This document shows, piece by piece, positions 1-38,644 of a DNA stretch of 38,644 bases. Source of the stretch: a virus. Position numbers and translations under genes: made by a program. Under the pieces are notes generated by a model, which did not search any database, was not told the origin of the DNA, and saw only the letters and a program-made list of their open reading frames with translations. The stretch covers positions 1 to 38,644 of IMG/VR virus record IMGVR_UViG_3300033182_000886. One strand, written 5' to 3'. The stretch's first letter is position 1. Each line of letters starts with the position of its first letter.

Positions 1-543
1 CGTGTTTGCGTGTGACGGGGGTGAGAACGGCACCACAGTGGAGCCTACGGGGTCTGACTCAAATTCCGGCCTGTGGAAAGACGGGCAACCGGACCCAGTG
101 AAGTCTTTGCGGAGACTCGAACAGATTGCAGAAGCCAGCCCTGACGGCGTGGATTACCGTCTGTGTGAAGGGGCGGTGTTTGAAGATCAGACCTTAACGA
201 TCCGCAAAAGCGGCGATGTTGGCAAGTACAACCGTGATCTGCTGACGCACGCTGATGAGAAAACAAAGCGCATCAAGAACTACCGCAGCCTGGAGGGGTG
301 GAGAAAAGAGGACGAAGACTACGTGGTGGTCGGGTGCTACAAAATTTTGAACGGCATTCCACGCCCGTGCATGGACACGTACCCAATTTGCGAAACAGGA
401 ATTGCAACACAATGCTTAGATCCATTGGATTATTCATTGCGCTCCTCTGCGGGGTAGCACACGCAGTAGAAGTTAAGCCGGAGATCAACGGCACATATGA
501 AGCGTCATGTCGCCTAACCGCATCGTCTGCCCCATGCGACGTC
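1..543. repeat. Left copy of the terminal direct repeat
   Basis: This stretch recurs at 38102-38644 with a constant offset of 38101. About the first 130 bases and about the last 125 bases match exactly. The middle, roughly 133-415, differs at some forty positions, mostly third codon positions. A packaged direct terminal repeat should be identical, so I read this as a contig-closing overlap built from two related phage variants. A real divergent duplication is the alternative. Confidence 0.9.
2..457 (+). CDS. Exported beta-helix-start protein, C-terminal part (5' end cut by window)
   Basis: This is the C-terminal 151 residues of the protein that is complete at 37791-38558; its apparent GTG start is an internal Val codon. 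It has the opening module of secreted right-handed beta-helix proteins: a G-S-D-S-N-S-G loop, then a Y-R-L-C-E-G strand and a V-V-V-G-C-Y strand. The reading frame stops right after that first turn. The next gene starts at 412, inside this one, and carries the rest of a beta-helix. Compared with the right-hand copy it has about eight amino-acid changes. Role is probably surface or receptor interaction; no enzymatic residues can be assigned. Confidence 0.7.
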   Translation: MFACDGGENGTTVEPTGSDSNSGLWKDGQPDPVKSLRRLEQIAEASPDGVDYRLCEGAVFEDQTLTIRKSGDVGKYNRDLLTHADEKTKRIKNYRSLEGWRKEDEDYVVVGCYKILNGIPRPCMDTYPICETGIATQCLDPLDYSLRSSAG

Positions 544-1875
544 GCTTCGGCGGGGAAACCAAGTTTTTATGGTGCTCAGGTGGCTATCTCTACGAATGTG
601 TCCTACGTCACGTTCCGGGACATTTATATAAAAGACGTGGCCGGGGTTGGATTTGGCATTGAACTGGACGCACACCACATTGTGGTGGACAACATTGAGG
701 TGGCGTTCACCGCGACAGCGGCGTTGGATCTCAGGCGAAACCAACAAACGCACATCAAAAACTCATCATGGCACGATTCTGGAATTTGCTTGTGGCAGTG
801 GCGAGGTACAATGTGTTCGGTGCCAGACAACGTGTCCTCCTTGTGTCGTGATGCTCCGGGCGGACCCGCTCTGATCGAGCTTGGTGGTATGGGCCATAGC
901 ACCGCCGCCTATGGCATTTTTGAGAACAACGATGCCTATGTCGAATACAATGGGGAATTGTTGGGGGTTGGGTATCACAGCGGCGGCAATTTTTGGGTTA
1001 TTGGGAACAGGATTCGCCAAGGCAAGCGCAATGGCATCTATGTTGCAGCTTCGGGGCGCAACTTAATAGAAAATAACATTAGGTGGAATTACGATAACTC
1101 ATCCAGGTCACCAGCGATTGTCGGGACCAAGTGCAACGGTGATGCATACGAGGACAGTGAGACGCGGGGGATTGACATCGCGGTAGAGACTTTCGAGACG
1201 GTGGTCCAAAACTACAGCGACAATATCGTTCGCAATAACATTTTCGCGGGTGTGGACGACGCACTGTTCTACGCAGGGGTGTTCCCTGCTCGAACCGTGA
1301 ACATTGGTGCGCCTGGTGTGCAGTATTACCACAATTTGGTTGTTGGGCACACTGGCGAAGGGGTTGTGGCTGACAGAAACAAAACCGGCTCATCTTGGAA
1401 TGATCATTATGAATTGGTTAACAATATAATTTATTCGGACGTTGAGTCCGCGATGTGCTCCTCGCGTGCAGCGAGCAACTGGGCCGATTTTGAGATGGGA
1501 CCAAACTACTGGGAGTCAACGCCTGACGATGTAGATTGCCGCGAAGCGACGGACAACAATGGCCCGTATGACGACGTGATTGGCAACCCGAATCTCGCGC
1601 GTAGTCGTGACAGTTGGAATGAAAGCGATTGGACGGTGGACAGTGGACCGTCGCTGGCGGATGCTGTTTTGCAGGCTGGTGATTCTGGATTGAATGCAGG
1701 CAGACCGCTGCAGACAGCGATCAGTTGGTTGGATGATGCCAATTTTGATTATTTTTCCGAGGTGACCACCTGTTCATTCACCGCATCAGAATGGGAAAAG
1801 CAGGCGGCATATGACATCAACTGCAACTTACGCTCAGCAACCACGCCAAACCTGGGTGCCGATGAAACCAACTAA
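412..1875 (+). CDS. Exported right-handed beta-helix protein (pectate-lyase-like fold)
   Basis: The ATG at 412 starts a 487-residue protein with a Sec signal peptide, MLRSIGLFIALLCGVAHA, and a signal peptidase I site after AHA. The frame is open upstream to 298, but only this start gives the signal. The body has parallel beta-helix turns (V-T-F-R-D-I, V-V-D-N-I-E-V, I-E-N-N-I, I-V-R-N-N-I-F, Y-E-L-V-N-N-I-I) and many cysteines, as in oxidised extracytoplasmic proteins. The mature N-terminus (K-P-E-I-N-G-T-Y-E) looks like a continuation of the helix module ending the upstream gene, so the two may form one split domain. It overlaps the upstream gene by 46 bases and the next by 14. It may be a spike, depolymerase or adhesin; catalytic residues are not identifiable. 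Confidence 0.75.
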   Translation: MLRSIGLFIALLCGVAHAVEVKPEINGTYEASCRLTASSAPCDVASAGKPSFYGAQVAISTNVSYVTFRDIYIKDVAGVGFGIELDAHHIVVDNIEVAFTATAALDLRRNQQTHIKNSSWHDSGICLWQWRGTMCSVPDNVSSLCRDAPGGPALIELGGMGHSTAAYGIFENNDAYVEYNGELLGVGYHSGGNFWVIGNRIRQGKRNGIYVAASGRNLIENNIRWNYDNSSRSPAIVGTKCNGDAYEDSETRGIDIAVETFETVVQNYSDNIVRNNIFAGVDDALFYAGVFPARTVNIGAPGVQYYHNLVVGHTGEGVVADRNKTGSSWNDHYELVNNIIYSDVESAMCSSRAASNWADFEMGPNYWESTPDDVDCREATDNNGPYDDVIGNPNLARSRDSWNESDWTVDSGPSLADAVLQAGDSGLNAGRPLQTAISWLDDANFDYFSEVTTCSFTASEWEKQAAYDINCNLRSATTPNLGADETN

Positions 1876-3247
1876 TAAAAGACTAGCCCTCCTACTTCCG
1901 TTCTTGCTGGCTCTGCCGGGTCCGGTCTGTGCCGCGATCCCGACGCCAGACGCTCAATGGGATGTGAATACTCGCGGCAGGTCCGACGACGATTTCTATG
2001 AGCACATCAACGGCACGGCAGAGACCACCAGCGGCACACCATCAGTCAACACTGACTCTACCTATGACGGCATCAATTTCAGCGGCGACGATGTGACTAC
2101 GATCAGCTCATTGCCTACTGGCATTGCGACGGGCTTTGGCGACAGCGATTACACCCTTGCGGTGCGGGTGAAGCTGACCACAGCGAACCTAACCAACTAC
2201 CAGCAGATTTTTGGTGCCTACGATTCAACCGCCGGCTCCAATCGGTTGCATGTGCTGACGCAGACAAACACCAACAATGTCCTTGGTGCGCAGGCCACTG
2301 ACGGCACGGACGTATACTTGAACAGTTCCTTCGACTTAGATGACAGCGCAGAGCATGTGCTGGTGATTCGGAGGAATGCCACAGATCTCAGCTTGTGGGT
2401 GGACGGGACCGAGGTCACCACAGACACCACAACTCCTGGCACCGCCACCTGGACTGGGTTCACCATTGGTGGACCATGGTCTGGAGCCGACTCATACATA
2501 ATCAATCTCGAGGGCGTTGTGTACTGGGCGGCGGTCTGGGAATCCGCACTGTCTGATTCGCAGGTGCAGGAACTGGATGACGACGACAACCCCTGGGCGG
2601 GGCCGTCACTTACCCCGGATGACGCCACACCGGACTACGATCAAAGCGTGGTATTCACACTCAGTGAAGCATTGGCGGGTGGCAACCCGACAGCTCTAGA
2701 GTTTGCGAACGGTGACTCGATCTCATGTGACAGTGCGACCAGCACCACATGCACGGTGAGCTTCGCAAAGGCTGATTTCCTGGCGTCTGCTGATTTAGTA
2801 AATACCCGCATCGCCACAAGCCAAACCATCAATCTGACAGACGGCACCAACGACAGTTCGACCACAACCATCACGTTCAACAGCCCTGACAACGGCACCA
2901 GTGAGCATTTCAACACCTCAAACTGTGCTGACCCGTCATGTGACGACGACAGCCTATATGAAAACGCGGATTTCAAGGCTGAATACACCAATTTCGCATC
3001 AGGTGATGATGTGTGGTTGAGCGTAGAGAGCGGCGCTTGTGACTTCAGCGCAGGCGGTGTTTTCGAGTGCACCAGCTTACCCGCTTCCGGCAAGGTTCGT
3101 GTCTATGATGTTACTGCGACAGATTGGTTGGGGGAGTTGAGTTGGACGATACCGCTGCCAAGTGGGGATTGCGGGTTTGCTATTGCCCTCGCGCCCACTG
3201 TCAGACCTATAGCCTATTCGCCTGCAAAGGCTCCTGCGTGTAATTGA
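1862..3247 (+). CDS. Exported LamG/concanavalin-A-like lectin protein
   Basis: Starting at the ATG at 1862 gives 461 residues with a signal peptide, MKPTNKRLALLLPFLLALPG, cleaved near P-V-C-A. Residues about 25-240 have the LamG_3/ConA-lectin pattern: Y-D-G-I-N-F-S-G near the start, Y-T-L-A-V-R-V-K-L, L-S-L-W-V-D-G-T, and a closing V-Y-W-A-A-V-W-E-S-A-L-S-D-S-Q. A beta-rich Ig-like region and a Cys-containing C-terminal region follow. ConA-like domains usually bind glycans, so a role in adhesion to host surface sugar is likely. It overlaps the beta-helix gene by 14 bases and precedes a small exported protein by 9. Virion or cell-surface location cannot be decided from sequence. Confidence 0.75.
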   Translation: MKPTNKRLALLLPFLLALPGPVCAAIPTPDAQWDVNTRGRSDDDFYEHINGTAETTSGTPSVNTDSTYDGINFSGDDVTTISSLPTGIATGFGDSDYTLAVRVKLTTANLTNYQQIFGAYDSTAGSNRLHVLTQTNTNNVLGAQATDGTDVYLNSSFDLDDSAEHVLVIRRNATDLSLWVDGTEVTTDTTTPGTATWTGFTIGGPWSGADSYIINLEGVVYWAAVWESALSDSQVQELDDDDNPWAGPSLTPDDATPDYDQSVVFTLSEALAGGNPTALEFANGDSISCDSATSTTCTVSFAKADFLASADLVNTRIATSQTINLTDGTNDSSTTTITFNSPDNGTSEHFNTSNCADPSCDDDSLYENADFKAEYTNFASGDDVWLSVESGACDFSAGGVFECTSLPASGKVRVYDVTATDWLGELSWTIPLPSGDCGFAIALAPTVRPIAYSPAKAPACN

Positions 3248-3256
3248 GGAACTCTT

Positions 3257-3598
3257 ATGAAACGCATTCTATTAGCCCTGTTAGCCTGCCTGCCAGTATC
3301 CGCCTTTGCGCTTGGCGGAGACATTGACGACAACGAAAGCACTCAAGACGCATCCTGTACTTCAGGCCTGTTCTTTGTGGGTGTAGAGGGTACGTGGGGG
3401 TCAGGGACATTAACTGCCTATTTCCAAGATTGGGACGGCAATTTCGAGGAAATCCGCGTCGAAGGCACAACCAAAACATGGACCGCGGACTTCACTGAGA
3501 ACCTTGACCTGTCAGGCCCTTCGACCATCCGCCTAACATTGGCGGGCGCCACAAGCCCTGACCTTGACTACACCATCAGGTGCGCCAGTAAGCGCTAG
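3257..3598 (+). CDS. Small exported beta-rich protein
   Basis: A 113-residue protein with a clear Sec signal (MKRILLALLACLPVSAFA, cut before L-G-G-D). The mature part of about 95 residues is beta-rich and has two cysteines, one near its N-terminus and one just before the C-terminus (I-R-C-A-S-K-R), suggesting one disulfide clasp. A good Shine-Dalgarno, GAGGAA, precedes the ATG. The family is not recognised. It closes the chain of exported genes and overlaps the sulfotransferase start by 35 bases. It may be an accessory subunit of the lectin or beta-helix proteins. Confidence 0.7.
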   Translation: MKRILLALLACLPVSAFALGGDIDDNESTQDASCTSGLFFVGVEGTWGSGTLTAYFQDWDGNFEEIRVEGTTKTWTADFTENLDLSGPSTIRLTLAGATSPDLDYTIRCASKR

Positions 3599-4073
3599 TT
3601 ACTACCAGCTGGCTGACTGCATTCTAGCGGTATGCCCTAAAGCCGGCTCCACATCCATCAGAAAGGTGGCTGAAACCCAGGGTTTAAAAGAACTGCAACC
3701 CGCGGCAGTGGTCGAGGAACGCAATCACCAGGCGGTGGTATGGATGGTCCGCCATCCTATTACACGCTTAGGCAGTTGCTACAGGGCAGGCATCACCAAC
3801 TACAACACATGGGAAGACTTCGTAGACGCGGTGCTCGAGGGCGAGCAAAACAGACATTGGGGCCCGCAAGTGCCGCAAGTCACATACGCAGGCGTATTCC
3901 TACCTACACGGGTAAGGCGATTTGAAAGGTTAGCCAACCACACAAAAGGGCTGCCACACCTAAACGCCAGCCCAAAAATGGAACTTAACTACGCCTATAG
4001 ACGGGCGGAACTAGACAACCTTTACATTGAGGATCTAGACAAATGGGAAACCGTAGTAAAAACAACGGCGTAG
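3564..4073 (+). CDS. Short PAPS-dependent sulfotransferase
   Basis: A 169-residue protein with both PAPS-binding signatures of sulfotransferases: a 5'-phosphosulfate loop, C-P-K-A-G-S-T-S, at about residues 24-31, and a 3'-phosphate motif, V-R-H-P-x3-R-x2-S-x-Y, at about 62-73. Family members move sulfate from PAPS to hydroxyls of carbohydrates or proteins. This one is short (usual length 250-300), so the acceptor domain is minimal. The start is uncertain: TTG at 3564 is used, no ATG or GTG is in frame, and there is no strong Shine-Dalgarno. Its place between the exported adhesin-like genes and terminase suggests that it modifies a host glycan or the phage fibres. Function is inferred from motifs; the substrate is unknown. 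Confidence 0.65.
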   Translation: MTTPSGAPVSASYYQLADCILAVCPKAGSTSIRKVAETQGLKELQPAAVVEERNHQAVVWMVRHPITRLGSCYRAGITNYNTWEDFVDAVLEGEQNRHWGPQVPQVTYAGVFLPTRVRRFERLANHTKGLPHLNASPKMELNYAYRRAELDNLYIEDLDKWETVVKTTA

Positions 4074-4082
4074 GCGTTAATA

Positions 4083-4373
4083 ATGGCGAATAGAGCAAAG
4101 GGCAAGCGTATCGTGCCTGAGGTCCGTGGCGCTTTCCTTAGAGCGCTCAAGGATATGGCCAACAAGGGACGCCCTCTACACGACATTATTATTCAGGAGT
4201 TCGAGAACAACCCTCTACGCGCACTGGACACCTTAAGCAAGTTCATACCCAAAGAACTGCTGCTTGATGTAGAAGAGGATGGCGTGTTGGCTGAAATCAT
4301 GAAGGACATATCAGGCAAGAGCACCGACCTGCCTAAGCCTGTTGTAGATGAGCAGCGACCAGGAATACATTAA
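4083..4373 (+). CDS. terS: Terminase small subunit-like DNA-packaging protein
   Basis: A 96-residue basic/helical protein that ends inside the start of the large terminase gene (26-base overlap). The sequence (A-N-R-A-K-G-K-R start, then V-P-E-V-R-G-A-F-L-R-A-L, later L-D-T-L-S-K-F-I-P-K-E-L) resembles small terminase or packaging proteins of podoviruses. In that role it recognises concatemeric phage DNA and recruits the large subunit. Assignment rests on size, position and these patterns. Confidence 0.7.
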   Translation: MANRAKGKRIVPEVRGAFLRALKDMANKGRPLHDIIIQEFENNPLRALDTLSKFIPKELLLDVEEDGVLAEIMKDISGKSTDLPKPVVDEQRPGIH

Positions 4374-5904
4374 ACAACACCTGGGTGATCCGTGGTGGCG
4401 GCTAAACAACCTCTACTACATCACGGACAAACAAGGGCGTCGGGTACTGTTCAAGCCCAATTGGGCGCAGCTGTTGATCTACAACGGCATGTGGTACCTG
4501 AACATCATCTTGAAGGCCCGACAGTTGGGCATGACTACGTTCATTCAGATATTCATGCTGGACCGGTGCTTGTTCAACGATGACGTAAACGCAGGCGTTA
4601 TTGCGCATAACCGTGAAGACGCTGAAGACTTCTTTGAGAAGAAGATTAAGTTTGCCTACGACAACTTGCCGCAGTGGTTGAAGAACGAGCGGGCCGCAAC
4701 CAGCGACAGCGCTAAACAGCTGAGTTTCAACAATGGCTCGAGCATACGGGTGGGGACCTCTCTACGTTCCGGTACGTACCAATACTTACACGTATCGGAG
4801 TTCGGCAAGCTGTGCGCTAAGTACCCTGACAAAGCCAGGGAGATTATTACAGGCTCGTTGAACACAGTGGCCGCGGGTCAATTCATTTGGATTGAATCCA
4901 CCGCAGAGGGCGCTTGGGGCCGGTTCTATGAACTGTGCATTGAGGCTGAGCGTAAGCAGTTAGACGGCACTGAGCTCACAAAGCTTGATTACAAGTTCTT
5001 TTTCTTCCCGTGGTGGGAGCACCCAGACTACACGCTCGAGGGCGATGTGCATTGCCCGGCAGCGTTAGAGAAGTACTTCAACGACCTTTACGAACACCGT
5101 GGTATTGAGCTCACTCAAGAGCAGCGCAACTGGTACATCAAAAAGGCTGAAGTCCAGAAGAAGGATATGAAGCAAGAGTACCCATCTACCGCGGAGGAGG
5201 CGTTCGAGCAGGTACCGGAAGGCGCTATTTACCTCGAGGAGATGCAGGCGGTTAAGGATAGTGGCCGCATTACCAACCTGCCCATCGAGAAGGCGCCCAT
5301 AGACACATTCTGGGACTTGGGCGTAGGCAAGGGTGAGATTTGCTCTATTTGGCTGATGCAGAAGATAGGGCAGTGGCACCACTTCATCGGCTACATCCAG
5401 GGCGCACAACGAGGCTTAGACCACTACGTGCAAGCGCTGGACGAGTTCGCCAAGAAGCACTGCAACGGCAAAGTGATATGGGGTGACGACTACTTGCCTC
5501 ATGACGGTGACCACCCGGACAAGATGATGACAACACCGCGGGAGCACTTGGAGAAGCTAGGGCGCAAGAACGTAAGGATTGTGGATCGGACACCGGATAT
5601 CACGTTCGGCATCCAAGACACGCGGCAAATGTTCCCTTCCTGCAAGTTCGACAAGGAGCGTTGCGTAGAGGGCATCAGGGCGCTGCAGGCGTATCACTAC
5701 GCGGAAGATGAGCGCAGAGAGACATCCAAGCCTAGACCTGAACATGATTGGGCATCGCATGGTGCTGATGCGTTCCGGCAGTTCGGGCAGGGCTACAGGC
5801 CTAACAGTGGTTGGGCGCAGTTGACATCAGGGCCTACGGTGAACAAAGCGGGTAAGCGCAGGCAGAAATCTAGGTTTGAAACGAACACGGCATGGCGGGT
5901 TTAA
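4348..5904 (+). CDS. terL: Terminase large subunit (packaging ATPase/nuclease)
   Basis: A 518-residue packaging motor. The ATPase half has a Walker A variant, K-A-R-Q-L-G-M-T-T (residues 56-64), a Walker B-like L-H-V-S-E-F-G with catalytic Glu at about 151, and a coupling motif, I-E-S-T-A-E-G. The typical E-Y-P-S-T-A-E-E-A-F linker is at about 277-286. The nuclease half has the first acidic residue in F-W-D-L-G-V-G (Asp about 323), then W-G-D-D-Y and H-D-W-A-S-H-G-A-D-A-F. Length is normal. It pumps and cuts phage DNA at the portal, whose gene begins on the next base after its stop. Confidence 0.95.
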   Translation: MSSDQEYIKQHLGDPWWRLNNLYYITDKQGRRVLFKPNWAQLLIYNGMWYLNIILKARQLGMTTFIQIFMLDRCLFNDDVNAGVIAHNREDAEDFFEKKIKFAYDNLPQWLKNERAATSDSAKQLSFNNGSSIRVGTSLRSGTYQYLHVSEFGKLCAKYPDKAREIITGSLNTVAAGQFIWIESTAEGAWGRFYELCIEAERKQLDGTELTKLDYKFFFFPWWEHPDYTLEGDVHCPAALEKYFNDLYEHRGIELTQEQRNWYIKKAEVQKKDMKQEYPSTAEEAFEQVPEGAIYLEEMQAVKDSGRITNLPIEKAPIDTFWDLGVGKGEICSIWLMQKIGQWHHFIGYIQGAQRGLDHYVQALDEFAKKHCNGKVIWGDDYLPHDGDHPDKMMTTPREHLEKLGRKNVRIVDRTPDITFGIQDTRQMFPSCKFDKERCVEGIRALQAYHYAEDERRETSKPRPEHDWASHGADAFRQFGQGYRPNSGWAQLTSGPTVNKAGKRRQKSRFETNTAWRV

Positions 5905-8079
5905 ATGGCGGTAGCAAATAGGAAGGCGTTAGGCCCGAAGAGTGAGCAGGAGTTAGTAGCGTTCCTGGGTCAGAAGATTGGGCAGTCCATGAACGACGAG
6001 GACGGTGATATCTCTGATGTTCGCATAGAAAACTACAACTACTATGTGGGCAAGCTTTACGGCAACGAGCGTGACGGGTATTCCAGCATTGTTACCCGCG
6101 AAGTCTTAGAGGCTGTCGAATGGGCCATGCCTGCGGTCCTGAAGGCGTTTGTAGGCGATTCCAGGGTCGTTTCGTATGAACCCATAGGCGAGGAAGACGA
6201 GCCCCAGGCGGACCAGGAAACGGACATAGCGCGGCATTACCTGCTCAAAAAATCTAATGGTTTTCTGACACTGCACCATTGGGTTAAAGACTGCTTGTTG
6301 TTCCCAAACGGGTACGTGGAACTGGCGGTACAGAAAGAAACGCGCTCAAGGGTGGAGCATTACCGCGGGCTGAGCCAGTTCGGTCTGAATCAACTGCTGG
6401 TCTCACTGGCCGCGGATGAGAAAGAGGTTGAAGTACTCGAGCAGGAAGTCACGCAGAAGGAAGTTGTAGGCCCTGATGGCATCAACACGCTGGTATTTGT
6501 AGAAGAGTTTGAAATTCGGCTGCGCATCACGTGGCAAGAAGAGTTTCCTAGGTGGTGCCCTGTCCCGCCTGATGAAATGCTGATTGACAATGATTGTCTG
6601 TCGCTGGACCTGGACGAGGCCGACTTTGTAGCACGCCGGCAACGGAAGTCATTCACGCAACTCGTGAATGAAGGCAAAGACCCGGATGAACTGGAAGAGG
6701 TAGGCGGGTCCGAAGATTACCAATGGCTGGATGAGCGCACCAACCGGCTGTTTTACGAAGACGAAGACCCGGACTCAGAGAACGAGGACGACCCATCTAT
6801 GCGGGAGTTCTGGGTGCACAACTGCTACGCCTGGGTAGACACCGATGGTGATGGGCTAGCAGAGTTCCGCCACATCGAGATGATTGGTGCCAAGATATTC
6901 GTTAACAACGAGGTGGATTATCAGCCGTACATCGCGGCGAGTTCTATCTTGGTGCCGCACAAGCACACCGGTATATCCCTGGCGGACATCGCCAAAGACC
7001 TGCAGTTGATTCGTTCTACGTTATGGCGGGAACTGTTGAATAACGTCTACAAATTGAACGTAAGGCGTAAATATGTCGGTGATGCGTTCATATCGGACGA
7101 AGCGGGCACGTTGGATGTGCTGTTCGACACGATGAGTGAATATGTGCCTGCTCGAGATCCGAACGCTATTCGGGAAGAGGTGGTGCAGCCTATCGTCAGT
7201 GACATACTACCCGTGATTCAGAGCCTGGGGGATATGTCCGCGGTGCGCACGGGCATTACGCCTGAGTTTTCGTTAGATCCGCAGACTTTGCAGCAGAGCA
7301 CGATGGGGGCGTTTGGTGCTGCTTTAGAGCAGGCGTCGGAGCGGGTGCAGATGTTTGTGCGCATATTCGCGGAGACCGGTTTTAGGACGCTGATGTTGAA
7401 AATGCACCAGCTGATGCGTGAGTACGTGGACCGCGACCTAAGCATTCGCCTGCGTGGGCATTGGGTGGAAGTGAACCCGGCGCATTGGCATGACCGCACA
7501 GATGTAGATGTAAAGGTTGGGTTGGGCTTCAGCAAGCCTGATATCAAGATGATGCTGCTGAAAGAGCTGCTGGTGATGCAGAAAGAGGCTGCAATGTATG
7601 GGCTGTCCGATCCTAAGCGGGTTTACAACGCTCTGGAAGACCTAGTTGAGACTTCCGGCTTGGGACATGTAGGGAAGTACTTTGTAGACCCCGAATCTCC
7701 TGAATACCAGCCACCGCAGCCGCAGCCAGACCCGATGGTTGAACTGGCCCATAGAGATATGGCCATCAAGGAGCGTGGTCAAGAGCAAGACTTCATGATG
7801 AATCAAGCGAAGCTCAAGCAAGACTATGAAGAAATGCTGCTTAAGTATGGCGATATGCAAATGCAGGTATCCCGCCTGATGGAAGAGGTGGAAAACATGC
7901 GGGCGGATCGGCAGCACAAGCACGCGCAGACGGTGCAAGCGCTATCCGCGGCACAGAAGTTAGACGCTGAATCTCAGGAAGTGCGGCGCACGGGCGCTGA
8001 AGACAGTTTTAACCGCGCTCAACAGCGAGCGCTTAACCAAGTGGAGGCCGACGAGCCTCAACCAACAGGAGAGACATAA
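5905..8079 (+). CDS. Portal protein (SU10/phiEco32-like podovirus type)
   Basis: A 724-residue protein directly after the large terminase. The N-terminal region (Y-N-Y-Y-V-G-K-L-Y-G-N-E, then V-E-W-A-M-P-A-V-L-K-A-F and S-Y-E-P-I-G) has the pattern of the large portal proteins of SU10-, phiEco32- and P22-related podoviruses. The middle has repeated Asp/Glu-rich loops, and residues about 600-720 form a long Gln/Glu-rich coiled coil, as in portals with a barrel. Twelve copies would form the DNA channel at one capsid vertex. No frame damage is seen. Confidence 0.9.
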   Translation: MAVANRKALGPKSEQELVAFLGQKIGQSMNDEDGDISDVRIENYNYYVGKLYGNERDGYSSIVTREVLEAVEWAMPAVLKAFVGDSRVVSYEPIGEEDEPQADQETDIARHYLLKKSNGFLTLHHWVKDCLLFPNGYVELAVQKETRSRVEHYRGLSQFGLNQLLVSLAADEKEVEVLEQEVTQKEVVGPDGINTLVFVEEFEIRLRITWQEEFPRWCPVPPDEMLIDNDCLSLDLDEADFVARRQRKSFTQLVNEGKDPDELEEVGGSEDYQWLDERTNRLFYEDEDPDSENEDDPSMREFWVHNCYAWVDTDGDGLAEFRHIEMIGAKIFVNNEVDYQPYIAASSILVPHKHTGISLADIAKDLQLIRSTLWRELLNNVYKLNVRRKYVGDAFISDEAGTLDVLFDTMSEYVPARDPNAIREEVVQPIVSDILPVIQSLGDMSAVRTGITPEFSLDPQTLQQSTMGAFGAALEQASERVQMFVRIFAETGFRTLMLKMHQLMREYVDRDLSIRLRGHWVEVNPAHWHDRTDVDVKVGLGFSKPDIKMMLLKELLVMQKEAAMYGLSDPKRVYNALEDLVETSGLGHVGKYFVDPESPEYQPPQPQPDPMVELAHRDMAIKERGQEQDFMMNQAKLKQDYEEMLLKYGDMQMQVSRLMEEVENMRADRQHKHAQTVQALSAAQKLDAESQEVRRTGAEDSFNRAQQRALNQVEADEPQPTGET

Positions 8080-8080
8080 A

Positions 8081-8632
8081 ATGTCTGTAATTCGAGGTGG
8101 CTTTTCTGGCCTATCCGCAATCGGGGCTGCGAATGGCCCCTTTACCGTCATTGCTGAAGACGCGAACGGCAGCCCTGTAAAAGTGGTCTTGCCGGCGCTG
8201 CAAGATGTGGTGACGATTACAGCAACGGACGCCATTACCGAGGCTGAGCACGCAGGGCGCACGAACCTGTTAGGTGAAGTCGGCGGCGATGCGTTGGTGA
8301 CCCTGACTCTGCCCGCGGCAACGGGCACTGGTAACCGGTACAAGTTCATTGTGTCGGTGGTAAATACGTCTAACTACGTTATCCAGGTGGCGGATTCTTC
8401 TCACACCCTTGAGGGTGTGATTCTGGGCGCTGCTGATGGTGGCGATAGTGTGAACGGATGGGAGTCTGCGGCAGATTCCGACACGGTAACGCTGAACGGC
8501 ACGACTCAGGGCGGCGCGGCGATTGGTGATTGGATTGAGTTCACCGATATAGGCGACAATCTGTTTCACGTTACCGGCATCATTACTCAAACGGGTATCG
8601 AAGCCACGCCGTTTAGTGCTGACGCCAGCTAA
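8081..8632 (+). CDS. Head decoration/structural protein candidate
   Basis: A 183-residue beta-rich, Thr/Gly/Val-rich protein starting 1 base after the portal stop, with a good Shine-Dalgarno (AGGAGA) inside the portal end. The pattern V-T-L-T-L-P-A-A-T-G-T-G followed by Y-K-F-I-V-S-V resembles small phage structural proteins encoded next to portal or capsid genes. No enzymatic motif is seen. Probably virion-associated; the family name is not known to me. Confidence 0.6.
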   Translation: MSVIRGGFSGLSAIGAANGPFTVIAEDANGSPVKVVLPALQDVVTITATDAITEAEHAGRTNLLGEVGGDALVTLTLPAATGTGNRYKFIVSVVNTSNYVIQVADSSHTLEGVILGAADGGDSVNGWESAADSDTVTLNGTTQGGAAIGDWIEFTDIGDNLFHVTGIITQTGIEATPFSADAS

Positions 8633-9005
8633 ACCAACTGATGAGTTTGTGAGTTGGTGCCTGCAACACAGGCCCAACCGCAACCATCGCGTCAGAAAGG
8701 AACAGATAGGCCCGTTATTCGATGAAATGCGGGCCTTGGTTCCGAAAGAAGGTAACGACTACTCCCGCATCATCATGGTTCGCATGGACCCGTCGAACGA
8801 TGAGCGCGGCAGAGTGGTTGCCGACCACAAGCACCCTGAACATGTGGTGTTGTACTACCTGATGCCCAATGGCCCGCTGACCATTGAGGGCGAGTTATAC
8901 CAGCCTGAACAGGGCGAGATGCTGTATATGCCGCCTAACAAGATTCACGGGGTGCCTGAGGTCAATATGTTGCGTATTTCTATTGCTTTGATGGTGGATG
9001 TATGA
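8616..9005 (+). CDS. Cupin-fold small protein
   Basis: A 129-residue protein from GTG at 8616, overlapping the previous gene by 17 bases; GTG at 8649 is an alternative. Residues 70-125 follow the double cupin motif: H-K-H-P-E-H-V-V-L-Y-Y-L with G at the end of strand 1, then G-E-M-L-Y-M-P-P-N-K-I-H-G-V-P-E-V-N. The histidines could bind a metal, but the standard Glu of motif 1 is not clearly in place. Such proteins occur in phage head modules without a known role. Confidence 0.6.
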   Translation: MLTPAKPTDEFVSWCLQHRPNRNHRVRKEQIGPLFDEMRALVPKEGNDYSRIIMVRMDPSNDERGRVVADHKHPEHVVLYYLMPNGPLTIEGELYQPEQGEMLYMPPNKIHGVPEVNMLRISIALMVDV

Positions 9006-9085
9006 GCGCAGAGAAGTTTGGGATTACACAGTCAGCAGCATCTTTGATCAAAAATCGTAAAGTGCGGGGAAGGATGCATGTCTAA
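9002..9085 (+). CDS. Tiny HTH-like peptide, 27 aa
   Basis: ATG at 9002 overlaps the cupin gene's TGA and opens a 27-codon frame ending inside the next gene's start. The peptide (F-G-I-T-Q-S-A-A-S-L-I-K-N-R-K) looks like one helix-turn-helix, similar to DNA-binding tails of homing-type endonucleases. It could be a real micro-protein or a relic. Evidence is the gapless stop/start overlap and the motif only. Confidence 0.4.
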   Translation: MSAEKFGITQSAASLIKNRKVRGRMHV

Positions 9086-9266
9086 AGGCGATTGGCAGCG
9101 TCCCGTATCCAACCGGGCGCAGTTTGGCAGTAATTGGGACCGTATATTCGGAAAGAAAGATGGGACTATTTGTAGCGAGAAAGGGGCTGAATCTAAAGAC
9201 GTTTCGCACGCCGGACGCGGAGAGCGAGCGGCAGAAGAAGGTGCAACTGCTCAGCAGCGACCCTAG
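9078..9266 (+). CDS. Small phage protein with M-S-K-G-D-W-Q-R-P start
   Basis: A 62-residue protein. Its first 28 residues (M-S-K-G-D-W-Q-R-P, then F-G-S-N-W-D-R-I-F-G-K-K) match a short conserved start seen in many phage head-module micro-proteins. The rest is Ala/Glu/Arg-rich and lies over the next gene in another frame. ATG has upstream GGGGAAGG as a Shine-Dalgarno. Function unknown. Confidence 0.55.
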   Translation: MSKGDWQRPVSNRAQFGSNWDRIFGKKDGTICSEKGAESKDVSHAGRGERAAEEGATAQQRP

Positions 9267-9390
9267 TTATATGTTCTACCGGGTGGTACCGCGGGGTAAC
9301 AACTTCCTACTGGTCCGCGAACGGGTTGTGCCCGGGTCTGAGTTGTTCGACCAATCACTGGTCGATGCTCAGTTCGAGGACATGACTTAG
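9160..9390 (+). CDS. Small uncharacterised protein, nested start
   Basis: From ATG at 9160 (preceded by GGAAAGAAAG) the frame gives 76 residues: M-G-L-F-V-A-R-K-G-L-N-L-K-T-F-R, later M-F-Y-R-V-V-P-R-G-N-N-F-L-L-V-R-E. Most of the first half shares DNA with the preceding small gene in another frame. Its stop TAG overlaps the GTG start of the next gene. Residue composition is normal for a folded protein. Function unknown. Confidence 0.55.
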   Translation: MGLFVARKGLNLKTFRTPDAESERQKKVQLLSSDPSYMFYRVVPRGNNFLLVRERVVPGSELFDQSLVDAQFEDMT

Positions 9391-9917
9391 TGGTGCAAAT
9401 CATCGGGCTAAGCCCGAGCCACAAAAAGGCGCCGACAGACAGAAGTAGTTGGGGCCTGCCCTGGAATCCTTTGAGTTATCGCTACGATGTGTGGTTTGAA
9501 ATGCATGACCGCTCGTTGTGGGAGACTCGCGGCGAGGATTATTTAAAGCAACTTCAGGCCTTCGATGGGCCGATCTACATGCAGCGCGTAGAGACTGATA
9601 TACCCAAGTCTCAGGCGTTTCCACTGGCAGACATGCCCAAGGACTACTTCACGTCCAGTGTGGCTTATATGGTCGCCCTGGCCGTGGTGAAGGGCTTAGA
9701 CATCGAGTTGTGGGGGGTAGACAACCACACCGATGAGGAATGGTTCTACGAGCGCCCTTGCACTGAGTGGTGGTTGGGGTATGCGCAGGGCAAAGGACTA
9801 AAAACCTGGGTTCACCCGGACTCAAGCGTTTTAAAGCCTGAGCTCAACATCATGTTTAACGACGCACGGCAAAGTTACCGCCCGCGGTATGGGTGGTTGG
9901 GGGAAAGCAATGGCTAG
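9390..9917 (+). CDS. Rossmann-like protein of unknown function
   Basis: A 175-residue protein from a GTG that overlaps the previous stop. It opens with a hydrophobic strand and loop (V-Q-I-I-G-L-S-P-S-H-K-K-A-P) followed by W-G-L-P-W and W-F-E-M-H. This layout is shared by phage proteins resembling MptE/DUF115-like nucleotide-sugar proteins. A second alpha/beta unit (A-Y-M-V-A-L-A-V-V-K-G, I-E-L-W-G-V-D) follows. I would not assign a reaction. Confidence 0.5.
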   Translation: MVQIIGLSPSHKKAPTDRSSWGLPWNPLSYRYDVWFEMHDRSLWETRGEDYLKQLQAFDGPIYMQRVETDIPKSQAFPLADMPKDYFTSSVAYMVALAVVKGLDIELWGVDNHTDEEWFYERPCTEWWLGYAQGKGLKTWVHPDSSVLKPELNIMFNDARQSYRPRYGWLGESNG

Positions 9918-10161
9918 AGGTGACCTAGAAGACCTGCAAGAGCAGGCGCAGCGAATTTTGAACAACCCTGTGGTGCAGAAGTGTTTTGACCACATGGAGA
10001 AAGAGATAGTAGACGCAATGGCCTCACTCAGATTAACCGATGAGGCATCTGAGGTTGAGGCGGTTGCGCTGCTGAGGGACTTGCAGGCGAAAAGGCGCTT
10101 GCAGAAGAAATTGATGGTTGCGTCGAAAGCGACCAACTTTAAAAACCAAGGAGCAGATTAA
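9910..10161 (+). CDS. Small helical head-module protein
   Basis: ATG at 9910, after a GGGGGAAAG ribosome site, gives 83 residues. It is fully helical and charged, with N-N-P-V-V-Q-K-C-F-D-H-M-E-K-E-I and a basic end, R-R-L-Q-K-K-L. Proteins of this shape sit just before the scaffold gene in many P22-like phages; their function is not established. The last stop base is the A of the scaffold ATG. Confidence 0.6.
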   Translation: MARGDLEDLQEQAQRILNNPVVQKCFDHMEKEIVDAMASLRLTDEASEVEAVALLRDLQAKRRLQKKLMVASKATNFKNQGAD

Positions 10162-11189
10162 TGCCTGAAGACAACCTGGCATCAGGATCTTTAGACGCTG
10201 CTGCCGCTGTCATTGAACAGCGGTGGGAAGACGCGGAAACGGAAACCGAAGAGGAGACTGTAGACGCACCAATCGCGGAAGATGAAGACGAAGCCGAAGA
10301 AGTGGAATCGGAGTCAGACGCGGACGAGGAGGTAGAAGAGTCCGAAGCACCGGAAGAGGACGAGGAAGAAGACACACCGATTGAAACCGTTGCGGATTTG
10401 GCTGAAGCGCTGAACATTCCTGTAGAGGAATTGCTGCAGAACTTCAAGACCAAAATCAAAGTTGACGGTGAAACCGCGGAAGTGACCCTTCAGGAATTGA
10501 CCGCCGGTTACCAAAAGGACGCCGATTACCGACAAAAAACGGAAGCCCTAAGCAGAGACCGCCAGGCGCTTGAGGAACTGCAACAGCAGGAAATAGAACG
10601 CTGGACTGCCGAGCATCAAGCAAACGCTTACATCGTGTCTCAATTCGAGCAGGCCATTGTTGCCGAAATGCAAAGCCCGCAGTTGAGTCAACTTCGCCAG
10701 GAGAACGAAACCGCATGGCTGGCACGGCGCCAAGAACTGCAAGACCAATTAAACGGGCTTGAAAGAGTAAAGGCCGAAGCTGCCCAAAGATGGGACCAGA
10801 CTAAGACGCAGCTTGACCAGCAAGCAAAGATGCAACGCCAGCAGATGTTGGCCAAAGAAAATGAACTGTTACACGCCGCTATCCCGAGTTGGGATAGCAG
10901 CCTCGAGCGCGAAGTCACCGAGTATTTAGTCAATGCCGGTGTGCCGCCCGAAAGACTACAGGTGATTGACAGCCATTTAGATTTGGTCATTGCACACAAG
11001 GCAATGCTTTACGACAAGGCGCAAGCCGAAGCGGAAGTGACTGCCAAGAAGGTGAAGCAAGCTCCGAAGCTGCAAAAGCCAAGCAAGAAGAAATCGGTAT
11101 CCAAAAACGATATCCGCAATCTGAAGGCGCGTGTTAGGAAGACAGGCAACATCGGCGATGCAGCCGCAGCCATTGAGCAAATGATTTAA
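10161..11189 (+). CDS. Capsid scaffolding protein
   Basis: A 342-residue protein just before the major capsid gene. Residues 20-75 are extremely acidic (runs of Glu/Asp), the middle about 115-240 is a Gln/Glu/Arg coiled coil, and the C-terminus is basic (K-P-S-K-K-K-S-V-S-K). This is the usual build of tailed-phage scaffolds, whose basic tail contacts coat protein and which leave the procapsid. Assignment is by composition and position. Confidence 0.8.
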   Translation: MPEDNLASGSLDAAAAVIEQRWEDAETETEEETVDAPIAEDEDEAEEVESESDADEEVEESEAPEEDEEEDTPIETVADLAEALNIPVEELLQNFKTKIKVDGETAEVTLQELTAGYQKDADYRQKTEALSRDRQALEELQQQEIERWTAEHQANAYIVSQFEQAIVAEMQSPQLSQLRQENETAWLARRQELQDQLNGLERVKAEAAQRWDQTKTQLDQQAKMQRQQMLAKENELLHAAIPSWDSSLEREVTEYLVNAGVPPERLQVIDSHLDLVIAHKAMLYDKAQAEAEVTAKKVKQAPKLQKPSKKKSVSKNDIRNLKARVRKTGNIGDAAAAIEQMI

Positions 11190-11206
11190 TTTACGAGGAG
11201 TAAGAA

Positions 11207-12289
11207 ATGGCTCAACCTACTAACACCCTCGACCGCTATGACCTGAATTCCGCAGGCGACATGGTGCGCGAGGATTTCGCGGATGTTGTACACAACATCT
11301 CACCCACTGAAACACCGCTTCAGAGCAACATTGGCCGTGGTACCGCTACCAGCGATTATCACGAATGGCCGATTGACGCCCTTGCGGCGGCAAACGCGTC
11401 TAACGCGCACATTGACGGTGACGACTTCTCCGGTGACGCCCTGACGGTCGGCAACCGGATTGGCAACTACTGCCAAATCCTGCGCAAAGACATTGTGACC
11501 ACTCGCCGTGCCAACAAGGTTCGCAAAGCGGGCCGTAAGAGTGAGCAGGCTTACCAGATTGCCAAAGCCGGCAAGGAACTGAAGCGCGACCTCGAGGCCA
11601 TTCTGACCTCAAACCAGGCTGCGCGTTCCGGTAACGCCACGCTGGCGCCGAATATGGCGGGTCTGGCCGCATGGATAGGTGCGTTTGACGATACCACCAA
11701 CTACGAGATCGACACTGGTTATGTAAACCGCGGTGGCGGTCTTGGTGCTGATGGTGGCATGTCTGGCACTTCTGATGCGTCTGGTTACGTTGACACAGCC
11801 TCTACGGGCGGCACCGTGCGCGCTTTGACCGAGGATGGTCTGCTTGGCGTGATTAAGGCGTGTTTCATCAACGGTGCTGATCCGAACATGATTATGGTTG
11901 GACCTACTGTTAAGCAGAAGTTTTCCAACTACATGTTCGGCTCTAGCGCGCGCATCGCTACTCCGTATCAAGAGCATGGCAAAAGTGCTCGTGATGGCGT
12001 GAGCGTTGTGGGTGCCGTGGATGTTTACGTTTCAGACTTCGGCGTTTTGGATGTGGTGCCTAACCGCTTCATGCGTCAGGTTTCAAGCGATTACGTCGAT
12101 GCCTTTGTCATTGACAGCGAGTACCTCTCAGTTGACTACCTGGACGGCTTCCAGACGGAAACCATTGCCAAGTCAGGCGACTCTGAGAAGCGCATGTTGC
12201 TGTGTGACTGCACCCTTGTGGTGAAAAACCCGGTGGCTCACGGTACCTATACGGATATCGACGATGACACCGCTATGACCGCCTCTTAA
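11207..12289 (+). CDS. Major capsid protein (DUF5309/SU10 family)
   Basis: A 360-residue protein with a strong Shine-Dalgarno (GAGGAG). The N-terminus (D-M-V-R-E-D-F-A-D-V-V-H-N-I-S-P-T-E-T-P-L) followed by a T-x-H-E-W-P-like strand and an I-x-G-D-D-F segment is the DUF5309/SU10 major capsid pattern, an HK97-fold coat. A terminator lies directly after the gene, as is common for highly expressed coat genes. Length is typical. Confidence 0.92.
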   Translation: MAQPTNTLDRYDLNSAGDMVREDFADVVHNISPTETPLQSNIGRGTATSDYHEWPIDALAAANASNAHIDGDDFSGDALTVGNRIGNYCQILRKDIVTTRRANKVRKAGRKSEQAYQIAKAGKELKRDLEAILTSNQAARSGNATLAPNMAGLAAWIGAFDDTTNYEIDTGYVNRGGGLGADGGMSGTSDASGYVDTASTGGTVRALTEDGLLGVIKACFINGADPNMIMVGPTVKQKFSNYMFGSSARIATPYQEHGKSARDGVSVVGAVDVYVSDFGVLDVVPNRFMRQVSSDYVDAFVIDSEYLSVDYLDGFQTETIAKSGDSEKRMLLCDCTLVVKNPVAHGTYTDIDDDTAMTAS

Positions 12290-12309
12290 AACTGAGGTTG
12301 GTTTGAGAA

Positions 12310-12331
12310 GGGGCCGAAAGGCCCCTTTTTT
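12310..12331 (+). terminator. Rho-independent terminator after the capsid gene
   Basis: A 6-bp perfect G/C stem (GGGGCC with GGCCCC), a GAAA tetraloop and a run of six T. It stands 20 bases after the capsid stop and would reduce expression of the downstream tail genes relative to coat protein. Confidence 0.9.
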
Positions 12332-12346
12332 ATTTAGGAGACTATT

Positions 12347-12742
12347 TTGGGAAAGAAAATCGAAATTTCATTCATTCCGCAGGGTGAGAATGACCAGGGG
12401 GAGGAATTGCGCAAATACGCCTGTAACGGTGTTTACCCTTTCCCTGGAGTGCGTGTCCGCCCTGGGCAGGTATTCGAGTTTGAAGACGGTCAAGACAAAC
12501 TGGCCGAAGAATTTGTAGAAGGTCACAGAGGCAAAGTCCGCTTTGTGGATGGCCGCAAGAAGGCCGACATCAGCGCACAGGCCTGGCGTGAAGACCAAGA
12601 AAGCAAGATGGAAGAGGCCAAAGCCCGATTCAAGTCTGAAAACCCACCGTCACCGGTTGAGGCTCAGTTAGACCAGTTGACGCAGTCGGTAGCAGCGCTG
12701 ACCAAGATTGTCGCGGAGCGCGAGGCGCGTGAGCAAGCATAG
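12347..12742 (+). CDS. Uncharacterised head/tail-joining region protein
   Basis: A 131-residue protein from TTG with a well-placed TAGGAG ribosome site. The first 65 residues look like a small beta domain (I-E-I-S-F-I-P-Q-G, V-R-V-R-P-G-Q-V-F-E-F). The C-terminal third is a coiled coil (V-E-A-Q-L-D-Q-L-T-Q-S-V-A-A-L-T-K-I-V-A). It lies first after the capsid terminator, so a structural or assembly role is likely, but I do not recognise the family. Confidence 0.6.
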   Translation: MGKKIEISFIPQGENDQGEELRKYACNGVYPFPGVRVRPGQVFEFEDGQDKLAEEFVEGHRGKVRFVDGRKKADISAQAWREDQESKMEEAKARFKSENPPSPVEAQLDQLTQSVAALTKIVAEREAREQA

Positions 12743-13058
12743 CCTTGGTTACAACTGGAATGGCACTCAAACGGTGGTGTCGGAAGAAGACGGTTTTCTG
12801 TACATGGAAGATCGTCAAACTGCCCGGGCCAACCAAGCCATTCTGGACAACAACGCAAGGTTTCGGGCACAGGGCAGACACCCGAACCGGCAGGCGCACG
12901 GACGGTTGGCCGCGAGCATACCCATCACGGTCTATCAGGGTTGGCGCAAGGAATGGGAAAGGGGCCACAAAGACAAGTGGACCTGGAAGACGTTTCTGAC
13001 CATGAAGCTCAACAGCCGTGATTATTCGTTTCTGAAAACCAATGAGATGAGACTGTGA
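12729..13058 (+). CDS. Conserved-looking small structural-module protein
   Basis: GTG at 12729 overlaps the previous gene by 14 bases and gives 109 residues starting M-S-K-H-S-L-G-Y-N-W-N-G-T. It is basic, rich in Asn/Arg/Trp, with W-R-K-E-W-E-R-G-H and W-T-W-K-T-F near the end. Its stop overlaps the next GTG start. Position suggests head-tail connector assembly; family not identified. Confidence 0.6.
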   Translation: MSKHSLGYNWNGTQTVVSEEDGFLYMEDRQTARANQAILDNNARFRAQGRHPNRQAHGRLAASIPITVYQGWRKEWERGHKDKWTWKTFLTMKLNSRDYSFLKTNEMRL

Positions 13059-13666
13059 CCAACTTCTCTACACTGAAAAGTGACATCGGAGAGATGTATC
13101 CGCATTCAGACTACACGAACGCCAAAAAGAATACGTTTGTGCGTAATTGTGAGGCTGAGATCCGGCGCAAACTCCGCATTCAGCCTATGGAGGTCACTGC
13201 CACGTTTTCACAAACGGCGCAGTCTACGGTATTGCCGGATGGCTGGATTCAGTTCAGGTCTGTTTCGTTGAACGAAACCAATAAGCGCGACTTGGATTTT
13301 CTGTCGGTCAACCGGTTCCGCTCATCCGGGGTCTTAGATGACAGCGGCAGCCCGCATGCCTACACCATCGAAGGGCAAAACTTAGTGGTTGCGCCGTGGT
13401 CTTCCGAGGTGGACTTCACGATTGTCTACTTGAAGATGTTCGATGCCCTGACGGAACCTAGTGACACCAATTGGGCGCTGACTAATGCGTATGACCTGTA
13501 TCTGTACGGGTCTTTAAAACACGCCGCTATTTGGGCGCAGGACACAGAGCAGGCTATGGTGTATGGCAGCGCATTTGCGGGGATTGTCGAGGAGCTGAAC
13601 CGTGAACACCGTTGGGCGCGTGTATCGGGAGACAAACTGTCCAGAACAGGCGGCAGCACTCCGTGA
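13055..13666 (+). CDS. Head-tail adaptor protein (gp4-like)
   Basis: A 203-residue protein from a GTG fused with the previous TGA. It has an N-terminal helical part (F-V-R-N-C-E-A-E-I-R-R-K-L-R), a central beta domain (L-P-D-G-W-I-Q-F-R-S-V-S-L) and a C-terminal helix pair (Y-D-L-Y-L-Y-G-S-L-K-H-A-A-I-W-A). This is the layout of adaptor proteins that plug the portal in P22- and T7-like phages. The order portal, scaffold, coat, adaptor, nozzle fits. Confidence 0.72.
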   Translation: MTNFSTLKSDIGEMYPHSDYTNAKKNTFVRNCEAEIRRKLRIQPMEVTATFSQTAQSTVLPDGWIQFRSVSLNETNKRDLDFLSVNRFRSSGVLDDSGSPHAYTIEGQNLVVAPWSSEVDFTIVYLKMFDALTEPSDTNWALTNAYDLYLYGSLKHAAIWAQDTEQAMVYGSAFAGIVEELNREHRWARVSGDKLSRTGGSTP

Positions 13667-15114
13667 GGATACCCTTTGGTGAGTTCAACCCTGACCAGCC
13701 CGGCATTGCGGGCGGCAACGTGGTTAAAAACGTTGTGCCCCATGCTCAAGCGTATGGCTCTCTGCAGGCCCTACAGGCGTTCACTGGAGCGGTTTCTAGC
13801 GCCTCTAAGGTGCTGGCAGGTACATGTGCCACAGATTCATCAGGGACGCTGTATAGCCACTGTGGCACGGCTACGCGCCTGGAAGAACTGCAGACATCAG
13901 ACCAGACCTGGGACAATGTATCCAAGGCAGGTAACTACTCCGGTGCTGTAGATTGGGAATGGGCGCAGATTGGTGACCGCCTGATAGCGGTGGATATTTC
14001 CAACACCACGCAGTATTTCGACCTAGGCACCTCGAGTTTGTATGCGGACCTTGCGGGGTCACCGCCTAAAGCCAAGCACGCCGCGGTCGTTAGAAATTTT
14101 GTGGTGTTGGGTAACGTGGACCAATCGTCCACGGTGTATCCCAACCGGTTGGTGTGGTCAGGCTACAACAATTCCGAGATTTGGACGCCTTCGCGGGCTA
14201 CGCAATCCGACCAACGGGACTTGCGAGGGGAATTTGGCGCGATTCAACGCATTGTAGGCGGGCAAAACGGCGTGATATTCCAGCGCCACGCCATATCCAT
14301 GATGAGCTACGTTGGTCCGCCCGTGATATTCAACATCGACGTAGTAGAGCGGCAGCGCGGGTTGCTGGCACCCAAAGCGCTGGGGGTGGCCGGCAGGAAC
14401 ATGTTCTTCCTTTCTGATGATGGTTTTTATGCGTTCTCTCCTGGGGGTGGGGCGCGTCCTATTGGTGTTGAGCGGGTAGACCGGTATTTCTTCGGCCAAG
14501 CTGCCGAGACAGAACTGAAGAACATCCAGTGCGCAGTAGACCCGAGCAATAAGTTGGTGTTTTGGGCGTTCAAGTCCAGTTCTGGCGCAACCGATTTTGA
14601 TAGGGTGATTAGTTACAATTGGGGAGCGGATAAGTGGGGCTGGGGCGAAACGGACGTTCAAGGGCTGGTGCAGTTCGCTACCAGCATTTATAACCTTGAG
14701 GATTTGGACGCCATCAGCGCAAGCATTGACGCACTGACCGCATCGCTGGATTCGGGCGGGTACGGATCGGACCGGTTGAGCCTGGCGGGCTTCACAACGG
14801 ATTACAAACTAGGCTCTTTCACGGGCAGTTACCTGGATGCGCAGCTGCAAACGCCGGAGTTTGGCGATGCTCGCGGTTTGCTCGAGGTACGCCCTTTGGT
14901 GGCCGGGCAAAGCCCAACCATCACCATAGAGCACCTTTACCGCAATCAATTAACTGACAACCTCACATCCACTAACGCCAAAATGGTGAATGCAAAGGGC
15001 ACGGTTGATTTCAGGAACAACGCAAGATTTAACCGCGTCAGGGTCAATATCAGCGGCAACTTTAACGTTGCTGTAGGTGTTGATGTTGACATTAAACAGA
15101 CAGGAAAACGCTAA
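13663..15114 (+). CDS. Tail nozzle/hub beta-propeller protein
   Basis: GTG at 13663, overlapping the previous TGA, gives 483 residues starting R-I-P-F-G-E-F-N-P-D. Repeated beta blades (D-R-L-I-A-V-D, V-V-L-G-N-V, N-R-L-V-W-S-G-Y-N-N, M-F-F-L-S-D-D-G-F-Y-A-F, L-V-F-W-A-F-K-S) resemble the propeller-like nozzle or DNA-stabilisation proteins (gp10-like) of podoviruses. It would cap the portal channel and hold the tail tip. The assignment is by pattern and position. Confidence 0.75.
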   Translation: MRIPFGEFNPDQPGIAGGNVVKNVVPHAQAYGSLQALQAFTGAVSSASKVLAGTCATDSSGTLYSHCGTATRLEELQTSDQTWDNVSKAGNYSGAVDWEWAQIGDRLIAVDISNTTQYFDLGTSSLYADLAGSPPKAKHAAVVRNFVVLGNVDQSSTVYPNRLVWSGYNNSEIWTPSRATQSDQRDLRGEFGAIQRIVGGQNGVIFQRHAISMMSYVGPPVIFNIDVVERQRGLLAPKALGVAGRNMFFLSDDGFYAFSPGGGARPIGVERVDRYFFGQAAETELKNIQCAVDPSNKLVFWAFKSSSGATDFDRVISYNWGADKWGWGETDVQGLVQFATSIYNLEDLDAISASIDALTASLDSGGYGSDRLSLAGFTTDYKLGSFTGSYLDAQLQTPEFGDARGLLEVRPLVAGQSPTITIEHLYRNQLTDNLTSTNAKMVNAKGTVDFRNNARFNRVRVNISGNFNVAVGVDVDIKQTGKR

Positions 15115-15971
15115 TGGCGGAATTGAAAGATTTAAGCACCACAGACGCCTCTAATAACGGTTCTGCGGCGAATGCGGGCTTTGCTGAGGGCATGGCACCC
15201 TCAGACGTAAACAACGCTGCACGGGCACTAGAGGGGATGCTGGCGCGGTGGTTGGCGGATAACAATGGGACGTTGACCACGGGCGGGAGTTCTAACGCCT
15301 ACACGCTGGCGGCCCCAAATCAGACCATATCAGCATACTACGATGGGTTGACGTTGATGTTTGAGGCGAACCACACGAACACTGATGCGGCAACCCTTAA
15401 CGTCAACTCTCTAGGGGCACAAAGTATTCTGCGTCCTGACGGTGGTGCGTTAAAGGCAGGGGCAATCACATCAGGGGGGCGTTATACGGTGTGCTATGAC
15501 GGAACCAATTTCTTGCTTGTCGGTGCAGATACATTATCTTCCGGCACCTGGACACCGGTTCTAACGTGTTCCACACCCGGCAGCTTGGCTGTCAGCTATA
15601 CAAAACAAACGGGCAACTACACCAGAAACGGAACCCAAGTATTTTTTGGGTTTGATCTGAGGTTTACGATTACTGACGCAACCGGCGCAAGCGGTGCGGC
15701 CAGAATTACCGGCCTTCCTTTTGCTTCTGACGCGTCCAAAGTTACGACGCTTCACCCAGCACAGACGTATGATGTTAGCGGCCCTGGCGCAGTCGCTTGG
15801 CCTACAGGGGTTAGCACTCTGTTCGGCTATATACAAGCGGGGACGCAGTATGTCCAAATATTTGGCAATGGAGATGGCGGCGTAAATCAATCATTTGACA
15901 TTGATGTTTGGCCGGCGGGTGATCTTTGCCAGATTCGCGTCACCGGCGCTTATGAAACAGACGAGGCTTAG
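15114..15971 (+). CDS. Tail fibre-like protein
   Basis: A 285-residue protein. Residues 1-45 (S-A-A-N-A-G-F-A-E-G-M-A-P-S-D-V-N-N-A-A-R) match the start common to many phage tail-fibre proteins. It continues with repetitive beta segments (A-A-T-L-N-V-N-S-L-G, L-R-P-D-G-G-A-L-K-A-G) and a C-terminal domain with G-T-W-T-P-V-L. It overlaps the nozzle gene by one base. Probably trimeric and distal on the tail. No signal peptide, unlike the exported proteins in the same genome. Confidence 0.78.
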   Translation: MAELKDLSTTDASNNGSAANAGFAEGMAPSDVNNAARALEGMLARWLADNNGTLTTGGSSNAYTLAAPNQTISAYYDGLTLMFEANHTNTDAATLNVNSLGAQSILRPDGGALKAGAITSGGRYTVCYDGTNFLLVGADTLSSGTWTPVLTCSTPGSLAVSYTKQTGNYTRNGTQVFFGFDLRFTITDATGASGAARITGLPFASDASKVTTLHPAQTYDVSGPGAVAWPTGVSTLFGYIQAGTQYVQIFGNGDGGVNQSFDIDVWPAGDLCQIRVTGAYETDEA

Positions 15972-15973
15972 CA

Positions 15974-16603
15974 ATGCCGTTTCCAACCTATAAACCTGCC
16001 GACAACGTTGGGCAGATGAGTCCTTACATGCAACAGGCGTTCAACCTATCAGGCGTGGATCAGAACCGCCAAGCCTCACCCGGACCTGCGCCTGGATTGC
16101 CTGCGCCGCTAATTCCAGGCGATCACTTTTCGTTGGGCGGTTTTACGGGTGCAGTGCCGCAGGGTCGGAGGTGGGAACAGCTGCGGCAGTATTTGGCGGG
16201 GCTTGCTGACACGCCCGGGGCCATCCCGCAAGGGCGTAGATGGTCTGATTTGCGGGCGTTCATTGAGCAAGCGCAAGCGTCCACTCAAACGCCTCAAGGG
16301 TTTACTGGCGCAGTCCCGCAAGGCCCGCGATGGGGCCAGCTGCGCCAATATCTGGCGGGTGCCGTGGCAACACCGGGCGCCGTCCCGCAAGGTCCGCAGT
16401 GGAGCGATTTAAGAGACTATTTAGCATCGCAGGGGGTTGGCAATGTGGCAGGGGGTGCAGTGCCGGAGAGTCCGATGTGGGACCAGATGCGCTGGATGGA
16501 TTCAAGAGACTATTTAGCATCGCAGGGGGTTGGCAATGTGGCAGGGGGTGCAGTCCCAACAAGTGCTGGAGGCATGGCCTTCGGTGGAAACCCGTATCTC
16601 TAA
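15974..16603 (+). CDS. Repeat protein with P-Q-G-x-x-W-x-x-L-R units
   Basis: A 209-residue protein. After about 55 residues it consists of tandem units of about 25-31 residues, each with G-A-V-P-Q-G-x-x-W-x-x-L-R-x-Y-L-A-x. I count five clear units (starting near residues 58, 80, 108, 132 and 156) and a final partial one. The last two units share a perfect 51-bp DNA duplication. Trp and Arg in each unit may stack on DNA or on a neighbouring virion protein. It sits before the internal virion genes, so an ejected or tail-associated role is plausible. Family not recognised. Confidence 0.65.
   Translation: MPFPTYKPADNVGQMSPYMQQAFNLSGVDQNRQASPGPAPGLPAPLIPGDHFSLGGFTGAVPQGRRWEQLRQYLAGLADTPGAIPQGRRWSDLRAFIEQAQASTQTPQGFTGAVPQGPRWGQLRQYLAGAVATPGAVPQGPQWSDLRDYLASQGVGNVAGGAVPESPMWDQMRWMDSRDYLASQGVGNVAGGAVPTSAGGMAFGGNPYL
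16411..16554 (+). repeat. Perfect 51-bp in-frame direct repeat
   Basis: Bases 16411-16461 and 16504-16554 are identical, spaced by 93 bases (31 codons), encoding R-D-Y-L-A-S-Q-G-V-G-N-V-A-G-G-A-V twice. Each copy also holds AGGGGG followed by an out-of-frame ATG-TGG-CAG. In the second copy that ATG is in frame with the following gene. Confidence 0.95.
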
Positions 16604-16934
16604 AACTTTAGATTCGGTGGATACGGGCTATAACGCCGAGGACGTTCTAACCGCGCTGCAACTACGCGAAATGCAGCTGTGGGTTCATCCTAAAGCGGTA
16701 GCGGTGACGCAGATTATCAAATACCCGAGATTCAAGACACTGCTGCTGCGCATCGTGTCAGGTGATGACATGGGCGAATGGATTGATAGTTTAATGAATT
16801 TGCTAGAGGCGTATGGCCGAGCAATGGGCTGCAAGTACGGTGAGCAATGGGGGCGCAAAGGCTGGCTCAAAGTGAATCAAAAGCGTGGCTACAACGCGGA
16901 AGTGGCGTTTCATGTAATGAGAAAGGAATTGTAA
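16536..16934 (+). CDS. Uncharacterised protein with G-R-K-G-W motif
   Basis: The frame opens at TTG 16530. ATG at 16536 lies in the second 51-bp repeat and GTG at 16584 has GGAGG upstream, so the start is uncertain; 132 residues from 16536. The core (L-Q-L-W-V-H-P-K-A-V-A-V-T-Q-I, then G-R-A-M-G-C-K-Y-G and G-R-K-G-W-L-K-V) resembles small proteins located between tail and internal virion genes in podoviruses. Function not known to me. It overlaps the repeat-protein gene by 68 bases. Confidence 0.6.
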   Translation: MWQGVQSQQVLEAWPSVETRISKTLDSVDTGYNAEDVLTALQLREMQLWVHPKAVAVTQIIKYPRFKTLLLRIVSGDDMGEWIDSLMNLLEAYGRAMGCKYGEQWGRKGWLKVNQKRGYNAEVAFHVMRKEL

Positions 16935-17909
16935 ATGTCAGGTGGTGGCGGAAGCACAAACACAGTTCAGAATGCCGACCCGTGGAGCGGTCAGCAGGGC
17001 TATTTGAAGTTCGGTTATGACCAGGCTCGAGCGGCATACGGGAACGCGCCTGAATTCTACCCTGGACGGACCTACACGCCATTCTCCCAACAGTCCGAGC
17101 AGGCTATGGGCATGACGGAGCGGCGGGCTATGGGTTCGCCTGTTGAGGCTGGAATGCAAAACTACGTCCGCCAGGCGATGGCGGCGCCGGGTGGCCTGGA
17201 TGCTCAAAACTACCTTAACATCGTCATGCGCGGCAACTATCTGAACGCCAACCCCTACTTAGACCAGGCGTACAACAACGCCGCGGCGAGGGTGACGGAG
17301 ACCTTTAACGACCAAGTTATGCCGGGTATCAATGCGGCGTTTGGCCATGCGGGTGGGTCCGGTTCAAAAATCCATCAAGAGCTTGCCACGGACGCCGCGG
17401 GCGAGTTGTCGCAAACGTTGGGCAATATGGCCTCAAATATATACGGCGGCAACTACCAGGCCGAGCGCGGCCGCCAGATGCAGGCGGCTGACTCTGCCAC
17501 TAACCTGCTTGGGACGCGGGCCGGTATCCAAAGGGGTGCCGCAGCACTTGCGCCTGCCGCCGCGGCTATGGATTGGCAGAACATTGACAGGCTGCGGGGG
17601 GTTGGTCAGGAAGTTGAGGGCATGGCCGGCCGAGTGCTGCAAGATGATATGTCTCGCTGGAATTACGCTGAAAACCTGCCGTGGGATCAGTTGAACAAGT
17701 ACACGGCTAACATTCAGGGCAATGTGGGCGGTAGCACCACCACAGAGGGGCCCGGCACTAACCCGCTAGCAAATGCAGCCGGCGCTGCGCTGCTGCCTTA
17801 TGCGGCGAGTTCCGCGATTGGCGCAATGGGCGGAACCGCGCCCGCATGGCTGTCTAACCCCTGGACCGCGGCGGCTGCTGCAGCACTCGCATATTTCGGG
17901 AGCAAATAA
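16935..17909 (+). CDS. Internal virion/DNA-ejection protein
   Basis: A 324-residue protein with a Gly-rich start (M-S-G-G-G-G-S-T-N-T-V-Q-N-A-D-P-W), a motif Y-P-G-R-T-Y-T-P-F-S, a long Ala/Gln/Arg helical middle, and a hydrophobic Ala/Gly-rich C-terminus (about 280-320) able to enter membranes. This composition and position are typical for one of the three ejection proteins of podoviruses. Start one base after the previous stop. Confidence 0.68.
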   Translation: MSGGGGSTNTVQNADPWSGQQGYLKFGYDQARAAYGNAPEFYPGRTYTPFSQQSEQAMGMTERRAMGSPVEAGMQNYVRQAMAAPGGLDAQNYLNIVMRGNYLNANPYLDQAYNNAAARVTETFNDQVMPGINAAFGHAGGSGSKIHQELATDAAGELSQTLGNMASNIYGGNYQAERGRQMQAADSATNLLGTRAGIQRGAAALAPAAAAMDWQNIDRLRGVGQEVEGMAGRVLQDDMSRWNYAENLPWDQLNKYTANIQGNVGGSTTTEGPGTNPLANAAGAALLPYAASSAIGAMGGTAPAWLSNPWTAAAAAALAYFGSK

Positions 17910-18956
17910 ATGAACAAACCTTTTCTTCCAGGCCTCACCCCTGATTCGCCGCCCATGCTGGATCGGCGTGGTCTGCTGGATCCGCGTGGTCTGCCGTCTC
18001 AACCTGACAAATTAACAGGGTTGCTTGGCAATCCACTGTTGATGGCGAGTCTCGGGTTGTTTTCGGCAGGAAGAGATAACCGTATAGACCCGTACCAAGC
18101 CGCGCTAAGCGGTGTGATGCAAGCGCAGCAATTTAAAGATGCGCGTGAAAATCAGGAAATGAAGCGTGATGAGTTAGAGCAAAGAAAAGAATTGCTCAAG
18201 GTACAAATAGACCGGCTGAGCGCACCCACTACCCGGCAGCGCGATTGGGAGTATGCACAAGGCCTGCCGCCTGCTGAGCGAGAGCTGTTTTTAACTGGTG
18301 GGCGAGGCAGAGACCTGCAGCGCATTGAGTTTTTAGAGCATCTATACCAGACCGACCCTGAAGCGTACAACCGTGCGTTAATTGGCCTTCGAGCGCCAAA
18401 TATGGTAGACATGGGCGGCGGCGGTACGGGTCGCTTTGATGCTGCCTCAGGTGGTGTCAGCCCGGTGGTAAGCCCGCAAGAAGCCACGGACCGAAACGCA
18501 GATGCAGCTGCCGCTAGCGCGCAAGCCGCGGCCATTGCCAAAGCGCAAGGTGAAGCCCAGGCTAAACTACCTGGCATGGCGCTAGAAGTAGAGGCCACAA
18601 AGGACTTTATTGCCCAACTTAAGAGGCACCCTGGGCGCGAGCAGGCAACGGGCAAATCATCCCTGTTGAATCAGGTGATGATAGTGGGTGATACCAGGGA
18701 CTTCCTGACGTTGCTGGACACCGCGAAGGGTAAAGCCTTCGCCATCGCTTATGAGACCTTGAAGGGCGGCGGCACGATTACTGAAGTTGAAACCGAAATG
18801 GCCACAAAGGCGCTGACTAACTTAGAAACGGCACAATCAGAAGGCCAGTTTTTGGCGGCCCTGAATGAGTTCGAGCGGGCGGTAGATCGTGGTTATGAAA
18901 AACTGAAAGCCACTGCCGGGCAAAGCGATGGATGGGGTATTGTTCGTGGAGACTAA
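17910..18956 (+). CDS. Internal virion/DNA-transfer protein with coiled coil
   Basis: A 348-residue protein. Residues 75-105 form a charged helix (M-K-R-D-E-L-E-Q-R-K-E), 190-225 an Ala-rich helix, and the C-terminal domain carries a pattern known from phage internal or tape-like proteins: F-A-I-A-Y-E-T-L-K-G-G-G-T-I-T-E-V-E followed by A-Q-S-E-G-Q-F. It probably leaves the virion with the DNA. It overlaps the next gene by 29 bases. Confidence 0.65.
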   Translation: MNKPFLPGLTPDSPPMLDRRGLLDPRGLPSQPDKLTGLLGNPLLMASLGLFSAGRDNRIDPYQAALSGVMQAQQFKDARENQEMKRDELEQRKELLKVQIDRLSAPTTRQRDWEYAQGLPPAERELFLTGGRGRDLQRIEFLEHLYQTDPEAYNRALIGLRAPNMVDMGGGGTGRFDAASGGVSPVVSPQEATDRNADAAAASAQAAAIAKAQGEAQAKLPGMALEVEATKDFIAQLKRHPGREQATGKSSLLNQVMIVGDTRDFLTLLDTAKGKAFAIAYETLKGGGTITEVETEMATKALTNLETAQSEGQFLAALNEFERAVDRGYEKLKATAGQSDGWGIVRGD

Positions 18957-20532
18957 GGTAAAGGCTCCTAACGGTGAAATCATCACTGTGAAGCACCCTG
19001 AGGGGGCGTCAGAGGATGAGATTATTGCCTACGCCAAAGCCAACTACACCGAAGAAAAAGCGCCAGAAAAGCCTTACACACCACCTCAAGGCGGCACCAT
19101 CTTCGATGCTCTAGGTCAAGGCGCATGGCTCGGGTTTTCCGATGAACTATCGGGCGCATTGGGCGCTATTCCGGCAGCGATATCTACAGGCGATTGGGAC
19201 TTAGGTAAGCATTACACCGGCATTCGCGACCAAGCCCGGCAGAACGTAGATGAATTTGCGGAACGTAACCCTAAAACCGCGATGGCGGCTGAAATTGGCG
19301 GCGGGCTGCTGACCGGTGGCGCGGGCGGAGCCCGCCTCGTTGGCCTGAAGGGCGCTCAGTTGGTGAAAGGGTCTGGCCTGTTGGGTGCTGCGTATGGCGG
19401 CGCATCCGGTGCGGGTCATTCTGATGAAGACAGCGTAGGGGGTGTGCTGACGGATACCGCGATCGGTGCGGGTATGGGTGGTGCCGCAGGCATGGCATTC
19501 CCTGCCGCGGGGCAGGTGTTAAGCAAACTGCGCCAATCCGCCAAACCCTCGGGAGAGTATGTCCGCCAGGTAAGGCTGCTGCAGGGTGATGACATTCCGC
19601 TCACAGGCGGCCAAATTAGCGGCTCTAACTGGCAGAAAGCGGGCGAAACTCAACTGGCTCAAGTGCCCATAGGTGGTACGCCGCTACAGCGCGTAATGGA
19701 AACACAGCGCAAGCAATTCCAGCGCGGTCTGGTCAAGCGCATTGTGGGTGATGACATCACCGAAGAAGGGCTGATTACCGCCAAAACCCTAAAAGATATC
19801 GGTAAGCGCCTGGGCAAAGAGTACGATGAGGCCTTGAAGGGTAAAACCATCAGCCTGAGTGATGAAGCGTTTATCGAGGACTTGGGCAAGATTGAAGCCA
19901 AGCATAGCCGTTTGGTAGACAGCCGCACCAAGAAGAAAATCCGCAACATCGTGGATGAATTTCTTGATGAAGACGCCAACGTGTCGGGCGAGTGGTACCA
20001 GGAACAGCGCTCATTATTTGCGGACCGCAGCCAATCAAAATCCGAGTTGGCGCCGCTTTATGATGACTTGAAGAAAGCGTTGGATAGGGCATTTGAGCGT
20101 GCAGCACCGAAGGTCAAGCGGGACCTGGATACGCGTTACGCTCAGTTTAAACAGCTGGATGACCAATATCGGGCTGTTGGTGGTGGAGATGTGGCCGAAG
20201 GCTACTTGCCGCTGGCCTCTCTGAACCGCAGAGCCAAATCCAAGCCAGGGTCCGAGGAGTGGCGTGATTACGTCAATTCAGGGGCGTCTGTACTGATTGA
20301 CCGCATTCCGAACAGTGGGACCGCGGCAAGAAACTACATCACCGGGCTACTCACGGGCGGGGCCTTCTTTGAACCTACCAGTGTAGCCGGCGGGGTATTG
20401 GCCTCTCGAGCGCTGGCTAAGCAAGCGGCCAAAGGGAGACTAGACGTAACAAAACTGCTGCCTAGCGGTGCTCTATTGTCCGATCCTCGTCTTGCTCAGG
20501 GTGTTGCTGCGAACGCCGGTCTTCTTCAATAA
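18928..20532 (+). CDS. Large internal virion/ejection protein
   Basis: A 534-residue protein; ATG at 18928 is used, but GTG at 18946 with GGGGTA upstream would give the more usual short overlap. The N-terminus (A-P-N-G-E-I-I-T-V-K-H-P-E-G-A-S-E-D-E-I-I) matches a short domain at the start of many phage and prophage ejection proteins. Residues about 85-190 are Gly/Ala-rich with glycine-zipper-like segments that could insert in membranes. The rest is helical and charged. A small gene on the opposite strand overlaps its last 71 bases. Confidence 0.68.
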   Translation: MDGVLFVETKVKAPNGEIITVKHPEGASEDEIIAYAKANYTEEKAPEKPYTPPQGGTIFDALGQGAWLGFSDELSGALGAIPAAISTGDWDLGKHYTGIRDQARQNVDEFAERNPKTAMAAEIGGGLLTGGAGGARLVGLKGAQLVKGSGLLGAAYGGASGAGHSDEDSVGGVLTDTAIGAGMGGAAGMAFPAAGQVLSKLRQSAKPSGEYVRQVRLLQGDDIPLTGGQISGSNWQKAGETQLAQVPIGGTPLQRVMETQRKQFQRGLVKRIVGDDITEEGLITAKTLKDIGKRLGKEYDEALKGKTISLSDEAFIEDLGKIEAKHSRLVDSRTKKKIRNIVDEFLDEDANVSGEWYQEQRSLFADRSQSKSELAPLYDDLKKALDRAFERAAPKVKRDLDTRYAQFKQLDDQYRAVGGGDVAEGYLPLASLNRRAKSKPGSEEWRDYVNSGASVLIDRIPNSGTAARNYITGLLTGGAFFEPTSVAGGVLASRALAKQAAKGRLDVTKLLPSGALLSDPRLAQGVAANAGLLQ

Positions 20533-20665
20533 GGTCTTTGCACCACCATCCTATAAAAATCCCGATCCAAGCAGACACCGCAACTTGCCATGTGAAGTTG
20601 TAGGAAAAGAACACGCTGACTGCGATGGTAAACGCGGCGGCTCCAAGGACGATTAATAGATTCAT
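20462..20665 (-). CDS. Small two-TM membrane protein, antisense; possible holin-like
   Basis: The frame gives 67 residues: M-N-L-L-I-V-L-G-A-A-A-F-T-I-A-V-S-V-F-F (TM1), then W-Q-V-A-V-S-A-W-I-G-I-F-I-G-W-W (TM2), and a charged tail, K-D-L-I-E-E-D-R-R. Such a clean two-helix layout is unlikely by chance. It runs against the late operon and overlaps the end of the ejection gene. Its ATG shares the palindrome CATG with the start of the + strand gene at 20664. It could be a class II holin-like or exclusion protein; the ribosome site is weak. Confidence 0.5.
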   Translation of the reverse strand: MNLLIVLGAAAFTIAVSVFFSYNFTWQVAVSAWIGIFIGWWCKDLIEEDRRSQQHPEQDEDRTIEHR

Positions 20666-21020
20666 GCTTTCTCTAGCCTCAGGTGAACAATTAGCGCAGT
20701 CTAGACCAAGTGGCACGACCGCGGTAAGCGCGTTTACAGCCAGCCTCGTTACGGAAGTGACGTTGATTGCTATATGCAACACAACGGCGGGTGCTGTGAA
20801 CTACTCCCTCTATCATGACGATGATGGTAGCACGTTTGACCAGACTACGGCGCTTCACTACTCGCAGAGTATCTCGGCAAACTCTACTGTCTATGTGGGA
20901 GCAGAGTCGATTGGCGCGGGTATTGTGGTTAAGCCGGATGGTCAGATAGGCATACAGACCAGTTCCGCCAACGCGCTGACGTTTACGCTTTATGGCGTGA
21001 CTGAGGCTGTGGCGAGGTGA
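20664..21020 (+). CDS. Small structural protein, last gene of the late operon
   Basis: ATG at 20664 gives 118 residues. The beta-rich sequence (Y-S-L-Y-H-D-D-D-G-S-T-F-D, I-G-I-Q-T-S-S-A-N-A-L-T-F-T-L-Y-G) resembles small virion proteins in phage tail regions. AAGGAC is 12-15 bases upstream as a weak ribosome site. The frame is open further upstream to 20625, but the residues there look non-conserved. It converges with, and overlaps by 38 bases, the PEP-CTERM gene. Confidence 0.65.
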   Translation: MLSLASGEQLAQSRPSGTTAVSAFTASLVTEVTLIAICNTTAGAVNYSLYHDDDGSTFDQTTALHYSQSISANSTVYVGAESIGAGIVVKPDGQIGIQTSSANALTFTLYGVTEAVAR

Positions 21021-21531
21021 CGCGCCTAAGCAAACCCAACAATCCCAACCCAATCAGCCCTAACGTACCTGGCTCAGGCACAGAGACAGTCCCTAGATAA
21101 CTCAATGTATAGGTACCTGATACAGTCCCGTTGGTCAGCCCTGGAGCGCCATAGGAGAAGTTTCTATGGTGCGGCCAGGACTCATGTGCGACCTGAAACT
21201 GGAATTCGTTTTCTATTGCGGTGACGTTGCAGAAACCCGGCGAGCAGCTGTTACCGAAAAAGCTGGTGTTCCAGTTATCCCGAATCTTCCCATCCTCCCA
21301 AGTCCACAATTCAGCCCACAGCACATCGTTTTCATCGTAGTGAATGCCGTTCCAGGTGAAATCGAAATCGACAAACGACACGCCGAAGTGTCGGCCTGAT
21401 GGTAGAGCTTCGTAGGAAAAGACTGCGGTGCCGGACATACCGCCTGCTTCAACGTCCATCTGGTATTTATGGATGATGCCCGCATAGGCAGAAGAAGAAG
21501 CAAACAGAAGAAGAAAAACTATGTGACGCAT
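20983..21531 (-). CDS. PEP-CTERM exported protein
   Basis: A 182-residue protein with a Sec signal (M-R-H-I-V-F-L-L-L-F-A-S-S-S-A-Y-A, cut about residue 17), a beta-rich mature domain with two Cys (S-C-S-P-G-F-C), and at 151-170 a textbook PEP-CTERM sorting tail: V-P-E-P-G-T, a hydrophobic Gly/Leu helix, then R-R. Exosortase of the host would cut at this tail and route the protein to the surface or matrix. The sequence runs about 12 residues past the RR, longer than usual. AGGAT lies 6 bases before the ATG. Such genes are rare in phages; it looks like a lysogenic conversion (moron) gene. Mature function unknown. Confidence 0.85.
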   Translation of the reverse strand: MRHIVFLLLFASSSAYAGIIHKYQMDVEAGGMSGTAVFSYEALPSGRHFGVSFVDFDFTWNGIHYDENDVLWAELWTWEDGKIRDNWNTSFFGNSCSPGFCNVTAIENEFQFQVAHESWPHHRNFSYGAPGLTNGTVSGTYTLSYLGTVSVPEPGTLGLIGLGLLGLLRRVTSPQPQSRHKA

Positions 21532-21635
21532 AATTATCCTAACGGAAAGAGTACGCTTGGTAGGGTTTAGATGATGTAAGGGGGTTGTAAGACGCGCTCA
21601 AGGGCTGCTTATCTGTGTTTGCGTGCTCTACGACG

Positions 21636-21660
21636 CAGCGCTTGCAGGCTGGTTTTTTTT
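21636..21660 (+). terminator. Possible weak terminator
   Basis: CAGC and GCTG flank an 8-base loop, followed by G and eight T. The stem is short, but the T-run is the longest in this region and it could stop + strand readthrough from the late operon. Low confidence. Confidence 0.3.
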
Positions 21661-21681
21661 AGCTTTTTCTGCCGACTTGAA

Positions 21682-21722
21682 CACTATTCCAGCCACTTCA
21701 TTTCAATATGGCTAAAATAGTG
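21682..21722. repeat. 14-bp inverted repeat between two accessory genes
   Basis: CACTATTCCAGCCA (21682-21695) and TGGCTAAAATAGTG (21709-21722) are reverse complements apart from two positions that become G-U pairs in the - strand RNA. The loop is 13 bases. No T-run follows on either strand, so it is more likely an operator or RNA hairpin than a terminator. It lies between the DUF7666-like gene and the PEP-CTERM gene. Confidence 0.7.
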
Positions 21723-21743
21723 TCCGCCTGCAACAGTATCCTC

Positions 21744-22481
21744 TCAGGTGCTTCCATCACGCGCCTCCACCATTTCTAAAAACCGCTGCCGTTGTGAATC
21801 CCACGCAGCATCCCTCGCAGCAGCCCACGCAGCATCCCTCGCAGCCCTCGCAGCATCCCTCGCAGCAGCCCACGCAGCATCCCTCGCAGCATCCCTCGCA
21901 GCCCACGCAGCATCCCTCGCAGCATCCCTCGCAGCCCTCGCAGCATCCCTCGCAGCAGCCCTCGCAGCATCCCTCGCAGCAGCCCACGCAGCATCCCTCG
22001 CAGCATCCCTCGCAGCCCTCGCAGCATCCCACGCAGCAGCCTTCGCAGCATCCCACGCAGCAGCCCTCGCAGCAGCCCTCGCAGCAGCCCTCGCAGCATC
22101 CCGCGAACTTTCATCACCCGTTTCCAACCACGCCCTCACCACATCAGGCGCGTGCCACAATTGGATCACATCCAGCGCACAGTGGCGGGCAAACTCTCGC
22201 AGCAGGTCGGTAGCATCAAAGCGGCTGACAATCATGCGGGCTTGAGCCACCCCTTTATCATCCCCACAAATGGCATTTTTCACCCTGACCTTGCACAGCG
22301 TTTCACCAGGCGAATATGTCAGCGCATCAAAGGGATGGCGGCTGTAGTGCAGACCCGATTCGCACATGACAATTTCGCCATCATGTTCCAACCACACACC
22401 ATCATCTGGCACAGGTTGGCCATCTCGTAGGGTATTGCCGACAAAGTGCCAGCCGGTGTCTTCTTCCACTAAATCACTCAT
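21744..22481 (-). CDS. DUF7666-like protein with Ala/Asp/Arg repeat tail
   Basis: A 245-residue protein. Residues 11-125 form a globular domain (W-H-F-V-G-N-T-L-R-D-G, W-L-E-H-D-G, C-E-S-G-L-H-Y-S-R-H-P-F-D-A-L) matching the DUF7666 pattern common in phages. Residues about 127-235 are an almost pure repeat of R-D-A-A and A-W-A-A units, predicted as one long helix. The first ten residues (M-S-D-L-V-E-E-D-T-G) are the same as in the upstream PAPS-reductase-like gene and appear added by duplication. Function unknown. Confidence 0.75.
   Translation of the reverse strand: MSDLVEEDTGWHFVGNTLRDGQPVPDDGVWLEHDGEIVMCESGLHYSRHPFDALTYSPGETLCKVRVKNAICGDDKGVAQARMIVSRFDATDLLREFARHCALDVIQLWHAPDVVRAWLETGDESSRDAARAAARAAARAAAWDAAKAAAWDAARAARDAARDAAWAAARDAARAAARDAARAARDAARDAAWAARDAARDAAWAAARDAARAARDAAWAAARDAAWDSQRQRFLEMVEARDGST
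21795..22103 (-). repeat. Short-period tandem repeat encoding R-D-A-A units
   Basis: About 310 bases of imperfect 12-, 15- and 27-base units built on GCAGCATCCCTCGCAGC (+ strand). All units keep the - strand frame and stay in multiples of three, so the array is expressed and constrained. Open frames in other phases here are by-products of the repeat. Confidence 0.9.
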
Positions 22482-22485
22482 CTGC
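22453..22485 (-). repeat. 33-bp translation-start repeat, copy 1
   Basis: Identical to 23347-23379. On the - strand it reads GCAG, the ATG, and codons for S-D-L-V-E-E-D-T-G. It forms the start of the DUF7666-like gene. Confidence 0.95.
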
Positions 22486-22519
22486 TTCTGAACATCTTGT
22501 GCCAGTTGTTCACTTCCAT
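22478..22519 (-). CDS. Possible 13-codon leader peptide
   Basis: ATG two bases after the PAPS-reductase-like stop opens M-E-V-N-N-W-H-K-M-F-R-S-R and its TGA overlaps the next gene's ATG. It may only serve translational coupling between the two genes. A comparable 13-residue frame precedes the PAPS-reductase-like gene. Weak evidence. Confidence 0.25.
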   Translation of the reverse strand: MEVNNWHKMFRSR

Positions 22520-22520
22520 T

Positions 22521-23375
22521 TTATAACCCACACATCCCTTCGCACTCATCCATGAAACTGAAGCCCAACTGATCCGCAGCAGGGTCCGTAAAATCTACCT
22601 CCCGTAAAGGAATCAAAGACGAATGAACGTATAGATTTTCTGTTGTTCCGCGCACCCCGTGGCGAATTGCTTCATCGACCTGGCATGCGTCCTCAAACGA
22701 TACCGGATCGTTCTCTTTCATATCCAACCACATCGCCCGGTCATGGTAAGGGCAAAATGTGCAAGAGGATTTTGCTGGAAATTCGTTATACCCGTTATCC
22801 CGCATCCACTCCAAACAATGCAGCCGAGTCATTTTTCTTTCTATTAGCGGCCAGCGGTGACGCAGCCATTTTTCCCGGGGAGCTTTCATGCGTTGCATTT
22901 CATCCCATGAAATCCCTATCCACTGCTCTACTAGAATCTTACCTTTTGGTGCGCGTTGCCTGGGTTTTAACCCAGCCAATTCCCTTACCTTTTTTGTGAT
23001 CGGCTGAATTTTGTATTCATTTGTACATTGGCGCCTTAGCATCCCACCACCATTTGCTGAAGTAGTGAAAAAAGGTGCCGCTGCAAACCGATTTGTATAC
23101 TCACCGTCCTCGTTTGGGGTTGAAGAATCAATAATATTCTGGCGCAAACTCCCCTTGCTCACCCGACAAACGGGAAACGGCAACTGTGTCTCCAGCCAAT
23201 CGAGCCAATCATACACACGCCGAGGTTCTGCCTTCGTGTCCGCAAAAATGGCACAATCAGGCATTGGATCTATCTCACCATGGGCGGCCATTAGTGCCAT
23301 AACGGAAGATTGAACCCCCGCCCCCAAACTAATTACCGTTAACATCCCGGTGTCTTCTTCCACTAAATCACTCAT
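22521..23375 (-). CDS. PAPS-reductase-like (adenine nucleotide alpha-hydrolase) protein
   Basis: ATG at 23375, with GGAGG upstream, gives 284 residues. The core begins M-L-T-V-I-S-L-G-A-G-V-Q-S-S-V-M-A-L-M, a variant of the PP-loop (S-G-G-x-D-S). A-I-F-A-D-T and a conserved R-x-C-T-x-E-x-K-I segment with a later C-T-F-C-P pair follow. These are the marks of phage members of the PAPS reductase/ATP-PPase family (COG0175-like), often linked with thiolation or nucleotide modification; the substrate is not predictable. The first ten residues come from the 33-bp start repeat; the original start was probably the Met at residue 11. Confidence 0.8.
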   Translation of the reverse strand: MSDLVEEDTGMLTVISLGAGVQSSVMALMAAHGEIDPMPDCAIFADTKAEPRRVYDWLDWLETQLPFPVCRVSKGSLRQNIIDSSTPNEDGEYTNRFAAAPFFTTSANGGGMLRRQCTNEYKIQPITKKVRELAGLKPRQRAPKGKILVEQWIGISWDEMQRMKAPREKWLRHRWPLIERKMTRLHCLEWMRDNGYNEFPAKSSCTFCPYHDRAMWLDMKENDPVSFEDACQVDEAIRHGVRGTTENLYVHSSLIPLREVDFTDPAADQLGFSFMDECEGMCGL

Positions 23376-23379
23376 CTGC
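23347..23379 (-). repeat. 33-bp translation-start repeat, copy 2
   Basis: Same sequence as 22453-22485, here placing M-S-D-L-V-E-E-D-T-G in front of the native-looking Met of the PAPS-reductase-like gene. Confidence 0.95.
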
Positions 23380-23451
23380 CGCCTCCACTGCGAGTTCAAC
23401 TGCGCACATGGCGGCCCCTGTCTTCCTCAAGCTGCCCAGTAAGTGCGCATG

Positions 23452-23654
23452 GGTCCGTAATTTTGGTCCGTAATCTGGATTTGCCAGGGTTTTCTGGCGT
23501 AGCCAATTTTTGCAACTGACTGTTTTTGTTGGATTTTGCATACTTCACAATGCACTGAAATGCACAGGCGAGAGATTCAAATCCTCTCACTCCGACCAAT
23601 AAGAATGCGGGTTTCAGAGCGATTCTAGGGCAAAAGGTCCGTAATTTGGTCCGG
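23452..23654. other. attP: Phage attachment site (attP): arm repeats and tRNA-Pro-like core
   Basis: The core, about 23567-23598, reads like the 3' end of a tRNA-Pro gene: a T-arm with TTCAAAT, then CCTCT, the acceptor strand CACTCCG and ACCA. No other tRNA part is present. The nonamer GGTCCGTAA occurs at 23452, 23465 and 23636 in the same orientation, with a partial copy at 23647, so it flanks the core on both sides as integrase arm sites do. The integrase stop codon is 2 bases away. Integration into a host tRNA-Pro gene, restoring its 3' end, is inferred. Confidence 0.7.
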
Positions 23655-23655
23655 T

Positions 23656-24720
23656 TCATTGAAACGCAGCCTCGATGATGTCTTGGGTATCCTTCTGCGG
23701 CAACGATGCTGCGTAGTGCTTGAACATGGTCTGTAGGTCATGCCCGGTCTGATCCGCCACCATCTGCGGCGGTACGCCGTTCTGCAACGCAATTGAGATG
23801 TAACACGAGCGCCACGGATAGGGCAGTGGCCTGCCCGCGCGGTTTAGCCTGCGCTCCACACCAGACGCCTCATGAGCCTTCTGGAACGCGACCATGAGCT
23901 TGTTTTGTTGGGTGAAGGGCTTGCCCTGTACGCCTGTGAATTGCCAGTCCTGAAACGGCTTGTAGACCGCTTTCCAGACCCATGCCGGTACCATGACCTT
24001 GCGCACTTGGTGCGTTTTGGTGCGCGGCTCTAGCCTGTTCGCTGTGCGGATTTGTTCAACAACAATGTACGGCTTCTGGAAATGAACGCGCTGCAACGCC
24101 AGCAGTTCTTCTGTGCGCATCCCGGTGTAGAACCCGAGCAGAAAGAAGCGGTAAGCTGTGCCCTCTAGCGCCTCTAGAAGCGCGTCACGCTCTTGTTCGG
24201 TGTAGGGTGCCTTGGGTATGCGCTGCTGCCGTGGCGTGCGCCAGTTGTCCGTAGGCAGCTTCTCAATCACACCATCCTCTTGAGCAATGATGAATGCTTG
24301 GCGCAGCACCGATACCGCCGAGCGCACACTTTTAGGTGTGTAATCGAATTCAGCCATGCGCTTTTGCAGTTCGCTTTTCAAAATCGAATTGATGGGCCGC
24401 TCATCGAACACCGACCATATGCGTTCATAGGTGTTTTCGTAGTTGATAAGTGTCGGCTCGGTCACCGGCGCCGTGTCGAGTACCAGCTGCATGTAATGCC
24501 CTAGCGTTCCAACGGCAGCACGTTGGTGGTCGCCTCTGATCCGGGCCTTGAGGGCGGTCCAGGGCGTGTGTGCAAGCGCCCGCTGCCAGTCTTTTGCTTC
24601 TCGCAACGTCGCTTCGATATTCGCTTTTGTCGGCTTCCGGTTGATGGTGGTGACGTACTCTCTGCCGTGCGCATAGAGCCGGACCTTGATGCGGTTGCCT
24701 TTTGGTTGAGCTGAAGCCAT
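23656..24720 (-). CDS. int: Tyrosine integrase
   Basis: A 354-residue tyrosine recombinase. An N-terminal arm-binding-like part (I-K-V-R-L-Y-A-H-G-R-E-Y), a core-binding domain (about 70-160) and a catalytic domain follow. Catalytic residues: Arg202 in G-M-R-T-E-E-L, Lys235 in T-K-T-H, Arg304 in Y-P-W-R-S, His327 in T-G-H-D and Tyr336 in F-K-H-Y. The usual His of box II (H-x-L-R) is replaced by Tyr, a tolerated change. It inserts the phage genome at attP/attB; attP lies directly at its 3' end. Confidence 0.93.
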   Translation of the reverse strand: MASAQPKGNRIKVRLYAHGREYVTTINRKPTKANIEATLREAKDWQRALAHTPWTALKARIRGDHQRAAVGTLGHYMQLVLDTAPVTEPTLINYENTYERIWSVFDERPINSILKSELQKRMAEFDYTPKSVRSAVSVLRQAFIIAQEDGVIEKLPTDNWRTPRQQRIPKAPYTEQERDALLEALEGTAYRFFLLGFYTGMRTEELLALQRVHFQKPYIVVEQIRTANRLEPRTKTHQVRKVMVPAWVWKAVYKPFQDWQFTGVQGKPFTQQNKLMVAFQKAHEASGVERRLNRAGRPLPYPWRSCYISIALQNGVPPQMVADQTGHDLQTMFKHYAASLPQKDTQDIIEAAFQ

Positions 24721-24893
24721 GAATTGATTTCCTCGACGTTGTAGCGAATCTCGCCTGCATGGTCACGAATGAAGTGCTGCCCTTCGACCCATATTCCACG
24801 CCTGCGGTCTAGTTGTCGATACGTCCAGCCCCAGTATTCAGCCGCTTGCGTGCGGTTTAGGGTTGGTGGCAGGTGTTCAAATTGGGTGTGCAC
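24501..24893 (-). CDS. xis: Excisionase-like winged-HTH protein
   Basis: GTG at 24893 shares its G with the stop of the upstream membrane protein. Residues 9-60 (L-N-R-T-Q-A-A-E-Y-W-G-W-T-Y-R-Q-L-D-R, later I-R-Y-N-V-E-E-I-N-S-W-L) are a MerR/Xis-type winged helix. The domain ends near 24720, but the frame runs on for about 70 residues over the integrase start (220-base overlap), giving a basic low-complexity tail. It probably controls excision direction and acts at the attP arms. Confidence 0.7.
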   Translation of the reverse strand: MHTQFEHLPPTLNRTQAAEYWGWTYRQLDRRRGIWVEGQHFIRDHAGEIRYNVEEINSWLQLNQKATASRSGSMRTAESTSPPSTGSRQKRISKRRCEKQKTGSGRLHTRPGPPSRPGSEATTNVLPLER

Positions 24894-25036
24894 TACAAAA
24901 AATCCGGTATCCCGTACCCAATCAACAGCCCGGCAATAAAGGTCAGCGCAACAGCCCATCCGGTGTATCTCGGCACCAGAATGTTGTCGCCCCAACGCCT
25001 ACCGCCCGTGCGGTGTGGGAGTGGTCCTATGCTCAT
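24893..25036 (-). CDS. Small single-TM protein, 47 aa
   Basis: ATG at 25036, preceded by AAAAGGAAAA, gives 47 residues: a basic head (P-H-R-T-G-G-R-R-W-G), then a TM segment, W-A-V-A-L-T-F-I-A-G-L-L-I-G-Y-G-I. Its TAG overlaps the excisionase GTG, so the two are translationally coupled. Family not recognised; possible role in exclusion. Confidence 0.6.
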   Translation of the reverse strand: MSIGPLPHRTGGRRWGDNILVPRYTGWAVALTFIAGLLIGYGIPDFL

Positions 25037-25112
25037 ATCAATTTTCCTTTTGGTTAGTTAGCAAACGGGCTTGCCTGGAAGGGAGAAAAAGGGAAGGGCG
25101 GCCAGCCCGCTG

Positions 25113-25406
25113 CTAAACTTTTAAATATCCGTTTTCCATCCAGTAACGCAGCGTTCGCATGTGTCCTTCCATCGCATAAATAAATGCGTCTGTCGGGTTT
25201 GTGTGCATCGTCCTGCGGTCTATTTCATCGTGGCAAGCCGAGCAGCCAAAAACACCGTGAATGTCGGCACTCTTGCCGCCCATCTTCCCGGTACCGCTAC
25301 CATCTGGTAGGTGACACAAGACGGTTGTTTCTGGGTTGCCATTACATATGCCGGGCAAACGGATGAAACAATCTTGGCCGCGAGCGGAATTGCGTAACTT
25401 GCTCAT
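25113..25406 (-). CDS. DUF1364 nuclease-domain protein
   Basis: A 97-residue protein with the DUF1364/YbcO pattern: L-R-N-S-A-R-G-Q-D-C, then R-L-P-G-I-C-N-G-N-P-E-T-T-V-L-C-H and G-C-S-A-C-H-D-E-I-D-R-R. The Cys and His residues fit an HNH-like zinc nuclease. Such genes lie in nin-type regions of lambdoid phages and are linked with recombination. Its ATG overlaps the previous TGA. Confidence 0.85.
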   Translation of the reverse strand: MSKLRNSARGQDCFIRLPGICNGNPETTVLCHLPDGSGTGKMGGKSADIHGVFGCSACHDEIDRRTMHTNPTDAFIYAMEGHMRTLRYWMENGYLKV

Positions 25407-25807
25407 GCCGCTAAACCCTCAAACACCTGGACAAACTCAACACCGAAACGCTTAACCGCAATTCTCTTGATGCGCTCATACACTTCATGGAATTGCAGTT
25501 CATCCATCTGCGCAAATTCCCATGACTTCGGTATGTAGACGGTTTCGCCCTTCGCCGTAATGTGCTCGTCGTAGTGCCCGGTCATAATTTTGAGTTCGCG
25601 GCGGAAGTCCTCAAAATTCTCAAAGCGCTCCTGATTTTCAAACATGCCGTGAATCAGTCCGAACGCGAGGCGGTGGAAACGAGGGTTGCGCGCCTGCTTA
25701 ATCTCCAGGCGGTATTCCTGGCCGCTTTTGAGCTTTTGCCAGGACTCCACCGAATCCTTACTGGATGGGATTAAGTGGGTACCGTCATATCTGCAAAGCA
25801 GTTTCAC
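25403..25807 (-). CDS. DUF1367 family protein
   Basis: A 134-residue protein from GTG joined with the previous TAG. It has the DUF1367 hallmarks: R-N-P-R-F-H-R-L-A-F-G-L-I-H, F-E-N-Q-E-R-F-E-N-F-E-D-F-R and K-S-W-E-F-A-Q-M-D-E-L-Q-F. Lambdoid phages carry this family beside DUF1364 and annealing proteins; a recombination accessory role is supposed but unproven. Confidence 0.8.
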   Translation of the reverse strand: MKLLCRYDGTHLIPSSKDSVESWQKLKSGQEYRLEIKQARNPRFHRLAFGLIHGMFENQERFENFEDFRRELKIMTGHYDEHITAKGETVYIPKSWEFAQMDELQFHEVYERIKRIAVKRFGVEFVQVFEGLAA

Positions 25808-26199
25808 TAGTAATCCCTGCCAGCGGCTCTAGCCTTGTAAACACGCGCCGTGCTATTGGCGATTCCGTGTTTAACTTCGACTTGTTTAACTGTTAAGCCA
25901 TTGCGGAAATCAGCGATGATTTGCTCTCGGTCTGAGGGTTCGAGCCGCTTGGCTTTGTTCTTTTGCGTCCGCAACAAACCATGCTTCGCCGCAATGTCAG
26001 TGGTGCGCTGATGCGAAACTTTGTATTTTTCTTTGATGGCACGGTAGCTGTCGCCACGTTCCAGGCTGCGTTTGATGCAGTCATCTACGGTGGCTCCAAA
26101 GAGGTCTGGGAAAGCTTTTCTCGTTCGCCCCACAGCCTCATGCAGCAGGCAAGGTTCTAACTCCAAAAGGTTTTCATGTAGGTGTTGAGGGACTATCAC
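25807..26199 (-). CDS. Protein with two helix-turn-helix units
   Basis: GTG at 26199 overlaps the annealing protein's TGA and gives 130 residues. Two homologous HTH-like segments are visible: S-Y-R-A-I-K-E-K-Y-K-V-S-H-Q-R-T and T-V-K-Q-V-E-V-K-H-G-I-A-N-S-T, with a basic linker, K-N-K-A-K-R. Likely DNA-binding, possibly a regulator or recombination accessory. Family not assigned. Confidence 0.65.
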   Translation of the reverse strand: MIVPQHLHENLLELEPCLLHEAVGRTRKAFPDLFGATVDDCIKRSLERGDSYRAIKEKYKVSHQRTTDIAAKHGLLRTQKNKAKRLEPSDREQIIADFRNGLTVKQVEVKHGIANSTARVYKARAAGRDY

Positions 26200-26879
26200 T
26201 GTGCGGCCCTCTCTGCCTGCAACGCCTTGATATGGCTGCGCTGCTTGCTGTCCAGCTTCGACCAAACAGCCATCTTCATTTCGTTGTCTTTGATGCGCTC
26301 AACAGCCTCCACCAGACCATCGTTGTCTTCGTTGAATATCGCAGCCTTGATGGTCGCTATGTGGCCGTTGGCTTCGGTCCAATCAACATCCACACCATCC
26401 AGTGCAGCCGCCACAACGCTGGTGCCTTTGACTTTGGCATCCTGCTTTTCGTCGGGTATGTCTTCGCCCGTGTACAGTTCAGTACCAAGGCCACACATGG
26501 CTAGACACTTCACCAGCACACGCATCCGCGTGTTATTGATTTGTAGGCTCGTAGGCGCTGCTACAGGCTGGTTCTTGAAGTCGAGGTAGGGCAACCACCA
26601 GCGACGCTCTAGAACGTTCTCACCCTCCCTGATGCGCACTGTGACCCATTGCTCTCCGCCAGTGCCCTCAAACATGCGCGGGTCTTCAAACTCAAAATCG
26701 GATTCAGGGAACGTCTGCAATACCATCTCCCAGGCAGCGGCCCAAGGCAGATAATCAAACTGTTTCCCGTTGCCGACTTTCTTTTGTGTGATGTGCGGCT
26801 CGATGTTTAGAGCGTGGAAAGTTGCAAACACTTTCTCAGCGAATGATTGCGGCCCGTTCGTTTTCTTTTCAGATTCCAT
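26196..26879 (-). CDS. DUF1071 single-strand annealing protein
   Basis: ATG at 26879, after GGGAGGA, gives 227 residues. The domain reads Y-L-P-W-A-A-A-W-E-M-V, then W-V-T-V-R-I, W-L-P-Y-L-D-F-K-N and L-Q-I-N-N-T-R-M-R-V-L-V-K-C-L-A-M-C-G-L-G. This is DUF1071, a phage Rad52/Sak3-like annealing family. It would anneal single strands during recombination-dependent replication. The C-terminal third is a charged helical tail, probably for SSB or partner contact. Confidence 0.85.
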   Translation of the reverse strand: MESEKKTNGPQSFAEKVFATFHALNIEPHITQKKVGNGKQFDYLPWAAAWEMVLQTFPESDFEFEDPRMFEGTGGEQWVTVRIREGENVLERRWWLPYLDFKNQPVAAPTSLQINNTRMRVLVKCLAMCGLGTELYTGEDIPDEKQDAKVKGTSVVAAALDGVDVDWTEANGHIATIKAAIFNEDNDGLVEAVERIKDNEMKMAVWSKLDSKQRSHIKALQAERAAQ

Positions 26880-27087
26880 ACAGGTCCTCCCAATATCCGT
26901 AAATTTCCCACATGGCACCCCATGCGGCCTGATACTTGTCTTTCCCGTTACCCATTGCGCCATGCTCCGGGTCATTCTTCACGCTGGCAATCCAATCGAA
27001 CTGACGGATGGGTATCGGTGGATACACGTACTCAATGGTCAGCCCGCATGCTTCGCATATCGCTACCGGGTCATGCGGATGGTTCAT
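26869..27087 (-). CDS. Small protein with C-x-x-C, unknown
   Basis: A 72-residue protein overlapping the annealing gene by 11 bases. It has C-E-A-C-G near the N-terminus, Y-P-P-I-P-I-R-Q-F-D-W and an aromatic C-terminus (W-E-I-Y-G-Y-W-E-D-L-Y). The single Cys pair may be half of a zinc site. Family not recognised. Confidence 0.6.
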   Translation of the reverse strand: MNHPHDPVAICEACGLTIEYVYPPIPIRQFDWIASVKNDPEHGAMGNGKDKYQAAWGAMWEIYGYWEDLYGI

Positions 27088-27293
27088 GGCTTTAACCCAA
27101 GCGTTGATATGCGGCCTTCAATAAATGCTTCCCTGTAGCAGCTCTTAAGGTTTTGCAGAGTCCGTTCATCTGCTTGTGTGAATTCGGTGTGTTTCCATTT
27201 GGTCAGAGACTTTTGCCAGTGGGCCTCAATCATTTGGCTAAGGCCAGTGGATTGAATTTCAGCAACGGTGTCTGATTCGGTAGCGTTTCTCAC
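27084..27293 (-). CDS. Small helical protein, unknown
   Basis: A 69-residue protein from GTG overlapping the previous gene's TGA. Mostly helical, charged, with W-Q-K-S-L-T-K-W-K-H and C-Y-R-E-A-F-I-E-G-R. No motif recognised. The overlaps on both sides support translation as part of the leftward operon. Confidence 0.55.
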   Translation of the reverse strand: MRNATESDTVAEIQSTGLSQMIEAHWQKSLTKWKHTEFTQADERTLQNLKSCYREAFIEGRISTLGLKP

Positions 27294-27571
27294 GCCGCTA
27301 CCTCCCGCTGCAATCTCACATATGCGTCATGCCAAACTGCCGCTTGGTCAGCGTTAGTGCTCAGCACGTCCAGGTATTGTTCTAGCGCTTCAACCAGCGC
27401 TTCGTTGTTCACGCCCTTGGTCAGGCTGCGCAGCGCTTCACTGGCCCAAGCCAGATCCATTTCTTCCAGATAACCGACATAGCTACAGCTACCGCACTGC
27501 AATGAGCGCTCGTAATCTTCGTGTGGGTCTGTGTCTACTTGGCCGCAATAAGTGCAGAAATACAGATTCAT
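27290..27571 (-). CDS. Zinc-ribbon protein, first gene of the leftward operon
   Basis: A 93-residue protein. Cys pairs C-T-Y-C-G (about 6-9) and C-G-S-C-S (about 26-29) make a rubredoxin-like zinc ribbon; the rest is helical (L-V-E-A-L-E-Q-Y-L-D-V-L). GAAGG precedes the ATG, and a strong promoter lies 29 bases further upstream. Possibly a nucleic-acid or protein-binding early protein. Confidence 0.7.
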   Translation of the reverse strand: MNLYFCTYCGQVDTDPHEDYERSLQCGSCSYVGYLEEMDLAWASEALRSLTKGVNNEALVEALEQYLDVLSTNADQAAVWHDAYVRLQREVAA

Positions 27572-27599
27572 TTGCTCGCCTTCCGTTTAACTTAGGGCC

Positions 27600-27639
27600 A
27601 GTATACACAAGTTTAAACTGTATGCAAGTAAAACTTGGA
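27600..27639 (-). promoter_or_regulatory. Leftward early promoter with operator (PL/OL-like)
   Basis: On the - strand: -35 TTGCAT (27622-27627), 16-base spacer, -10 TATACT (27600-27605). The -35 lies in ACTTGCATACA, the same 11-mer found over the -35 of the rightward promoter. Next to it, CAAGT and ACTTG form an inverted repeat around AAA. It drives the operon from 27571 leftward and is probably repressed by the CI-like protein. Confidence 0.7.
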
Positions 27640-27811
27640 AATGGATTCCCATACTGTTCAGAATGTCTTTTTTGAATTGGCTAAATCACTGTATGGATAT
27701 ACAATGATGGCTTGCATCGAATTGAAGGCAATTTGTGTAGATTAGGGGGTGCGCGCCGCGATACCGCGCCTGGGCGAATCGCGCAACTACGGACTGCTAG
27801 GAGATGCTTGA

Positions 27812-27973
27812 ATGCTGCTCGCGCAACTCAAGGAAAGATACAAATCTTTAAACGAGAAACAGAAACAAATTATCTTGGATTGTCTAGCTGAGCGAGGCGT
27901 CCTGCTATTTCGTTCAAAAGACGCACCTGATCGGATAGCGGAAGGCTCTGGATCGCCTCCGAAACCTCCGTAG
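27812..27973 (+). CDS. Possible 53-aa protein antisense to the repressor end
   Basis: AGGAG 8 bases before the ATG at 27812 opens a 53-codon frame, M-L-L-A-Q-L-K-E-R-Y-K-S-L-N-E-K-Q-K-Q and so on, helical in its first 30 residues. It overlaps the last 104 bases of the repressor gene on the other strand. The good ribosome site is the only strong argument. Confidence 0.3.
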   Translation: MLLAQLKERYKSLNEKQKQIILDCLAERGVLLFRSKDAPDRIAEGSGSPPKPP

Positions 27974-28202
27974 CGCTGGGGTAGTCTGTCTCTCCAACCA
28001 TCTGGCCTTGGCCTGTAGAAAGCCAAGCAAGGCGCACACCAAATAGGTCTGCAATGACTTGGTGCCGGTGAACTCTGGGGGTAGTTTCTCCCGCCTCCCA
28101 TTGTCGCACGGACTCATATTTTACACCTAACGCCGTGGCGACCCGTTCACGGGACATATCGGCGTACTCCCGCGCGGTCTTAAATCGTTGACCAAAATCC
28201 AT
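27870..28202 (-). CDS. CI-like XRE repressor
   Basis: From ATG at 28202 the protein has 110 residues: an XRE helix-turn-helix (F-G-Q-R-F-K-T-A-R-E-Y-A-D-M-S-R-E-R-V-A-T-A-L, then S-V-R-Q-W-E-A-G) and a short C-terminal helix that may dimerise. There is no LexA/S24 peptidase domain, so induction cannot use RecA-stimulated self-cleavage. ATG at 28256, with AAGAGAG upstream, is an alternative start that would lie inside the operator. It lies between the two divergent early promoters as in lambda. Confidence 0.8.
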   Translation of the reverse strand: MDFGQRFKTAREYADMSRERVATALGVKYESVRQWEAGETTPRVHRHQVIADLFGVRLAWLSTGQGQMVGETDYPSATEVSEAIQSLPLSDQVRLLNEIAGRLAQLDNPR

Positions 28203-28248
28203 GGCGGGAAGTATGTGGCCACCACTTTCGCCTGTCTTTGCAGGAATA

Positions 28249-28278
28249 ACTTGCATACAAGACTCTCTTGCTATATAA
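28249..28278 (+). promoter_or_regulatory. Rightward early promoter with operator (PR/OR-like)
   Basis: -35 TTGCAT (28251-28256), 16-base spacer, -10 ATATAA (28273-28278). CTTG-CATA-CAAG forms a short palindrome on the -35, within the 11-mer ACTTGCATACA shared with the leftward promoter. The ATG of the Cro-like gene is only 9 bases past the -10, so the transcript would be nearly leaderless. Confidence 0.7.
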
Positions 28279-28287
28279 ACACGAATC

Positions 28288-28515
28288 ATGTGTACAGAGT
28301 TAAGAGATTGGGTTTCCAAGGTTGGCTTGCTAAAGGCCACTGAAGCAATCAACCAGTTAGAGGAATCCAAGGGGCGCAAGAAGGTTACATATCAGGCTGT
28401 CCAGCAGTGGTTGGATGGGCGGGTGCCCGCTTTGCGCGTGTTGAGCGTTGAAGCTGCTTCTGGGGTTCCTCGGCACAAGTTGCATCCTGAGATTTATCCG
28501 CAAGAAGTCGCTTAA
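28288..28515 (+). CDS. Cro/YdaS-like DNA-binding protein
   Basis: A 75-residue protein: a HTH with V-T-Y-Q-A-V-Q-Q-W-L-D-G-R-V-P as recognition region, and an end, G-V-P-R-H-K-L-H-P-E-I-Y-P, that is typical of the YdaS/Cro group. It is divergent from the CI-like gene and read from the nearly leaderless promoter. Expected to favour the lytic state by binding the shared operators. Confidence 0.75.
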   Translation: MCTELRDWVSKVGLLKATEAINQLEESKGRKKVTYQAVQQWLDGRVPALRVLSVEAASGVPRHKLHPEIYPQEVA

Positions 28516-28574
28516 CCAAAAAATCCAATATTTCGTTTATGTGCTTAGGCATGGATTTATTAAGCCCAAAACCT

Positions 28575-28592
28575 TGTACGCACATGTACGCA
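28575..28592 (+). promoter_or_regulatory. TGTACGCA direct repeat, one helical turn apart
   Basis: TGTACGCA occurs at 28575 and 28585, a 10-base period, 20-38 bases before the CII-like gene. Such spacing places both copies on one DNA face, as for activator sites like CII. It could autoregulate the next gene. Confidence 0.45.
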
Positions 28593-28612
28593 GAATACTT
28601 ACAGGGGCGTAA

Positions 28613-29005
28613 ATGGACCAACCCAGCCTGTTTGAAGACAACATCTACGACGCTCTAGAGGCGCTTGTGGCGTCTTTGGGCGGGTACAAGCGGGTAGGCC
28701 ATGCCTTATGGCCGAAGAAGGGCGTAGAGGCGTCTGGTAAAGACCTACGCAATGCTTTGAACCCTGACCACCGGGCCAAGCTCGATTTGCACGACTTAAT
28801 TCACTTACTGCAGATGGGCCAATCTCAAGGCGACCACATTGCCATCGAGCGCATTTGCAAAGCCTCGGGTTACGACTCACCCAAACCCGTAAACAACGAA
28901 CAGCAAACCGACGAACTTAAAAAGCAATTCAACAAGCAGGTTGAGGCGCTAAGCGGGATTGTTAGTGAACTGAAACGGAACGGCGTCAAGTTGGAGGCTG
29001 TTTAG
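28613..29005 (+). CDS. CII-like phage regulator
   Basis: A 130-residue protein after an AGGGG ribosome site. Residues 12-70 (Y-D-A-L-E-A-L-V-A-S-L-G-G-Y-K-R-V-G, then L-W-P-K-K and L-R-N-A-L-N-P-D-H-R-A-K-L) resemble the phage regulatory CII/CP76-like HTH family. The C-terminus is a coiled coil (L-K-K-Q-F-N-K-Q-V-E-A-L). Position after Cro supports an activator role in the lysis/lysogeny choice. A strong terminator follows. Confidence 0.65.
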   Translation: MDQPSLFEDNIYDALEALVASLGGYKRVGHALWPKKGVEASGKDLRNALNPDHRAKLDLHDLIHLLQMGQSQGDHIAIERICKASGYDSPKPVNNEQQTDELKKQFNKQVEALSGIVSELKRNGVKLEAV

Positions 29006-29032
29006 CTGTGAGATTGAACAAGGAGCACATAA

Positions 29033-29069
29033 AAAAGCCGGGATAGATGAGGTTTCTATCCCGGCTTTT
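29033..29069. terminator. Strong bidirectional-looking terminator
   Basis: A 15-bp perfect stem (AAAAGCCGGGATAGA with TCTATCCCGGCTTTT) and a 7-base loop, with A-run and T-run at the two feet. It ends the cro-cII transcript, or is passed by early antitermination as at lambda tR1. Confidence 0.92.
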
Positions 29070-29077
29070 AATCGTCG

Positions 29078-29320
29078 TTATTGCTAACAAACGTCCACTT
29101 TTAAGGACAAATGTTAGCAATAAGCAGAGGCCAGTTCAACTGGTGCGGGAATAAGTCTGAACCGTTCGACGAAACAGATTAGGGAACCTTGGGAGTGCCC
29201 ACTTCTCCCCCGACCTAATGAGGATTGGTTCTGCCCCATGCCTGCGCCGGAGTAGGCATCAAGAGGTAGAAGTGGGTTGAGTATTGCCCAAAGAAAAGTA
29301 AGGAGACTGAATTGCTAACA
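29078..29320 (+). ncRNA. Structured leader with alternative pairings (riboregulator candidate)
   Basis: This fills the 306-base gap without a gene (29006-29311). A 12-bp inverted repeat, TTATTGCTAACA with TGTTAGCAATAA (29078-29089, 29112-29123), encloses a second GTCC/GGAC stem. Then come CCAGT/ACTGG (29131-29143), GTCTG/CAGAT around CGT-TCG-ACG (29155-29179), ATTAGG/CCTAAT (29178-29219) around GGGAG/CTCCC, and ATGCCT/AGGCAT (29238-29259). CCCACTTCT at 29198 pairs 9/9 with AGAAGTGGG at 29268 and competes with CTCCC. ATTGCTAACA recurs at 29311-29320 over the TTG start of the next gene, so the arm at 29112-29121 could pair there instead. The pairings are seen; a regulatory role is inference. 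Confidence 0.55.
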
Positions 29321-29485
29321 GAACGGGAATCAAAGATAGCTCAACTTGAGTCCTATTTGGGCGAGATCAAGGGGGCCGATATTGAGCCTGCAAATTCACT
29401 GGTTAATCAATACAAGCGCAAAGGAACCCTTACAGACAAGCAATGGTGGTTTGTTAGCCAGCTTGTTGCAAGGTGGTGCAGATGA
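29312..29485 (+). CDS. Small protein, first gene of the replication operon
   Basis: TTG at 29312, with TAAGGAG upstream, gives 57 residues: L-T-E-R-E-S-K-I-A-Q-L-E-S-Y-L, later L-T-D-K-Q-W-W-F-V-S-Q-L-V. The C-terminal L-T-x-K-Q-W motif is common in small phage replication-region proteins. The start codon lies in the ATTGCTAACA segment that repeats the leader hairpin arm. Confidence 0.6.
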   Translation: MLTERESKIAQLESYLGEIKGADIEPANSLVNQYKRKGTLTDKQWWFVSQLVARWCR

Positions 29486-29545
29486 ATTGCTCACAAGCCT
29501 TTGAGTCACGCTGGAACACTTAAACAGCACGAGGCATCTACACTG

Positions 29546-30808
29546 ATGAACATCGACGCGAATTACGCCAAGTTCCTGAAAACAAAATTCAGCGGTTATC
29601 AGCCTATGGGCGGCGGGGCTTCTCAACCGTTGCATCATCGTCTTTTTCCATATCAAAAAACAGCAGTAGAGAAGTTGTTGGAATGCGGCAGGGGGGCTGC
29701 TTTTCTTGATACTGGCATGGGAAAAACCTCAATTCAGATAGAGTGGATACGACAGATCGACAAGCCATCCCTGATTGTTTGTCCTTTGGCTGTTGCAGAC
29801 CAAACCATAGCCGAAGCCCAGCAGTTCGGCGTTGAAATAACGAAGATGGGCGGCAGTCGGTTTGAGATTACAAACTACGAATCAATGCACAAAGTAGACT
29901 CGTCTAAATATCAGGCGGTTGTGTTCGATGAATCCTCAATATTCAAATCACTGAACAGCAAAACCAAGTCTATTGCCGAGCAGATGTTTGCTGAAACACC
30001 CTACAAACTGGCTTGTTCTGCAACCCCATCACCCAACGACCTTTTAGAGATTGGCAACCAGTCCCAGGTGTTAGGTGTCTTGCGCCAAGTCGATATGTTG
30101 TCCCGTTGGTTTGTGAACGATGCATCTAACACCGGCACGTGGCGGCTGAAGGGTCACGCGAGGTCCGACTTTTGGAATTGGGTTAACTCCTGGGCGTGTG
30201 TCGCCAGTTCTCCCGCAGACCTTGGTGATCTCGAAACAGATTTATCCCTACCTGAGTTGCGCGAACACGAATCTATTGTTGAGGAAACCGCGCGGGCGCA
30301 GGGAGGGTTGTTCGCTGAGATTGAATTGAGCGCGACCGGCATACGCCAATCGAAAAAACAAAGCTTGTCGGCGCGTGTGGATCGCTGCGCCGATCTGGTA
30401 GACACGAACGATTACGCTTTGGTCTGGTGTGACACAAACGACGAGTCAGACCTGATTGCTAAAAAGGTTGGCGGGGTTGAGGTCCGAGGGGATATGTCGA
30501 TTGAGGAAAAAGAATCTCGCCTTGTTGGGTTCTCTCGCGGTGACTTCAGGGTTCTTGTCACAAAGCCATCAATAGCTGGTTTCGGCATGAATTGGCAACA
30601 CTGTAACAACGTGGTCTTTGCAGGCGCTAACTATAGTTTTGAGCGGTATTACCAGGCTGTTAGACGATGCTGGCGTTTTGGGCAAAAGCGAGAGGTAGAC
30701 GCCAGTGTAGTTATGACGCCAAGCGAGCGGTTGATCTGGATGAAAACCAGAGAAAAAGCAGAACAACACAAAATGATGAGCGAAGAAGTGCGTCGGTGGG
30801 CAGCATGA
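29546..30808 (+). CDS. SNF2-like superfamily 2 helicase
   Basis: ATG at 29546 gives 420 residues (the frame opens at 29501). Motifs: Q-like L-F-P-Y-Q-K-T-A, Walker A D-T-G-M-G-K-T (55-61), D-E-S-S in place of DEAH (128-131), S-A-T-P-S-P-N-D (158-165), G-F-G-M-N-W-Q and Q-A-V-R-R-C-W-R-F-G-Q as motif VI. The unusual D-E-S-S is shared by phage SNF2-like helicases. It precedes a DNA methyltransferase and is likely the replication or remodelling translocase of the phage. Confidence 0.88.
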   Translation: MNIDANYAKFLKTKFSGYQPMGGGASQPLHHRLFPYQKTAVEKLLECGRGAAFLDTGMGKTSIQIEWIRQIDKPSLIVCPLAVADQTIAEAQQFGVEITKMGGSRFEITNYESMHKVDSSKYQAVVFDESSIFKSLNSKTKSIAEQMFAETPYKLACSATPSPNDLLEIGNQSQVLGVLRQVDMLSRWFVNDASNTGTWRLKGHARSDFWNWVNSWACVASSPADLGDLETDLSLPELREHESIVEETARAQGGLFAEIELSATGIRQSKKQSLSARVDRCADLVDTNDYALVWCDTNDESDLIAKKVGGVEVRGDMSIEEKESRLVGFSRGDFRVLVTKPSIAGFGMNWQHCNNVVFAGANYSFERYYQAVRRCWRFGQKREVDASVVMTPSERLIWMKTREKAEQHKMMSEEVRRWAA

Positions 30809-30975
30809 GAACAGACTTGATTATCAGCGAGGAGGCCAAAGAGTTGTTAGACGCTATACACGCCAACGACATAAACGCTATTCGACATGAGGCAATGCAA
30901 TTGTCTGCGGCGGCCATGCGGCTTGCCAATGAAGATGACGAGAATTTTATAAGGAGGTCAGGGTGTACGATGTAA
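30805..30975 (+). CDS. Small helical protein, unknown
   Basis: ATG overlaps the helicase TGA (ATGA) and gives 56 residues: I-I-S-E-E-A-K-E-L-L-D-A-I-H-A-N-D, A-M-Q-L-S-A-A-A-M-R-L-A. An all-helical acidic protein that carries the AAGGAGG ribosome site of the methyltransferase in its end. Family unknown. Confidence 0.6.
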   Translation: MRTDLIISEEAKELLDAIHANDINAIRHEAMQLSAAAMRLANEDDENFIRRSGCTM

Positions 30976-31802
30976 AGAACATGGATTGCGTAGAAGGTGT
31001 GGCCGCGCTGGAAGATCACAGCGTTGGGTTTTCGATTTACTCCCCGCCCTTTGCTGACGTCTTTGTGTACAGCGACGACGTACGCGATATGGGCAACTGT
31101 CAAAGCACAGAGGAGTTTATCCAGCACTATTCATTTTTGCTTGATGAATTGGTCCGAGTCATGAAGCCGGGGCGAATAGTCGCGGTGCATTGCAGCGATT
31201 TACCGACATCAAAGTTCAAGGATGGGTTTATCGGGCTACGCGACTTTTCAGGGGATTTGATACGCGCCCACCAAAAAGCCGGATTCATCTATCACTCAAG
31301 GATCACGGTCTGGAAAGACCCAGTGACGGAGATGCAGCGCACGAAAGCGCTGGGACTGTTGTACAAACAACTCCAAAAAGACAGCACGAAAAGCCGCCAG
31401 GGGCTTTGTGACTATGTGCTGGTATTCCGTGCGCCGGGAGAGAACGCCGAGCCAGTAGCGCAGGATTCAGGAGTGTTCCCTGTCCAGCAATGGCAGGAGT
31501 GGGCCTCTCCTGTGTGGATGGACATAAACCAATCAAACACGCTGAACGTACGTCAGGCGCGAGACAATCGAGACGAAAAACATATGTGTCCGCTGCAACT
31601 GGACCTGATCGAACGTTGCGTTTTGCTTTGGTCAAATCCAGGGGATTTGGTGCTTTCGCCTTTTACGGGTATTGGCAGCGAAGGTGTAGTTTCTCTACAG
31701 AACGGCAGGCGCTTTGTTGGATTTGAACTGAAGCCGAGCTACTACAAGGTAGCGATGAGCAATCTCAAAAACATTGGATCCCAACAAGGGTTATTCGCAT
31801 GA
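30963..31802 (+). CDS. DNA methyltransferase (N6-adenine or N4-cytosine type)
   Basis: GTG at 30963, 5 bases after AGGAGG, gives 279 residues. Catalytic motif IV is S-P-P-F (27-30); motif I lies late as L-S-P-F-T-G-I-G-S-E-G, so the order is that of beta-class amino-methyltransferases. H-M-C-P-L-Q-L-D-L-I-E-R follows the usual pattern. No restriction partner is adjacent, so it likely protects or marks phage DNA. Recognition sequence unknown. Confidence 0.88.
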   Translation: MYDVKNMDCVEGVAALEDHSVGFSIYSPPFADVFVYSDDVRDMGNCQSTEEFIQHYSFLLDELVRVMKPGRIVAVHCSDLPTSKFKDGFIGLRDFSGDLIRAHQKAGFIYHSRITVWKDPVTEMQRTKALGLLYKQLQKDSTKSRQGLCDYVLVFRAPGENAEPVAQDSGVFPVQQWQEWASPVWMDINQSNTLNVRQARDNRDEKHMCPLQLDLIERCVLLWSNPGDLVLSPFTGIGSEGVVSLQNGRRFVGFELKPSYYKVAMSNLKNIGSQQGLFA

Positions 31803-32338
31803 ACATCGACGCCCATCGAGCCAGATGGAACACAGGCGACGGAACACCGCACAGTGACTATGTACTCAAAATGTTCCGCTATGTCGGTAAGCAAACAGAT
31901 CCATCAGTTGTTCAGATGTATGTAGACCGCTTATCCGACATTTCGCTAACCGAGCTTCAGGCCGTATGGGAATCTCTACAGCCGCGTGATTCAGTCAAAC
32001 CGGTAGTTCCAGGCATTGAGGCGTTAAGACAGGCACACGCAACCCGCAAACGCGATCAGATAAGACGCATTGAAGAAGCGAGAGAGAAAAAGCGTCGGGT
32101 TGCGCATGGCGAAAAACACTACGCCAAAAAAGCGACAAACGCAGCTTATGCAAACCGCGTTATGAACCACATCGGTTTAGTGGTTCCGGTATCCATACCG
32201 AGCTACTACGGCCGGTTTGATTACAAAGCCTGTGCCGAATCAGCACCTTTGCCGCCTGTAGAAATAAGCGACCACACGGCGTACTGGAAAGACCTATGGA
32301 GCCGATTTGAGCAGCAATGGAAGGAATACGCAGCATGA
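31799..32338 (+). CDS. Replication-module protein, unknown
   Basis: A 179-residue basic protein. Its start (M-N-I-D-A) and 14 DNA bases equal those of the helicase start. Residues 20-80 are helical (D-Y-V-L-K-M-F-R-Y-V-G, I-S-L-T-E-L-Q-A-V-W-E-S-L) and 85-115 strongly basic (R-K-R-D-Q-I-R-R, K-K-R-R-V). Position before the DnaA-like gene suggests helicase loading or priming, but no motif proves this. Confidence 0.55.
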   Translation: MNIDAHRARWNTGDGTPHSDYVLKMFRYVGKQTDPSVVQMYVDRLSDISLTELQAVWESLQPRDSVKPVVPGIEALRQAHATRKRDQIRRIEEAREKKRRVAHGEKHYAKKATNAAYANRVMNHIGLVVPVSIPSYYGRFDYKACAESAPLPPVEISDHTAYWKDLWSRFEQQWKEYAA

Positions 32339-32625
32339 ATACTGATTGGGAAATAGCCCAAGCCGTTATTGAAGCGGTGGAAAAGGCTTATGGCATAGCG
32401 GATTTATCTGAAGACACGCGGAGACGCCGAATTGCGAAAGCCCGGCAGTTAGCGTTTTACATTATTCGGGACTTAACGGACATGTCCGCACCGGACACTG
32501 CTGAAATGCTAGGCCGCAAAGACCACACAACGGTTATATATGGCTGCAAGGCGATTGAGAAAGAGCCGAAATACATGGCATTCGTGCCGAGGCTTAAAGC
32601 GGATGCGCAGAGGTTGTTGGGTTGA
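32335..32625 (+). CDS. Stand-alone DnaA domain IV protein
   Basis: ATG at 32335 overlaps the previous TGA and gives 96 residues. It has the origin-binding signature of DnaA: A-R-Q-L-A-F-Y-I-I-R-D-L-T, then A-E-M-L-G-R-K-D-H-T-T-V-I-Y-G-C-K-A-I-E (about 56-75). The AAA+ part is missing. It may bind a phage origin and bring host DnaA or helicase, or compete with host DnaA at its boxes. Confidence 0.82.
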   Translation: MNTDWEIAQAVIEAVEKAYGIADLSEDTRRRRIAKARQLAFYIIRDLTDMSAPDTAEMLGRKDHTTVIYGCKAIEKEPKYMAFVPRLKADAQRLLG

Positions 32626-32999
32626 GCGCAGCCGAGGACGAACTGGCCCTGCAGCTCAAGGCCGCTGGTATTGAGTTTGAGCGCGAAGTGAAGTTTCACC
32701 CGAAGCGCAAGTGGCGGTTTGACTTTGTTTTGGGTGACGGCTTGGCAGTCGAAGTTGAAGGCGGGCTGTATGTCCAGGGTCGCCATAGTCGCGGCGCTGG
32801 CATGGAGAAGGATCTAGAAAAATACCAAGAGGCTATGAAACTTGGATGGAACGTTTACCGGGTCAGCCCTCGCATGATTAAGCAGGGTGCGGCTTTGGAG
32901 ACCATTTCGATACTGATGGGGGAACAAATAAGGAGAAACCCTCATGGCAGGTGTCAGAAAGTACGACCCAAATTTTCTCATGGCGTTTGCGCGGACTGA
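32622..32999 (+). CDS. PD-(D/E)XK nuclease-like protein
   Basis: TTG joined with the DnaA-like TGA gives 125 residues. The core reads F-E-R-E-V-K-F-H, W-R-F-D-F-V-L-G-D-G-L-A-V-E-V-E-G-G, an Asp then E-x-E as in PD-(D/E)XK enzymes, with N-V-Y-R-V-S-P-R following as in Vsr-like folds. Possibly a repair or junction nuclease. Its end overlaps the next gene by 56 bases. Confidence 0.68.
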   Translation: MSAAEDELALQLKAAGIEFEREVKFHPKRKWRFDFVLGDGLAVEVEGGLYVQGRHSRGAGMEKDLEKYQEAMKLGWNVYRVSPRMIKQGAALETISILMGEQIRRNPHGRCQKVRPKFSHGVCAD

Positions 33000-34134
33000 T
33001 ACGCAGCGCGAGCACTTACAGGCCGTTATCGACTGCGGTATGAATAACCGGGCGGCTGGCAGGAAACTAGGCATCAACCACAGAGGCATTGCCAGGACTC
33101 TGGAAACCCTGGCTAGACGCGCAGCCAAAGAGGGTGTTGCGCCAGACCAGAACGTAAACCATCCGACCATGCCGGGCTTTTCCACGAAACGTGTATCCAC
33201 GGCATACAACGGCGACGGTGACACGGTACTGCAATGGCATATCCAAGAGCCTGAAAAGAAATCCCTCGAAGAAATCGTTGAAGGCATTCAAGAAGCGTTC
33301 ACCGACATAAAACCTGCCAAACCCATTAAAGCGCCTGCCAAAGTGAACAGTGATTTGGCTGCGTTCTACCTGATAGGAGACCATCACTTCGGTATGTACG
33401 CCTGGAGTGAAGAAACAGGCGGTGATGACTACGACACGGCAGAGGCCGAGCGCTTACTGATTTCTGCGTGTCAGAAACTTATCGCTCGGGCGCCCGACGC
33501 AGAGGTGGGTTATCTGGTGAACCTGGGCGACTTCCTACACGCGAATGACAGCACCTCCACCACGCCGTTCAGTAAGAATTTGTTGGACACGGACGGGCGT
33601 ATGGGCCGCGTAGGGCGGCAGGCAGGGCTGCTCATAAAAAGCCTTGTGGAGCTGATGCTGCACAAACACCAGCGCGTAGAAGTGATTAACTCCCGAGGCA
33701 ACCATGACCCGGATGCATCGCTGTGGTTGAACGAGGTCTGCCGGGCGTATTTCGCCAAAGAGCCACGCGTGAAGGTGCATGACAACTTCAACAAGTTTGT
33801 GTGGGTGCGGTTCGGCACGAATCTGGTGGTGACCCACCACGGTGACAAAATCAATTGGGCGCGGATGTACGAAGCGGTCACACGCAACCTGTCGAAAGAA
33901 TGGGGTGAATGTGAGCACCGCTTTGGCTGGGTAGGGCACTTGCACCATGAAGAATCAAAAGAATTGGGCGGAATGCGGTTCCAGCGTTGGGGTGTACTGG
34001 CTCCGAACGACGCCTGGCATGCGGGTTCTGGTTACGGATCGGAACGCACCATGTCGTGTGTCGTGCTCCACAAAACCAAAGGCCGCGATTCCATCATTGA
34101 AGTGAACGCAAAGGACTCAGATGACAGTCATTAG
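32944..34134 (+). CDS. Mre11/SbcD-like metallophosphoesterase with N-terminal HTH
   Basis: A 396-residue protein. Residues 25-60 are a HTH (N-N-R-A-A-G-R-K-L-G-I-N-H-R-G-I-A-R-T-L). The phosphoesterase has all metal motifs: G-D-H-H-F-G (145-150), N-L-G-D-F-L-H (193-199), G-N-H-D (about 251), V-T-H-H-G-D and G-H-L-H-H. This combination occurs in phage replication modules. It is probably a DNA nuclease or phosphatase acting on DNA; no ATPase partner (SbcC-like) is seen. Confidence 0.83.
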   Translation: MAGVRKYDPNFLMAFARTDTQREHLQAVIDCGMNNRAAGRKLGINHRGIARTLETLARRAAKEGVAPDQNVNHPTMPGFSTKRVSTAYNGDGDTVLQWHIQEPEKKSLEEIVEGIQEAFTDIKPAKPIKAPAKVNSDLAAFYLIGDHHFGMYAWSEETGGDDYDTAEAERLLISACQKLIARAPDAEVGYLVNLGDFLHANDSTSTTPFSKNLLDTDGRMGRVGRQAGLLIKSLVELMLHKHQRVEVINSRGNHDPDASLWLNEVCRAYFAKEPRVKVHDNFNKFVWVRFGTNLVVTHHGDKINWARMYEAVTRNLSKEWGECEHRFGWVGHLHHEESKELGGMRFQRWGVLAPNDAWHAGSGYGSERTMSCVVLHKTKGRDSIIEVNAKDSDDSH

Positions 34135-34321
34135 AAACACAGAACTGATGCGCATTGCCCGCCAAGAGCAGCTTGAATCCTGGGTATTGGTGGGTGTATT
34201 CCCTGATGGGTCCACGTACTGCGCTTGGAGCGATGACATGTTCAGGGCCAATTGGCTGCTGGATAAGGGCAAAGAAATCTGCATGGACCAGGTAAGCGAC
34301 GAACCGGACGAGGCGGGGTAA
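34121..34321 (+). CDS. Small protein, unknown
   Basis: A 66-residue protein overlapping the metallophosphoesterase by 14 bases. Acidic C-terminus, W-V-L-V-G-V-F-P-D-G-S-T-Y-C-A-W as a beta hairpin. No family known to me. The next gene starts on the next base. Confidence 0.55.
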   Translation: MTVIRNTELMRIARQEQLESWVLVGVFPDGSTYCAWSDDMFRANWLLDKGKEICMDQVSDEPDEAG

Positions 34322-34693
34322 GTGCCCAACATCGACCCTTTCTACTTCTGCTTGTACGCAGTCCGCAAGCGTAATGGGATGGCCAAGACAGGCTACCCTA
34401 AGCAGGTGCCGTGGTACACGCCGCCCAAATTGGGAGATGTGATGCAAGAACCAAAAGAAATCATCACAGACGATGATTGGACCGTGGCTGAGTCCATAGA
34501 GCGGTGCGTCAATGAAATCCGCGCCGTTCGACCCGTGCTAGCGGATTGCTTCGACATATGGGAAGGGGCTTACGAGGGCGCGCCTGCAAGCCGCTCAGAG
34601 CGTTGTAGGCAGTGGGCCGTGAAGTACCAAGCCTGCAAGAAAAACGCCAATCGTTGCAAAAAGGAGATTGAACGCCTCATGTACGGCCAGTAG
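34322..34693 (+). CDS. Possible late antiterminator (Q-like position)
   Basis: A 123-residue protein from GTG. W-Y-T-P-P-K-L-G-D-V-M is followed by a helical domain (I-T-D-D-D-W-T-V-A-E-S-I-E-R-C-V-N-E-I) and a basic Cys-containing end. It lies directly before a promoter and terminator that open the late region, as lambda Q does. I cannot identify the family from residues alone; the role rests on position. Confidence 0.4.
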   Translation: MPNIDPFYFCLYAVRKRNGMAKTGYPKQVPWYTPPKLGDVMQEPKEIITDDDWTVAESIERCVNEIRAVRPVLADCFDIWEGAYEGAPASRSERCRQWAVKYQACKKNANRCKKEIERLMYGQ

Positions 34694-34722
34694 TTGCAAA
34701 TTGTCCCCGTTTGAAGGACAAT
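34694..34722 (+). promoter_or_regulatory. Late promoter candidate (PR'-like)
   Basis: -35 TTGCAA (34694-34699), exactly 17 bases, -10 GACAAT (34717-34722). An inverted repeat ATTGTCC/GGACAAT covers spacer and -10, and GCAGTC-TAG-GACTGC (34726-34740) lies at the expected start of the transcript. Confidence 0.6.
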
Positions 34723-34747
34723 CTGGCAGTCTAGGACTGCTATCACT

Positions 34748-34773
34748 AAACCGCCCATTCGAGGCGGTTTTTT
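34748..34773 (+). terminator. Terminator right after the late promoter (tR'-like)
   Basis: AAACCGCC with GGCGGTTT (8 bp), 7-base loop, six T. It stands about 20 bases after the expected transcription start and before the lysis genes, so late expression would need antitermination. Confidence 0.88.
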
Positions 34774-34791
34774 CGTTTTTGGAGTTTTATT

Positions 34792-35112
34792 TTGTCTGTT
34801 GAGTCGGAGGGCGAACGCACGCGCAAGTGGCTGAGCCTTGAAATCATAATTGCTGTGTTAATCCCGATGCTGGCTGGAGCGTTTGCATACGGGCAGCTGA
34901 GCGAGCAGGTAGAAGAAAACGCGCGCAATGCCGAACAGTTGGCCCGTGAAGCTAAACATTCTTCCGAAGCAATGCAGGAGATTAAAGTGGACGTTGAAGT
35001 GATTAAAGCAAAAATAGACACCATCAACGAAAACATCAAAAAGGCGAGCCAGAATGCGGATGAAAACAGCCGCACACTGCAAGAGATTTTAAGACGATTA
35101 CCGCCGAACTGA
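34792..35112 (+). CDS. Single-TM coiled-coil membrane protein of the lysis region
   Basis: TTG with GGAG 8 bases upstream gives 106 residues. A basic head, a TM segment at about 16-34 (I-I-I-A-V-L-I-P-M-L-A-G-A-F-A-Y-G), then a long coiled coil (E-E-N-A-R-N-A-E-Q-L-A, I-K-V-D-V-E-V-I-K-A-K-I). The shape resembles XhlA-like or holin-associated proteins. First gene after the late terminator. Confidence 0.6.
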   Translation: MSVESEGERTRKWLSLEIIIAVLIPMLAGAFAYGQLSEQVEENARNAEQLAREAKHSSEAMQEIKVDVEVIKAKIDTINENIKKASQNADENSRTLQEILRRLPPN

Positions 35113-35522
35113 TTACGTTAGAGCGCTTCGCTTACTTTCCATGTGGAACACTCGGCTACGTACCGGAGCTGCACATCTACACGCTGGAGCCGCCGTGGAA
35201 AAACAATAAGCGCGGCGAGAGTTGCATACCTGAAGGCACTTATGAAGTGCGGCCGGATGAGGAAGGGCGTTATATCGGGTACCCAGAATTACAGGATGTT
35301 CCGAACCGCTCAGAAATCGTCATCCACACAGCCAACCATGTGCACCAGCTAGAGGGCTGTATAGCTCCGGGCTTACATTGGGGTGTGGACAAGCAAAAAC
35401 CCTCTGTATGGCAGTCCAGATTGGCTATGGAGCGTGTTAGAGGGCTGGGTGATACGTTCACGATTCAAGTCACCCACAAAGAAGCGATTTTAGCCCCGGC
35501 CCCGTCAAGCCCACTTAGTTGA
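35109..35522 (+). CDS. DUF5675 protein, putative lysis enzyme, with non-standard start
   Basis: The domain begins at once with L-I-T-L-E-R-F-A-Y-F-P-C-G-T-L-G-Y and continues L-E-P-P-W-K-N-N, S-C-I-P-E-G-T-Y-E-V, V-P-N-R-S-E-I-V-I-H, L-E-G-C-I. This is the DUF5675 pattern, placed among phage lysis genes. Upstream the frame is open only to 35064 and has no ATG, GTG or TTG. The likely start is CTG at 35109, fused with the previous TGA; ATT at 35097 is another choice. GTG at 35247 would remove the first third of the domain. 137 residues from 35109. Confidence 0.75.
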   Translation: MITLERFAYFPCGTLGYVPELHIYTLEPPWKNNKRGESCIPEGTYEVRPDEEGRYIGYPELQDVPNRSEIVIHTANHVHQLEGCIAPGLHWGVDKQKPSVWQSRLAMERVRGLGDTFTIQVTHKEAILAPAPSSPLS

Positions 35523-35560
35523 TTTACACCACAGAGCGGTGAGCACGGGGCTAACCCTTA

Positions 35561-35636
35561 AACCCTGCCCGCATGTTGTGACACATGTTTTCCCAAATCC
35601 TCCCCCTCTATCGTTTGGGATAGGGCAGGGTTTTCT
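35561..35636 (+). terminator. Large hairpin terminator within the lysis region
   Basis: AACCCTGCCC (35561-35570) pairs with GGGCAGGGTT (35623-35632), with an inner TCCCAAA/TTTGGGA stem, then TTTTCT. It may attenuate transcription between the DUF5675 and the spanin-like genes, or stabilise the mRNA end. Confidence 0.65.
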
Positions 35637-35672
35637 AATCATGGACAGGCAAACCGCCAAGGATAGTGACTC

Positions 35673-35804
35673 ATGAAATTTGAACGATACCTGGCCCAGG
35701 CAGTAACGCAGGTTGAAACTTTTGTAACGGAGAACCCTCTTGCAACGGCTGTTGTGGGTGGTGCTGTCGTTATTTTTATTGCCCTCTTGCTCCTCCGTAC
35801 CTAG
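35673..35804 (+). CDS. 43-aa single-TM protein, i-spanin-like position
   Basis: ATG after AAGGAT gives 43 residues: F-E-R-Y-L-A-Q-A-V-T-Q-V-E-T-F, then a C-terminal TM, A-V-V-G-G-A-V-V-I-F-I-A-L-L-L-L. The next gene, a lipoprotein, starts inside it in another frame, as Rz1 is nested in Rz, but this partner is much shorter than Rz and has its TM at the end. Confidence 0.5.
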   Translation: MKFERYLAQAVTQVETFVTENPLATAVVGGAVVIFIALLLLRT

Positions 35805-35970
35805 TTGTCAGCCCGGCAGTACGGCACTGCAGTGTGTGCAGTGGGAGCCTAATAAAGTGCGGGCTTATCAGATTCACCAGATGTGCTTGGCAGCGCGAGC
35901 GCAAGCCATATCCAGCCGTTCGGTGTTGGTGGTGATGTACGAAAGCAAGCCGTACCAGTGCCGGAACTGA
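35740..35970 (+). CDS. Small lipoprotein, Rz1/o-spanin-like
   Basis: TTG at 35740 gives 76 residues with a lipoprotein signal, L-S-L-F-L-L-P-S-C; the lipobox Cys is about residue 17. Mature part Cys-rich, about 60 residues. Its nesting in a small membrane-protein gene within the lysis region suggests the outer-membrane spanin partner. There is no Pro-rich stretch, so another outer-membrane role is possible. Confidence 0.55.
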   Translation: MQRLLWVVLSLFLLPSCSSVPSCQPGSTALQCVQWEPNKVRAYQIHQMCLAARAQAISSRSVLVVMYESKPYQCRN

Positions 35971-35982
35971 TTCGAGGGAAAC

Positions 35983-36483
35983 ATGAAGCTATTCAAGAAA
36001 CCGCAGGTGCTGCTGATCCTGCTGTTTATTGGCTTGTTCTTTTGGGCCTTGAATGCTGAAGCCGAGGAAAAGGCGTTCGAGCTGGGTCTGGCCGCTGGGT
36101 TCTACCACAGCGAGCAGCACATCACGCAGCGCATCGGATTCAACTACGCGGACAAGTGGATCGCGCAGTACGAAAGACACGGGGGCAACGGATATGACAT
36201 CTCTAACAGCATCTCAGCACAGCGCCAGGTGGTCTTCCGACAAGGGCGCAAGCTTGAGCCGTATCTACGTTTGGGGGTTTCGTATTTCGATGTTCCTGTT
36301 CGTGATCTGGATGCTGATGAAGTTCGTTATCTGGTACATGAAAGACTCACGTTTTCCCTCGGAGCGGGAGTCCGGCTCTCCAAAGTGATGAGCCTGGGCT
36401 TTGAGCACAATTCAACCGCAGGCCGCAGTGACCCCAACCGCGGCCTGGATCGTTTTTACCTCCAATTCACTATGTGGTTGTAG
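35983..36483 (+). CDS. PagL-like lipid A 3-O-deacylase, outer-membrane beta-barrel
   Basis: A 166-residue protein with a signal peptide (L-L-I-L-L-F-I-G-L-F-F-W-A-L-N-A-E-A) and a beta-barrel pattern ending in F-Y-L-Q-F-T-M-W-L, an outer-membrane C-terminal Phe/Trp-type strand. Near the end H142-N-S144-T-A-G-x3-P-N-x-G-L-D156 matches the PagL active-site spacing His, Ser (+2), acid (+14); here the acid is Asp instead of Glu. PagL removes the 3-O acyl chain of lipid A. In a prophage or during infection it would change LPS. Confidence 0.72.
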   Translation: MKLFKKPQVLLILLFIGLFFWALNAEAEEKAFELGLAAGFYHSEQHITQRIGFNYADKWIAQYERHGGNGYDISNSISAQRQVVFRQGRKLEPYLRLGVSYFDVPVRDLDADEVRYLVHERLTFSLGAGVRLSKVMSLGFEHNSTAGRSDPNRGLDRFYLQFTMWL

Positions 36484-36485
36484 CC

Positions 36486-36899
36486 ATGACTGGAATTGTC
36501 CCTTTTTTGCCGTTGATCGGTAAAACGCTGGACCGGCTGTTTCCAGGCCCGGAAGCGCGTAACGAAGCCAAGATTCGTCTGCTTGAGCTTGAGCAGGAAG
36601 GCCAGCTTGCAGAGCTGAATGCGGAGCTGCAGTTGATGCTGGGCCAGATGGATGTGAACAAGAAAGAGGCCATATCCAGTCATTGGTATGTGGCCGCATG
36701 GCGCCCAACGGTGGGTTGGGTGTCCGCTTTAAGCCTGGCCTGGATGTACGTTGTGTATCCAACCGTGACTTGGTTTGGTGTGGATGCGCCCGCGCTCGAT
36801 ATTTCGCAGTTGATGATTCTGCTGTTGGGCATGTTGGGCATTGGCGGTATGCGCACGTTCGACAAGGTTAAAGGCAAGGACACCACAAACCTGTCATGA
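36486..36899 (+). CDS. 3-TM holin family protein
   Basis: ATG at 36486 gives 137 residues. A charged coiled coil (about 25-60: E-A-R-N-E-A-K-I-R-L-L-E-L-E) is followed by W-R-P-T-V-G-W-V-S-A-L-S-L-A-W, another TM and L-L-L-G-M-L-G-I-G-G-M-R-T-F-D-K. This is the phage/GTA 3-TM holin pattern. It would form the inner-membrane lesion at lysis. Confidence 0.82.
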   Translation: MTGIVPFLPLIGKTLDRLFPGPEARNEAKIRLLELEQEGQLAELNAELQLMLGQMDVNKKEAISSHWYVAAWRPTVGWVSALSLAWMYVVYPTVTWFGVDAPALDISQLMILLLGMLGIGGMRTFDKVKGKDTTNLS

Positions 36900-37000
36900 G
36901 GAAGTATTTAGCCCTGCTAGTGCATGTTGGACCTTGGGGTATCGAAGTGGAAGGCATGGACAATGTGGACCGGGGTGAGGATTGGCGGACTAGATGGTAA
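36896..37000 (+). CDS. 34-aa protein between holin and exported genes
   Basis: ATG overlaps the holin TGA, and the TAA overlaps the next gene's start, filling the gap exactly: M-R-K-Y-L-A-L-L-V-H-V-G-P-W-G-I and an acidic/Trp end. Tight overlaps on both sides suggest translation. Function unknown. Confidence 0.5.
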   Translation: MRKYLALLVHVGPWGIEVEGMDNVDRGEDWRTRW

Positions 37001-37806
37001 AAGAACTACTAAAAGTCGGGCTATTAGTATTTTGCGTGCTGGGGTTCGTGTGGGCTATGGCCGCGAATGCTGCAGACATAGACTTGGGCGACTTTGAGCT
37101 GTGCTCTGCCACGTCAACATACTACGCCGACGGGGGTTGCCCGTGCGACCTTTCGATAACGGCGGGGCCGAGCGTGGACGCAACTACAGCGGACGCGGAT
37201 GTTGTCCTGACGGGGGACAACTGTGCTGGGACGTTGTACGTGTGCATGGATGTGACAGCAGACACCGTTACAAGGGCTGACTGCATCGCGAACACCGGCG
37301 TGACGGACAGAAACACGAGCACGCCATCCGGCGCTGGGACTGAATCATTCGCTGGCGCGTCAGAATTCGCCGGGTCAGCGGAAACACAGTACAGAATCTG
37401 GGCTTTCCTTGCGCCCTCGGGGAACTATCAAAACCGCATCACGTTCGATGCGGGCACAACCGCTACGTTCACCACGAACGCTGTGGCAGGCGGTGGGGGC
37501 ACTGACTTAACGGGTGCTGGGCTGTTCATCGCCCAAGGCGATGCTGGTAATACCGACGAAACCCCTACGGGCACGGCAGGAACACAAACTTCGGGTTGTA
37601 CCTCAATGGCCAACTCGTGCTCCGAGTTCTCTCACATAGGTACTCCGGCATCAGGGCAGAACGTTTACCTCGCGGAAGGTGGTGTTTGGGCTGACGACAC
37701 ATGGACAATCAACTGGTCTGGCACAAGTGGCGACCCTGTAGTGATCGGTTGTTACTTTGACGAAGGCGACGACGACGGGAACCCAGTACTTTGTACAAGC
37801 TTCTAA
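36994..37806 (+). CDS. Exported Cys-rich protein ending in a beta-helix-start module
   Basis: A 270-residue protein with a signal peptide (L-L-V-F-C-V-L-G-F-V-W-A-M-A-A-N-A). Residues about 30-165 form a Cys-rich fibronectin-like region, then a Gly-rich linker and a C-terminal part, V-Y-L-A-E-G-G-V-W-A-D-D-T-W-T-I and V-V-I-G-C-Y, which is homologous to the end of the next protein (Y-R-L-C-E-G-A-V-F-E-D-Q-T-L-T-I and V-V-V-G-C-Y). Both stop after the first helix turn. It overlaps the next gene by 16 bases. Likely a surface-interaction protein. Confidence 0.7.
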   Translation: MVKELLKVGLLVFCVLGFVWAMAANAADIDLGDFELCSATSTYYADGGCPCDLSITAGPSVDATTADADVVLTGDNCAGTLYVCMDVTADTVTRADCIANTGVTDRNTSTPSGAGTESFAGASEFAGSAETQYRIWAFLAPSGNYQNRITFDAGTTATFTTNAVAGGGGTDLTGAGLFIAQGDAGNTDETPTGTAGTQTSGCTSMANSCSEFSHIGTPASGQNVYLAEGGVWADDTWTINWSGTSGDPVVIGCYFDEGDDDGNPVLCTSF

Positions 37807-38558
37807 TACTGCTGGTGCTGGCAATGCCAGCGTTTGCTGAAGAGATTGACTGGACCCGCAAAGGTTACTACGTAGTTTATGACGCGGAAGGCAACTTTGT
37901 ATCCCGCCATGTGAACGACATTGAAGCAGCTATGAGTGCCGCCAATCATGCGTTTAACTCAGGCAACACGGGCACCCTGCAGTACCGAGTGGAATCTCCC
38001 TACTACGAGGTCACGGTGGTGATTCCTGAAGTGGCTGAAACCGAGCCTGAGCCTCCTCCTGAGCCTCCTGTGGATACGGGTGAAGAACTGGACCCCAATA
38101 CCGTGTTTGCGTGTGACGGGGGTGAGAACGGCACCACAGTGGAGCCTACGGGGTCTGACTCAAATTCCGGCCTGTGGAAAGACGGGCAACCGGACCCAGT
38201 GAAGTCTTTGCGGAGACTCGAACAGATTGCAGAGGCCAGCCCTGATGGCGTTGACTACCGACTCTGCGAGGGCGCTGTGTTTGAAGATCAGACGCTGACG
38301 ATCCGCAAAAGCGGCGATGTTGGCAAGTACAACCGTGATCTGCTCGCTGGTGCTGACGAGAAAACAAAGCGCATCAAGAACTACCGAAACTTGGAGGGGT
38401 GGAGGCGCGAAGATGAAAACTACGTGGTAGTCGGATGCTACAAAATACTGAACGGCGTTCCACGCCCGTGCATGGACTCATACCCAATTTGCGAAACAGG
38501 AATTGCAACAAAATGTTTAGATCCATTGGATTATTCATTGCGCTCCTCTGCGGGGTAG
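37791..38558 (+). CDS. Exported protein with Pro/Glu linker and beta-helix-start module
   Basis: TTG at 37791 gives 255 residues: signal peptide (M-Y-K-L-L-I-L-L-V-L-A-M-P-A-F-A), an alpha/beta domain of about 75 residues, a linker with P-E-P-P-P-E-P-P, and the beta-helix-start module with the G-S-D-S-N-S-G loop. The C-terminal 151 residues recur at 2-457. The frame ends where the next signal-peptide gene starts. On a circular map this is the same gene as the fragment at 2-457. Confidence 0.75.
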   Translation: MYKLLILLVLAMPAFAEEIDWTRKGYYVVYDAEGNFVSRHVNDIEAAMSAANHAFNSGNTGTLQYRVESPYYEVTVVIPEVAETEPEPPPEPPVDTGEELDPNTVFACDGGENGTTVEPTGSDSNSGLWKDGQPDPVKSLRRLEQIAEASPDGVDYRLCEGAVFEDQTLTIRKSGDVGKYNRDLLAGADEKTKRIKNYRNLEGWRREDENYVVVGCYKILNGVPRPCMDSYPICETGIATKCLDPLDYSLRSSAG

Positions 38559-38644
38559 CACACGCAGTAGAAGTTAAGCCGGAGATCAACGGCACATATG
38601 AAGCGTCATGTCGCCTAACCGCATCGTCTGCCCCATGCGACGTC
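38102..38644. repeat. Right copy of the terminal direct repeat
   Basis: Equal to 1-543 at both flanks; the central part (about 38234-38516) differs at about forty bases. See the left copy. Confidence 0.9.
38513..38644 (+). CDS. Exported beta-helix protein, N-terminal part (3' end cut by window)
   Basis: This is the start of the gene seen complete at 412-1875, with one change in the signal peptide (Leu2 to Phe). It is cut by the window end after 44 codons and would continue at base 544 on the circular genome. Confidence 0.75.
   Translation, partial: MFRSIGLFIALLCGVAHAVEVKPEINGTYEASCRLTASSAPCDV

Follow-up and report, generated by a model that had tools for sequence, protein, structure and literature searches.

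Fibres of tailed phages assemble in the cytoplasm, and a chain of five genes in the late operon of such a phage, each of whose products begins with what appears to be an export leader, raises the question of where these proteins act and on what. The earlier note on this DNA had proposed that they are secreted proteins, unlike virion fibres. Here we assess that proposal from the gene order, the export signals, the relatives of the proteins and the selection acting on one of the genes.

The cassette and its setting

The material is one virus record, 38,644 bases long (IMGVR_UViG_3300033182_000886), from metagenomic DNA, and 'the window' refers to this whole stretch. Matches to phage families identify a portal, a scaffold, a major head protein and a large terminase, and the P22-like head gene set suggests that the virus is a podovirus. 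An integrase and a CI-like HTH repressor are encoded in the same genome, and thus the phage is probably temperate. The features on which the argument depends are as follows, the five cassette genes being designated g1 to g5.

15114 to 15971, plus strand: probable virion tail fibre, leaderless (PHROG 4900 tail protein, E 9e-7, residues 55-120)
20983 to 21531, minus strand: PEP-CTERM protein with signal peptide and C-terminal sorting signal VPEPGTLGLIGLGLLGLLRR (TIGR02595, 19.3 bits, cut-off 16)
35983 to 36483, plus strand: predicted PagL-type lipid A 3-O-deacylase with signal peptide (PF09411, 28.1 bits, cut-off 23)
36474 to 36899, plus strand: holin with three transmembrane segments, left border of the cassette (PHROG 3427, E 1e-34; PF11351)
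36994 to 37806, plus strand: g1, 270 aa; predicted signal peptide cleaved near ANA/AD; 10 mature cysteines
37791 to 38558, plus strand: g2, 255 aa; TTG start; predicted signal peptide AFA/EE; 6 mature cysteines
1 to 457, plus strand: second, diverged copy of the 3' part of g2, a strain allele at the contig join (93% repeat)
412 to 1875, plus strand: g3, 487 aa; ATG start, at 38513 in the tail copy; predicted signal peptide AHA/VE; 10 mature cysteines
1862 to 3247, plus strand: g4, 461 aa; predicted signal peptide VCA/AI; LamG/ConA-like lectin domain; 8 mature cysteines
3257 to 3598, plus strand: g5, 113 aa; small protein; predicted signal peptide AFA/LG; 2 mature cysteines
3564 to 4073, plus strand: sulfotransferase-like gene without a leader, bordering the cassette (Sulfotransfer_2, E 0.0047, below cut-off)

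The cassette occupies 4.7 kb between the holin gene and the sulfotransferase-like gene. It is preceded, in order, by a DUF5675 gene and genes for a small transmembrane protein, an Rz1-like lipoprotein, the PagL-type protein and the holin, and the sulfotransferase-like gene that follows it leads into the small terminase, large terminase and portal. The five genes had been described as overlapping, which is true of three of the four junctions (16 nt at g1/g2, 46 nt at g2/g3 and 14 nt at g3/g4), but g4 and g5 are separated by 9 nt. A simple scan of the plus strand from 30000 to 38644 returned no sigma-70-type promoter-like site, which is consistent with transcription of the cassette by read-through from the upstream late genes.

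In two relatives (L005 and L006) a homologue of the sulfotransferase-like gene (E 1e-11) lies next to the holin, from which it is separated by 123 bp containing no cassette. Four others (L003, L009, L041 and L011) contain other large fibre-like genes upstream of terminase, all of them leaderless. The stretch is therefore variable and a frequent site of appendage-type genes, although not always at exactly the junction at which the cassette is found. The cassette thus has the appearance of an accessory late-gene insertion of five genes beside the lysis genes; its base composition agrees with that of the rest of the phage. Two genes of sulfur-metabolism type are present in the genome, the sulfotransferase-like gene and one encoding a PAPS reductase-family protein (22521-23399, minus strand, PHROG 424). 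The tail region at 15974-16603 (plus strand) contains internal repeats that encode repeated 'GAVPQG..W..LR.YL' motifs, the 62-bp units at 16400-16461 and 16493-16554 being 95% identical.

Circularization, which the earlier note had used to join the two ends of the cassette, is made reasonable by the ends of the window themselves. Positions 1-543 and 38102-38644 form an imperfect direct repeat (543 bp, 93% identity), and as a result the 3' part of g2 is present twice. Identity is exact over 1-132 and 416-543 (132 bases at the start and 128 at the end), flanks that are about one assembly word long, and all 39 differences fall between them. We infer that a circular assembly traversed both arms of a strain-variant bubble, each of them once, which would make the genuine circle about 38.1 kb long. 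Read in the g2 frame, the repeat copies differ at 32 codons, 24 of them synonymously and 8 with a change of amino acid (dN/dS 0.09). In either of the other two frames nearly all differences are replacements. The reading frames are the same in the two strain alleles. The silent-biased changes therefore identify g2 as a real gene under purifying selection. An origin of the repeat in a diversity-generating retroelement was rejected, as the differences extend over all bases and are synonymous in most of the changed codons. A ribosomal frameshift from g2 into g3 was likewise rejected: no slippery site is seen in both alleles, one allele has an upstream stop in the g3 frame, and the fusion would place a hydrophobic leader in the middle of a protein.

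Predicted export leaders and an apparently divided beta-helix

The claim that all five products begin with a clear signal peptide is borne out. The N-termini were evaluated with a home-made heuristic Sec/SPI scorer, not SignalP, and the value of the scores therefore rests on the controls. All five N-termini score between 8.5 and 9.5, far above background, and display a positive n-region, a hydrophobic core and an AxA-type cleavage site. The observed scores were reached by 0-6 of 2000 shuffled N-termini, and none of the 135 non-genic ORFs in the window scored 8 or more. Among genes of at least 90 aa, 7 of 48 in the window bear a leader, compared with 5 of 1,324 in 80 viral loci related through terminase. 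When these were considered together with 80 loci from bacterial genomes retrieved in the same way, no chain of leader-bearing adhesin-like genes was found near terminase in the ~160 loci, where leader matches fall mostly in short, scattered genes. The exception is a Hafnia alvei prophage-like locus (L101) in which four genes of 112-241 aa, ~2.5-4.8 kb upstream of its terminase match, score as leader-bearing, so this phage may not be alone in having such clusters.

The cysteines, which had been described as paired, number 10, 6, 10, 8 and 2 outside the leaders of g1 to g5. Every count is even, and because five even counts would arise by chance about once in 32, this constitutes support rather than proof. 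None of the five predicted cleavage sites has a lipobox with a +1 cysteine; LLAC at residues 8-11 of g5 is, in our judgement, too short to form the leader of a lipoprotein, and no PEP-CTERM signal or other anchor is visible in the sequences of g1-g5. Sec export of g1-g5, disulfide-type proteins by their cysteines, is a prediction well supported by the sequence.

The export theme exceeds the five genes. The PagL-type protein retains HxS, with H142 and S144 invariant, and its PNxGxD motif aligns; this catalytic-type motif marks the protein as a predicted lipid A deacylase. Its gene lies directly before that of the holin, overlapping the longest holin ORF by 10 nt, and the enzyme could contribute to lysis or modify the receptor. 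The AlphaFold model is of low confidence, and the searches run revealed no relatives in phage or viral collections. The PEP-CTERM protein, encoded on the opposite strand, also has no relatives in phage or viral collections, and its sorting signal implies a host with an exosortase. These two proteins extend the range of phage envelope genes.

Of the folds that had been assigned to the cassette, two are recovered above the curated Pfam cut-offs: g3 matches the beta-helix family PF13229 (E 4e-7, 30.2 bits, cut-off 25.9) and g4 the ConA/LamG family PF13385 (E 3.4e-7, 30.9 bits, cut-off 27.6). The proposed fibronectin-like parts are not supported, because g1, g2 and g5 match no Pfam domain, fibronectin included, at E up to 5. 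The small g5 has no family match, the AlphaFold model of g3 is of low confidence (pLDDT 31), and sequence searches of the PDB yielded nothing useful.

The relatives of g3 place the first three genes in a different light. A search of 369 genomes from the class of one relative's host identified only one well-matching bacterial genome, in which two homologues are encoded in tandem (E 4.9e-13 and 1e-9); a search of 289 genomes of another class found no member of the family. Each of the two homologues is a single chain, of 519-542 aa, in which a signal peptide and an N-terminal cap precede the helix, and they adjoin four sulfotransferases and a glycosyltransferase, which points to a surface-polysaccharide-type locus. 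The alignment with g3 extends from just past the cap to the end (27-28% identity) and includes five common cysteines. In g3 the signal peptide is joined directly to the right-handed beta-helix and the cap is missing; the cap is recognized instead at the C-terminus of g1 and, weakly, of g2. Thus g1 comprises a signal peptide, a domain without family assignment and the cap, with no helix body, while g2 consists of a signal peptide, a domain likewise lacking a family assignment, a Pro-rich linker and a second, more diverged cap. The g1 cap matches a bacterial homologue at E 2e-7, and the cap profile scores 30.4 bits on g1 against 8.0 for the best of 2000 shuffles; on g2 the signal is weak (9.9 against 7.7 bits). 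The two proteins resemble each other at E 2e-4. In three more bacterial-type sequences the cap and its downstream region again form one chain. Judged by these alignments, g1-g3 resemble pieces of a single secreted beta-helix family that complement one another, a split form of the bacterial protein, and do not have to be whole adhesins; the simplest history would be that of tandem paralogues that underwent complementary losses. Two matches to the bacterial cap in records filed as phage (L172, OR846592.1; L173, MT836890.1) were set aside because, over the stretch examined, both look like fragments of bacterial chromosomes.

Possible roles of the predicted exported proteins

Secreted glycan-acting proteins are favoured by a consistent envelope theme, which embraces PagL, the PEP-CTERM protein, the sulfotransferase-like gene and the lectin and beta-helix folds. 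The full explanation, that g1-g5 are a late, Sec-exported, disulfide-type glycan-acting cassette released at lysis, is one to which we would give only slightly less than an even chance. The leaders, family matches, gene order and coding selection on g2 are read from the sequence, and it is from these that we infer function. The proteins would be made late in infection, exported to the periplasm, oxidized and then freed at lysis, or else secreted by the host. Products g1-g3 would work as a split beta-helix, two cap proteins with one helix body, possibly assembled in the periplasm, which binds or cuts the host surface polysaccharide with the help of the lectin-like g4 and the small g5, and PagL would alter lipid A alongside them. 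By clearing or masking surface glycan the cassette would prevent progeny from being trapped on debris and so allow them to reach new cells. Beta-helix and LamG folds may, however, also serve purely as adhesins, and catalytic residues were not identified. The more specific proposal, that two caps and one helix form a split complex that is assembled in the periplasm, made with the lysis genes, released by lysis and active on surface polysaccharide, is tentative and, taken as a whole, rather unlikely. Were it true, a tailed phage would have made from a bacterial beta-helix protein a secreted arm separate from its virions.

It could be argued, as the main rival, that the exported proteins remain at the cell surface and block receptors, conferring superinfection exclusion or lysogenic conversion. 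The integrase and CI-like HTH gene, which suggest a temperate phage, are in keeping with such a role, as are PagL and the PEP-CTERM protein, which likewise target the envelope. Llp of phage T5 provides a precedent for an exported receptor blocker and, in addition, keeps phage from adsorbing uselessly to fragments of lysed cells (PMC9586334). The five proteins, however, have no visible lipobox, PEP-CTERM signal or other anchor, and their genes lie on the late strand between holin and terminase without a promoter-like site, so a lysogen would not be expected to express them. We consider receptor masking a doubtful explanation of the cassette.

Virion appendages that mature through the periplasm, being exported, forming disulfides and joining virions only at lysis, would also account for the leaders. 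Beta-helix and lectin folds suit tailspikes, and three of the relatives (L003, L009 and L041) encode fibre- or spike-like proteins upstream of terminase near lysis genes; the fibre-like genes that relatives have here, however, all lack a leader. The phage has another probable fibre gene, the leaderless one at 15114 (L007 contains no gene at the place of 15114-15971), g1-g5 match no PHROG tail family, and the fibres of tailed phages assemble in the cytoplasm. Periplasmic maturation is thus improbable. Secreted surface or post-lysis proteins fit better than virion fibres, a preference that rests on leaders above background, even cysteine counts, the signal peptides of the bacterial homologues of g1 and g3 and the leaderless fibre-like genes of relatives. 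In this respect the contention of the earlier note that the proteins are secreted, for which it named surface coating, competitor blocking or a post-lysis role, is well supported as regards export, while its view of them as adhesins is not required in the sense of intact ones. That g1-g3 are broken tandem paralogues, decaying or captured bacterial secreted genes that are now functionless, would explain why helix and cap, found together in the bacterial homologues, are missing from g1 and g2 and from g3, respectively, but is very improbable given that the frames are the same in both strain alleles, g2 is under selection, every fragment retains a good leader and an even cysteine count, and the base composition is that of the phage.

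Relation to known systems

Glycan-acting phage proteins are normally regarded as parts of the virion. If the favoured explanation, a secreted glycan-acting cassette, is correct, a tailed phage also conditions the surroundings of the dying cell, besides making virions, and the cassette offers a testable split-protein system. Pattern-based scans, which mainly reach close relatives, found no homologues of g1-g5 in annotated phages or of g1-g4 in IMG/VR, and the absence of similar phage cassettes is therefore provisional. The literature covered, which excludes most subscription journals, describes no secreted beta-helix phage cassette or phage PEP-CTERM protein.

Several known systems are close to parts of the locus. 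The phage PagL shares the family score, signal peptide and HxS...PNxGxD motif of PF09411 proteins and differs by its setting, in a phage and adjoining a holin. T5 Llp and similar exclusion proteins are likewise phage-encoded, exported and envelope-acting; Llp, however, is one outer-membrane lipoprotein, whereas g1-g5 are a five-gene chain of mostly large proteins of glycan-binding type that lack a lipobox. Among phage beta-helix tailspikes and depolymerases, the spike-like ORF at L003:7590-9431, a probable beta-helix that also lies upstream of terminase, is leaderless, in contrast to g1-g5, which have leaders and no tail-family match. The bacterial secreted beta-helix proteins (PF13229 with an N-terminal 'YYVxxxGxDxxDG' cap), exemplified by L165:8699-10327, have a signal peptide, cap, helix and several conserved cysteines, and g3 aligns with them over its whole mature length. 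In all five sequences seen, however, the bacterial-type form is one polypeptide, whereas in the phage different genes of a late operon encode the cap and the helix, and every product carries a leader of its own.
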